DNA of 64,000 nt from Misgurnus anguillicaudatus (taxonomy: Eukaryota > Chordata > Actinopteri > Cypriniformes > Cobitidae): NCBI RefSeq assembly GCF_027580225.2, contig NC_073351.2:6552501-6616500 (forward strand), given 5' to 3'. Position 1 is the first letter of the stretch. Each line of letters starts with the position of its first letter. A model generated the notes under the pieces. The model worked only from the letters and a program-made list of their open reading frames with translations. It had not been told where the DNA came from and made no database searches. The translations under genes and the position numbers were made by a program. Positions 1 through 64,000 of the stretch are shown piece after piece.

Positions 1-900
1 ATATAGTTCAGTAAGTTCCTGTAAGTGTGCATACTGTAAAGTGCAATCAGTCATTCTTTTATTTCTTCAGTGTTGAACTGTTTAAAAGAGTTTAAGTCTG
101 CCATACTCACATATGTAGAGATACTGAATGTCCGAACTTGAATGGTTAAACCTCCAGTCTAACTGTTCAATGTCAATCAGCTTGGGTTAGTTAAGCACAC
201 TGGTTTCAAACGTTCTCTTAGGCATTATGAAAAAGGTGCATATAGTTATTAAACACTTCCTATTTTGTATTTAGTGTGCTATATCAGGTCATTACGTATG
301 TACTGAAGCCTGGCCCCTTGTTGCTAATATCATCACAGTAACCGCTTCACCATTTGTATCATTCCACCACCTACTGGTCATTTTATAATTAGTGAGGGAG
401 GCTTCTTTCTTGAGCCATATACTCACATATCTGTAATTGGAAAAAGCTGCCACCAGAGCGAATGGTCACATACACAAATCCACAGGCACAAATGCTGTTT
501 TTAAACACTTTCCGTGTGTTCCAGCTCGTGAATCAATCTGTGAATCCCAATCGGAAGTGATTATCCCTATGCCCTAATCCCTTCGAAGATCAGAGCTCCT
601 GGATATAATATTTCAAGGGAGTAGCGCAATCATGCCACATCGTGTGGACAATTAAAACACACTTGGTGAATAAAGCAATGAAAACAATCATTTGCTCTTT
701 ATCTGTAGTGTCTGTTTACGCATCTCTTCTCCCTGAAGTGCCCTCAAAAGGACTAAAAAGTGCCATTTGGAACTGGTAAGGTAAGGACACTTAATTACTT
801 ATTTTCACGTTGTGAGATATCACCACTGATTTTTATAAGCAGCACGCAGAAACATCTCTCTGACTTATTAATAAAAAAACTGGATTTTGATTAAATGGAA
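1..900. other. Non-coding, no recognised element
   Basis: AT-rich sequence with no long reading frame and no terminal repeats I can pair. A short stretch near 668-690 (gaataaagcaatgaaa) resembles part of the hAT element at 35924-37381, so old hAT debris is possible. Nothing else is supported. Confidence 0.4.
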
Positions 901-961
901 AATCAAAAGTATATAAATATAGTTTTATTAACTTTTTCCTCGTGCCAACAATAAAAAAAGA

Positions 962-1880
962 CTAAATATGAATTAAAGAAACAAGTAATAAATTCATGAG
1001 ACCAAATACTGCTGGTCTGATCAACCCTAAACAAATAAAATCTAAATTTTGACCCATCAAAGGCGGATACATCAGAGCTAGCTGGAAATTATAAGTGTCC
1101 GAGATCAGGCTGTGGTCAGCGGGGTGAGCGAACAAAATGTTCCTCCATTTCTCTTTAGGCCAGTTGATGTGTTCTTTGGCAAATTGTAACCTCTTCTGCA
1201 CATGCCTTTTTTTTAACAGAGGGACTTTGCGGGGGATTCTTGAAAATAGATTAGCTTCACACAGACGTCTTCTAACTGTCACAGTACTTAATGGTAACTC
1301 CAGACTGTCTTTGATCATCCTGGAGGTGATCATTGGCTGAGCCTTTGCCATTCTGGTTATTCTTCTATCCATTTTGATGGTGGTCTTCCGTTTTCTTCCA
1401 CGTCTCTGGTTTTGCTCTCCATTTTAAGGCATTGGAGATCATTTTAGCTGAACAGCCTATCATTTTTTGCACCTCTTTATAGGTTTTCCCCCCTCCAATC
1501 AACTTTTTAATCAAAGTACGCTGTTCTTCTGAACAATGTCTTGAACGACCCATTTTCCTCAGCTTTCAAATGCTTGTTCAACAAGTGTTGGCTTCATCCT
1601 TAAATAGGGGCCACCTGATTCACACCTGTTTCTTCACAAAGTGATTGAATGCCACACTGCTATTTTTTTGAACACACCCCTTTCAACTAATTCAACTAAT
1701 TGCCCAATTGCACAGCCTTAAGAGCGTGCATATCATGAATGCTGGGTCTTGTTTGTTTTCTGAGAATCTACTGAACCTACTGGTAACTTGTTTGCCACGT
1801 AGCAATAAAAAATATACTAAAAACCTTGATTATTCTGGTTAGTCACATTGTACTGCTATTATTTTGAACAATACTGTACA
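962..1880 (-). mobile_element. Truncated Tc1-like transposon with broken transposase
   Basis: On the - strand, 1553-1365 encodes a Tc1-type N-terminal helix-turn-helix (MGRSRHCSEEQRTLIKKLI). The frame then shifts, and 1372 down to about 1135 continues with the second DNA-binding helix region and reaches the start of the catalytic domain (EKWRNILF). There it runs into unrelated sequence before any complete DDE triad, so the catalytic half is missing. To the right, about 1825-1878 (ending near tttgaacaatactgta) looks like a Tc1 terminal repeat, but no matching left end is present. Seen directly: frameshift and truncation. Known of the family: Tc1 elements are abundant and mostly dead in fish. 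This copy cannot make a transposase. Confidence 0.75.
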
Positions 1881-3200
1881 TATGAAGAAACATTATTCAA
1901 TATACTTGGTAACACTATATTTTGTTTAATAAAACAAATATTTACACTAATTTCTTTAGTCTGGCGAAAGCTGTCAATTTATATTTTTACGTGCAGTACA
2001 TGTCCGGACCTCGGCTGGTGCAGAGGGTTCATTTACTGGACCTCCACCAATTTTAGTTGAAGACCCCTGCATTAGGGTATTACTAGCCCACAAAAAAGTG
2101 ACAGCTAGGGACCATATTTGGACAGTTTTCATGCCTTTTGCTTATACAGTCGTTTGGTTTGGTAAGATGAAACAGATCATACCATATTAGGAAGATGTCT
2201 GTCAGTTTATTTTACTTTTTGGTGATCAATAGAAGGCATGTGTGATTTACAATCTGACCAGCCCATTAAATTATTTATCTTGACACTGATTTGGTCAGAA
2301 CATCAGTCCATGCTCTTGTCCTACTCATTTGTTCTGCTTCAATGCACCCATTTATACATCATTCAAACGCACACACGCACACAATACCCAACACCATTGA
2401 TTAATGATACAATAGACTGCTTAAATATACGTTTTTTTCTGAAATAGCATACGACACAGCATGCGTATTGCATGTACAGAATACCCAAATGCATACAGTA
2501 TACAAGTACCATTTGCCCTTTATTTGTAAAAAATTTTATGCAAGATCAAAATGATTTGAATGAATTTAACATACAACTAGAAGGGATATTGTGACAGGTT
2601 AGCTGTGCTTAACATTACATTTTAAAATGAAGGGCAGTAAATTGTATGTTGTACCCAATTATGAACCTAACCCCTGTCTCTCTAGGTTGGAAGCACAAAC
2701 TACAAAAGCAATAACATACTTTATTTATTTAGCACCTCTAAAGTATAAGTCTGCAGTTTAATGCCAGAAAGACGGGTTGGTTAGCAACATGCCTGAAGTC
2801 TTTGAGCGGTGATGTCACAATAGAGGCACTGGGGGAAGTGACTATGGTGTGTGTGTGTGTGTGTGTGTGTAGGGGGCAAGGGGGACGCCGTGGCCCTTAA
2901 AATATTCAGAACTATTGTGTGTAGTCAATGCAGTGTGCTAAAATGGGGCAATTGTCAGGAGAAAAAGGAGAAAGAGGGGTAAAGGAGAAAGAAGACAAGA
3001 AGGGAAACACATGCAATAGAGAGGTCATGATATACTGCCTAGTGGACTTTTATCATCATTCTCAATTCAGCAGGTTGCTAACATGTTTCTCTCCGAGCCG
3101 GAGTGGCACCTCCAGAAATATTCACAACCACATTAGCATTAAGACGTGTTTTTCTGAAGACTGCACGAAATGTGGTGAAGAGACGCGTCACCTATGACAT
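1881..3200. other. Intergenic sequence upstream of the vwa7-like gene
   Basis: No coding exon is recognised. It contains a perfect (GT)12 microsatellite at 2847-2870. The open frame at 2928-3197 has no recognisable domain and is probably chance. Confidence 0.4.
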
Positions 3201-3235
3201 ATATCTGGCTGTGGGTTAAAACCACACCAGACGCT

Positions 3236-3320
3236 CACTGCTGATTGGAGTTTGGCCCTGTCAAATAAAAAACACACGCTGAGAAACGCTACACTGAAAC
3301 CAAGGAAATAATTTAAAGAG
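3236..3320 (+). promoter_or_regulatory. Possible promoter and 5' non-coding exon of the vwa7-like gene
   Basis: An ATTGG (inverted CCAAT) box lies at 3244-3248 and an AT-rich AATAAAA stretch at 3264-3270. They are followed by sequence ending in a strong splice donor (AAAGAG|GTAAGTG, exon end 3320). A matching acceptor, ccactccag, ends at 4086, 19 bases before the first ATG at 4106. This suggests a short 5' UTR exon joined to coding exon 1. Transcript data would be needed to place the start site. Confidence 0.4.
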
Positions 3321-4105
3321 GTAAGTGGTAAAAATAATTTTCTATGCCTTATTTGTGTTTATAGTATGTGTAGTAGTGGGGTGAACACTATACTAGTGAT
3401 ATAAATAATATATGACTAAATCGGAAATTAATTGTTTCACACTTCAGTGGTTGTAAACAGTTGAATCAAGTCTCACCCAAACCTGACATGCAATAACAAA
3501 CCATTAAGGTTATTAATAAAAAAATTAAAATTTCTTTGTTTTGGTCAAGCATCTCTAAGAAGCACACTATGAAAGGATATGTAAATTTGTACACATCATT
3601 TTGTGTTATGCTTTTAACACATTATGTGTAATTTTTTGTTGATTTTGTGTTGAAATATAAATTCAACAATTTCAATAATAATACAAAGATGTGGATTAGG
3701 GGACAACACATGTTGTGTTGTTTTTAATCTTTGTGTTGTTTTTAATCTTTTGTGTTGTTTTTAATCTTTTGTATAACACTTTATCATTAAAATTATTTTT
3801 GAATGTGAATTACTGAAATTGCCTGCACAAAAAAATATGATAGGCCTATAATGTAAGGTTATTATATTTTGCTGCCACTGCTTTATTTAAAATGTCTAAA
3901 ATAAATGTCTGCATATTTTTTAGCATAGGCTAAAACTCTAGTACCACCAATAGGCAAAGCGAATGGCACATGTATCATGAGACAGTTCACCACATCCTGT
4001 ACATAACATCATTTTGTATAAGTCGTAATAAAGCACTTACCTCCATATCACACATTTACAGATGCATCTTTCTATGACCACTCCAGGTGTTTCGATCGGT
4101 GTGTA

Positions 4106-4333
4106 ATGATGTATGAAGGTGTGAACATCAGGGCAAAGACCCAACTGTGTGCATTGGTCCTGCTCATCTGCTTTGTGCCAATCTGTCAAGCCTTCCTGCC
4201 CAACTTTTGGTCTCGTGTACTGACAATGTCCTGGGACTCATACACACATCAGTACATGACTGAGCAGGCTGTACTTAACATCACTATAGAAACCCTAAGC
4301 AAAATAATGGAAGATGTGGATAGTGAAGAGCTG
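4106..4333 (+). CDS. vwa7: vwa7-like exon 1 (residues 1-76)
   Basis: Tandem ATGs at 4106 and 4109 open the frame; either could be used. A hydrophobic stretch (ALVLLICFVPICQA) gives a secretion signal, followed by FLPNFWS and the conserved YTHQYMTEQA. It ends after GAAGAGCTG at the donor gtaggt, phase 0. Confidence 0.85.
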
Positions 4334-7300
4334 GTAGGTATCATACTCACTAATGTTTCTGTAGAGCACTGTGTGAGCAGCACATAAGATCAAGGATTTG
4401 AGCACATACTGATAAAATATATACCCTGTAAAGCACCATACTGTAAGACAATTGGGATAAAAGCGGTGTGTTACCAGTGCAAAGGTTGTGGGTTTGATTC
4501 TCAAGGAAACATGCACACAGACTGAAATCTTAACTAGATTAATTTTAGCTAGCTTAGCCAGCAAGATTGTGTTGGTTCACCAGCATGCTTTAAGTAGATC
4601 CTTTGATAATATTTGAAAAGGCATATAAATATGATAAAGCAACTGAAAATAAACAACTACATTCATACATTCGCTCTTGTCTGCATCATCTCCCATGCAT
4701 TTAAATCCTTTTTAATTTTAAAAAGATGAAGAAAAATAGAAAATTAAAGAAAAAGCAAAAGAGAGAAAGAAAAAAAGTTAAATATTACACTAACAGGAAA
4801 TGAAATGGAAAAAGAGAAAAAAAAGTCAACAGCAAACAGGAGTCAACAGCAAAAATTTAAGTATGATATTGATAGTAGTTTTAGAAATAACAGAGGTAAT
4901 AATAATAAAAATGACAAATCAGTAATAGTGAGTCCATAAACCAAAATATGCATAGATGTGCAACCTTGTTATTACGAAATTATGTACCTATAGTCACGTA
5001 TATTTCTGTGACACTGACACGTTTTTACGCCTTTTTGCATTGTCGCTTCAGTTTAGGGTTATTTGGTGTTTGCGTTAGGATGTCACTTTAGGTATTGGTT
5101 TATACTATTTTTTTTCAGATTTATTTTTTATATTTTCTCATTTCTAAACCATTGTCACCTGGCATTAGGGTTAGAGTTGGGTTTGGGTAAGGATGTCCTT
5201 TTATGTAAATCTAACCCTAAACCGAAGCGACAATGGTAAGAAAATAGGACAAAACAGTTGAGTAACAAATACATGACAGTGACGCGTAAACAGAAATGTG
5301 TGACATGTTCACGCAAAAAGGCGGAAAAACGTGTCAGTTTCACGGAAAAACAAATTTATGTGGCTATAGGTACGGAATTTCATGATACTGAGTTGATATG
5401 TGATATCCGTTTGTAGTTTATGTTTTCCGTTATGTTTCATTGTCATCACCTGTTGTTAATTCAGTTAATTATCATCATCGTTATTGTATTCACCTGTCAT
5501 TCATTATGTTCATCATCCTCATTGTCTGTTATACACTGTTGTTTATCATAGTTTTTGTCCATTATTGTCAATGTCTACATGTATGTATGGTCAATGTTAT
5601 TATTCCTAATTAAAGTTTAAATGTTTTTGTATCTCATCACCATCCTCGTTTTTTTGCGCGCGTAACAGAAGGTGTGTGTGTGTGCGTGTGTGTGTCTATA
5701 TACCAGGGGCGTAGCCACGAGGGGGCCTGGGTGGGCCTTGGCCCCCTCATTTACATGTCCGGCCCCCTCAGATTTCCAATTGCTTAAAATAAAATGTTGA
5801 TTTCTTAGTCTGATTGATAGACTGACCAATCAAAATGCTGCGCAGTAAAATGCAGCTATTTTCAAACTTGATTGGATTAGCTCATGTCACTCGTTGTTTT
5901 GCATAACTTACGCTGTCATCTTCGCATGAAAGTTCATTAATATTCGGTGACAATAATTTTTTAAGGTAAAATGTAAGGCAACATAAACATTTGTTTAATC
6001 ATTCCTCATAACATTTTAAAGCCACGATCTACAGAACATCACACAAAGATATAACAAAAAAATTGATAATTAAAGGAACAGTATGTAAGAAATTTATATC
6101 AATTAATCATAACATGTCCCTGATATGTCACTAGACATTAAGAAATCATTTTCATTTCAAATACTTATATCACTGACAACAGTGATCCGGCCAGGATATT
6201 GTCATTTAAAAAGTGGAGTTGCAGCCCTCAACTAATGTTTATGTTGTCATGTTGTGTATTGGCCACCAGTTGTGTGATTGCAGTACAAGTTTTAGCCACA
6301 GGTTTTGTGATTGCAATACCAGTTTTGGCCACAGTCCTACATACTGTTCCTTTAAGCTTAAAAAATATTACAAATGTGATCCTGCCTTGGAAACCCCGGC
6401 TACAATTCAGTGTTTTTAATTAATTTTACGATTTAGCGCGTCAAAGCAGTCATGACAAAAAAAATGACAAATGACATTTTGTGATTGTTACTGTAAGTGA
6501 TAAAAACTAAACTTTATATACAATTCATTAAATGTTAATTTATAACAAGAAAAACGCTGAAATGTATTGTTTTATAGACACTACGCGTTATTATTTAGCA
6601 CAGAAATACCTGCTTGCTTGCTTTGACTTTGATCATCTCTATTCACTTTAGGTACAGAAACAACTGATGATTCTTATATTATTTATTTCAGGAATCTCTT
6701 TTCTATCATTAGAAAGTGAACACCGACCATTATATTAAAATCACAAGAAAGACAATCATGTCAGGCATAAATTAGGTTCTGTGCAGATATTTTCCGTGTC
6801 ATAACCGAAATTTAAAGACACTGCTTACCTGTTTTGTAGTTTAACTTTTGACAAGAAAACCACCCTTGTTTTAAATACATTTTAAAAACTTATACCCATT
6901 GAAAAACATCCGTTTTTTTATGTTTAGTTTGATGAACTCCTAAATATGAGACGCAGAGCACATAGCGTGTTCGGCTAAATTGCATGCGCCAGCCTCATGG
7001 CCAGAACGCAAACAGCGCAATATCAATGCAACGAGAAGCAATCCAAAATGTACAGACTTAAATTAGATCAGAATTTACGTTAATAATAAATCATTTAAAA
7101 AAAAATAAAATAAATAAGGTCAGAAGTAACAAGGTGCAGAACAAATTATGTGCAAAATGCCTGAAGTGTACGGAAACAAAACACAAGCCAAATAGTTAAA
7201 TCAGATAACCCCGAGTGATTTATAAATAAAATAAAATAAAGAAATTATTAAAAGAACGAAAGTATAACCAGAATTGCCAGCTTTGTCTTTTAAATGTAGA

Positions 7301-10300
7301 AACAAAGAGGCAATGGTTCCTTAATCCTTAACATAGAAACCTCTTATGGACGTGTAGCCCCGTGGGGTTGTTGGATTTATTAAAGCATTTTAAAAATATT
7401 TATTTAAAGCTACTTCTTCACATATTATTTGCATAGCATTATCATAATATGCTGTATAATAATATATTGGGAGAACGTTGTTATATGTGAAATCAGATAA
7501 TGTGTGCACCCAAATACGGCCAAAATTGAATGATTATCTTTTCATAACACATCTGCGACTCATACATATATATATGAGTTGCCCCCTCATTTTAGGATAG
7601 AACCCCCCAAAAATAAAATTCTGGCTACGCGGCGCCCCTGCTTTATACACACACATTTTAGGCACTTGGCAGACGCTTTTATCCAAAGCAACTTATATAT
7701 AAAGGAATATATATATATATATATATATATTCAAACATAATCACAAAAAAAACTTCATACAAATTGATCTATAACTCCCAGCATGCATTGCTGCACGAGT
7801 TAATTAAAAAAATATATTTGCTCTTATTTGTTTGTTATAGTATACTGGACTTGGTCGGGGATTTTGGCATGCTGTGGGTGACGTAGCAAGGACCAACGCA
7901 GACATGGACTTCCTGAGCGCCACGCGGTCTGATCCAATCTATCACTTTGACTCTGAGCGTGTTACAGGAGCCACAGAGATGCTGCGGGAGTTCTGGAAGC
8001 AAACGGTGCTGCTAACCAAATCAAAAGAGTACCAGGGTGCCAGACAAAGCCTGGGCCAGCTCTTCCACTCACTACAGGTAGAACAAATAGAAAACATATT
8101 TGGATGCTTTTTACACTTCAATTACACAGTTTTTTAGACATATGAGTCAAGATATTTGTAGCATTCATGCATTTCTAAATATTGTAGTTATAATACCTGT
8201 ACGAAAATTAAGCATGGTTTTACTACAGTTAAAACAAACAAAAAAAGAACATGGTACTGCAATAAAACCACCCTTATGAAAATGAATCATGGTTTTATTA
8301 TGGTAAAAGTGTAGTAACCATGTTTTTTTTAATCTATTGATTATATCAGCAAAACCATGGTTTTACTACACTAACCATGGTTTAAGGTTACAATAAAACC
8401 ATGCTTAATTTTCGTAAGGGTAATGTTAGCAATCAACTTTATGTAATACAAAATGTGTGTGTAGGACTTCTACAGTCATAGTAACTGGGTGGAGATGGGT
8501 CAGCAGGCAATATATCTTCACCTCCTACATCCCGAAGAGCCTGCAGTACCTGTGGCCTCAGGTGAATCTCTCTTCTTGTTTACCACACCAAATCACACTT
8601 CCATCTGCTCAAAATACTGTTTTTTAGTTTGGTTGCCTTTTACAGTAGACGTATTTGTTGTTTTCAGAGGACACTCCTACCTGTGCAGAGTGCTACAGAT
8701 ATAGCTGTTATAACAATTTTCTGGAGCAAATGATTCAGCAGACAAAGCCACTACTGACTACTGGCTACTTCAGCAGCTTCCCGGCTAAACCACCAGGTAT
8801 ATTTCAAGTTTTGAATATCACAATAAATCACAATAAGTCGTAAAATTGTTAAACTTTTCTTTTGATTTTGGGGTGATTTATGATCTTTGGATATCCCTGT
8901 CTATTAGATGGTTAGATTCGGTTATGTTTATAGTGAATATTTTGTTAGATATAAGAAAAGTAAAAGGAGATCCTATTAAAAAAAGGCAAGTGTAGCCACG
9001 GTGGGATTCTGGACAGCAGTCGTCACCAAGGAGCTGCAGGAGGAATCAACAAAGACAGCACATCTCCTCTTTTCTCCCCTCATCACTACCTCCATAAAGA
9101 GGCTGCTCATCTGGCTACCACGGCAACCCTTAGAGTGCTCCAAGACCTCAGAGATGAGGTTGGGCCCAAAAGCTTCCTCAGGTCAGAGGTCAATTTAATT
9201 TACCTCTACAGCAATTGTTTACAGTGATCTGTTTTCCTCTAGGCACCGCAGTGAATGAGAAGAAAGTATGGTGGGGTGGATCACGTGTTGTCTTTTTGTT
9301 AAGAATGAATGTCAAAGAGAAGCTAACAGACAATGACTAAAAAACACACATTTTCTTTTTAATCTAAAGTCTGTAAAAGCTTTACGATTAAAAATAAGAA
9401 TGCTTTTTAAATAAATTCATTTTTGTGGGTTTACTAAATGATCCACATGCTGGATCTGTAGGCTCTTCAGTGTCCAGCAGCCTCCAGCTTTGGTATTTGT
9501 CATGGACACCACCGGCAGCATGTTTGAAGAGATCACAGCCGCCCGTCTCCGTGCGCTCTCCATCATACAGGTCCGCAAAAAGAGTCGCAGAAGCAGTCTG
9601 CCCGGCACCTTCATTCTGGTACCCTTCCATGACCCTGGTTAGACTTGATGTATATATTCAATTAAGCTTCTGTGTGTTTTATACAGTTACAACTGTGACA
9701 GTTAATAAATGTCTGTTGTATCTCAGGTTTTGGTCCGGTAAGGGAAACTGATGATCCTCATGAGTTTATGCTATACATGGAGGATCTGATGGCTCTCGGT
9801 GGTGAAGATGAACCAGAAATGTGTCTCTCTGCCCTTCAGGTAACTATGACAGATGCATGAAGATGCATACAAAGGTCACTCATAAGTAGTCTGCTGCATG
9901 CACACTACCAGCAACGTTATCGATGTGTGTCACCAGTCTCTTTCAATAAAGTCGGAGGCTTTGATAGATGACGTGCAACATGATCCCACGAATTTCCGTG
10001 AGATAGTCACAGAATTTTTTTGCTCCTTTTCCGTGGCATTCTCACGGATCTCCGCATTTTTCCACAGATTGGTTACTTAACTGCTTTTTCCTATTTTCAA
10101 ACCATTGTCGCTTCGGTTTAGGGTTAGATTTGGTGTTTGCATAAGTATGTCACTTTAAGTATTGGGTTATACTATTTGTTCTGCTTTATTCTTTTATATT
10201 TTCTAAACTTTAAACAATTGTCGCCTGGCGTTGGGTTTGGGTAAGGATGACATTTTATGCAAATCTAACCCTAAACCGAAGCGACAATGGTAAGAAAATA

Positions 10301-13300
10301 GGACAAAACAGTTAAGTAACCAATCCGTGAGAATAACACGGAAAAATTAGCAAAAAATTCCATGACTATCCCACGGAACTTTGTGACATCAGTTTGTGAC
10401 GTGAATTCCATGATTCACTCCTATTGGTAGTTGCTCCCGAAAGTCGCTAATCATTTGCAAAAAGTTAAAGGCTTTTCAACATTGTTGCACTCTGGACACT
10501 CCCTATCTTGTCGCCAATGCTCATTGTCCCTCATGTTGCTGGAAATCGCCAGTTCTCCATTAAAATGAATGGAATTGTCTCACAGTCCTGGAAGCAAAGC
10601 TTGTGTCACAGTAAAGGGTACTGTGATGATATTATAAGTGCAGGAAGTGGAGGAAGAATTGGTCCTACCCAGTGATGTTTAGCAGCATTCATGTCATCAT
10701 GAAGTTGTTTGAATAAAGTTCAAGATAGTTAAAGAGAAAGTTAAAATGAAATCTTTTAGGTACAGTTACTGTATATATTTTCTAATGTGTAATATATTTT
10801 CTGTGTGTTTGTGTCTCCTGGTCAGCTGGCTTTGACCCATTGCCCTCCACTCTCAGAGATTTTCGTATTTACCGACGCCTCCCCTAAAGATTCTCATCTG
10901 CATGGTGCAGTTCAGGCTCTCATACTGGAGAAGCAAACAAAGGTAACACACATGCACAATTCATACACACAGGAATGTTTTAGTAATGACATGTGGCACT
11001 TTAGCTATTTTACCTTTATTGACAAAACTACCTTTAAAGCAAACACACAATAAAAACAAGGTTTAGGCCCTGTTTACACATACATGGTTATTTTGAAAAA
11101 CTGAGACATTTCCCATCTTTTGCGCCCTTCGTTTACCCGCAAACGGAGAACTCGCCTTTGAAACCGATTCTTTCTAAAAACTCCGGCCAGAGTGGAGATT
11201 TTGAAAATGTTCGTGTGTACGGTTGCATGTAAACTGAGAGAAACCGATGTTTAGGCAGGCAACATCACAGTATGCGCCAGAGCTCAAAAGAGGAACAGGA
11301 AGTGATTTGTTGCTGTTTTTCGGGATTCTGATTGGCTTACGTGGGCTTGAGCTTCTTGTTACACCATATATACACGGGTACGTGTCAATTAACACTTTTC
11401 TGAAAACTGACATGTGTACACAAAGTTATTTTTGGAACCAGAGAGGTTGAAATGTCCGTTTATGAAAATAGCCGCCCACGTGTAAACGTAGTCTTAGTAT
11501 AGAACTTCTATTCACAAATGTCCGTCTGCAAAAATTTCCCACACACTGTTTTATTTGTTTTGTTCAGTTTTTTTCTGTCTTTTTATTTTTTGTCCTAGGT
11601 GAATTTTCTCCTCACTGAAGATCCAAGTCTCACAGGAAGAGGAAGATTGTTGAGAAAGAGGAAGAGGAGAGAAACTCTGTCTCCAGATAGATTCTCTCTG
11701 TATTCTTCTCTTTCATCTGTGTCTGGAGGAATGACCATCTTCACTACAAAAAAAGACATTCACAAAGTGTCGGCTATTGTAGAAGACACGACCACCTCCA
11801 GTAAGGTACAATAAATCAAGAGGCCCAGCAGATTAAAGCATCTGTCTCTTTTAAGATTTAAATGGGGTCCTGTTGCTATTCTGGATTTTCACTCATTGTT
11901 GTAAATGCACTTATAAAATCATGTTAAAGGGCCAATATTCCATTGCTAAAAATCAGATTATTTGGTGTATTTGGCATAATGCAATGTGTTTGCCTGCTTT
12001 ATGATAAAAAAAACACATTATTTTTTCACATACCGTACATTATTGTAGCTCCTACATATTTAAAGATTACCGGTTTAATGGTTACAGCAATAAAAATGTC
12101 AGTGTCACAGCTCAAAAACCCCTGTCCATCATCAACCAATTTAATCAATAATGTGAGACAAACTCATTCATTCACATCTGCTCCCATGTGTTTGTGATGA
12201 CAGTGATTCATTGACTGAATTTAAATTTAAAAAATGTTCACTTGCTGATTTGTCCTGTGTTTATATGAAAATCTGATTTACTCACTTGTGTTTTATTTGA
12301 ACTATCTCACAACCCAAAATGTGCCATGATGAATGTTATTTATTTAGAGTTCATGCGTACAAAAGTGCACTTACATGTAAAATCAATTTTACAATTTGGT
12401 CACTATAACCGTGATGTAAATTTTTCATACCTTTTCATCTCTAGTATCTCCTCTGTGCCCGCCTTTCTGTAACACGTCGATTTGTACAAATCTCATCGTT
12501 CTGAGAAAGCACAGTGTGATCTGATTGGCCAGCTATTCAGTGCATTGTGATCAGTCGAATATCTCAAGTGCGTAAACGGAAATGTGACACTCCTTACCAT
12601 GTTTTGAAGATTAGCTCCCAAAGCAATAGTTACTACCATATCAATACGAGCCTGAATCTGACCCAGAAAACGCAGACGAAGCAAAAGTTACACCCTATAT
12701 CTTTGTGTATACATTAGGGCTATGTTATGCAAATGCTCCCTGCAGTATGACGTCCAACTGCAGGGGTTTGTTTGAACGAGGCATTGTGGATGAGGCTTTA
12801 CTTTTTAAAAGATCTCTTTTGGGCTTGAAACTTTAATCTTTGCAACTTTGCAGACCTTCTATATGCAAGACATATTTTAACACTCTAAAGACAAAGGAAA
12901 ACATGAAATCTGGGTAATATGACTCATTTAAAATGTCTTTTCTGTCTCTTAATAGGTGACTCTGCTTCATGTAGACAGTGGGTTAGATTCATCGAAATCC
13001 TTTAGAGTGGACAAAGCTGTGATGAATGTGAAGCTGCACATCACAGGCCAGATCATACACTGTCAGCTCATCAGCCCATCAGGTACACACACACACATTC
13101 TGGTTTTCATGTTTTGTGGGGACATAGACGTAATGAATTTTATACTATACAAACTGTATTTTCTATTCCCTTCCCCTAACCCAAACCCCAACCATCACAG
13201 AAAACTGCCTGCTACTTCAAATTTTTAATAAACATCATTCTATTTGATTTATAAGCTTGTTTCCTCATGGGGACATCAAAATGTCCCCACAAGGTCACAA

Positions 13301-13330
13301 AAATACTGGTATTCCTATCTTTGTGGGGAC

Positions 13331-13364
<34 letters not shown>

Positions 13365-14837
13365 GAATTTATATAGTAGGGGTGGATATCTATCTATTAT
13401 AGGCAGATATATAAACAATATCCACCTTTAGTATATTGACAGAATTTTATTGAATTGTTTGTTTTTAAACTAAATTTTCTAGCAGGGTCAGAAAAAAGGC
13501 ACACGAAGATACAAAAGTTGTCACTGGAGCGGTCCCTTTTTAAAAAGTACACTTTTGTACCTAAAATGTACACATTGGTACCTCTAAGGAACATGCTGGT
13601 ACCTTAGCGGTACATACTGGTATCTCAAAGTATATATCTGTACCTAAACCGAACATATTTGGACCTTTCTAAAAGGTACTGTCTAGGGGTGCTCCGATCA
13701 ATGCCAATATCCACCAAAAATTAGGGGTGTTCATTGGCACTGCCCTCACAATTCAATTCAATTACGATTCACCAGGTAACAAATCGATTCAATTCGATTC
13801 TACGATGCATTGCGATGCATCAGAATTCTACTGTACACAACAAGGGAAATTTTTATTCAGTCAAGTAGTAAAGTCAAGTGCAACTATTCTCAACAAAAAC
13901 GGAAGCTGAGCAACTTTAAGACAATGACAATTATATACCTGAGATGAGAATTTTACACACAGCATAAGTCTTGTCTAGTTTCCCATTAACTTAGATAGAA
14001 TACGAAATGTGCCCATAGGTCCACTTTCCATGGAAAAGGGTGCGTTTTTATTTACGCGTCTATCACTGTCATCTCTCTCCACCTCAGCCATCTTGATTGT
14101 TGTTGTTATGCCCCCGGAAGTAATTGAAACTTCACAACTTTATTGTCCACTCGAGGCCAGAAAATAAACAGTGACATGATCGATTATGGCACTTTGCTGC
14201 ATCAATGCTGAATCGTGCATGCGCGCATTGCGATGCATTGCCGAATCGATTATTGTTGACACCCCTACTAAAAATACGTGGCCGATCACTATTCTTAATC
14301 GGACGGCCGATCTTATTCACAGCTATTTCATGTACTACGGGTTTTGATCAGTAAGTCCTTATCGATCTGAAATCGCTGTTAGTTTGAATCGTTTATAACA
14401 TGCATTTGAAAAAGCAACACTCATCAAACATAATTATTATACATATTCTTAATTATCATGAAATACCTGAAAAGGTTTAAGAACAGCAATATAAATATAT
14501 CCTTAAGACATTTCCTGGAGCTGCATGTCATCATAGCTGCATGTGTGTGGTTCTTCGTCTGCAGCACATTTTGAGTTTCTGCATGAGAGTGCCCCCTGGC
14601 TTTTGTATGTAGCGGCATTTCACCGTAATTCATTGAAAGCATAGCAAGCATTATCGGCCGATCGATCAGAGCATCCCTAGTACTGTCCCAATGAAAGAAA
14701 GGGTACGACTTTTGTACCTTTATTGTGTAATTGTACGACAACAGTAGTTCCAACAAACAAACTTAATTAACAAACACAGTTAATTGTAGCAAAGATGTGT
14801 GTGTTGATTGTGTAAAAAAACATAAACCTAACTTAAA

Positions 14838-14925
<88 letters not shown>

Positions 14926-17900
14926 AGGTTCTAGTCAGTTGGTTCCTGGCTCTGATGGCCCGCTGGCAGTGGTGGACTCATCACAGGGTCTGTACAGAAT
15001 AAGCCTGTTGACGCCATTAGAAATAGGTATATGGCAGGTTGTGACCAGAGCCATTGGACCAGTTACTTTCAACGTCCTAGGTAAAGACCCAGTGTTTTCC
15101 TGTTAACCTAAGCATCCCAACTAAAAAGCATTATGACCAAAAAAAGTTATAATAATAATAATAAAACAGATGACTGCAGGATCAGTTTGGATTCTCCATG
15201 AGAAAAAAATGAATGTGTTTAGTTTTAATTCTCTAGCTACTCATTATTTTCCCTTTTGCTATTGAAACAGCTGATGTTGCAAATAAAAAAGTGTGCTTCA
15301 GATGGTTAAACACTGGAACCTGTATTTTCTAGGTGACAGCAGCTTGGACTTTCTGTACTATTTTGCAAAAGAGGCAAATGAGACACATCCAGGGGGCAGG
15401 AAAAGAGAAGGCAGTCCAATAGCAGGTTTGTCTGAAACCTTTCTGCTTTTGATAGACCAATTCACAACTTCGTGAAAACACTTTTAACCACCACATTTCT
15501 TTACAGACACCCCAGTGTTTCTAGTGGTTGCTGTGATAGGCCTCTCACCCAATGGAGATGCCTCATTCAGTCACATGACCCTATTAGGACCCAATGGGGA
15601 GAGCCTGCTGACTGTGTTGCTAAATTCTTCATCTTCTTCTTGGTCTGGAGAGGAGCTAGTGGGCTACATAGACTCGGTACCCAGAATGCAATTCAGTTTG
15701 TGTCTCTCTGGAAAGGATGGAAAGGGGAACCTCCTCGAAAGAGTTTCAACAGAGATGATTCAACCGACACACGTACAGATGCAGGTATGAATACAGAAAA
15801 TTCTGAGAGTAATGTGTTGGTAAAGTGTGAAAAGGCTAAATTTAAAAGTGGCCCTCGCGGGCAGGTCCTCTCTGCTCCACACCTTGTACCAGGTCACAGT
15901 TCTACTGTGCTGTTTGAGGTATTTAACCATGGCCCAAGCCGTCAGTTCATTCTTTCAGCAGAAGATGACTATGGATACCTCTCCCACAATGAAAAACACA
16001 GGTGAGAAATTCAGAAGGTAAAAATAAATAAATGACATAACATAATAACAAAAGCTATAATCTTTGGCCCATAAATATTATTTTATGTGAGTCAATGACT
16101 AAGAATCAAATAACAGTTCCAATCAGATGATGTATATACTGTATGAAGAGCTAAGATGCAAAAGCCTTTAAGTGCGTCTGTTACATTTTTTTTGTAAATT
16201 TGTATTTTTTAATCTTTTAATGGATTCTGCCAACAAACCGGTATTTCTGAATGGCCTGAGGTCATGATTAAGCGGAATTGAAGCGAAAATATTTGATGAA
16301 TGTATCCACCTGTTTCTTGACGTAAATGTGGGCGCCGCCATTTTTGAGCTTTCTTGTTTATGACTTCCGGTGAGCCACTAAAGCTAATGGTAGTCTATTG
16401 CGAAGGACACAGAGTGCCGTTTTGACTGGCTGTTTAATGTTAATTATAAAATCCAGGAAGACTGACATAATTTGTGCAGTTAGGGGTCGCCATATTAGCT
16501 AATACAAATACAGTAAATATCACAATCCATGCACAAGAACTGAATGTGTATGTGGCGCACATGCAATCATGATCTGTATTTACAAATCCATCCAGTAAAC
16601 CTTTCATAGACATTGTCACTAAACAATAAATACAATAATTGTTTAAAAACAACTAATATTGTGCTGATAAAAATATGCTGATTCAGCAGATTTATTTATT
16701 CTCCTACTATACAGTATATTATTACAAAAATGTGATTACAGTACAGAATATATACAACATAATCTGCTTAGTTAATGTTTATAATAGTTTGTAATGTGTT
16801 TAAGCGTTCTTTTGTTATGTTTTAAATGAAAACGCAAATACTTTAAAAAGTAAGCAAATAATTTCATCAGCTCATGTCTCCACCTAGTGCGTCAGAAGCG
16901 ATGTAATAATATTTTCATAAAACTAAAACAATACTGAATACATGTAATAGTTTAATATGTTTATTATGGTTTGTTCAAATAACTTACAATGTGTTGAATA
17001 AGAAAGATACTGCTGACTGTGTCGGACAGCGTGAATCTCGACGTGTCGCCATTTTAAACCATCACCTAAAAAGCTAAAAACACAAAGTCTTGGTAAATTC
17101 CAAGTACAAACACTCAACTGACTTTCCCATTGTAAAGATACTGGTATGTCTCTGTGCTTTTATTTTTGCGCATTGAAGACCCGTCACCTCCGATCAACAA
17201 CATGAAATGATTGAATATATCTTCATATTTCAAGCCACTTCTTAATTTCATCCTCACACTGGTTCATACATGGCAGGTGTAGTAAATATAAACGAAAATA
17301 CGTCATATAACTTACTTCCGGGTTCGAGAAAAAGGTGGACAATACATAAAGACCCTGCTGAAAAATCCAGCATCAAACCAGCATGGACCAGCATGGGAAT
17401 TATGCTGGTCTATGCTGGTTTAGCTGGTGGTCACCAGCATACCAGCACCAAAACACAACATATGCTGTGTGATGCTGGTTCTAATGCTGGTTTGGTGCTG
17501 GTTTAGCTGGTGCTAATGCTGGTTTGGTGCTGGTTTAGCTGGTGTTCACTAGCAAACCAGCACCAAAACACAACATATGCTGGTCTTGCTGGTATGCTGG
17601 TTTATTCAGCAGGGGAAAGCTTTGGCCTCTGAGCCCATATATGTTCATGACCACTATTTTATTCTCTATTAGAAATCGGTTGTTTATTGCTGAGAGGAGC
17701 TCTGTAAAGAGGGAGATTGAACTGAGTACACCTCACAAAGCTCAGATAGGAAGATCCATCACTTTGACCCTTACTGTCAAGGCAGAAGATTCACAAGACT
17801 CAAACTATGCTGTGGTACATCTGACCATCATACCTCAGGTGAGAACCACAAGATCATATACACTACTGTTCAAAAGTTCTCAAACACTTATTCTTTCTTG

Positions 17901-20441
17901 ATCTTTTTCCACACATTTTATGATCATGATAAATTAATCAAAGCAATGGCGAGTTTTTCCGGCAATCCGTATTTCCGCTTTTGTCCACCAGGTGGCGCTC
18001 TTACCCAACTTATAGAACCTGGAAGTATTCCCTTAGGGCAGGGCTATTCAAATCTTACCCTGGAGGGCCGAGCACTACATAGTTTAGCTCCAACCCTAAT
18101 CAAACTTACCCACCTGTGATTGTTTAATGAACATGAAGACCTTGATTAGCTTGCTCAGGTGTGTTTGATCAGGGTTGGAGATAAAGGCTGTTTCTCAATA
18201 TGCGTTCTTCAGCGATCTTGCGTCCTCGTGTCCTCGCTCTACGTCATCATTAACGGTCGAAGTTCAATTCCAATTCTCAAGAACGCAAGGACAGAGGACG
18301 CATGAAAATACCCGGATGTGTTCTTGATATCGAGGATGCATCGAGTGCAGACTTGCTGAAATCGCTTTACGCCCCAGAAGTCATTGCGGCAAAACTTCCG
18401 AGTTCGTTCTTCCAAGGTCGCCTGGCAAGACCGATCTCCACGAGGACGCAAGTCCGTTCTTTGCGTTCTTGGAATTGAGAAACAGCCAAACTCTGCAGTG
18501 CTCCGGCCTTCCAGGGTAAGATTTAAATAGCCCTGCCTTAGGGCAAACAGTTCAAACTCCCTGTATGTTTTGATTATCCCTTTGAATCTGATCTCCATCA
18601 AAAGTCCTTCACAAAAACTTAATTGTCTCAGCTTTTTGCCCAAAATTTGGTATTTTTGAAGAAACCTACCCAATATTTGAGAGGTGATAAAAAGAGAACA
18701 AGTGAAGATAGGATAAAAAAAATTTGTTTTGCTTTTTGAAAGCAGAGAGTCTGTTCTTTCATTTGATATATTGTATGTTTATATATTTAAAGAACATTTT
18801 CTGGAAGGTATTTAAACTTTTAAAAAATGCTGGCTCTGGCTGGCAACTTTAAAAAAAAAAAAACGCTGGCATGGAAAGAGTTAATTAATACCCATTTAAA
18901 ATGCTCATGAATTAACTCTCATTTGCATAGTCGTTGATATAAAACGCTTATTTTTGTATATAATACAAGTGGTGCAGTCAGTGTCTAAGAATGAAAAAGA
19001 AAATATTTCTGGCTGTTATTTAATAATTTTTAAAAGACCATTATGGTATATTAGACACCATCACCAAAGTGGAGAAGATGATCATTAGTTTGTGGGTCTG
19101 ATATGAACATCAACGCAGACATGACTTACCTCACAGAGGTTTGAGATTAAAAGGAAAGTTTAACACTGTGAAGCACAAACATGCTTAATTAAAGGAACTA
19201 AAGGCAGCTAGTGGATTATATTAAAAGCCATCAGGACATCAACATGGCCTTAATTTTAGTGCATCTGGATCCTCACCTTTAGAGTAAGTAATAATCTGGA
19301 CTGATGATTTAAATGTTGTTTAGTCACATGTGCACACTCTCCGGATTTTATGTTTCGTAACTCTGCCCCACTTCTTCACAGGGACTTTTGGTTACAGAGT
19401 CACATAAGCTTTTACCTTTAAATATGTCTCTTAAATTATTTCAGTGATAGAACAACTTTTAACTGGACAAATTGTACTGTTGCTGCAACATGAGCAGCCT
19501 CCTAGCTGCTACAAGCACACTCTGAAAGTGGCGGTGGAGGGTAGAGCACACAGCCCCGCCCCTCCCCCTGCCTGCAGAAGAGTGTCTGATACCAGGCACT
19601 GTTGCGCTTTTCAACCACATGGGGGAGCTGTAAGTCATTTTTACATGGAAACTACATAGTGTTGCTTTAACTCATTCACCGCCATTTACGAGTTATCTCG
19701 TCAATTATGAGTTAATATTTAACTAATAAATATGCCTTTCTGGACAAATTTCAAAGTGAAAGTGTAATACCGCTTTTATCCACTAAACCGAATTTATCAA
19801 AAACGGAAGTTAAAAAGATTTAATGATTGATTTTAAATGCCTTTATGTTTGATAGTCATTCTGAGTCTGATCTCTAACATAAATTCCGTTACAAAAACGC
19901 AATTTTTCAAGCTTTTTGCTCAAAATGTTGTATTTTTGAAGAAAATATCCATATTTCAGTGGTTAAATTAAGTGGAAAAAGTAAATATATAATGAAACGT
20001 TTTTTCCCCATTTTGTTTGTTTATTGTTTGTTTGAAAGCAGAGGGTGTGTTCTTTAATTTGATATAATTTGTATGTTTATATATTTATAGAAGAAAATTT
20101 TTCCTGCAAGGAATTTTGTGAAAATTTTGTTAAAATCACAAAAATGCAGGTGGGCAACTGTTCTCAAAAAGGCTGGCGGTGAATGAGTTAAGCACCGCAG
20201 TTTTAAAATAAGTGATTTTAAGCCACTGAAACACAAAAAAACAGATCTATACGCGACACGTGCGCTCTCTCTGTGTGTGAGGAGCGCGCGAGTTGCTCAA
20301 CCGCTCCTCTTTGTCTGTGAGGAGCGTGCAAGTCGCACAACCGCTGCTCATTAAGCTTGTGAGCATTTTTGCTGCTTTATTGGCCTTAAATAGATATATG
20401 CGTCAAAATTCCTGTCTTTGCAAGTATCCTCATAACACGAA

Positions 20442-20480
<39 letters not shown>

Positions 20481-20483
20481 GTA

Positions 20484-20549
<66 letters not shown>

Positions 20550-20803
20550 AAATCGTTCAGTGCAAGATACCATTGGTGTAGTAGCATATATAAGTAAATG
20601 TATACTTGTAAATGTAAGCAAAGGGACTTACATTTGCTCCCGTCCGGATTTATGCCTAAAGAATCCGTACAGCTGATCTGTCTTTTATAAGTCTGATAAA
20701 ACTAAAAGGTCTTTATATATTTGAAGGATGCAATACTACTCTAAAGGTATATAAGATTAAAGGAGAAGTCCATTCTTAAAATGGGGCCCATTGAATTTTC
20801 ATA

Positions 20804-20845
<42 letters not shown>

Positions 20846-23800
20846 ATATATTAGTGTTGGGCGATATGCCCTATTTTCAGATCGTCCTATCGTCAGCCTG
20901 TGAGATCGGCGATACACGATATTATCGGGGGGCGGGGCAGTAGTTTACTCATTTTTTTATATGTTAATTTTTTACTCATTATAACAAGTCACTTGATGGG
21001 TGGACAAAAAAAAACAAGAGCAACACCGTCATGACCGCAACCTTCTTAAACCTGATGCCATTAATGCGACCGCGTCATTAAAACCCTATCATGATTACTT
21101 AATAACTGTAAAAACATGAACCTGCGCACGCACACACACGTGCGCGCACATAAACAATTCAATGCATTGGTTTAGTGCTGTTGCAGAAGACTACACGTGT
21201 CAAGCAGCGGTGTTCTCATGAGGTGCCTTTTTAAACGCATCAGTCCAGCGGAACGCGCATTAATGCAGGTACGTGCAAGAAGGAATTCTCTCTTTACAAG
21301 CTCTCCACGTAAAGTGAAGCTAAACCCTCATGTGAGGAAAAGCATGTATTGTGGGTGTTAATATAAAACGATGATGATAATAATAATAATAATAACCATT
21401 CGCCAACTATCGTCGTGACTATCGCCATGAAAGCCTGCCATTGGCGATATGTCTGAAGATCGTCGATACACGATACTATCGTCTATCGGCACAACCCTAA
21501 TATATATATATATATATATATATTACACACACATACATAATTATTTATTATCATTTATTATCATTATCAACCCAAGTTGATTGTGTCCCAAGTCCCGACC
21601 ACGTATTGGAAAAATTCTTGCATTAGGGTCCATTAACATCTAAAACCCATGGAAAACACAGGACATGCCACTTTTTGCTTTTTAAAGCCCTTGCGTGTGA
21701 ACGAGTTTTGTTTTAGATGCGTATGTATTTGAGTGCGGTTGCTGCGCGTTAGATTTAAAATAAACTTGAGCGTGTCTTCATTCGAACTGCCTTTTTTTTA
21801 TCCAAGTCATAGATGTAACAATGACTCGTCTATGAATAGTCATTGTTTGGAACAAAAATCAATTTGATAGACTCATTAATTTATTGAAAAAAGTAAGTTT
21901 CATATGAGTATGACATTTTCTCAACTAAAACAAAATTTTGAAAGTCCATTATATATTTGTTCTTTTTTTGACACAATGTAGGCCTACCTTACGTTATTTG
22001 GCAATATACATGATAAAAGTATAAAAAAATTAAGATAAGGGGCCTCATTTATCAACATTGCGTAGAAAATGTTCTATACTTTGACCTACGAATGAATTTT
22101 AATAGGTGCGGAACTACAAAAAAATCGGGATTTATCTAACGTGCGCACGTGGTTCGTATGCACATCAGTAAGTTATCCTTGATGATAAATCCCACTTGTT
22201 CTTAAGCACAGTGCACGTTCATGGTCATTTGCATTCTGAAACGTCTCCAATGAACCATATATGGTGACAACACCTCCCTTTTTAAGTCACGTGGTTGTGT
22301 TTTTTCCCTCAACGCAATAATGGCAAAGAGAGTGAAAACGAGGAACTTTACAGACACAGAAATGAGTTGCTGGTGGATGAGGTTAAATCCTAATAACACA
22401 TCCTGTTTGGTTCACTTAGTGCGGGAGGAATGACTTACAAAAGAAAACAAATCTGCATGGGAACATGTTACCAGTGCGTTTAATTCCATTGAATATGGGG
22501 AGAGAACACACCCAGAAATAAAAAAGTGGTTTAACATTAAATGATCAGCAAAAAAAAAAACGCGTCACAGCACACCGACATAAAATCAGTGCAACTGGAG
22601 GAGGACAGACAACGACAAAACTTTCCACCTTGAACAGCCGCATATAGCCAACATCATCTGCGGGATCTTTGAAAATGCGTGTCAGGCGGAATGGATGATT
22701 TGCCAAGTCTTCCACTAACGCAAGATAAGCCATTGCACTGTGGCAAGCGTTTGTCGAAGCTTTTATTTATAGGGGTAGACACCAATTTGACAACAAATCA
22801 CAAATAAATCATTAACTTCAACACTGGTTTGCTGTTCAATGACACACATCATTTTTAACACTCTGGGGTCGACTGCGGCGCAGGCGCCGCAAACTCTTTA
22901 TTTTTAATCACTCCGCAAAGAGACTTGGATTACTCTGCTGATTTTGTACATACAGATATGATTTATACATCATTTAAAATGTTAAAGTGTCTAGTTTTTT
23001 TCTGTCCACTCCCAATAAAAACAGAATGTTGTGCTTTTCACAAAATTAAGAAAATAAACATGATGCGCGTTTTGTTCTCTCTCCCTCAGTGAAGTCCTTT
23101 CAGAAACACATCAGAAAAATTAACTGGAACTTAACGAATACTTGTCATAGAAACAAAAGAGAAACCAGAGTGTTTTCTTTGTTCTTCAGTTTAAGCGACG
23201 GGAACGCACATACACAAACACACGAGTCAGGAACTTTGACGCGTTTTTTGGTATTCTTATAAAATACGCGATTGCAAACAGTACAATCCTTATTTACTTG
23301 CGTCAAAGCTTATATCTCCGCACAGCAAGTTTATTAAACACAGGATCACTTGCATGTGCACACATACTGCTTTCATGATCAACACGTGAGGGAGTAATGG
23401 CGGCGGCGGCTGTAAACAAACATTGATAAGTTTATCAAACAGAGGAGGAACTGGAACAATATCATGCTCAATCTGATGGGTTGTTGAGTAATATTGAGTT
23501 GCCTAGAAATGCAGTTACATGTTTGTGACTCTAACTGTAAAAACCCACAGCATGGAAGTGAGTTATGTGTCTTATATGATAATATTGTGGAGTGTCTTGT
23601 AACCTCAAGTAGGTCCTCTGCGTAAATCTAAGATGTATAATACTAAGCCAGGATGGAATGAATATGTAAAAGAGTTTTATGATGAGGCTAGAAACGCTTT
23701 CAAAGCCTGGGTTGAGTCAGGAAGACACAGACATGGTCCACTGTTTGAATATAAGAAACGGACAAATGCCAATTTTAAGTATGCATTAAGATTCATCAAG

Positions 23801-26800
23801 AGGAATGAAATATATTGAGATCTGATTCACTTGCGAAGAAACTACAAAACCATAATCTGAATAATTTTTGGACAGAAATTAAACGAATGAATAACTGTAA
23901 AACATCCCTGCCAACAAATATAAGTGGGGTAAATGGGGTAGAGGAGATTACACACATGTGGCAAAGGCACTACTCTGAGTTATATAATTGTGTTAAGAGT
24001 AATCCCTGTGTAGTGGGTACCATTCCAAATGATGAAGTTTTGAATGTTTCTACGCAGGAGGTACTTGATGCAGTTATGATGTTAAAAGATAATAAAGCCA
24101 GTGGCATGGATGAGGTATCTGCTGAACATTTAAAATTTGGGAGTAAGAGAATATACCCTCTGTTAGCTATTTGTTTTACTGGGTTGATAGCTCACAGTGT
24201 TTTACCAGATTCTATTTTATCAGTTACGCTAGTACCCATTATTAAAGAAAAAGCAGGAAAAATAAATAGTATGGATAATTACCGACCTATAGCTCTGGCC
24301 AGTACCTTGTCGAAAGTTATTGAGAGAATTTTACTGAATAGAATGGGACAATTTATCCTGACTTCTGACAACCAATTTGGTTTTAATCTCTTAAGCGTCA
24401 CCGTCCCGTATACGGGACACCTAAGTTTACTTCAATATTGTTGAGGTAAATGTTAATCTATCACTACAAACTATATATTGTTGGAAAGGTCTAAGCCTCT
24501 AGAATACATATTTCAGCAGTGTTTTATAAAATAAATTATGTAGGGAGAGTAATTGATTCATTTATGAAGAGAGTGCGCCTCAAAACATTTATATCCTGAT
24601 AAATGTCACTGTCTCGCCAGTGGGGCGCCTACGTTTATTTCAGTGTTTTCCACGTGAATTCTTATCCAATCCTGACAAACTATATATCGTTTGAAAGCTC
24701 TAAGGGTGTAGTTTCCATTTATCATCAGAATTTTGGGAAAGAAATTACATAGTGAGAGCCATTTTCTAAAATGCCACAGGTTCACAGGTGGGCCCATGTT
24801 GTTATTATATATTGGTAACACAAATACCCTATCTAAACCTAAAATATCTTGACAAACTATATATCATTGGAAAGCTCTAAGAGTGTAGTTTTCATATTTT
24901 ATCACCATTTTGGAGAAATTATAACAGAGTAAGAGTCAGATTCAAAAATGTCACCGGGCCACAGGTGGACCCAGTTTGTTTTTTACATATGTATAGCACT
25001 AATACCCTATTCCAAACCTAAACAATTTTGACAAACTATATATCATTGGAAAGCTCTAAGAGTGTAGTTATCATATATCTTTACCATTTTGAGAGAAAAA
25101 TGACGTAGTGAAAGTCAGTTTCAAAAAGGTCACTGGCCCACATGTAGGGCCCAATATGTTTTTACATTTTTTTAACACTAAACCCCCACCCTAAACCCCA
25201 AAAATCTTGATAAACTATATATCACTGGAAAGCTCTCAGAATGTAGTTTTCATATGTCAAAGTCATCTGATGATAGAAATAATTTAGTGACAGTTTTTTG
25301 TTACATTGCCCCCCCCTCCCATAGGAATGCATATTATTATTATTTATTCATAATGCCTATATCCTATTATAAATCTTCAAAAATGTTGACAAACTATATA
25401 TCATTGGAAAGCTCTTAGAATGTAGTTTTCATATTTCAAAATGTTTTAGCAGTAATAATAATGCTGTGAAAGTAATTGATTCATTTATGACAAGAGTATG
25501 CAGCAAACCGTTGACACCTACTGGCCGTTGTTGGTAAAACCACTAAAACTGTAACACAAACCTCATTTTTTGTGATTTTAACTTGAAATTTGGATCACAA
25601 CTGCTTGAGACATCTGGCTTCATGTTTACATTATTACTTTTTTAAAAAATTTACCTTTTTATAATTTTTTTAATAAAATTAATATGTTATTGGATTATTT
25701 TTATTTATTAAAATAAATGTAAACTGCTATAACAATTTTTCTGTTAAATATTTTCACCTGGTTACACTTCAGTCAAAAACCTTCAATTGTCTTCTTTAAA
25801 ACAAGACCAAGATTAGGCTTCTAGACCAAAAAGTGCCAGAGTTATATTCATTTGAAGATGCACTTCAACTTTTCACCCCCCCCCACTCTAAAGGATAGGA
25901 CGACGCTTAAGAGGTTAAACCAAAATATGGTACTGATGTGTGTATTTTTGCTCTAAAAGGGATTTTAGATTTTTTATAATAGCCATAATTCCACAATGTT
26001 TATGTGTTTTATTGATGCTTCTAAAGCTTTTGACCGTGTAAATCATGAAAAACTGTTTTTAAAGTTACAAAATAGAGGAGTCCCTAAACTTATAGTAAGA
26101 ATTTTGGCATTCTGGTATGCTCATCAATTAATGTATGTAAAATAGGGTAATTGTGTGTCTGCCCCATTCAGTGTATGTAATGGGGGTCAGACAGGGAAGT
26201 ATTCTGTCCCCTTTTTTATTTGATGTTTATATGGATGAATTGTCAAAACGGCTAAATGATTGTACAACAGGCTGCGTTGTTGGTAATACTATTATCTACC
26301 ATTTAATGTACGCAGATGATCTGGTGATTTTTTTTGTCCATATAGTGCTGATCTTCAACAGTTACTGAGTACAGTATGGTTCTGATTTTGATATTATATA
26401 TAATGCAAAAAAGAGTAATATTATGATTGTCAGGAGTAGGGAGGACAGGAAACTGACAGTTCCTGACTTCTTTCAATCTGGAAATTCACTAAAAGTATGT
26501 AATGAGGTTAAATATTTAGGGCACTATATCACTGATGACCTATCTGATGATAGGGACATCTACAGACAGTGTTGTGCACTTTATGCTCAGGCGAATACTT
26601 TGATCCGTAAGTTTGCTATGTGCTCAGAATCTGTGAAGACCACACTTTTTAGAGTGTATTGTACCCCTATGTATATTGCCCATTTGTGGCGACATTACAC
26701 GAAAAGATGCATGCGAAGGCTAAATGTTGCATATAATGACGGAATGCGTTTACTGATGAAGGTTCCACGATGGAACAGTGCAAGTCAAATGTTTGTCAGT

Positions 26801-29800
26801 GCTGGTGTGCCCAACCTGTGCTGCTGTAATACGAAATCGTATGCATAAATGTATATGTAGATTATTGGACTCTTCTAGCAGTATCATTTTATTATTGACG
26901 AACCTGGCACAGAGTTTCAGTCAGGTTTTTTTCAAGGATGTGGAATCATTGGCGTTTTAGTTTATATGTATATGAGTAAGTGTAACTGTATGTGTCTATG
27001 TGTGTATATTTGTTGTTGTTGTTGTTGTTTTATGGACCAAGAGAGAGTGTCCTTAATAAAAGATTATATTATCACGCTTGTTGTTGTGTTTCTACTATAA
27101 GGATTACAAAAACACAAATAAGAGTCCAGACAACGATAGGCAGTTTTGAGCTTTTTACTTCACAAAAGTAAACCTCTCACTGGCCAACCAAACACTAACC
27201 CTGTGTTCATTTTTACGATGGCCAAATTCAATTTAATTTATTTATTTATATAGCGCTTTTCACAATTGTTAATTGTTGCAAAGCAGCTTTACATGAGTAA
27301 AGGAGAACACAGAAAATCAATAGATAATATAAGAAGTAGAATATAGCGGCTAAGGTTAAACCATACAAGCAAGCGTATTAATAATGTAGCATGTACAGTA
27401 AAGTGCTAAGTTAAGCCAAAGTTGGCTGACTCTCCCTGGGACAAAAAAAACCCCTAGGAGAAAACCCCGGTGGAAAAAACTACTAGAAGGACAAAAACCC
27501 TCGGGAGAAATTAATATATTCATATATGTAGAAACGGTAGGGATAGGAAGCGGGTAAGCGGATTAAACTGGTTTTGCTGGTGGTCGTTGGTCGGGCATCG
27601 GCTGGTCATCACGTTGAAGGACAGCCAGTAGATCAGTGGTGTGATGACCTTTACAGCAACAGGAACTGGGTCTGTTTGTCTCATTGTCCTCGGGGTCGAG
27701 GGAGACAAAAACAGTTCTATTAGCGTAGGGGCCGTTCGCATGTAATGCAAGTGTCATACATTATAGTGGTTTAAGTCAGCTCGGTTCCAGACAGGCTAAC
27801 TATTGCGGCAATAGTATATTACCCATATGAGGTATGTGAGTACTTTGTTCTAGACAAAATAACTACTGCGGGAAAAGTACATTTACTGGACATTTTATGT
27901 GAATGCTTTGTTAAAGAAGAAAATTTGAATTGATCGGCTGTGTCTGATACTCGAACATTGTTTGGTAAGTCATTCCAGAGCTTAGGGGCCAAGTAGGAAA
28001 AGGATCTACCACCTTTAGACACTTTTGATATTCTAGGGATAATTAAGTTACCAGAATTTTGTGAGCGCAGTTTACATGGTGGATTGTATTCTGATAGTAG
28101 TTCTTTAATATACGAGGGCGCTAGGCCATTTAAGGCTTTGTAGGTGATTAGTAATATTTTAAATTGTATGCGATATTTAACTGGTAGCCAATGTAAAGAT
28201 GCCAGAATTGGACTAATGTGGTCATACTTTTTAGATCGAGTAAGCACTCTTGAGGCGGCATTTTGAACCAGCTGTAGCTTGTTTACCTGATTTGAATGGC
28301 ATCCCCCGAGTAACGAGTTACAATAGTCTATTCTAGAGGTCATAAAAGCATGTATAAGCTTTTCTGCATCTGATGCAGACAGCATATGGCGTATTTTTGA
28401 TATATTTCTAAGATGGAAGTATGCTGTGCGGCAGACGTTGGAGATGTGACTATCGAAAGAAAGATTGCTGTCGAACATTACCCCTAAATTCTTAACCGTG
28501 CAGCCATCTATGGACAACATGTAATCTGACATATTATGTTTGGAGCGATTTGGTTTAATAATAAGTATCTCAGTCTTATTGGAGTTTAGTATAAGAAAGT
28601 TATGTGCCATCCAGTCCCTAATATCACTAATGCAGTCTGTAAGCTTAGCAAACTGGTGGGTTTCGCTAGGATGTGACGAGATGTAAAGCTGGGCATCATC
28701 TGCATAGCAGTGAAAACTTATGTTATGTTTCCTGATAATGTCTCCTAGAGGTAACATATATAACGAGAATAGGATAGGGCCTAGAACTGATCCCTGAGGT
28801 ACGCCGTATTTACCAGGGGAGTGATATGACTCTTCCTCATTTACATAAACAAAGTGATATTTTGTTAGTAAAGAAGTTCATGAAGTCGTTACTATTGTGT
28901 TGGAGTTTACTATTGGTTTCTGTTTGTTTTTTGTTTCTAGTCAGTTTCGCAGCTGTGCTAAATAGGAAATGAGGGTTGTTATGATTTTCTTTAAGCGTAC
29001 TAAGATAGGTAGATCTTGCGGTTTTAATTGCCTGTCTGTAGTGTTGAGCACTCTCTTTCCATGCTGAACGCCATACCTCTAACTTTGTGCTTCGGTAGTT
29101 TCTTTCCATTTTTCTAGTTACTTTTTAAGGGCTGCAGTATGATGTCATAGCATGGAGCTGGCGTTTTTTCTTTGATTCTCTTTTTTCGAATGGAAGCAAC
29201 CGCATGTAATGTGCTAGTGCAAACGTTGTTCATGTTTTCTATTATAATATCCAGATCTTCACGGTTATGTGCTACATGTTTCATTTGAGACAGGTCTGGA
29301 AGAGTGCCAATAAAGCTATCTTTAGTGGTGGAAATTATTGTTCTGGCTAATCTGTAGGATATTGTAGACTGAGCGGTCCTATCTAGAAGTATCGTGTATG
29401 ACACAAGGCAATGGTCTGAAACGGCATCGCTCTGGGGTGATATTTCAATGTCATTAATATTGAGTCCGAGTGACAGAATTAAGTCTAATGTGTGCTTACG
29501 AGTATGCGTGGGCCCTGACACGTTTTGTTTAATACCGAGAGAATTTAGAACATCCGTAAACGCACGTCTGCACGTCCTAATGTATCTTTTGGGTTATCCA
29601 CATGGATATTAAAATCACCAACGATAAGAGCTTTATCTACAGTGACTGTAAGCTCAGATAGGAAGTCTGCTATTTCTTTAAGAAAATCTGTGTGGTGGCC
29701 CGGAGGCCTATATATGGTAGCTAAAATATACGAAAGCTGTTTGTTGTTACGATCCGTTATTTCCATATTTAACAGGATTATTTCAAACAAATTAAATTTT

Positions 29801-32429
29801 AGTTCAGATTTATGGTTTACTTTAAATATTTTGTTGTATATTGTAGCTACACCACCCCCTCTCCCTTTTAGACGAGGAACATGTTTATAGTAATAGTCTT
29901 GTGGGGTGGATTCGTTCAAGCTGATGTAATCGTCTGCTTTAAGCCAGGTCTCTGTTAAACAGAGTGCATCTAAGTTTTGGTCAGTAATTATTTCATTGAT
30001 AAAAGGTTCTTTATTGGTAAGCGATCTAATGTTAAGAAGGCAGAATTTTAACATTTGAGTTTCATCTGTTAATGTATTGTGTTCTAATTGTATGTTAATA
30101 AGATTTGGACAAGACGAGGTAAACGGTGCTCTGTATTTATTTGTTCGAGGAACAGACACAGTGTGGTACTGTGTTGGTACTCTGGTAAAAAAGGCTCTAT
30201 GTGCTGGGATATATGTGATCTTGACATGTCAAGGCAGCTAACAGACAAAAGTAAGACTATTGGTCAGATTTCTAGAGAGTATAGCACTTCCTTCCAAACA
30301 GTACCTTTACCATGATTAGGCTACTATGGTTTTTAAAAGGTACGTTATACTTGTTAAATTAATAGAAAATATTTTAATAGAAATTATTATTATATATAAA
30401 TAATGTGTGTGTGTGTGTGTATTTACATTACATCGAAAATTTTTGTTATAACTTTCCAAGAAACCTTGTCATGGTTTTACTACAGAGAAAATTACATTCC
30501 TGTTGAACATTCCTACAAGGCTCATTATGCAACTCTTTTGTTTCTCAGCTGTCAATCACTGATTATTCACGAGCTTTCCCGCCTCCACGCATATGCCCTT
30601 TCCCAGGCCAAAGTGTCTTAGAAATTGTAAATCAATATATTGTTTTATGTGAATGAGTAGGCCGAATGATTTTCACATCATTTTAAAGAAAAAACTCTAG
30701 ACTACTAGATCCTGTTTTGAAAAGTCTTGGGAAAACATGTTTAGAATTAGTTTTGTGGATTTATATCAGTGACTTAAACATTTGCTTTTTCAAAAACCAT
30801 GCATAAACATTTTTTCTCTCAAAAATACAAACATGTACATACATGTTGATTATATAATATTGTAGCCCAGTGTGCTGAACACAGTGTTATGAGACTTTTG
30901 CCAATAATATGTTTTTAAGCAACTGAAAAAAGCACAAATGTCAATGCATGTCAAAACTTCCCCAGGGCCCTAAAAACCCCTTAGACCCCAGAGGGTTAAC
31001 ACCTGCTTGTGGATAATAAATACACACTTCTTTACACATTGGGGATGATCCTGTGTAGTATCGCTATTCTACCACTAGATTCTGTGTTTACGCATGCTCC
31101 AAGGTGTGCGTATATTTACACACATTTCTACGTATAAGTGCAATTTGATAAATTCCACACCTTGCGTAAAACTGTTCCTAAGCACACTTCTGTTCGTACA
31201 CACGCTTGATAAATGAGGCCCGAGGATTTTTTCCATCTGTTTCCCCTGCATTCTTGATCAATCTCACTTGTGTATTGTATATCAGGGGTTTCCAAACTTT
31301 AGAAACCCAACAGTTAATCCCAAGACCTAAATTTTTTAAGAAATAGAAATATAGAGGAAAACACAAACACATTTGTTCCCTTTCAGTAGTTTTTTAAATT
31401 TACTTGAATAATAGTAAAATACCTTATGGTTGCTGCAGGATTAGGGCTGCAGGATTGTGGCAAAAGGCAAAGTCTTGTATCAACTGTTAGGACACTAATT
31501 TAGAAAATGCCCCCTGTGGGATGTATTTCAGGTGACAAATGGCCAAAATGGTCATATAAGGATAAGTTTTAAGTCTTATTTGGTCTAGGTCATTCTTTTT
31601 TTTTCTAATACTTGAAAATTGAAGGCAGGTGTGTTTGATTAGAGTTGGAACTGAACTCTGCAGGATAGTCGATCGCCAGGAGCAGGATTGGACACCCCTT
31701 CTTTAAAACCTTTGAACAGTGTAGATCACGGAGACATAGATTATCTTACCTGTACACAAGAAGCAATTTTATTATATAAAAATATTCAAGAATGCAAACA
31801 GTAATACCACCATTTCTTTACAGGAACAAGACACAAGCCCTCCAGCATGTTCTGCTCTGCGTGTGGAGTCTGCCTGTCCTTCACTGTGCTCTCAGGGCAG
31901 CTGGAAAGTCTCACTGGTAGCCAAAGACAGAGGTCATTCTGGACTGGCATATGCACAGCTGGCACAAGGAGAAGGTCTCCTCACCCTGTCTCATGTGACA
32001 ACAGAGAAAAGCAGAAACCATTTCACACAGCTTCATGAGGAAAGCACAGGAGTCGCTCATCTCCCTTTGTTACAGCGTCAAATAGACACCTCTGAATCTG
32101 TGGAGTTTAACAACAGTCAGCCTTCAGGTACAGAAGATGAATCTCAAAGACAGAAGAACATCCAGGTAATGAGTAGAGAAGCACCTGTAAATATCAGTGA
32201 ATGGTCAAAGGGGAAGCCCATTATGATGTTTTATTCCTCAAGCTGCTGTGCTCCTCAAGCAGAGCTGGTGTTGTGGGACAGAGCAGGAAATCTGAGACGA
32301 TGCCATCTCATAGCCAGTCAACAGAGGGCGCTAAGAGAAAACAGCGCACCAAGTGGGACATCTCAGCCCCTGGTGGTTCTTATGTTCTGGGTTCACTTGA
32401 CATTATGTGTTTTTTATGAGCACAGCTGA
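4106..32429 (+). CDS. vwa7: vwa7-like gene, 16 coding exons, 1019 residues
   Basis: Exons: 4106-4333, 7841-8077, 8465-8561, 8668-8796, 8986-9181, 9462-9637, 9727-9839, 10826-10942, 11599-11805, 12956-13082, 14928-15080, 15333-15425, 15507-15784, 15865-16001, 17673-17838, 31824-32429. All introns are GT-AG, phases agree throughout, and the total is 3060 nt including TGA. Residues 13-29 form a signal peptide with likely cleavage after CQA. Residues 77-240 hold the Het-C-like region (DFYSHSNWVEMG). The VWA domain runs from about 300 to 500 with MIDAS-type DTTGS at 311-315, GGEDEPE and TDASPKD. The rest is beta-rich, and the last 20 residues are hydrophobic (GPI signal or membrane anchor). Human VWA7 is about 890 residues. 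Family function is poorly known; secretion or surface display is inferred. The related fish vwa10 genes cannot be excluded. One extra phase-0 exon in intron 1 could have been missed. Confidence 0.9.
4973..5385. mobile_element. Hairpin-type MITE in intron 1
   Basis: The two ends are imperfect inverted repeats: left gaaattatgtacctatag with its gacacgttttt block, right ctataggtacggaatttc with its aaacgtgtc block. The core around gtcgcttcagtttagggtta is shared with the element at 9987-10385, so the two belong to one family. Confidence 0.7.
5704..7640. mobile_element. hAT-type element, 1.94 kb, non-coding
   Basis: Ends are CAGGGGCGTAGCCACG (left) and GGCTACGCGGCGCCCCTG (right). They are flanked by 8-bp duplications, CTATATAC (5696-5703) and CTTTATAC (7641-7648), which match 7 of 8. 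No transposase frame remains. Internal sequence near 5960-6060 and 6379-6460 recurs at about 62070-62290. Confidence 0.8.
6074..6351. mobile_element. TTAA-flanked 278-bp MITE nested in the hAT element
   Basis: Inverted ends AGGAACAGTATGTA and TACATACTGTTCCT sit between TTAA at 6070-6073 and TTAA at 6352-6355. The internal part holds two near-copies of a gccacaggttttgtgattgca-type unit, which creates a chance open frame of repeated peptides. Confidence 0.8.
7657..7732. repeat. SINE core fragment and AT microsatellite
   Basis: The stretch cttggcagacgcttttatcc at about 7670-7690 is the widespread conserved core of fish SINEs. It is followed by an (AT)n run at about 7708-7731, only 110 bases before exon 2. 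Confidence 0.6.
7841..8077 (+). CDS. vwa7: vwa7-like exon 2 (residues 77-155)
   Basis: The acceptor tttgttatag precedes YTGLGRGFW. The exon carries the family signature ANADMDFLSATRSDP..HFDSER and ends LFHSLQ. Both borders are phase 0. Confidence 0.9.
8195..8421. mobile_element. Palindromic MITE in intron 2
   Basis: Left end acctgtacgaaaattaagca and right end tgcttaattttcgtaagggt are inverted copies. The interior is rich in atggttttact/agtaaaaccat units, so the whole element can fold back. Confidence 0.75.
8465..8561 (+). CDS. vwa7: vwa7-like exon 3 (Het-C-like motif)
   Basis: Opens with DFYSHSNWVEMGQQA, the histidine-containing motif shared by VWA7 and fungal Het-C-type proteins. Starts in phase 0 and ends in phase 1. 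Confidence 0.9.
8668..8796 (+). CDS. vwa7: vwa7-like exon 4
   Basis: Acceptor ttgttttcag. It encodes EDTPTCAECYRYSCYNNF, a cysteine cluster matching the paired cysteines of the family, then LLTTGYFSSFPAKPP. Ends in phase 1. Confidence 0.9.
8986..9181 (+). CDS. vwa7: vwa7-like exon 5
   Basis: Encodes GKCSHGGILDSS, GGINKDSTSP and FSPHHYLHKEAA, all strongly family-like. The acceptor ends in an A-rich run (ttaaaaaaag) with almost no pyrimidine tract, but the frame requires this border. Ends in phase 2. Confidence 0.85.
9462..9637 (+). CDS. vwa7: vwa7-like exon 6 (MIDAS motif)
   Basis: Starts the VWA domain: ALVFVMDTTGSMFEEI, with the metal-site motif DxTxS at residues 311-315, then the strand TFILVPFHDP. 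Ends in phase 1. Confidence 0.92.
9727..9839 (+). CDS. vwa7: vwa7-like exon 7
   Basis: GFGPVRETDDPHEF followed by ALGGEDEPEMCLSALQ, the second conserved acidic motif of the VWA fold. Ends in phase 0. Confidence 0.92.
9987..10385. mobile_element. Hairpin MITE in intron 7, same family as 4973-5385
   Basis: The ends (cacgaatttccgtg and cacggaactttgtg) and an internal perfect pair (gattggttacttaactg / cagttaagtaaccaatc) are inverted repeats. The core tcgcttcggtttagggttag matches the intron 1 element. Confidence 0.78.
10826..10942 (+). CDS. vwa7: vwa7-like exon 8
   Basis: LALTHCPPLSEIFVFTDASPKD carries the third MIDAS loop aspartate (D409). Both borders are phase 0. Confidence 0.92.
11063..11496. 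mobile_element. hAT-like MITE in intron 8
   Basis: Left end aggccctgtttacac and right end gtgtaaacgtagtct form imperfect inverted termini of the fish type with GTTTACAC ends. No convincing 8-bp duplication is visible. Confidence 0.55.
11599..11805 (+). CDS. vwa7: vwa7-like exon 9 (basic cleavage-like site)
   Basis: Encodes VNFLLTEDPSL, then a highly basic run RKRKRR at residues 450-455 that fits a furin-type consensus, then the end of the VWA fold (GGMTIFTTKKDIHKVSAIVED). Both borders are phase 0. Confidence 0.88.
11928..12927. mobile_element. TTAA-flanked element, 1.0 kb, intron 9
   Basis: TTAA at 11924-11927 and 12928-12931 flank imperfect inverted ends (AGGGCCAATATTCCATTG on the left; complement of TGGGTAATATGACTCAT on the right). 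No coding capacity is seen. Confidence 0.6.
12956..13082 (+). CDS. vwa7: vwa7-like exon 10
   Basis: VTLLHVDSGLDSSKSF with a beta-rich segment ending LISPSG. Acceptor tctcttaatag. Ends in phase 1. Confidence 0.88.
13098..13365. repeat. GTGGGGACA repeat with CA tail
   Basis: A common fish interspersed repeat recognised by repeated gtggggaca / tgtccccac blocks and a terminal (CA)n at about 13331-13362. A reversed fragment occurs at 59725-59785. The ccctaaccc stretch inside it is part of this repeat, not a telomere. Confidence 0.6.
13684..14679. mobile_element. hAT element with perfect 8-bp target duplication
   Basis: Ends TAGGGGTGCTCCGATCA and TGATC..GAGCATCCCTA are flanked by identical GTACTGTC at 13676-13683 and 14680-14687. 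Non-autonomous: no transposase frame. Confidence 0.88.
13722..14267. mobile_element. Second hAT element nested inside the first
   Basis: Ends TAGGGGTGTTC and GACACCCCTA are flanked by CCAAAAAT (13714-13721) and CTAAAAAT (14268-14275), 7 of 8 identical. The interior contains repeated aatcgatt and gatgcattgcgatgcat blocks. Confidence 0.8.
14838..14926. repeat. (ATCT)n microsatellite abutting exon 11
   Basis: About 21 uninterrupted ATCT units run straight into the splice acceptor of vwa7-like exon 11, so the repeat itself supplies the pyrimidine tract and the cag. Confidence 0.95.
14928..15080 (+). CDS. vwa7: vwa7-like exon 11
   Basis: SSQLVPGSDGPLAVVDSSQG, then LEIGIWQVVTRAIGPVTF. The acceptor is supplied directly by an ATCT microsatellite (ctatctatcag). 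Ends in phase 1. Confidence 0.88.
15333..15425 (+). CDS. vwa7: vwa7-like exon 12
   Basis: GDSSLDFLYYFAKEANETHPG, matching the conserved LDFLFHF-type segment of the family. Phase 1 to phase 1. Confidence 0.88.
15507..15784 (+). CDS. vwa7: vwa7-like exon 13
   Basis: DTPVFLVVAVIGLSPNGDASF, an immunoglobulin-like beta segment, through FSLCLSGKDGKGNLLERV. Its frame hits a stop 2 bases into the next intron, so splicing is required. Ends in phase 0. Confidence 0.88.
15865..16001 (+). CDS. vwa7: vwa7-like exon 14
   Basis: VLSAPHLVPGHSSTVLFEVFN, after an intron of only 80 nt with acceptor ctcgcgggcag. Ends in phase 2. Confidence 0.85.
16002..17340. other. Intron 14 filler
   Basis: AT-rich sequence with no recognised exon. 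Short Alu-like or tRNA-like signatures are absent. It probably consists of old repeats (the matching cgccattttt and cgccatttta blocks near 16333 and 17046 hint at an inverted element), but I cannot define ends. Confidence 0.35.
17353..17614. mobile_element. GCTGGT-repeat MITE
   Basis: Ends CCCTGCTGAA and TTCAGCAGGG are inverted. The interior is a series of atgctggtttagctggtg-type units in both orientations. A relative lies at 54955-55105. Confidence 0.7.
17673..17838 (+). CDS. vwa7: vwa7-like exon 15
   Basis: NRLFIAERSSVKREIELSTP followed by ITLTLTVKAEDSQDSNYAVV. Acceptor attctctattag, donor CAG|gtgaga. Ends in phase 0. Confidence 0.87.
18039..18535. mobile_element. hAT element with perfect duplication, itself interrupted
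   Basis: Ends CAGGGCTATTCAAATCTTA and TAAGATTTAAATAGCCCTG are flanked by identical CCTTAGGG at 18031-18038 and 18536-18543. Confidence 0.9.
18186..18487. mobile_element. 302-bp MITE nested in the 18039 hAT element
   Basis: Ends GGCTGTTTCTCAAT and ATTGAGAAACAGCC are perfect inverted repeats, flanked by AAA on both sides. The 3-bp duplication and size suggest a PIF/Harbinger-type MITE, but the family is uncertain. Confidence 0.8.
18545..18895. repeat. Decayed relative of the 19671 TTAA element
   Basis: Shares several blocks with 19855-20160 (tgaatctgatctc, cagctttttgcccaaaat, tgtatgtttatatatttaa) and ends near ggaaagagttaa. The left terminus is lost. Confidence 0.55.
19671..20187. mobile_element. 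TTAA-flanked element, 517 bp
   Basis: Ends CTCATTCACCGCCA and TGGCGGTGAATGAG are perfect inverted repeats between TTAA at 19667-19670 and 20188-20191. piggyBac/Kolobok-type target. No coding frame. Confidence 0.88.
20443..20547. repeat. (AT)n microsatellite
   Basis: About 100 bases of alternating AT with a few interruptions. It generates meaningless Tyr-Ile reading frames on both strands. Confidence 0.95.
20852..21499. mobile_element. hAT-like element inserted in an AT repeat
   Basis: Left end TAGTGTTGGGCGATATG and right end TATCGGCACAACCCTA are inverted and sit inside an (AT)n tract (20805-20850 and 21500-21523), so the 8-bp duplication is ambiguous. Internal cgatat/atcg blocks recur near both ends. 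Confidence 0.7.
22320..22718 (+). pseudogene. Harbinger Myb/SANT-like DNA-binding protein remnant
   Basis: Translating with frame changes gives MAKRVKTRNFTDTE, then ELLVDEVKS, HILFGSLSAGG and TYKRKQ, then EIKKW, KKRVTAHRHKISATGGGQ, and a C-terminal helix region ending before TAA at 22718. This is the layout of the Myb-like accessory protein of PIF/Harbinger transposons, which binds the termini and helps import the nuclease. At least two frameshifts and two stops are present, so it is dead. Confidence 0.7.
23420..27065 (+). mobile_element. 5'-truncated non-LTR retrotransposon (Jockey/I-superfamily type)
   Basis: Linker and reverse transcriptase pieces are readable in order: KPGWNEYVKEFYDEAR (about 23640), FWTEIKRMNN and NKASGMDEVSAEHLKFGS (about 24090), DNYRPIALASTLSKVIERIL (about 24270). 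They continue after the 24387-25914 insert with KYGTDVCIFALKG, FIDASKAFDRVNH, GVRQGSILSPFLFDVYMDEL and the catalytic YADDLVIF (about 26310). A C-terminal part follows (FPDFF-type, VKYLGHYITDD). At least two frameshifts and a stop (after MYVK) kill it. The endonuclease domain is absent. The 3' end is a TTG-rich tail and ttaataaaag near 27065. The I/Nimb clade is my best guess. Confidence 0.75.
24387..25914. mobile_element. TTAA-flanked 1.5-kb element with internal tandem array
   Basis: TTAA at 24383-24386 and 25915-25918 flank imperfect inverted ends (TCTCTTAAGCGTCAC; complement of CGACGCTTAAGAGG). Removing the element plus one TTAA restores the LINE reading frame across FGF|KPKYGTD. Inside, a unit containing gacaaactatatatcattgg recurs six times (near 24470, 24680, 24852, 25030, 25210, 25388), about 178 bp apart. 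No transposase frame. Confidence 0.88.
27819..28805 (-). pseudogene. L2 reverse transcriptase, C-terminal half
   Basis: An open frame of about 312 codons from MLPLGDIIRKHN, preceded by GVPQGSVLGPILFS. It contains the catalytic YADD box (FHCYADDAQLYIS), LNSNKTEIL, the thumb region (SRIDYCNSLL) and the terminal LHWLPVKYRIQFKIL and PKLWNDLP motifs. The fingers and motif A are absent, so no active polymerase is possible. Confidence 0.8.
29545..30159 (-). pseudogene. L2 apurinic endonuclease domain
   Basis: The frame of about 204 codons contains the typical endonuclease blocks: LNIRSL near the start, LTETWL, the basic GRGGGVATIY, LATIYRPPG and the GDFNIHVD catalytic segment. The following block with SDHCLV lies in another frame (29521-29114), showing a frameshift near 29540. 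Confidence 0.78.
31630..31700. repeat. hAT terminal fragment
   Basis: gcaggtgtgtttgattagag through aggagcaggattggacaccc matches the inner part and end of fish hAT elements like that at 18039-18535, but without a second end. Confidence 0.45.
31824..32429 (+). CDS. vwa7: vwa7-like exon 16, terminal
   Basis: Acceptor tttctttacag, then EQDTSPPACSALRVESACPS, SWKVSLVAKDRG and a long low-complexity linker. It ends in a hydrophobic tail (PLVVLMFWVHLTLCVFY) and TGA at 32427-32429. The phase matches exon 15 across a 13,985-nt intron. AATAAA signals lie at 32640-32645 and 32688-32693. Confidence 0.85.
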   Translation, partial: EQDTSPPACSALRVESACPSLCSQGSWKVSLVAKDRGHSGLAYAQLAQGEGLLTLSHVTTEKSRNHFTQLHEESTGVAHLPLLQRQIDTSESVEFNNSQPSGTEDESQRQKNIQVMSREAPVNISEWSKGKPIMMFYSSSCCAPQAELVLWDRAGNLRRCHLIASQQRALRENSAPSGTSQPLVVLMFWVHLTLCVFYEHS

Positions 32430-33417
32430 TATCCTTCAGTTGATGTTCATACATAAGGGTGGATACTTGGGGAAATAAATCCAGGAAAGTGAATTTCAAG
32501 GGGGAATGGAGTTCCAGTTCAGAATGTAGAGGATCTTTTTACAAATGCTATGCTAATTTCATGCAAAAATATTGTGGGATTTTCTGCATCTACCCAGTGA
32601 ATTACATTTTTACCCATGTTATTACAACATTGGTAACAAAATAAATCTCACTGCTTTTTATTATATAGTATAAGTCACTGTAAAACTAATAAAAGTCAGA
32701 GCACTCAGGGTTGGTTCATTCTGTGAAATGCTAGATCCTCAAATGGTATTTTGACTCATAATGACTCATATAATGTTTTCAGGTTTTTACATGGATAACA
32801 TGCTTTTGGAAATTGACTGCACTGTTTTAACCATTTGAATGTATGTTTTTTTTTTCATATACAGTAGTGTGGAAAAGTGTTTGCCCCCTTCGTGATTTTT
32901 TGTCACACTTTAAAGGAAAACACCACCGTTTTTCAATATTTTACTATGTTCTTACCTCAGCTTAGATGAATTAATACATACATATCTTTTATCAATGCGT
33001 GTACTTTTAATCTTTGTACAGCACTTCTTGAATGTGTTAGCATTTAGCCTAATGCTCCAAACTAAAGTTTTATTTTGTGCCTCCATATTTACTCGTGTAA
33101 CTACTCATGTAACTACTCATGTAACAACCTTTAAATAGGGAAAACATGGAAGTGTTTGGTGGCTTCTAAATTCATCCCTGTTTGGAGACATAGGAATGAA
33201 TGAATAGGCAATAGGGAGGAGGCCAATGTGCAGGAATTGAGTTTTTGACACAGCCCGAGCAGTTTTTTTACAAGTAGCCTACTCGCGGATGTGCGAGCAT
33301 CTGTGACAAAAATATGGAATGCACAATCAGGTTTTTACTGCTCATTTGCATGACACGTCAACCATTTTATGTCACCATGCTCTCAGTTAATGAAAGAGCA
33401 GGAGAACTTCTAGCCTA
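32430..33417. other. 3' UTR of the vwa7-like gene and spacer with repeat fragments
   Basis: Candidate polyadenylation signals are at 32640 and 32688. A Tc1-type terminal fragment (cagtagtgtggaaaagtgtt) starts near 32863, and a ttaaaggaaaacaccaccg fragment near 32911 resembles the ends of TTAA-type MITEs. No coding exon is seen. Confidence 0.5.
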
Positions 33418-35028
33418 CACTGTAAAAAAAAAACACAGAAAAAAACGAGCAAATGCATGGCAGCACAGGGTGCCAAACGTTTGCCATTTATGAAAATAAC
33501 GGTAAAACCCCATGAACTGAAGTAACATGTTTACACAGCTACATGAAAAAAAGAACATTGACCAAACAGTACTATAAAATTAAAAAAATGTAATCTGAAA
33601 TACCATATTTTGTCTGTATAATTGCAAATACATGCATAGACCATTAAATGTAATGGCATTATTTGACTGTAAGTTAACGTAACATGTTTAAACCCTTTTT
33701 AATAAAACATGTTTTGACTGTAAACGTAAAAGGATGGTGTAACAGTTGTTTAACATGATTTCAATGTAGATATAAATGACATGTTGATACCATCACTTCA
33801 TAAAGCATATTTTGAATGTAAACTGAAATCATGTTTTATCATTATTTAACAGAGTTTGACCGTTATTTGAAATAAAAAGTATTGACCGTTATTTGAAAAA
33901 TGAACTGTGATGGACCATAATTTTGAAAGGCATGTGCAGCATTTTTATTTTGATTATGGCTTACAGATAATTTTATATGTAGTTCATGAAATGTATGTTA
34001 TATGTCACACTAAAAGTCATTATAGAAAATAATTTGTATTTCCGCTCTTTATTTTTTTCTGTAACAATAGTTTCCATTGTAAATAACAACAATATTAAAA
34101 ACTGTGTCACAGTATCATCATATGAACATTGCTTATATGCTTAAAATACAACATTGACAATTCAAAGTAATGTCATCATTGCATCTTCCACAAACTACAC
34201 TTCGAACAGAACAATGGTCTCCAATTCAATCTCCATGTTGATGCCTTTAAATAAAAAAGAGAAAATGGTTATATATCATCCATCACATATCTATTTTAAT
34301 TATGATGTCTGATCATGTTACTCTTTTTAGATGTTCTTACACTTCTTACATAAAAGAAATTTGGTCCATTAAATATGTAATGCACTTACAAATTTTATGA
34401 ATCTTACTTCTTCAGCCAGTTAAGTGATGTGACCTCAGCCACTGACAAGGCCAATGGTGCACTGCAAAAAAGCAGAAACAACGTAAATACAGTAACACTT
34501 GTTGATTACAATTTTATTTTCAATATTATATGCCAGCATATTTACCCAGTAGATTACCTCACAATGTCGCAGGAAATGTCACCTTTTGCTTTCTATGGTA
34601 GACATTTTTTGTGTGCGTTTCTTTCTGCACTGTTTTGATCTTTCTTGATAAATCCCGCCTTCACGCACGCCATTGGTCAAACTGCTTCTCAATCATTGCC
34701 CTTGCCCAACAGCATCAGCCAAAACATAGCAGCAGCCTGTTATCTTCAGGTGGTACACAATGCTCCAAAACAGCGTAAAAATGCCTCGAGAAAAAAATCC
34801 CTGTGTTTTTGTTTTGGTCGGGAAACTTACTCATTGACATGGTTAATAAAACACGGAGCGGAGTTGGGTTCGCTGGAATATTTGCAGGCGTCAGTTTGTT
34901 TTCAAAATTCGTAAGTGACTTTGTTAAGTAGCTTTGTGTGTTAGGCAACATATTCTGCTGTATGGATGCAATATATAACACAATGACAAATCAAAACAAT
35001 CATGGACCTCGATGTCAAGTCGTGAATG

Positions 35029-35206
35029 GTAAGTGTTTAAAAAAATCTGTTGACGTATTATCCAACCTAATTTAAAGGTTAACTGGCAACAGGTGAATAC
35101 AATTACAATAGTTAATCATCACATACGTTTTTAAATCTTATTGTTTGATGCAAGTTGCATTAAAAAGTACTAAATAGGTTTCTGAATTGTGTTGTTGTTG
35201 TTTTAG
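35029..35206 (+). other. Probable 5' UTR intron of the element A genes
   Basis: The donor CGTGAATG|GTAAGTG at 35029 and acceptor gttgttgttttag ending at 35206 bracket a short intron just upstream of the zinc-finger frame. The same borders are conserved in element B (about 47268 and 48944), although there the intron has gained a 1.5-kb insert. Confidence 0.5.
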
Positions 35207-35923
35207 AACGTTGCTTTCACAATCATTTAAGAAGACTCGTTTTCCTGGACAACGAATTTCATCTTATGAGGTGTGTTACCTTCCAACATATGGATGATTA
35301 TGTATTTGTGCAAATTTTGTGATTGCTCTCTGAAGACAGTTAAGGGATATGTTAATCATCAAATCTTACACAGACATGAAGCAAATATTCAATTTCCATG
35401 TTGCTTCCCAGAATGCAAATGTAAATTCTCAAAATACAATGCTTTCAAAGCTCATGTTTATCGGCATCACAAAAGACCACATACTCATTTTGATGAATCG
35501 ATGGGCACGTTTGTTTGCAACAGTACAGAGTGTCAACAAAAATTTACAGACATGACCAACGTCCTTTCTCATCTCAGGTCACATTTAGCCAAGGGAGAGG
35601 TGGTGTGTTGTCCTTTTGAAAAATGTGACAAAAATTTCCGTTTAAGATCAAGTTTCACTGCCCATGTTTCACGAAAGCACAGGACTTCTACATTTGCACA
35701 ATTACGGATTATGGATACTTTATCTGAGCAACCTTATTCAGCATTTTCTGATGTCACTGAGGATGAGGTTAATGAAAATAATTTGAAAGACTCACCGACT
35801 AAATGTAACACACATTCATTGTACATGAAAAATCTCTGCCTGTTTTATATGCAGCTGCAAGCCAAATACCTGGTGCCATCGTCAACCATTCAAATGATTG
35901 TGGAGGAAATCAGTGGTTTAAAT

Positions 35924-37381
35924 TAGGGGTGCACCGAAATTTCGGTCGCCAAAACCTTCGGCCGAAAATGGCATTATCGGTTTCGGGCCGAAATAAAAAA
36001 TCTAGCCGAAAATGTAAACCGAAAATGAATGTCAACCGCGCCCCTTTCATCTGTGCGCTAGCGCTCGGGTTTCACTCAGCCTTCACGGTGATCAGTCGTC
36101 TCCCACCCCTCCCCTTCGTGCTCAAGCAGGTTTCACTCAGGGTCCAGCTGTTTGCACGCGTCTGCAAAGATTAAGAATGTCTTGATGTGTAAACTTTAGA
36201 GAGAGTCGCGCTATGTGTCTCTTACTGTAATCCATTAACGTACATTTGGCGAATAAAGCAATGAAACACAACGTAACGTTTTTATGTGGAGGGACTGTTG
36301 CGCTGTTTGGGATTCAACATCAGTCTCTGTATATGCATGCGTTTAAGTGCCCTTAAAGCCGAAAGTATACTAGGGACGTCCGCGTATGTGCGCCATCATT
36401 TTCGTCATCAGGAGGGTCCGTGGCCGGCAGCCCAAAATTTGAGACCGCACGGACAGTGCGCGTACAGTCCGCGTACAACATCGCATGCGCGTGAAAATAT
36501 TTAGACAGGACACTCCACTACAAACAATTATACAAAGGAAATAGACAGCATTTGCACACATACTATCGTTTTTCTTCTTTAATTTTATTTCATCCATAAA
36601 CAGAAAGCTGTGGAGCATGTTTGTTACCATATTGTTCGATTCCTGTTCTTTGTTGTCTTCTTGTTTGTTCTAAACTGTGTTTGCAATGGTGGATCGGTTT
36701 CTTTTCTTCACCTATCCTAATGTTTTAATGTACTGTAAATGTCTCCAAATCAGTGCTGCACTAGAGTAATAATTTGAATAGAGACGCGTTTAAAAAAAAA
36801 ACAAGCAAACATAAATTCTCTCTGTTATTGAAAGGGCACATATAAACAAAATTCTCTCCACAGTATTCTTTTTCTAATAAAAACATTTGTTTATGTCTGT
36901 ATAGATTACAGTCAGATTAACCTACTGAAGTCTGTGTCATTAATGTTGATCAAACAACCCATGACAAAGAGACAAATAGCTGTAAAAAATAATAATATAT
37001 TTAATTTATTGTGTTATGATTCATTTAATTTGATTTCTGTACCTAATGCTAATTTCAGACCTTATTAATGTACAACTTTGTTCTCTTTTATAAATGTTTG
37101 CAATTTCTTTATTGTTTATTAGATTTTTCCCACCTGCTTTTTGCTGATCCGAAAAATAATCTCACCTGTGCCTCAAAAACTGTAATGTGATCCGAACTGT
37201 GAGTTTTTTTATCCGTCACACACCCCTAGTAAAGTTAGCACACAGTGATAGCCATAAATGCAATTGTACTAATAATTGGCATAATAATTTATTTCGGTGT
37301 TTCGGTTTCGGTTTTTCGGCCTTGGTTTCCTTTTTTCGGTTTTCGGTTTCGGCCAAGAATTTTCATTTCGGTGCATCACTA
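35924..37381. mobile_element. hAT element (1458 bp) inside the transposase gene
   Basis: Ends TAGGGGTGCACCGAAAT and ATTTCGGTGCATCACTA are flanked by perfect 8-bp duplications GTTTAAAT (35916-35923 and 37382-37389). Multiple ttcggttttcgg-type subterminal blocks occur at both ends. No transposase frame, so non-autonomous. Confidence 0.93.
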
Positions 37382-39384
37382 GTTTAAATTATATCTGTCA
37401 TCAATACACACAGAAGTTGTTCAGTGAAATACTCAAGTCAAAAACAGCCCTCTCACAATGTGATATTGAATCTGTGGTGCAGACTTTGCAAGGCCAAGAT
37501 TTACATTCTGCTTGTAATTCATTACTTTCCACAGAATACCAAAGAAGACAGTATTATCAGAAAAATTTTTCATACGTGCATCCACAAAGTATGTGTCTTG
37601 GTCGTGATGAGAACAGAAAACAACGTTATGCCCAGTATATTCCATTGAAGAACACTTTAAAAACCATGTTAAACGACCCAGTGGTGTGGGAGCAGTGTGC
37701 CAAACATCAGCATGTAAACTCTTCTGTATTCTCTGACATCTGTGATGGCTCTGTATTCAAATCCAATGACTTGTTTAAGCAGCCAGAGATTACAATCCAA
37801 CTTATCTTGTACCAGGATGCCTTTGAGATCGTGAATCCCCTTGGGTCAGCTAAAAAAAAACACAAAATGATTGGAGTGTATTTTACACTTGGCAACTTTG
37901 AGCCATTTTACAGATCATGCATTGATAACATTCAGTTATCACTTTTGTGTTATGAGCGAGACTTTAACTATTTTGGTCAAACCAAGATTTTTTCTAAGTT
38001 GGTGGCAGATGTCAAAGAGCTTGAAGAGCATGGATTTGTGACATCTTCAGGAGACATAGTACGTGCAACAATTGTGGCTATTATCGGTGATAATTTGGGG
38101 TCCCACTGCATCGGAGGTTACTCACAGAACTTCAGTACTGCCAAGCATTGCTGTAGGTATTGCTTGCTATCTCGCAGTGAACTTCAGAATGTGTGTGTAG
38201 ACTTTCCCAATCGCACAGTTGAGTCCTATAAGGCAGCAGTGGAAACTCTAAGGATGTCCGAAGAAAATTTTGTAAATGGGTTGAAGTTTGACTCCATTTT
38301 CAACTCTCTCAAATATTTTCATGTTGCTCAGCCTGGCCTTCCTCCATGCCTTGGCCACGACTTGTTTGAAGGCGTTGTAGCTATCGATCTTGCCATTTTC
38401 TTGGAATACTTTGTAAAAAGGAAGTGGTTTTCATATACACAGCTGAACAGGAGACTTGCACAATTCAAATATCTGGATTCTGATGCTGGTTCTGCCCCTT
38501 CCCATGTATGTGAAAAAGGCAGAAAGTTAGGTGGTCAAGCAGCTGAGAACTGGTGTCTCCTCAGATTTCTTCCTGTCATAATTGGAGACAGAGTAGAGTC
38601 ACAAGATCCTGTATGGCAACTGACTGTTAAGTTGAAAGAACTGGTTGAGCTAGTGTGTGCTCCCAAGATTACCACTGCACAGATTGCATATCTCAATGTC
38701 TTAATACCAGAATATCTGGAAACCAGAAAGGAGCTGTTTCCTGGTCAAAATTTGAAACCAAAACACCATTACATACTTCACTATACGTCAATCATTTTGA
38801 GTCTTGGACCTTTAATTCGTTTATGGTCATTAAGATTTGAAAGCAAACATTCATACTTCAAAAGAAGTATGAGAAGAACACAGAACTTCAAAAATGTATG
38901 CAAGACATTGGCACACAACCATCAACTTCTTCAAGCATATCTTCACTCACGGTCATTTTTTTCACCAAAGCTTAAAAGTGTTGACTTGGCCACATACTCT
39001 CCTCATTTGTACAGTGATGCTGTGTGCAAAGCTGTTGAGAAGAGCTTGCTTAATGAACCAGACTTCGTTTCAACACGGGTAGAATACAAGGGTACCCTCT
39101 ACAGGAAAGGAAACTTAATTTGCCTTAAATGTGAAGAGGAATATTTTATTTCACAATTTGGACAGATTGAGCTGATTTTCGTGAAAGATGATGATGTGAC
39201 TTTTCTTGTTACTCCTCGTCCCTCAATGTATTTGCATGATTATGGACTTTATGAGATTTTGCCTGCGACAAAGGAACTAATTTGTGTAAATGCTGAGGAA
39301 TGTCTGGATTATTATCCCTTAAATGAGTACAGTTTCATGGGACTGAAGGTCATTACTCTGAAGCACAGCGTTGTTCATCTGTAA
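37297..39384 (+). CDS. Transposase catalytic part, 3' fragment of the split gene
   Basis: The open frame runs 695 codons, but its first 28 codons are hAT-derived (FGLGFLFSVFGFG) and the next three (SLN) come from the duplicated target. Real transposase sequence starts at 37390 (YICHQYTQKLFSEIL). Acidic candidates are at frame residues 174, 265 and 515. It might be expressed from within the hAT sequence as an N-terminally truncated protein without zinc fingers, which is speculative. Confidence 0.75.
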   Translation: MFRFRFFGLGFLFSVFGFGQEFSFRCITSLNYICHQYTQKLFSEILKSKTALSQCDIESVVQTLQGQDLHSACNSLLSTEYQRRQYYQKNFSYVHPQSMCLGRDENRKQRYAQYIPLKNTLKTMLNDPVVWEQCAKHQHVNSSVFSDICDGSVFKSNDLFKQPEITIQLILYQDAFEIVNPLGSAKKKHKMIGVYFTLGNFEPFYRSCIDNIQLSLLCYERDFNYFGQTKIFSKLVADVKELEEHGFVTSSGDIVRATIVAIIGDNLGSHCIGGYSQNFSTAKHCCRYCLLSRSELQNVCVDFPNRTVESYKAAVETLRMSEENFVNGLKFDSIFNSLKYFHVAQPGLPPCLGHDLFEGVVAIDLAIFLEYFVKRKWFSYTQLNRRLAQFKYLDSDAGSAPSHVCEKGRKLGGQAAENWCLLRFLPVIIGDRVESQDPVWQLTVKLKELVELVCAPKITTAQIAYLNVLIPEYLETRKELFPGQNLKPKHHYILHYTSIILSLGPLIRLWSLRFESKHSYFKRSMRRTQNFKNVCKTLAHNHQLLQAYLHSRSFFSPKLKSVDLATYSPHLYSDAVCKAVEKSLLNEPDFVSTRVEYKGTLYRKGNLICLKCEEEYFISQFGQIELIFVKDDDVTFLVTPRPSMYLHDYGLYEILPATKELICVNAEECLDYYPLNEYSFMGLKVITLKHSVVHL

Positions 39385-39411
39385 AAAGGATAAACTGTCC
39401 TTTCCCAACAG

Positions 39412-42267
39412 AAATGGATGCATTGTTGCATTTTATTGAGACTGTGTTCCCAAACCCTACTACTTCAAAGCTAGCCATAGAGGGTTTGAACAGCCTAGGT
39501 GTGGAGACCATAGATGACCTACAGTTTTTGAAAGATGATGATCTAGGTGGCTTTCTGAGACCAATTGAAGCAAGAAAACTAATAGCCCAAATCCCAAGTA
39601 AGTTTTCAAATCAATGGTTATTTTTACATATACACTAGTCAATATTTGAAGCGGATCAAAAAAGTTCATTAAGTTTTCCTAAAACAAGAACAGGTATTGG
39701 GTATTGGTTTTAAGACAACTATTATGAAAGGTTTGATCCACTTTAAATGTTAATTATTGTACATGCATACAATTAGATGAAACGGAAAAAACAACACCCC
39801 AGGTCTCTTTCATTCTGTACTTTGTTAGCTGTACTCTTTACTTGTATTACAGTATAGTATGTCAATATGTTTCTTGTTTCTGCAGTATGGTTTTTAATTC
39901 AGTTTGTTGTTTATGCCATGTAGATATTGCTTCCAATCTGCAAAACACTGCCAATGATTTGTGTGCTGCTGAATACACATCTGATGCATCAGGTTCACCT
40001 GCTCCTGGATGTTCAATTTCACCATCCAGCTCTTCAAGTGGAAGACATGAGTAAAAAGCTTAAACAACATTAAACAATCCACAAACATTTTGAAAGCAAA
40101 ACATGTAATTTGTCAATTCTTGGAATTCCTATACGGAGAATTTGCATTGTGAGCATGCCCAGCCTTTAGCATGCGCAGTTCACAGAGATGTCTGGGTGTG
40201 GTTGTGTGTAGAAATCTGCAGATTTATTGTACACTAGTCAACATTTGAAGTGGATCAAAAAAGTTTTGTATTTTGATCCACTTCAAATTTTAAATAGTAG
40301 TTTGATAAAGAACAAACTGTGATGGCACGGGGCCTCAAAACATTGATTTTGAAAATTGCATATCTTGTGATCCGTACATGTGCCACTGTGGTGACTCTGT
40401 GGTGCATGAATAGCCAAAATATCATCCAGTTGTGTGTCATCCGCAGCTTATGCCAGCAGAGAGTGAACACGGTTGTGCGCTGCTCAAAGCAACCACAGGG
40501 CAGTGCAGCAAATCACCAGCAACATGTTAAATGTGCCATTTTATGCTAGTGATTTGTTGCACTGTGGTCCTGCGGTCCCTGTGAACAACGCACAACAGCG
40601 TCCCCTCCTCTCTGACAATAATACACTGTGGACATAAAACAAGTCTGTGCACCACTTGCATATTCACACACATGCATATTCTATAATGTGGCACATTAAC
40701 AAACCCACAGTGTCCCATGCCATCTCTGTTTGTCCGTTATTAAACTTCAATAAATCTGCAGCTCGTCAATAGGCAATTTTGCAAAACATTAAAGCTGCAT
40801 TAAAAGTTCATCCTATAACCTGTGGACATTGGTTTATCTTCTAGGTGACAGTAGCTGTGAAACTTCATTCTATGATCATGACTGGCATTATAGTTTTGAT
40901 GTTCCATGGCAAAAAATGCCAGCAAGTTTTATGGAAAAGTTGCAAAATGGCGAAAGGCCAAGTTGCTCTGAGAGAAGACAGTTGGTCTGCGTTGTTTCTT
41001 CTGAGATCCTGGAAGTCAGCAAATGTCCAGCAAAAAAACATGTATCAGAAATAGCCCGACAGATGGTGATTACATACCCAAACTCTTTTAGAGATGAGAT
41101 TAATTCCCAGGTTGTAGGAAGTGGATATGATTCTCTCCTCAAACAACTGGTGTGTAGAATTGACAATTGTAAAAGAGCAAAAGCTATTAGTACACCACTT
41201 TGTGGTACTCTAGAAGTATCAGCAAACAAACGAAAGTCGGTGTATGGTTGTATAAATTCTGATCCACAAATGCCAGTTGGAGAAACATCTGAATTGCAGC
41301 AGGAAAAAAAAAGAGAAGTTGCTAGTAATGTTTCAAAATAACGAAAGTGATGTAAAGACAATCTATGACTTAATGACTTCTACTTAAACCTCTCAAAGAA
41401 ACGACATCCAATCTGGAATAGAAACCAATGATTTACTTGATGCGTGGCCATATCTTTTTCAGCCAGCAGGAATGAAAGCACACTTTAAAGAGCTCACTGG
41501 CATTGACATAAACAACAGCTTTGAAGAATCTGCTTCCAGTAAGTTCAGAAGAATTTTGGAGTACTTTCAATTTCAGTGCACAGAAAGAGCAAGCAGAGCA
41601 GGGAGAATCCTCACAAAGTATAGAGCTGGAGGGGATCATGTTTGTGGGGCAGTGATGTTGCTGCTAACCCATTTCAAAAATAACCAAGACCACTTTCTTG
41701 TGATGGTAGAAGACACCTGTGTTCCAAGTGATATATGCTCAGAAAAGCTTCCAGCAACACCATGTATAGTAGTGTGTGGTGGGTATTATTTTCTATGATC
41801 TTGCACCACAGTAATTGTTTCGGGTGACCAGGACCCACAATCTGTTAAATATTATGTCTTAACTGATTTTTGTGCTTGTTCAAAGGAGAGAACCCTCTGA
41901 CAGCCAGTGTGTACATGGTAGCAGTAGACCAGATGATTGTAAATTACCATCTCTTGAGTTTTACAGAAGCCCTGTATCTGATGTTCTCTCTTTACTATAT
42001 ATTGAACATCAGTTACCCTGTGGAACTGGGAGCCACACTAGAATTCTTGCAAAGGTAATTCATCGGATGCATTCCTTTTGGTTAAGAAGGTTACAACAAT
42101 TATTTAAGGTTATTGTTTGTGTTGTTTTGTTTTAAAGGTGCATCTTTAGAATAAATCCTCATAAAGGTACCAAGGTGGAAAAGAGAGAGAAAAAGAGAGC
42201 GTACTCTGTCAATCCCAGAGTATTGAATCTGACGTCAAAAATTGCTGCATTTGACTGGGGAGAGTAA
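39412..42267 (+). pseudogene. SAM-domain second gene of element A (samd3-like family)
   Basis: Likely exons: 39412-39597 (ATG at 39414, SAM-like fold, LNSLGVETIDDLQFLKDDDL), 39924 to about 40037 (Ser-rich linker), 40845-41778, 41886-42054 and 42138-42267 (stop TAA). Phases fit at 39597/39924, at 41778/41886 and at 42054/42138. The third exon carries the family block PWQKMPASFMEKLQNGERPS, YDSLLKQLVCRID and, in a second frame, WPYLFQPAGMKAHFKELTG. A one-base shift in an A9 run near 41305 and a TAA at 41385-41387 break it. The acceptor of exon 1 lies 27 nt after the transposase stop, suggesting alternative splicing from a shared 5' exon. Fish proteins named as resembling SAMD3 share this layout; function unknown, perhaps an accessory or regulatory transposon protein. 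Confidence 0.7.
40239..40291. repeat. Perfect hairpin in the SAM gene intron
   Basis: tttgaagtggatcaaaa and ttttgatccacttcaaa are perfect inverted 17-mers around a loop of about 10 bases. Related sequence with the same cactagtcaa prefix lies at 39632-39745, so both are remnants of one MITE family. Confidence 0.7.
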
Positions 42268-44324
42268 CGGGTATAGAAGCTTTATTGTCTTGTATAGTAG
42301 TGGTAGACTTCATTTTCTGTGTTTATCATTCATCGATGATAAAGTGCACCAAATACAATTTTTATGATTAACTCCAATAAATGTGATGTAATTGTCTGAG
42401 AGTATTTGGTTAAGGCTTGTTGCTGTTTCTGCCCTTCTTTTGGTTTGTGTTTTAATTATAACTGTTTGTGTCCCCACAGATGTGGTCTTTCAGAAGATTG
42501 ACATTTCTCTGAAGAACAGGACAGACAGACTTTTTGTACATCAGTGCAGTGATTTGTTCCTTAAATAATTTTTATAACCTTGTGATGTGATTGGGATTGT
42601 CAGAATACAGGCCCAGTGTTTTGTTTGTTTGTAAATTGAACAAATTTGTGTTCTAAAACATACCTTGTCCATTTTTACCCATGTGACATGTTCGGGATAA
42701 TCAGAATCCAGGTCGGCGACGACTTTTTTTTTTTTATTGAACAAATTTGTGTTCTAAAAACATGCCTTATCCATTTTTACCCATGTGACATGTTCGGGAT
42801 AATCAGAATCCAGGTCGACGACTTCTTTTTTTTTTATTGAACAAATTTGTGTTCTAAAACATGACATTTGGTGGAAGTGTTATTTCCATTCCATTTTGAA
42901 GGCTTGCTATATAATAAAAAGCTAAAGTTGTTAACAGCAATACTCTGGATCCCATCATTTATTGTATAACATTTTACAAAAGTGCTAGCTGTTTTTGGTG
43001 TATTTTGTAAATATGCAGTACAATTTCTGTTTCAAGTATTTTTCATTAGTTTTTAGCATTACATCTGTCACACAGTATGCCAAGATGTCACGGTACATTT
43101 TGTTTTAAAAATATTATGGCATGAAAACATGTAAGCCCGGATTTGCTAACTGTTTGTGGCAGTGCACACTTTCTTAATGTGTTTAAAAGAACTGTCAGGG
43201 TTTACAGAAGACTGGATAGAAAGGCATGCACAGTGATTATTGCATCTCGACCTAATTGGATATGCATTTGTAGGACATTTCCTTTATGAAAGCACAGTAT
43301 TAAGGTATTCAAATATAAGTGGCTTGCAGTAGTCTGTTTACTGCTTAGTCTCTTTAACGCCTCCAAAAAGCATCCTTTAACCCTTTTTTGTGCCTGACCT
43401 GACAGTGATGGTTGCTAATTACACTTTTTTTTATTTGGTCTTTATGGAAGTGAGCTGCTGCAGATGTGTTTTTTTGCACAGTGTTAGTTTAGTTGTAGAA
43501 AACATTCAAATTTATCCTGAAGTCTATTTTACTCTGCCAAAAACAATATTAGCACATTTTAAGTTAGGATGCATTCTATTTACCATTAATGTGATTGTTC
43601 ACATTATGAAAATCTGTCTTGTACTCTCAAGTTGTATAAATTAATTTGTTTTGCTAACCACAAAGAAATTTATTTTCACTAATGTTTGTAACCCAACAGT
43701 TCAGTGACAACTTTGACTTCCATGGTATTTTTTTCGACTATGCACTTAAGTCATGATATAACGTAAGGAATAATGTTTCCGGGTATACTGTAGAGGTGTA
43801 AGTATCTGCCAATATGGATAGCATCTAATTAGTATTTACACTTAGTGCAAATTTGATAGTTATATTTATTAAATGAAAATTATTTACACCTAATGTAAAT
43901 AGCATATTATGTGCAAATGCTGATATTGTCACTTAGTAAAAATAATATATCTGTATTTTTCTTAGTGTAATTAGCATCTACCGCTATTTGCACTTTGCGT
44001 AAACAGTTGCTCCCCATTAATAATTCATTAAAAATACGTCCATGAGTCCATGTGTGGTTATTTAGGATTTTGTTATTGTTATTTGACTTAACACGTGAAT
44101 AGGAGGCAGTGGGGCCCCAGCACTGCTTAGTTACAAACATTTTTCTAGTGGAAAATGTTTCCTATTACTATTTTTCTGTATATGAAAATCATAAATCATA
44201 GCTTAACTTAACAATAAACAGATTTTTCGATGTGGCGTAACAAGTGGGTTGGACAGGAGGGTGTGTTTGGATGAGGATACCAATAAGTGAAAGTATAAAA
44301 CGCATACTCGAAATGTGACCTCTT
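42268..44324. other. 3' non-coding arm of element A
   Basis: Contains the tandem repeat at 42635-42865 and AATAAA-type signals (e.g. ccaataaatgtg near 42376). AT-rich tracts near 43800-44000 with repeated ttacacttagtgcaaat-like units may be subterminal transposase-binding repeats. No further exon is recognised. Confidence 0.45.
42635..42865. repeat. Tandem repeat of about 100 bp, 2.3 copies
   Basis: A unit running from attgaacaaatttgtg through ccatgtgacatgttcgggat and a poly-T stretch is repeated at 42635, 42736 and 42836 with few changes, just 3' of the SAM gene. Confidence 0.9.
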
Positions 44325-44488
44325 TAACCCATCCCAATGAGTCGTGAACACACGCGAGGTGTGGGGAGCAATTAGGATAAGGTACCTGCTCAAGGGCACC
44401 ACAGTCGCAACACGCCGGCCGTGAGACTCGAACCGGCAACTTTTGGGTTACAAGCCCGACTCTCTAACCACTAAGCTACTACTGCCCC
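44325..44488 (-). repeat. tRNA-derived SINE in the right arm of element A
   Basis: Read on the - strand from 44488: ggggcagtagtagcttagtg (box A region), then gccggttcgagtctc (box B) and a tail with ccttgagcaggtacc and attgctcccc, the familiar body of fish tRNA-SINEs. The same SINE occupies the same place in element B. Confidence 0.75.
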
Positions 44489-47312
44489 CACGATAATAAA
44501 ATGCTCTAACAGCCACAAGACAACACCGATGCCTTTCGCCACTAAAAACAGCGGCAAAAAACTAAAAAATATGATTTTAGAAAAAACACGGTCCAGCGAT
44601 AGATCGCCTATTTAACGAACTAATGATATGTATGACATGCATGAAAAAAGGAAACAACATAATACATTGTGTCCGATCACCATGAACTTTACAAAATATG
44701 CGCAATTTAACGTCTTCAGTGGCACAGATACTAGTGTGGGTGTGTAAGCCTCATCTCGTAGATCTGACGCTTCAAAGTCCTTGGTTCGAATCTGCATTTT
44801 ATACCTTTTGGTAATACAAATCACATCGAAAAGGCATTTATTTTCAACAAAATTAAGTAGAAATAAAGTGTCTAACGAGTGTTTATTAAAACACTTTGTA
44901 CTATCATTGCATCCTGTTAATGTACAAAAATACTGAGATGCAAATAGAATCTGACAAAATATAGAATACAGCATCTAATTACTTAGACTTATTGCAAACT
45001 ATTGCGACATTTACATGATGTACATAGAATATATAGCTATTTGTGATTAGTGAAAATCACAACTGTTGCTTTTTGCACTTTGTGCACATATAGTCACTGC
45101 CTAATTCAACTGGAAAAATGTAGGCTTTATTTGATGTTAGACTATGCATTTTTAGTAGAAAACACGGTTCTGATGAAAATGTGACATGACTGTAAAATTC
45201 TACTGGTTTTCTCTGTAAAACTAATTTTTTTTTAACTCTGACCAAAAAATACACAGGAATGTTTTTTTAAGGACATTGCAGGATAACAATAGCCAACAAT
45301 TACTGTTATTTAAAGGAAAGTGACATTTTTTTGCAGGAACAAATTTAAATAGTTAAAAAACAGGGAAAATGTACATTAAATGTCAAAGTTAGCATTTTTA
45401 TGGAATTTCACAGTTCTAATCAAAATGTCATAATACTGTTAAATTCTACGTTTTTTTTCTGTAAAAATACATTTATTTTTTACAGTGTACATTAACAACA
45501 AAACATTATAGATGAGAATAAAGGTCTACATCAGTGCCCAATTAAGGAAAACTGGATAGAAGAAACATGTAAAGGATACTAGTATGTATATTGACATGCC
45601 ACTCATATTACAATATGCTATCTGGATATAATTTATTGGATATGTATGTACACTGTACAAAAAACCAGAAAAAAACGAGCAAATGCATGGCAGCACAGGG
45701 TGCCAAACGTTTGCCATTAATTAAAATAACGGTAAAACCCCATGAACTGAAGTAACATGTTTACACAGCCACATGAAAAAAGAACATTGACCAAACAGTA
45801 CTATAAAATAAAAAAAATGTAATCTGAAATAACATATTTTGTCTGTATAATTGCAAATACATGCATAGACCATTAAATGTAATGGCATTATTTGACTGTA
45901 AGTTAACGTAACACGTTTAAACCCTTTTTAATAAAACATGTTTTGACTGTAAACGTAAAAGGATGGTGTAGCAGTTGTTTAACATGATTTGAATGTAGAT
46001 ATAAATGACATGTTGACACCATCACTTCATAAAGCATATTTTGAATGTAAACTGAAATCATGTTTTAATCATTATTTAACAGAGTTTACCGTTATTTGAA
46101 ATAACAAATCTTGACCGTTATTTGAAAAATGAACTGTGATGGACCATAATTTTGAAAGGCATGTGCAGCATTTTTATTTTGATTATGGCTTACAGATAAT
46201 TTTATATGTAGTTCATGAAATGTATGTTATGTGTCACAATAAAAGTCATTATAGAAAATAATTTGTATTTCCTCTCTTTATTTATTTTTTTCTGTTACAA
46301 TAGTTTCCATTGTAAATAACAACAATATTAAAAACTTTAAACAGTGTCACAGTACCATCATATGAACATTGCTTATATGCTTAAAATACAACATTGACAA
46401 TTCAAAGTAATGTCATCATTGCATCTTCCACAAACTACACTTCGAACAGAACAATGGTCTCCAATTCAATCTCCATGTTGATGCCTTTAAATAAAAAAAG
46501 AGAAAATGGTTATATATCATCCATCACATATCTATTTTAATTATGATGTCTGATCATGTTACTCTTTTTAGATGTTCTTACACTTCTTACATAAAAAAAT
46601 TATTTGGTCCATTAAATATGTAATGCACTTACAAATTTTATGATGGTCCACGATAACTTACTTCTTCAGCCAGTTAAGTGATGTGACCTCAGCCACTGAC
46701 AAGGCCAATGGTGCACTGCAAAAAAAGCAGAAACAACGTAAATACAGTAACACTTGTTGATTACAATTTTATTTTCAATATTATATGCCAGCATATTTAC
46801 CCAGTAGATTACCTCACAATGTAGCAGGAAATTTCACCTGTTGCTTTCTATGGTAGACATTTTTTGTGTCCGTTTCTTTCTGCACTGTTTTGATCTTTCT
46901 TGATAAATCCCGCCTTCACGCACGCCATTGGTCAAACTGCTTCTCAATCATTGCCCTTGCCCAACAGCATCAGCCAAGACATAGCAGCAGCCTGTTATCT
47001 GCAGGTGGTACACAATGCTCCAAAACAGCGTAAAAATGCCTCGAGAAAAAATCCCTGTTTTTTTTTTTGGTCGGGAAACTTACTCATTGACATGGTTAAT
47101 AAGCTAAAACACGGAGCGGAGTTGGGTTCGCTGGAATATTTGCAGGCGTCAGTTTGTTTTCAAAAGTAGCTTTGTGTGTTAGGCAACATATTCTGCTGTA
47201 TGGATGCAATATATAACACAATGACAAATCAAAACAATCATGGACCTCGATGTCAAGTCGTGAATGGTAGGTGTTTAAAAAATCTGTTGACGTATTATCC
47301 AACCTAATTTAA

Positions 47313-48806
47313 AGGGGCCGTGAATTGGTCGATTTTATTGCTTTATGACGTTGATTGATGTCTACTTTTGCATTTCGCGTTGTTTTTACATTCAAAAACA
47401 TCAAAAGCAATAAGTAATACGCTATTTTGTAACATGGATTAGTGGCTGTCTTGAGAAATGGTTCGTTTGAAGGGGCGGGCCGCATTGAAGACCTGAACGT
47501 AAACACCCACTGCTATGATTGGACAGCTTCATTCCCCGTCATTACATGTAAAAATGTTTTAAAAACATTAATGTGATAAAAATAGCAGCCGAACACAAAT
47601 ATGTTTGAGACACAAAAGATTCTGGGTGCTAAACATGATACACATAAATGCAATACGTATATTAAAGTAGAAACAAAACTCGACGTGACTAAATTACCGT
47701 ATAAAACACAGTAAGCGTGCATCCGAATCTAAACTGCGGCTAATAAATCCTTATCAATAACTTTGTATATTTCTATTGTGCTTGTGAGGTTGCTTTTACA
47801 TTCACGTAATGTTAAATACCACAGTTATATGATAAAAAATAAGCTTTGTTGAGTGTTTGACCTTTCAAACGCAACATGCCTAAATTACCGTATACAACAC
47901 AGTAAACGGGCATCAGAATCTAAACTGCGGTTGATAAATCCTTCCTTATAACTAACTTTGTATATTTCTACCTTTAAATTACAGTCATATTGTTAAGTGT
48001 TGTACCTTTATTAGTCGTTTAATGTTTTTACTAAATTAAAACAGTCAACAAACGTATTTAGACACGGATGTTACAACAGGACACATCAAGCAATCTCTTT
48101 TAACAAAGCAATAGTGAAACGCAGTAACTTAAATAAAGTAAAATGTCTTACTGTGAATTATACTGCTGTGTCATTGTTGTCAGATCCAATATAAGTGGTG
48201 CTTCTGACTGAGTCTCTCTGCAAATCCAGCATCGACTTCTTTACAAATGAATCCATGTCCACAACGTTAACAAACGCTCCCCACACGAGCTGTAACTTTT
48301 TCAAAAGCAAACTTTATCCAAGCATATTGCTAATGTTAAGTTCCAAGCCTCCGAATTGAAGTATTTAGCTTCTGTGTTGTTCCCATGGTTGTTCCCACGC
48401 GGTTCTTTCACAACCGAAAAAGCGTTTCCATGGTATCATAACAGATCACCGCGTCAAAATAAAAGTCTCTCAGAAAAAATGTATTTAAAAAGTCATTTTA
48501 GTTAAATTTGTCAATCTTTAAAGACATGTTTACTTACTGAGACACACGTGTCACGCGAAGCTGTGGGCGGGGCTACAAAAGTAGACTTGTCCTTTTGGTT
48601 ATGGGGAGGTGTTTCAATTCTACTTTGACGTCATAGATTTCCGAATTTTAGACTGGAGTTTTTAGCTGGCTTGGTGCCAAAGACGGTTATATTTCAGTAG
48701 CACGGACGTTTTCAGTTCTGAAACTTGCAGGATGTTCATTTAAGTATGATGACCTCTTATATAACAAATTATCAAGTTAAAATTGAGTTTTTGATTCACC
48801 GCTCCT
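47313..48806. mobile_element. TTAA-flanked element, 1.5 kb, in B's left arm
   Basis: TTAA at 47309-47312 and 48807-48810 flank imperfect inverted ends (AGGGGCCGTGAATTG; complement of GATTCACCGCTCCT). Excision gives exactly the uninterrupted A sequence (cctaatttaaaggttaac), which proves the borders. Two internal near-copies of gtataaaacacagtaagcg-type sequence occur near 47700 and 47892. No transposase. Confidence 0.92.
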
Positions 48807-49082
48807 TTAAAGGTTAACTGGCAACAGGTGAATACAATTACAATAGTTAATCATCACATACGTTTTTAAATCTAATTGTTTGATGCAAGTTGCATTAAAA
48901 AGTACTAAATAGGTTTCTGAATTGTGTTGTTGTTGTTTTAGAACGTTGCTTTCACAATCATTTAAGAAGACTCGTTTTCCTGGACAACGAATTTCATCTT
49001 ATGAGGTGTGTTACCTTCCACCATATGGATGATTATGTATTTGTGCAAATTTTGTGATTGCTCTCTGAAGACAGTTAAGGGT

Positions 49083-49193
49083 TCAGGTTAGTCCAGAGAC
49101 TGGACAAGTCCAGACTCGGTTTGCATGGGCCATCAGTCCACTGACCACTCCGAGCAATCCCATCAGCACCCCCAGGAACAGAAAGGCCCCCAT
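49083..49193 (-). CDS. Small membrane-segment frame, 36 codons
   Basis: On the - strand, an acceptor-like cttaacag precedes GACTGTGAAATG, then MGAFLFLGVLMGLLGVVSGL, a strongly hydrophobic stretch, and ends in a stop at 49083. It could be a last exon with a membrane helix carried in with the Penelope block, or chance. I do not recognise a family. Confidence 0.25.
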   Translation of the reverse strand: MGAFLFLGVLMGLLGVVSGLMAHANRVWTCPVSGLT

Positions 49194-50050
49194 TTCACAG
49201 TCCTGTTAAGTATGTGTAGTGTGTTGTTCAATATATATGCTCAAGAGGTATGAGAAAGTAGAGGAACATACCTGAGGTAATCATGTACGTAGAGAGACTG
49301 TGAGTTCCACATCCCCAATCAACAGGTGAACACTTCCTTGATTATGTAATAGTTTTAAATGTAATCAGTGTCTTATGACTGTAATTCTTTATTTTAATAA
49401 CTTTATGAGTGTGTGTGTGTATACATTATATAATGTGTACCTCTTTTAGGGTATTTTTAATTTTTATATTTATACTGTGTGTGAAAAATCATGTGTATTA
49501 TGCTACTATAATTTTGTATAGTATGAATGAATTCAATGTATTGTAATATAAGGGTTGTGATTATATGTGTTTCAATTTTAAAGGGTTGTGGCCTACAGGG
49601 TTAGAAGCTGTTTGCCAATATAAGGATAAGCCTAAGGTTTTGTGACCTTGGGGTTAGAAAAGGGGTAGGTTGGGGCTTCTATCAGTGTATGTGGAGATCA
49701 GGGCTCAGGTTTTGTGACCTTGGGGTTTGGGAAAGGGGTAGGTGTGGTGTTCTATTTTTATTTGTGACAAACTGCACAGATATCACCTGACTTGGGGTTA
49801 GGCGTGAGGAAAACTGTGCCATTTTCCTGAAATTGTGTTTAAGGCCTCTCAAGGTGTGTTTGTTCATCTCCTGTGATTGTGATCAGATGTGTTCCTCACA
49901 GCTCTCTGTAATGTGAAAAAGAAGATACATGTATATCAAGATATATTATTTGTAAAGAAATACATTATTTAAAAGTGTGTGTGTATACACAAACCATATA
50001 ACAGGGGAGACTTCAGTGTGACACACTAGAGTAAAGAAATCAGCTGACCT

Positions 50051-52318
50051 TTAGGCCTCATTTAGGCCTCTAGGAAAGGATGTATTGAGTTTTCTAATCC
50101 ACCAACTTTCTGTATTCAGTCTGTCTCTAAGTGACCACTGTGGATCTGATTGTAAGCCAGTAGCCTTAAGTTCCTTCAGTCCGTGTTTTAGGAAATGATT
50201 AACTAAGTGTCTTCTTTTGTCAATCTTGTGAATAATATTATGTACGTGTTGGTAAATTCTAGTGTTAATCTTGTTCTTAGTTTGGCCAACATATTGCATT
50301 TTACATTTATTGCAAAAGATCAGATACACACAGTTGGTCGAGTGGGGGGACAGAGATTGTTTTAGTTCAAATATCTGTTTCGTGACCCTATTTCGTATCC
50401 ACTTCCTATGAACATAATATTTACAGAGTCCAGCCTTACTTTTAGTCTGAGGTTTAGGTACCCTACTGTGTACCAAAATATCTAGTAAGTTTTTATTCCT
50501 GCAATGAGCTGCAATAGGCTTATGTTTTTGTAGGTAAGGCGTGGAGTCTGTAAATTTAAAGAAATTTTCTTTAATCTTTCTGTTCAGTTGGATGCTTTGA
50601 TCGCAGAATTTGGACACCATGGGGATGATCTTTGTTCTCGGTGGTTCATTCACTACGTTAGACGGTTTTGGTTTGAGAAAAGATTTGTGTATGCTCCTAA
50701 GGAAGGATCTAGAGTAATTTCTCTGTCTCAAAGCTGAGAAAAGTATCTTTGTAACTACATCAAATTGGGCTTTTTCCGTGCAGATTCTGTGAAATCTGAG
50801 GAGTTGAGATTTAATGATACCCCTGAATGTATGTTTAGGATGAAAGCTCGACTTGTGTAGTAGACAGTGTGTGTCCGTATCCTTGAAGTATACTCTAAAG
50901 TCTAGTCTATTCGTAGTGGAGAAGTTAGGCCCCTTATATGAGACCACATCTAGGAAGTTTACCTCAGTGTTACTAAGTGTGAACTTGACCTTGATGGAAC
51001 TCTGATGGTTATTAAGGTGTTCAATGAATTCAGAAAAGGTTTCCCTCGAGTGAGTCCAGATACCCCATATGTCGTCTAGGAAACGGAAGTAAGCGTGAGG
51101 TTTTAAAGGAAAAGAGGAGAGAGCAGATTCTTCCCAGGCCGCCATGAATATATTTGCATATGATGGGGCGAACTTCTTACCCATAGCTGTTCCTTTAATT
51201 TGTAAATAAAAATTAGAATTGAATTCAAAGTCATTTTTGTTTAAATTAATGTCTAATAATTTTAAAATATACTCATCTGGTCTTTTACTGTCAGGATACT
51301 TTTCCATGCATTTTTTAACCGCTTCAATACCTGCAGTCGTTTCAATGTTGGTGTATAGGCTATCTATAACTATAGTGAAAAGCATGGCTTCCTGTGGAAC
51401 ATCAATATCTTTAATTTTAGAAATGAAATCATAAGTATCCTTTAAATAACTAGGATGCTTTTGTGAAATGGGGCCTAAGAAATGTTCAATGTATTCAGCC
51501 GTATAGTACGTCTCACTATTGCAATCCGATACTATCGGGCGTCCAGGAGGTATTTTGAAAGGAATGCTCCATTTATCAGGTTCTTTGTGTATTTTTGGTA
51601 ACAAATAGAAACGTCTGGCTCTGGGAATCGTAGGCCCTTCTAAATATTCTATCTGCTTCTCCTTTAAAATATTTTTCTCACACATTTCCTCTAAAATGTC
51701 TCTCACTTCCTTCATGGTGTCCAAATAAATAGGTTTTTCTAGACTTTTGTAATGCTCGGTCACGGCTAATTGTCTCTGTCCCTCCCATACATACTGGTCT
51801 CTGTCCATGATAACTACTGCGTTGCCTTTATCGGCTGGTTTGATCACAATGTTTTTGTTTTGTTGCAACTCTCTAATGGCCTTTCTCTCTAATACCGTAA
51901 GATTTGAGCCTGGTTGGATGGACCAGTTGAGGTGTTTAAGAGCCAGGTAGTCTGCTCTGATTATAGAGGGTATCTGTTTGGGTAAACTGGATAACGCTGG
52001 TGTCCAATCAGACCCATGTGTGAACGGCAGCTTCTTCTTTTTACTCTTTCTAGGTTCAAAAAAGGTTTCCAATTTGAGCCTCCTATGATATTTTTGTAAA
52101 TCATTCTGTATTTCAATTTTCTGTGTTTTAAAACTCTGTGGTGTTGGAATAAAAGAGAGGCCTTTAGAGAGTACAGCTTCTTGTGTCGGTGTAAGTTCAA
52201 ACGAGTCGGAAAGGTTAATAATAAGACTATGTTCTCCAAATTTCTGGCTTATGCTTGGAGCAAGTTTAAATGTTTCGCCCAGTGTTTTAACATAGCCCTG
52301 GCCGTGGTAGGTTTCCAA
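50051..52318 (-). CDS. Penelope-like reverse transcriptase with GIY-YIG endonuclease, 755 residues
   Basis: The uninterrupted frame shows the hallmarks of Penelope-like elements. It has IVIKPADKGNAVVIMDRDQY (157-176), LLPKIHK (239-245), GRPIVSDCNS, the motif A region TIVIDSLYTNI (315-325), KGTAMGKKFAPSYANIF, the catalytic FRFLDD (411-416), and a C-terminal GIY-YIG nuclease: VYLIFCNKC (664-672), YVGQT (676-680), R687 and E737 in NTESWWIRKL. The CxxC beside the nuclease fits the Neptune-type branch. Odd point: where the family has TIDVxSLYTNI, this protein has Val317, so the first catalytic aspartate of the polymerase seems replaced. Such elements copy RNA into DNA at a nicked target; this copy is probably polymerase-dead in spite of its open frame. 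Confidence 0.88.
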   Translation of the reverse strand: METYHGQGYVKTLGETFKLAPSISQKFGEHSLIINLSDSFELTPTQEAVLSKGLSFIPTPQSFKTQKIEIQNDLQKYHRRLKLETFFEPRKSKKKKLPFTHGSDWTPALSSLPKQIPSIIRADYLALKHLNWSIQPGSNLTVLERKAIRELQQNKNIVIKPADKGNAVVIMDRDQYVWEGQRQLAVTEHYKSLEKPIYLDTMKEVRDILEEMCEKNILKEKQIEYLEGPTIPRARRFYLLPKIHKEPDKWSIPFKIPPGRPIVSDCNSETYYTAEYIEHFLGPISQKHPSYLKDTYDFISKIKDIDVPQEAMLFTIVIDSLYTNIETTAGIEAVKKCMEKYPDSKRPDEYILKLLDINLNKNDFEFNSNFYLQIKGTAMGKKFAPSYANIFMAAWEESALSSFPLKPHAYFRFLDDIWGIWTHSRETFSEFIEHLNNHQSSIKVKFTLSNTEVNFLDVVSYKGPNFSTTNRLDFRVYFKDTDTHCLLHKSSFHPKHTFRGIIKSQLLRFHRICTEKAQFDVVTKILFSALRQRNYSRSFLRSIHKSFLKPKPSNVVNEPPRTKIIPMVSKFCDQSIQLNRKIKENFFKFTDSTPYLQKHKPIAAHCRNKNLLDILVHSRVPKPQTKSKAGLCKYYVHRKWIRNRVTKQIFELKQSLSPHSTNCVYLIFCNKCKMQYVGQTKNKINTRIYQHVHNIIHKIDKRRHLVNHFLKHGLKELKATGLQSDPQWSLRDRLNTESWWIRKLNTSFPRGLNEA

Positions 52319-52494
52319 TGTATGTAATCATGTTCGACCAGAAATTGTGTTTGAGACAGGGGAGGTATAAAGTTTGTGTTCTTGTGAATATAATTATTCA
52401 GCTGTTCAAGAAAGGACTGTTCTTCTACCGGTAAGGATCTAGAAAAGTTGAGCATAGGGACGTATAGCTGAGTGTTGGGTAAACGTTTCCTCAC
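52249..52494 (-). pseudogene. Overlapping upstream frame of the Penelope-like element
   Basis: MRKRLPNTQLYVPMLNFSRS followed by VEEQSFLEQLNNYI and HDYIHWKPTT. It overlaps the start of the 755-codon frame by 70 bases in another phase. It could be the original N-terminal region separated by a frameshift. Confidence 0.4.
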
Positions 52495-52782
52495 TATGCT
52501 GAGAACTTTTTCAATCTCTTTGTTATTGTTATTTGTTATATTTGACTTAACAGGTGAATAGAAGGCAGTGGGGCCCCAGCACTGCTTAGTTACAAATATT
52601 TTTCTAGTGGAAAATGTTTCCTATTACTATTTTTCTGTATATGAAAACCATAAATCATAGCTTAACTTAACAATAAACAGATTTTTCGATCTGGTTTAAC
52701 AAGTGGATTGGACAGGAGGGTGTGTTTGGATAAGGATACCAATAAGTGAAAGTATAAAACGCATACTCGAAATGTGACCTCT

Positions 52783-52946
52783 TTAACCCATCCCAATGAG
52801 TCGTGAACACATGCGAGGTGTGGGGAGCAATTAGGATAAGGTACCTGCTCAAGGACACCACAGTCGCAACATGCCGGCCGCGAGACTCGAACCGGCAACT
52901 TTTGGCTTACAAGCCCGACTCTCTAACCACTAAGATACTACTGCCC
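52783..52946 (-). repeat. tRNA-derived SINE in B's right arm
   Basis: Same SINE and same position relative to the right arm as 44325-44488 in A (gccggttcgagtctcgcggc on the - strand). It was therefore already present in their common ancestor. Confidence 0.75.
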
Positions 52947-53475
52947 CACGCTAATAAAATGCTCTAACAACCACAAGACAACACTGATGCCTTTCGCCAC
53001 TTAAAACAGCGGCAAAAAACTAAAAAATATGATTTTAGAAAAAACACAGTCCAGCGATAGATCGCCTATTTAACAAACGAATGATATGTATGACATGCAT
53101 GAAAAAAGGAAACAACATAATACATTGTGTCCGATCACCATGAACTTTACAAAACATGCGCAATTTGACGTCTTCAGTGGCACAGGTACTGGTGTGGGTG
53201 TGTAAGCCTCATCTCGTAGATCTGACGCTTCAAAGTCCTTGGTTCGAATCTGCATTTTATACCTTTTGGTAATACAAATCACATCGAAAAGGCATTTATT
53301 TTCCACAAAATTAAGTAGAAATAAAGTGTCTAACGAGTGTTTATTAAAACACTTTGTACTATCATTGCATCCTGTTAATGTACAAAAATACTGAGATGCA
53401 AATAGAATCTGACAAAATATAGAATACAGCATCTAATTACTTAGACTTATTGCAAACTATGTACATAGAATATAT

Positions 53476-54466
53476 GAAGAGTTTGGTTCCAAAACGCAAT
53501 AAATCCATTTTGACAAATTTTGGTAAAAACGTGTTTTCTATATCAAGAAAGTGACAAGATGAAAACCACTATTTTCTGTTACAACTTTCACATAGCATAT
53601 TTAGGTTATAACAACATAAAAAATTCAAATCCATAATTAGATTTTCAAAGATTTATGATAAAAACTGATTTTTTTTCCACAAAATGCAATAAATCCATGC
53701 CAAGTTTTTATTCAAAATGCTATAAATCTATTGAATCAATCGCCTATGTAAATGTGCATTCATCTTTGCCATGTTATATTCATTTAGTTGACTAGTTGTA
53801 CACACTAATTAAAAATATAAACATTAATGTCATTAATCAAAACACTTACTTTGTCATATTAAGATCACTGTCATTGCTGCGGTTATACTTGACGTCGATC
53901 AGGTGTAAAATGTTTTGGTCCTGCTCGATTTTCGTTGACTAAAATTATGGAAAGTTTTTCATAAGATCTCCTGGGGTCAATGTGTTATCATGACAGAAAC
54001 TTGATGCTGTCGATACGGGCAAACAAGCACCCGTCTCCCGAGTGCCTCTTGCGTAAATTATTAGGTGTTAATGGCTTACGTTTCTTTCCCGTCACAGAAA
54101 ACCATCACAGGTTTATCAATGCTATTAAAGTATTATTTTGTTTGTTTGTTGATCACGAAGTGCAAAGTAGATGAGGAAAACTAGGATTCCGTGCACTCAA
54201 CGCGCCGCCATTGCTTGTTTACATTGCGTGAATGGTGCGCTGCAATCTGTGGAGTGGATTTATGGCATTCTGTAGAAAAGGGGGAGTGGCGTTTATTGCA
54301 TTTTGGGAAAAAAGGGAGAAAAGATGACAGAATAACATGGCGTATATTGGATTTTGCGTAAAATTAAGAATGTACTTTTTAACACTGACCTCATATAATA
54401 CTGATTCTGGCAGTAACTCATTTTTTTAAAAAATGGCGTTTATTGCGTTTTGGAACCAAACTCTTC
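53476..54466. mobile_element. 991-bp element with near 30-bp perfect inverted ends, family unknown
   Basis: The ends read GAAGAGTTTGGTTCCAAAAC inward on both sides and stay identical for about 28 bases. They are flanked by ATAT (53472-53475 and 54467-54470). Element A shows the empty site (gaatatatagc), which fixes the borders. Subterminal acgcaataaatcca-type motifs recur on both sides in opposite orientation (near 53493, 53686, 54255, 54290). No transposase. Confidence 0.9.
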
Positions 54467-54954
54467 ATATAGCTATTTGTGATTAGTGAAAATCACAACT
54501 GTTGCTTTTTGCACTTTGTGCACATATAGTCACTGCCTAATTCAACTGGAAAAATGTAGGCTTTATTTGATGTTAGAATAATGCATGCATTTTTAGTAGA
54601 AAACACGGTTCTGATGAAAATGTGACATGACTGTAAAATTCTACTGGTTTTCTCTGTAAAACTAATTTTTTTAAAACTCTGACCAAAAAATACACAGGAA
54701 TGTTTTTTTAAGGACATTGCAGGATAACAATAGCCAACAATTACTGTTATTTAAAGGAAAGTGACATTTTTTTGCAGGAACAAATTTAAATAGTTAAAAA
54801 ACAGGGAAAATGTACATTCAATGTCAAAGTTAGCATTTTTATGGAATTTCACAGTTCTAATCAAAATGTCATAATACCGTTAAATTCTACAGTTTTTTTC
54901 TGTAAAAATACTTTTTTTTTACAGTGTAGGCTATCTTATGCCTAGAATTTCCTG

Positions 54955-55105
54955 CTAAAAAACAGAATTGCTGGTCACCAGCATAAGGTATGTTTTGCAT
55001 GCAGGGACCAGCTTGGGATGCCGGTCCAGCATTAGGTGCGCTCTCCGACCAGCCTGGAGTGCTGATCGCTGGTGTGCTGGCCGACCAGCCTGGTTTATTC
55101 ACTTT
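54955..55105. repeat. GCTGGT-type repeat
   Basis: Runs of gctggtcaccagcat and ccgaccagcctgg-like units; a distant relative of 17353-17614, with a ctgctaaaaaaca start and ggtttattcac end. Confidence 0.5.
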
Positions 55106-55139
55106 TTAATAAAAAAAACATTCTGGATATTCCCGTCAT

Positions 55140-55270
55140 TTACATGGCTTCCTTTTTTTGTTTGTTAATGTCCATTATCTTTTCTGTGATGTAACGGTCA
55201 GACTTTGAGGCCCTGGCTTCTAATTTCTCCTTTGGAATATTTTTATGCTCTAGCCAATCACGGAAGGTGG
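55140..55270 (-). CDS. Candidate terminal exon, unknown gene
   Basis: On the - strand, a strong acceptor (ttttttcag) is followed by TFRDWLEHKNIPKEKLEARA and a lysine-rich end, stop TAA at 55140. It looks like a real last exon (helical, charged), but I do not recognise the family. Confidence 0.35.
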
Positions 55271-55580
55271 CTGAAAAAAACAAACATCACATACTTATCA
55301 CAATGTCCAAAAAATAAATGCAGCTGATTTATTTTTAAATGAAGACCATTCATAACCATTTTTACTTCTGTAGTGTGGCAGTTCTAAGTGATGTGGTTTG
55401 AATGGAAAAAGAGAAATGAGATATTATGCTGACTAGAAAAGTCCCTCTGTTCACAACCAATTTTTGCAAACCACATATAATTGAAAAATTTGAAGGACGT
55501 ACATGCCATCACAACTGTCCACAATATTTCATGCTGAATGACTAAATTGTGTACAGTTTTTATTGGCTACAGTGACATAC

Positions 55581-55716
55581 CTTTTACTATTTTCACTTTT
55601 TTTGGAGTCAGGGGCTATCGACTGGATTTTGTGATGGGATACTCCTGGCCTGTAAGACTGACTCCCCACGGGTTTTGGATACCCAGACTGCCATTGCCAC
55701 TCTTTAATGAATAAAG
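55581..55716 (-). CDS. Candidate internal exon, unknown gene
   Basis: On the - strand, an open stretch EWQWQSGYPKPVGSQSYRPG through KIQSIAPDSKKSENSK ends at a good donor (AAAAG|gtatgt). An upstream stop in the same frame limits it. Its phase does not match the 55140 exon directly, so a further exon would be needed. Confidence 0.25.
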
Positions 55717-55749
55717 ACTACCTAGTGCTGCTTCAGATTTTCTCCCAAA

Positions 55750-56395
55750 CTTCCTTTCACCAAAAAATAAGTAAAGAAAAACTTAAAATGGACACAGCAT
55801 TGAACTATACATGTGTATAGGCAATATATCAAGATGGCAGCCCATCTTGATATATTCAGGTGCATTGTAATCATTTTCAAGCATTTTTCCTATTTAGATA
55901 CAATTACTTAATTTTTCATTACCATCAACAAAATATTAGCTAGCGGCCTAGTAACACCTTAGAAACTGACCAATCATGAGACTATATGTCACTAAAATGT
56001 TTTACCAGTACAGTTTGTCTGTCTTGAGTAGCCTACTGTTTACGAACCATGCTAAGAAATTTGTGCATGGAATGGTGTGTAATCATACCAAACCAAACTG
56101 TAATAAAATAATGCTTCTGTGTTCTTCTTTTGTATTTTATTTTGTATTATATTACAATAGAAAATAGGTAGTTTGTATTCTAATGGTCTTTTTACACTCA
56201 TTGTGTCTTTTGGCCTACTGTTGGAAATTCACCTTTTTATATTGAATAAAATAGTTAAAAAAGGAAAATTACGTTATCTCAAACCACAGTAAGTATTGCT
56301 TCAGACTGTTGTAGACTGTTAGTACCAGACTGCTCCACTGTAGAGGACGTGTATTTATTAGAAAATGTTTTAACTTTTTTAACCCAATTTCATTA
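55750..56395. other. No recognised feature
   Basis: AT-rich sequence; the open frame at 55976-56167 shows no domain. Nothing supportable. Confidence 0.4.
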
Positions 56396-56403
56396 GTTCA
56401 GTG

Positions 56404-56937
56404 TAGTGATGGGATTTATGGCTCTTTGAGGGGATCCGGATCTTTGCGATCCGTTCCTTTTTTGCGATCTTGCTCTTTTTAAATATTTAGTCAGTTTTAA
56501 GAAGCAAGCTGGGGGCATCTCGCTTTATCCTGGAAATAATCACTTGGAGGAATGATATCAGATATCACACACCAATATCTGAGTTTGAATTATTCTGAAA
56601 TATGGATTATTACCTCATTCGTCATGTGTAGACTATATTTTATAGGGTTGCACAACATCCCTCTGCTTAGACAGTAACATCACTATTTTGGATTTACCTT
56701 TAGTACAAAGTGTGTGTTTGTGTAAAGCTATGTTGACTTATTTTATTCAAACAATACCTACTCACAAATAAACATCAAAAACAATTTCTGTGCAAAACAG
56801 CTTTTACTACAAACACTTTCACAAATTAGAATAAATAAAATGCAAATGTCTAAATTCAATCCACCGACTCGGGTCCCATCGTTCATGTTTATGAGCCGTT
56901 CAAAATAAACGGTCCGTTTGCGAACGTCACAACTCTA
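56404..56937. mobile_element. hAT element with perfect duplication
   Basis: Ends TAGTGATGGGATTTATGGCTC-type (left) and cgtcacaactcta (right) are flanked by identical GTTCAGTG at 56396-56403 and 56938-56945. Ttgcgatccg / cgaacg blocks recur inside. Non-coding. Confidence 0.87.
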
Positions 56938-56959
56938 GTTCAGTGTAAAAATGCATGTT

Positions 56960-57088
56960 TTACTTAAAGAGGTCTCTCTGATTTCACTGCATTCAGTGGG
57001 GTAAGAGGACACGGTTAGTAGTATTTTCTGCAGTTCAATGTTTAATGTTCTCAAGGCTGTTATTTCTGCCTTTTCAATCTCCTCCAGC
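56960..57088 (-). CDS. Candidate coiled-coil exon, unknown gene
   Basis: On the - strand, acceptor ttttctttgtag precedes LEEIEKAEITALRTLNIELQ, a heptad-like helix, then KILLTVSSYPTECSEIRE. The frame closes a little further on. It could belong with the 55140 and 55581 segments as parts of one transposon-derived or host gene. Confidence 0.3.
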
Positions 57089-57177
57089 CTACAAAGAAAA
57101 ATAAATAATTTTGACAGTGTCCACCTCAGTTAAACTGAGTCTAATACAAGCATGAACTTTACAGGTTTTGCAAACCA

Positions 57178-58140
57178 CACTGTAAGAATACCGTAAAATA
57201 ACGGGCACAATAAATTACAGACATTTTCCGTTATACAAAAATACGTTTTTTTCTGTAATTTTACATTACAATGTAAAATAAAAATCCGTTAAAAAACGGT
57301 AAAATTCCGGCAGCTGGTTTGCCGGAAAAATACCATAAAATAACGGGCACAATCAATTACAGACATTTTCCGGTAATTCAAAAATACAGTATTTTGATGT
57401 TACATTAATTTTCTATATTTTGAATGTTTTGCGTTCAATATGTACAATACGTTCAATAATGAACTTTACTTGAATATTGTGCAAGTTAAGTAAAAACCCT
57501 AAAAAGTGTAAACACTGCTGTAATTTGAATAAATCAGCCATAAATGCAAAATGTATTTCAAAAATGTATTAACCATCTCCAAAAATATACCAATAACATT
57601 TGTATAAAGATTGTAGGCAGTAGCAACAGTTTGTTAATTACTGTATAACAATTAAACATTCATTACAACTGCAACAATATTACAATTACAAATATTACAA
57701 TATAACAAATAATTGTTCATAACTGCAGTGCTGTTAAATTGAAAGAAATGTCTAAAAGTTAAAATTCAATTACATTTAAAACTACACCAATATACTGTAG
57801 TAGTTTGGTAAACAAGTAATTATTAATTTTTCCTTTAAAACTGAACAGTGAATAGAATAATTCATCATGACAACCGATGAAACATGAAATAATAGATGAA
57901 ACATGAAATAATAATTGGATAAAAACGTTTTACTCTATCCATTCAAAGTCTGCAATTTTGTTAATAAGTGAAAGAACCTTTGGACTCACTGACGGTTGCT
58001 TTTTTGATGAGGTCTTTACCACTTTTAATCCCTTATCGGGGTTCATCTTAAAAATGCATCTGTTGAATGGAAATAATTGTTAGTGATAAAACATGGACTG
58101 TAACATATGCTTTAAATATAAAAAAATTAAAGCAGAATAA
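57178..58140 (-). mobile_element. Truncated third CACTG-ended element C
   Basis: The terminus CACTGTAAGAATACCG starts at 57178. A block containing cgtaaaataacgggcacaat is present twice (57190 and 57331). Further in, on the - strand, is the last exon of a samd3-like gene. No second terminus is visible to the right, so the 5' part is lost. Confidence 0.55.
57930..58059 (-). pseudogene. Last exon of a second samd3-like transposon gene
   Basis: Acceptor ccattcaacag, then CIFKMNPDKGLKVVKTSSKK, PKVLSLINKIADFEWIE and stop. Length (130 nt), entry phase and residues parallel the last exon of element A's SAM gene (CIFRINPHKGTKVE..PRVLNLTSKIAAFDWGE). No other exon of this copy is seen in the window. 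Confidence 0.75.
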
Positions 58141-58256
58141 TAAGAATTTGCACATGACATGCTTATAGTAGACTTTTGCTACATAGAGATGTTTGTGAGA
58201 GGAGGATGTGTTTGAAACAGTATGAGAAGATTGTGATAGTGTAAGAATGTTGTAAG

Positions 58257-58258
<2 letters not shown>

Positions 58259-58315
<57 letters not shown>
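58259..58315. repeat. (GT)n microsatellite
   Basis: About 28 GT units with one gtat interruption near the end. It produces His-Thr frames on the - strand. Confidence 0.95.
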
Positions 58316-58318
<3 letters not shown>

Positions 58319-58620
58319 AAGCAGAGTGAGTGTAATTGAGAATGAGGATGTGTGTAACTGTGTGAATGTGAGAGTGAGTGTGTAGCTGTGTCTGAAATCG
58401 CTCCCTATCCACTATATAGTGCACTTTATCGGGTGTCGGCCATTTTGTAGTGGTGTCTGAAACCTGAGTGAACAACTTCATTCCCTACATTCATTCACTA
58501 CTTTTTACCCACAATGCACTCTGATTTTGAGGGTACATTCGATGTACACTCGTTCACTCATATTTCCCATGATGCAACGGGAGACGAACGCGTAACTTGA
58601 ATCAGCTGAAGGATACTAGT

Positions 58621-59383
58621 CCCTTTCACACATACAGTCTTTACTGGTAATTTACTGGTAAATTGCCGATAACATGTCATGTGTGAACAGAACCTTTCCG
58701 GTAAATCAGTGCTCCCAATTTACCAGTAAGACAGGTTGTAAGATTACCAGTAATTTAACGGTCAGCGCTGTGTGTGAAAGAAAAATATAGCATTACCGGC
58801 ATTTAGATGACGTCAGACCGTGCTGACAGCTTCAGACCAATCATAATGTTTTAATACAGGTGACGCGTTTACCCCCGCACTGTTTTACGGACGTTTCCAC
58901 ACACACGCTGCTTGAAAGTCGAGCACACCTGAAGTTTACGTCCACATTTCTTCACCAAAGTTGTTTAAAACAGCTTGCCGAATTGCCGACGTCCTTAGCA
59001 CGCTCTCTGTGAAGCCTAAAGTGCAAACAGTATTGTTGTTTAAAATGCATTTTCGGTTTGACGTCGGCTCATGTAATGTTGTTTGGTCATGAGCAACTTC
59101 GCGACTGTCAGAGTTTACCACAGACGTAAAAACAACAAAATACGGACCGTGGATATGAACGACGTGGATTGTTTACAAATACAACACTTAGCTCAACGTG
59201 CGCCACAGGTACTTCCGCTTTCTCAACGAATTTACAGATATTTTGATACTGATGTGTGAATGATGTCTTACTGGTAAAAAGACGGAATGTCACTGCATGT
59301 GTGAACAGCACATTTTTGTATTTACTGGTAAATTCATTCTGGTAAATTCATGGTAATTTACCAGAATTACTGTGTGAAAGAGG
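58621..59383. mobile_element. TIR element with CCTTTCACACA ends
   Basis: Left ccctttcacacatacagt and right actgtgtgaaagaggc are inverted. Ttactggtaaat units recur many times near both ends in both orientations. The flanks show only a partial match (tactagt / tactgac). hAT-like by appearance. Confidence 0.6.
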
Positions 59384-60590
59384 CTACTGACAGTAAACAC
59401 CAAACATTTTCTTGTTGTCAGTTATTTTCTACTTTGTGAAAATAAACAAATTAAAAATAATTACGTTATCTTCTATTTAAAATCTTATACACATTTTTAT
59501 TAAACAATAAATAAACAGCAGTAAATAAATATTATAAGCAGTTGTTTGGCTCTCTTTATTATCAACTAATAGAATAAACATGACAAATGTGAAAAACAGT
59601 AAGAAAGTAAACTTTACCATTTCACAGCACACTCAATAAAGGCACACAGGTGTTTATGATGAATCTCTGCGACAGCTCTCTAAGGGGAATAGAATATACA
59701 GTTTGTACAGTATAAAATGCATTACGTCTATGAAATGTCCCCACAAGACATGGAAACCAGAATGTGTGTGTGTGTGTGTGTGTTTGTGTTTTTAATAAAC
59801 AGATGTTACAATGCCAAATGTCTTCATTGGACCTACTCTTTTATGCACTTTTAAATACAACGCATTCCATCAACATCTGTGACGGAGGAGTCATCACACA
59901 CAAGTTCTTACTCCAACAGGTTGCCCTCTTTTGTACATCCTGTTTATTTTCAGTCATCTTCATCATAGGAATATAATCCCCCAGACCAGCAAATGCAATA
60001 AACTGCTCTCTGGAGCAATGACTTTCATGAACCTGGACTTGCAGTGAAAGCATGCAGAAACCATGAAAAAACATCCATAATTATCTTTATGATTCTTACA
60101 TGTGTGTTGTACTGATTCATTTGACTATCCCCTGCTGTGTCAACTTGCATGTGGCTGACATCATTTAAAACTATCATGCAGGTACAGTGGTTGTTAAGCT
60201 AAGGAAAATAAACACTGTGTAACCTCAATAAAAAGGGTCAAATCTCTGTTGGTCTTAAAGTCATGTCAGTAATTTCTTCACATATCAGCCTATGAAACGT
60301 ATAATCTAGGTCAGGTGTAACAAATAATCATCTTTAAGCTTAACTGCTGTTTATTAGGCAGACTTTGTTTAGACTGAATGCAATAAAATGTTTACATTCG
60401 GTTAAGACATAATCAGTTGTTTACCATGATACTCACTAAGACAGCTACATTCACAAATGTTATGTGAATTTGTCCGTTTAAGCCAAAAGACGAACCTGGG
60501 CTTATTTAAACACTGTGCACTCGAGCTACCGGTGGATGAAGCGTTGTGCCGCGCACGATGCATCTGGTTTTCAAGTTCAAGGCTGTGAAT
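59384..60590. other. No recognised gene; GTGGGGACA fragment and GT repeat
   Basis: A reversed fragment of the GTGGGGACA family with a (GT)n tail is at about 59730-59783. An exon-like - strand stretch at 59860-60030 (REQFIAFAGLGDYIPMM) has an acceptor-like start but no recognised family. Confidence 0.35.
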
Positions 60591-60607
60591 CTAATCATTA
60601 TACGTAA

Positions 60608-60729
60608 GGGATAATGTAGAGGCAGCCGGTAGTTATCGGGAAATAAGCCCCGACAGTGTACGGAGGGTCTTGTATTACACTGAAGGGGCTTATTTACCCG
60701 ATAACTACCGGCTGCCTCTACATTATCCC
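60608..60729. repeat. 44-bp near-perfect inverted repeat (hairpin)
   Basis: Arms 60608-60651 and 60685-60729 (gggataatgtagaggcagcc and its complement at the outer ends) match with a single one-base bulge around a loop of about 33 bases. It directly borders the TIR element starting at 60732. Confidence 0.92.
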
Positions 60730-60731
60730 GC

Positions 60732-61312
60732 TTATTACACGGCTACTTGCCACATAAGAAAAAAAACTGGACATGAATATGAATTTGAAACATTTTATTG
60801 GCATATTTGTTTTAAATTAACATTTTTATCCTTCCGCGAAACTTTGCACAGATGCATAAAATGATCGTAATACCTTATTAAGATCCTCTGCTTCATACTT
60901 GTCTGTCTCCATTTTTCTCTTTTAGCCAGTCTTTGAGAAGTTTTAATGCCCATTCTGTATTTTTGTGTGTGTTGGCTTCGTAGCTGTCATGCTCTATTTT
61001 GTCAAGTTCAGTCTCAGTAAGCTCTCTGTGTCTTGTCGTTGTTCGTTCTTCTATCCACTGTTTAAATGTTTTGTTTTTTTCCGCACATGTTAAAATTAAT
61101 GTCAAAATGTTCCATTCTTAATTGTGGTTGTCCAGTGTTTGTCACAAGATAGCGCCAAACAGTAATCTTTGTTGGCGCGGAGGGATTTAAAACATACAAG
61201 TAGCACCGGCTATGCGTTATTACTTTGGAGCAGTTATTATTTGAAAAGAACGAACCTGCAAATGTCTCAACTGACCAATCAGAATCATGCATTCCAGAGA
61301 GCCGTGTAATAA
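60732..61312. mobile_element. TIR-bounded element containing a Crypton-like fragment
   Basis: Ends TTATTACACGGCT (60732-60744) and AGCCGTGTAATAA (61300-61312) are perfect 13-bp inverted repeats. The interior holds the frameshifted recombinase-type fragment on the - strand. Confidence 0.65.
60826..61105 (-). pseudogene. Crypton/KIAA1958-like recombinase N-terminal fragment, frameshifted
   Basis: On the - strand, FKQWIEERTTTRHRELTETE, then NTEWALKLLKDWLKEK. A one-base shift follows, then METDKYEAEDLNKVLRSFYA and a stop at 60826. This is the N-terminal (core-binding) region of the Crypton-derived tyrosine-recombinase family to which KIAA1958 belongs; the catalytic domain is absent. A possible first exon lies at 61425-61341 (MTNQITDRGETQKEDSC, donor gtaagt), though its phase does not fit the next acceptor I see. 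Confidence 0.6.
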
Positions 61313-61828
61313 AGCTGTATAATAGCGTTTGATTACTTACATCTTTCTTGCACTTCCACTGTCTGAGGAATCGCGCAGCTGTCCTCCTTTTGAGTTTCAC
61401 CTCTGTCTGTGATTTGATTCGTCATCTGGGAATAATTTGGACTTTATCTTACTTAATGGGGTGCAGCTCAGACCTGTTGGCATGAGACATCACACTACCA
61501 TGAGACCGATTTAAACGCATACTGAGTCATTTACTGTTGAAACGGTCTCGCGATGATAAGATGTCACATTCAGAATGGTCTGCACGGCGTCGGAAGAAGC
61601 TAAATGAGCGCTGAGCGTTGGGTTAAATAAGACAAGTGTCAGAAAATTACAGAGGTCCGTCAATAGTGAGTACGGCCATGCACATGAGTGAAAAAAATGC
61701 AGCAGAGAAGAATGTCTATTTTAGCGTGAGATTTATTTTTTGAGCGTGAGAGCGTGAGATTGAGGCTGAATGCGTGGCTGTCACACCAGATGCGTGAGAG
61801 TTGGCAACCATGATTATATAACAAATTT

Positions 61829-62500
61829 AGGGCTGTCCTCAACTAAGGATTTACATATTCGTATCAGAATTGTCGAATCTTTTCATAGTCAACCGATAGT
61901 CGAATCATCTATGTCTGTGTGCATGGGTTGGGAGGGGGTCAGACCAGGTACAAATCGATAACTTTTATTTTCTTTCACAAGCAGCACACATAAACAACTT
62001 TCTGATAAAGTAACCAAAACTGTCTCTCAAGTGATGAACGAAGACAAAACTTACAATGCATTTATATATTTTTAAGGTAAAATGTAAGGCAACATTTGTT
62101 TAATTATTCCTCATAACATTTTAAAGCCACGATCTACAGAACATCACACAAAAAAAACATTTTGATAACTAAACCTACAAATATAACAAAGGTGATCCTG
62201 CCTTGGAAACCTCGGCTAATTCAGTGTTTTTACTTAATTTGGAGATTAAGCGCATCAAAGCAGTCATGACAAAATAAAACGACAAATGAGAAATGACAAA
62301 TAATTTGTGATTGTTACTGCAAATTATAAAAACTAAACTTTATATACGCTTCATAAAAACACTGAAATTAATGATTTTATAGACACTATGCGTTATTATT
62401 TAGCACAGAAATACCATAATATTAAATCACAAGAAAGACAGTCGTGTCAGGCATAAATATAGGTTCGGTGCAGATATTTTCCGTTTCATCACTCTTACAT
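61829..62500. repeat. Decayed hAT relative of 5704-7640
   Basis: Starts near agggctgtcctcaactaagg. Blocks at 62072-62160 (aaaatgtaaggcaacat, ccacgatctacagaacatca) and 62191-62290 (gatcctgccttggaaacc) repeat sequences inside the intron 1 hAT element. The right end is not defined. Confidence 0.5.
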
Positions 62501-64000
62501 GCAAAACACCATATATTTTATGAATCTTCCACGAAATTCACCTTCGTCACAGTGTAACTGATGATAATGATAAAACTTGTATCAATGCAACCTGTTTTTA
62601 GCTTTGTCTTATAAATATAACTAGCTTGTTTGTTACCGAATCAAACAAAATATATTTTAAACATTACCAGTATCAATATGCTAGCATAATAGTGAGTACT
62701 AAAAGCTATCCTATTTGTTTATATTCATATTGATAAAGTTAGGTGTATTATTATTACATGTGATTCTGACATGATGTTACTACATGCACTGCGCTCCTTC
62801 CTCCCCGCTCGTCTCAGGTAAATGCTTCTCCCAGCAGAGCAGTCAGGGTTGCGTGTTCACGTGTTTTGGGGCGTGGCTTTAGAAGAAACCCAGAAGGGAG
62901 GGGGTGGAGTAAATAGAAATCGTGAAGATAGTCGTAAAAGGTCTACAGACCCTTGATTTTTATACTCTCTTTTTCAGAGTACTTACATTTTACTTATGTA
63001 TTGGTATTTAAAGACAGTTAAAATTTTTTGGAAAAAAGTGTTTTAGACACTTTTTATACTTAAACCTGCCTACTATGCCTTTAAATGGCATATTTTAAAA
63101 TGGCAAAGGCAGTCCATATTATCTGGTGTGATACAAAGGCCTGTTTAAACCATATGCATTTCATGGGTATTAAACCTAAGTTTACCATTTCTTCAACTTC
63201 TAACAGAACATGTTGCATTAAACAATTACAACAACAGAGATGTTGCATTAAACAATAACATATGATAAAAAACAAGCAAGCAAGGTGAAATCACACCTCA
63301 TTCATTCATAGACACTTTTACACAAATCAATTTTTTTCTGATTCGTGGCTCTGCCTTCTGTGAACACAGAACCAGCTAGATGTCTCAAATCTCACAAATC
63401 AAATTTGTCATTAACCCCTGTATCAATAATAGTCCCATGCCAACATTTCCTAATGTAACTTGTACCTCCCCCCTTTTCCCCGCTATGTAAACCTCTTTAA
63501 TACAGTTTTTCATACAGATGAATCATTAAACAATCAATTTAACCAAAATCTAACAGTCTGAATAGTAATTGTGAAGGAACAATGCTAAAACTAGATGGGT
63601 CTATGGCAGATAATTAATTGCACACAGATTTTATATTTTATTTTTATAGCATGTGTGACTTATATGTTGCATTAATAAGAGGCACAAAATACCACAAATA
63701 CTGTCACCTAACACGTCTGCAGTTGGATGAGCTTCAACAAAAACAGCATTATATATTAGGCTAATGTAGTTTCTATAATATCCATAAAGTAGTACATCAG
63801 TTTGACCAGTTACAGGGCTGGTGGGTGGGGACACTTGATCAGACACTGAAATAATTTTGCTAGTTTACTCATCACAACAAATGCAATGGTATTTATGTAA
63901 TTTAAATAAGGGAGGCTATCTATTGATAAAGGGGATGTTCAAAACCACCCCCTCCAAAAACGGCAAGCAAATCGAAAACACATGTCAATTAACAAATTAC
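62501..64000. other. No recognised feature to the window end
   Basis: AT-rich sequence with a duplicated gatgttgcattaaacaat unit near 63210-63255. The short open frames have no domain signatures. Confidence 0.4.

Follow-up and report, generated by a model that had tools for sequence, protein, structure and literature searches.

A 12,070-bp unit on the forward strand of the loach Misgurnus anguillicaudatus, at 33418..45487 of the window (the whole 64,000-nucleotide stretch that was analysed), is best explained as a decayed animal cut-and-paste transposon of CACTA-like type (CMC/RAG clan), one of several families in which a transposase gene is followed in fixed order by a gene for a partner protein, ORF2. 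Together with the mechanism proposed below, this reading is given a probability of about 0.72.

The unit is delimited by the terminal inverted repeat CACTGTAAAAAA, found at 33418..33429 on the forward strand and at 45476..45487 on the reverse strand, and by a TA target-site duplication immediately outside each end (33416..33417 and 45488..45489). Its subterminal sequence is repetitive, as in classical CACTA/EnSpm elements, with a forward-strand direct repeat of 2 x 105 nt, 71% alike, in 45129..45479 (45129-45233 and 45375-45479); in a copy on contig C8, a ~100-bp array adjoins the right end. If one mismatch is allowed, the window contains seven matches to CACTGTAAAAAA where 1.59 are expected, and at least seven were seen in 0 of 100 shuffles. 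A second copy of the same family, with TA flanks, lies on the forward strand at 45651..54926; it is internally deleted and lacks the coding middle, and is 95-99% identical to the first copy in the matching stretches. Its outer flanks are unlike those of the first copy, which rules out a tandem duplicate. Contig C18 carries a further copy (at 162 kb; left end observed, comparison covering the left half) that is 97-99% identical and starts at exactly the same base. All three copies share the terminus and initial sequence and differ in their flanks.

The transposase gene opens with an ORF at 35270..35926 (forward strand), in which four C2H2-type motifs at 35309-35680 are recognised by the zf-C2H2 profile (E 4.8e-5 and 24 bits, slightly below the curated cut-off of 25.2). 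The DDE part follows on the same strand at 37382..39384, within an ORF at 37288-39384, with the motifs YQDAFE, GDNLGSH, CRYC, KPKHHY and RFESKH starting at 37810, 38086, 38152, 38755 and 38833, respectively. The DDE, C-x2-C and H-x3-H columns are invariant across 44 aligned relatives (drawn from the best 120 of 814 matches), and the same motifs are present in the window. As defined in excerpts of PMC12730594, the CMCT clade (CACTA/EnSpm-Mirage-Chapaev-Transib) has a DDE triad in which C(2)C and H(3-4)H motifs lie between the second D and the E. The predicted fold of a relative that is 67% identical (P0001) has 43 PDB matches at E<=0.001, with RAG1 at ranks 1-39 and HzTransib at ranks 40-43 (best Foldseek E 1.1e-10), and this model is thus RAG1/Transib-like, a further feature of the clade. 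A search against tnp2/CMC models, which had been proposed as a check, gave tnp2 (PF02992) matches for 17 of 44 relatives at E<=0.1 (best E 3e-5) and none for the DDE piece of the window, which has no match among Pfam families; the same piece has none in the PDB at E<=1. Because of the DDE, C(2)C and H(3)H motifs, the tnp2 matches and the predicted fold of the relative, the transposase belongs to the CACTA/RAG clan.

The second gene, ORF2, starts 29 bp past the transposase stop and lies on the forward strand. Its first exon (39414..39597) encodes the SAM-like N-terminal part and is 92% identical to P0121 over 62 aa; exon 2 (39924..40047, end approximate) was read against P0121; the main exon (40846..41789, limits approximate) encodes the SAMD3-like core; and the last two exons (41888..42268, approximate), ending in DWGE-stop, were read against P0122. 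The original prediction is therefore borne out as regards a single unit with matching termini and a TA on either side, two distinct genes that point the same way (the zinc-finger/DDE ORFs at 35270-35926 and 37288-39384, then ORF2 with its exons between 39414 and ~42268), a CACTA-like element with a DDE transposase of tnp2/CMC kind, and termini that bound the same sequence in other flanks. The transposase is interrupted by a 1,458-bp insert at 35924..37381, flanked by the 8-bp duplication GTTTAAAT (35916-35923 and 37382-37389) and missing from the C18 copy, which we take to be hAT-like from its duplication and end sequence; the reading frame of ORF2 is broken near 41325 and meets a stop near 41385. 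The window copy is therefore not intact and, as judged from its sequence, is dead.

The pairing of the two genes recurs throughout the genome, as had been anticipated for other loci. In a whole-genome search with the ORF2 query P0145, ORF2 lies no more than 30 kb from the transposase at 35 of 62 transposase loci, in all 35 cases downstream and on the same strand, with no opposite-strand ORF2 within 5 kb of a transposase; in five of these pairs the genes are more than 5 kb apart (5.4-17.6 kb). The 27 loci left unpaired by this query are reduced to 23 by four that other queries add. An ORF2 exon is likewise found in the 1.5-kb flank of 26 of the 30 transposase loci that were fetched, on the same strand in 26 of 26. 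Ends were sought at 7 of the 62 transposase loci and in the window, and five bounded two-gene copies were obtained, in three families, all with CACTGTAAAA ends and 2-bp duplications (four TA, one TT); this set leaves out a C9 copy that has lost its left end and has CA at its right flank, the C18 copy at 162 kb, and a C33 copy with a candidate right end only. All five bounded copies have the 5'-CA..TG-3' termini and 2-5 bp duplication of the CMCT clade. Two-gene copies are nearly identical across different contigs, and ORF2 accompanies the transposases of families that share 42-63% transposase identity, as well as those of a second clade, 36% identical to the window transposase. The transposase and ORF2 have a common history: their distance matrices across eight families correlate at r=0.84, with 33 of 40,320 permutations equally high.

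These observations bear on two readings in which the genes would be together by chance. The limits 33418-45487 might be accidental and the two genes derived from unrelated repeats, in keeping with the frequency of the terminus, since the genome contains 504+491 occurrences of CACTGTAAAAAATAA, against 15+12 of the reversed control, and element interior lies within 1.5 kb of 0 of 8 sampled terminus sites, bar one 43-bp match; yet the C18 copy and the second window copy repeat terminus and sequence in unlike flanks, and the gene order recurs in other families, which makes this reading extremely improbable. The eight sampled loci themselves are excluded as family members by the absence of element interior; TA lies outside the terminus in six of them, with CA at L001 and AA at L002. 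ORF2 could alternatively be an ordinary multi-copy host gene beside which transposases inserted, as might be supposed from the 25 of 60 ORF2 loci with no detected transposase within 30 kb. Against this stand the uniform strand and downstream position of all 35 pairs, the five copies in which ORF2 lies within bounded elements, and the near-identical two-gene copies on separate contigs; the orientation and the bounded copies rule ORF2 out as an ordinary host gene, an origin to which we attach almost no probability.

The relationship of ORF2 to SAMD3 resides in its core. Aligned by hhalign, the ORF2 core (38 proteins, from the best 120 of 195 matches) and mammal/turtle SAMD3 (16, from the best 120 of 247) match at 97.3% (E 2.1e-11, score 88.5, 329 columns), compared with 29.7 for the best of 100 shuffles; ORF2b, a second ORF2 type from locus L060 (1394-2410, minus strand), matches 16 of 16 SAMD3s by BLASTP at E 3.5e-17 to 2.6e-10 in a database of those 16 only. 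On this sequence evidence the ORF2 core is homologous to SAMD3, with which it shares the conserved region C-terminal to the SAM domain (~330 columns). In contrast, the conserved host gene SAMD3 encodes a SAM domain that PF00536 recognises clearly (16 of 16), whereas the N-terminus of ORF2 is weakly SAM-like or PB1-like: the only SAM-type profile in ORF2s is SAM_TNK (matched by 14 of 38 proteins at E<=0.1, the lowest E being 0.003), PF00536 is not found, and ORF2 of another family has a PB1-like N-terminus, with a match below the curated cut-off. Comparison of the ORF2 N-terminal profile with the SAM domain of SAMD3 gave no similarity (0.0%), a PDB search with it returned no credible match (five at E 0.47-1.7, no SAM protein by name), and Foldseek of a predicted ORF2 model against the PDB gave none at E<=0.001. 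Of the expected samd3-like SAM-domain protein, the core resemblance and a weak SAM_TNK match thus stand, but the SAM similarity to SAMD3 does not, nor does the name, samd3 being absent from the shown portion of names among the best 120 of 195 proteins. The view that annotated fish genes are transposon ORFs is supported for 'uncharacterized proteins' in databases, as illustrated by the Misgurnus proteins P0145 and P0174, whose exons match two and seven element copies, respectively, at 86-99%.

Since the ORF2 core is related to SAMD3, SAMD3 may derive from such an element as a domesticated transposon partner protein, the direction from transposon to host being one that we infer. Capture of a host SAMD3-like gene by the transposon, with ORF2 as a passenger or recruited once and then kept, is doubtful. 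Homology by itself has no direction, a single capture followed by long co-descent would fit, and gene capture by transposons has precedents, since several DNA transposons of fungi, EnSpm among them, carry TET/JBP genes according to excerpts of PMC12730594; weighing against capture are the spread of ORF2 over diverged families and a second clade, with matching histories, and a loach genome with many transposon versions and, by turtle SAMD3 query, no clear SAMD3 orthologue. That query gave nine weak matches, of which five, the top two included, follow a transposase at a distance of 356-1,692 bp and four have no detected transposase nearby. Searches of titles and abstract openings found none treating a SAMD3-transposon link, and none joining CACTA with sterile alpha motif. 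Less probable still is a canonical plant-type EnSpm/CACTA element with ORF2 as a diverged TnpA, which would accord with a transposase plus second protein, the tnp2 matches of relatives and the subterminal repeats; the ends are CACTG, however, and the duplication is 2 bp (TA, TT) rather than the CACTA and 3 bp of the classical type.

Compared with RAG1/RAG2 and HzTransib, the element would share the predicted transposase fold and, with RAG, a two-protein organisation, but identity is 10-13% and the ORF2 model lacks a PDB match at E<=0.001. The duplication made by RAG/Transib is 5 bp. Spm of maize has subterminal repeats, CACTA ends and a 3-bp duplication, from which the loach element differs in its CACTG ends and 2-bp duplication, and we know of no TNPA-SAMD3 link. 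Maize En/Spm likewise combines a transposase with a second protein, TNPD and TNPA both being required for transposition according to excerpts of PMC1636069. The same source places SmTRC1 of Schistosoma, a TRC-type animal CACTA with a Transposase_21/tnp2 domain, in the CACTA superfamily, with relatives in Danio rerio, and notes that 7 of 14 copies have a direct repeat of 2 bp next to their ends (PMC1636069). In these excerpts SmTRC1 resembles the loach element in its tnp2-type transposase, CACTA placement, 2-bp repeats and further proteins from one element; its extra proteins, however, are alternative splicing products for which the authors found no relatives, unlike the separate, conserved and SAMD3-related gene of the loach. 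ESTA, described in excerpts of PMC12730594 as EnSpm-like fungal transposons with TA duplications and a similarity to RAG1 found by sequence, shares the CMCT clade, the TA duplication and a second gene aboard, but that gene is a TET/JBP dioxygenase instead of ORF2.

The organisation of the element, its copies and their ends with 2-bp duplications, the fixed order and joint history of the two genes and the ORF2 core-SAMD3 homology are all observed. We propose in addition a mechanism in which the fingers of a transposase with a predicted RAG1/Transib fold would recognise the CACTGTAAAA ends, the enzyme cutting and joining at a 2-bp target, mostly TA. By analogy with TnpA of maize Spm, ORF2 would be a second subunit, whose conserved core may bind either the transposase or the subterminal DNA with its many repeats. 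ORF2 copies would be clustered by an interchangeable N-terminal module for self-association, which is SAM-like in this family and PB1-like in another, and the clustering could pair the ends or regulate the promoter; SAMD3 would then probably descend by domestication from an ORF2 of this kind, with a true SAM domain preceding the core. We would put at even odds the broader proposal that RAG-clan animal transposons have a standard second subunit that combines a conserved core with a swappable SAM-like or PB1-like self-association domain, and that mammalian SAMD3 is a domesticated copy of this subunit, an accessory protein rather than a transposase having turned host gene.

If true, many fish 'uncharacterized' gene models with the ORF2 core would be transposon genes, with effects on gene counts and association studies. 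Excerpted reports describe bone-number-associated SNPs in a carp gene called Samd3 (PMC8945855) and an insertion/deletion that serves as a sex marker in parrotfish and adjoins a gene called samd3 (PMC11258905). The RAG clan would gain a further two-protein type of transposon, providing material for testing why the partner protein is kept, and the origin of SAMD3 would now be directly testable.

The element at 33418-45487 (copy 1) belongs to a real, multi-copy, two-gene CACTA-like transposon family. It is bounded by CACTGTAAAAAA, present at both ends in inverted orientation as terminal inverted repeats, with TA adjoining on either side, and it contains two genes in the same orientation, a structure that matches the original prediction: one encodes a transposase, the other (ORF2) is spliced. 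Further copies are bounded as well. An insert of 1,458 bp divides the transposase into a first part with four C2H2-type motifs (35309-35680) and a DDE part (37382-39384). The ends of the insert and its 8-bp duplication, GTTTAAAT, resemble those of hAT elements. A copy on contig C18 of the same genome, 97-99% identical to copy 1, is without this insert. ORF2 starts 29 bp past the transposase stop; its frame is lost near 41325, with a stop near 41385, and copy 1 is therefore decayed. A 105-nt repeat pair is found in the right subterminal region, and short repeats in the ORF2 introns (39631-39666 and 40230-40298), mutually similar and partly inverted, are possibly a small nested element.

A second member of the family (copy 2, 45651-54926) follows in the same orientation after a gap of only 163 bp (45488-45650), with its own TA flanks and 95-99% identity to copy 1 in matching stretches, and its coding middle is missing. 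At that site, 49082-52525 is occupied by other repeat sequence that, by reading, has the look of a Penelope-type reverse transcriptase on the minus strand, and further inserts lie at 47316-48805 (~1.5 kb) and 53461-54466 (~1.0 kb). TAGCCTA to the left of copy 1 (33400-33417) is the reverse complement of TAGGCTA to the right of copy 2 (54927-54945), which could be coincidental or could reflect insertion of a composite into a palindromic target.

Four other two-gene copies are bounded: C8:34181785-34194687 (12,903 bp), C19:28356972-28377878 (20,907 bp) and C21:10083573-10105665 (22,093 bp), each with TA/TA flanks, and C18:37908431-37921328 (12,898 bp) with TT/TT, which argues that the flanking dinucleotide arose by duplication and does not belong to the terminus. 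An array of ~100-bp units adjoins the right end of the C8 copy, and in a C9 copy the left end is lost and the right flank is CA. The terminus CACTGTAAAAAATAA is common to many other elements, occurring 504 + 491 times in the genome versus 15 + 12 for the reversed pattern. At eight sampled CACTGTAAAAAATAA sites, the interior of copy 1 was seen at none (0/8), except for one 43-bp match. The ~1,000 occurrences may represent a large group of further elements that these transposases mobilise.

Searches over the 1.12-Gb assembly gave at least 66 matches at 62 loci for the transposase (a lower bound, with 64 of 1,092 first-look candidates scored) and at least 91 at 60 loci for ORF2, queried with the Misgurnus protein P0145 (81 of 309 candidates scored). 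ORF2 lies within 30 kb at 35 of the 62 transposase loci, downstream and on the same strand in all 35, with a gap of >5 kb in five; conversely, 30 of the 60 ORF2 loci have a same-strand transposase within 5 kb upstream and none has one on the opposite strand (two transposase searches pooled). An ORF2 exon is also present in the 1.5-kb downstream flank of 26 of 30 fetched transposase loci, always on the transposase strand (26/26), and the distance matrices of the two genes correlate (r=0.84; 33 of 40,320 permutations as high; eight families, one copy each). Counting against pairing, 27 of 62 transposase and 25 of 60 ORF2 loci are unpaired within 30 kb with P0145; further queries pair four more transposases, leaving 23.

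The transposase has 814 matches in the protein search, and among the 120 listed the readable names include fish, a sea cucumber, a spider and a sea spider; one listed cluster sets a ferret name beside a tilapia name. Across 44 aligned relatives, no variation occurs at the D, D, C-x2-C, H-x3-H and E positions. A tnp2 match had been anticipated and was obtained at E<=0.1 in 17 of these 44 (best E 3e-5), but the window's own DDE piece gave no match in the Pfam search; DUF4218 matched three of the 44 (best E 1.9e-4). A model of the relative P0001, 67% identical to the window transposase (pLDDT 86, pTM 0.77), has 43 structural matches at E<=0.001, of which ranks 1-39 are RAG1 chains and 40-43 HzTransib. 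The CA..TG ends, 2-bp duplication, transposase motifs and predicted fold agree with the description of the CMCT clade (CACTA/EnSpm-Mirage-Chapaev-Transib) in PMC12730594. A 2-bp direct repeat is likewise reported for the animal CACTA element SmTRC1, whose authors noted Danio relatives (PMC1636069).

ORF2 has 195 protein matches, mostly labelled uncharacterized or hypothetical among the 120 listed, with fish and one frog as the readable organisms. P0145 corresponds to a two-copy element family and P0174, another Misgurnus protein, to a seven-copy family, their exons matching the genome at 86-99%. The Merluccius polli protein P0238 combines an ORF2 C-terminus, a PF13359 stretch (Harbinger-type) and what on visual inspection looks like another ORF2-like C-terminus; its gene model was probably merged across nested transposons.

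The proposed kinship of ORF2 with samd3 is borne out in the core of the protein. A human SAMD3 query gathered SAMD3 of mammals and one turtle among 120 matches listed. In single comparisons, to which the E-values refer, a profile of 16 of these matched 38 ORF2s at 96.9% (E 1.4e-10), the alignment covering 332 columns C-terminal to the SAM region, and the core alone at 97.3% (E 2.1e-11), its score of 88.5 standing far above the <=29.7 of 100 column shuffles; a control transposase profile scored 0.3%. The SAM domain itself was overstated, and the evidence for it is thin: the N-terminal parts of SAMD3 and ORF2 compare at 0.0%, PF22931 matches 14 of 38 ORF2s at E<=0.1 (best 0.003), and the PDB search with the N-terminal profile gave no credible match. 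The ORF2 model (pLDDT 78.5) had no PDB match at E<=0.001.

Turtle SAMD3 has only nine matches in the loach genome, the best with E 1.1e-6 at 26% identity. Ranks 1, 2, 4, 7 and 8 follow a same-strand transposase at distances of 356-1,692 bp (P ~1e-17 for 5/9 under random placement, matches taken as independent), and no transposase was detected near the other four. At the best-matching locus (L060), an open 915-aa transposase is directly followed by a second frame of 338 aa, which has a SAMD3-like core and, at its N-terminus, a PB1-like match (E 0.005, below cut-off). This second frame matches turtle SAMD3, compared singly, at E 2e-11, all 16 SAMD3s by BLASTP (E 3.5e-17 to 2.6e-10, in a database of those 16), the SAMD3 profile by hhalign at 96.4% (E 1.1e-9; score 74.9 versus <=27.5 in 100 shuffles) and the ORF2 profile at 95.7% (E 9.1e-9; 69.3 versus <=25.9 in 100 shuffles). 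Because SAM and PB1 domains both mediate self-association, the preferred role of ORF2 would be that of an oligomerising partner protein.

Turtle and mammalian SAMD3 share 62-71% identity; with the turtle query, no orthologue at this identity was seen in the loach genome, which does contain divergent transposon versions of the SAMD3-like core. Together these observations favour descent from transposon to host toward mammals and reptiles, but loss of SAMD3 in the loach or early capture of a SAMD3-like gene by the transposon may instead account for them. Among the papers listed by a literature search on samd3 and transposons, none treats descent of SAMD3 from a transposon, judged by title and opening of the abstract. 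Descent of the mammalian gene SAMD3 from such a transposon gene is a testable claim.
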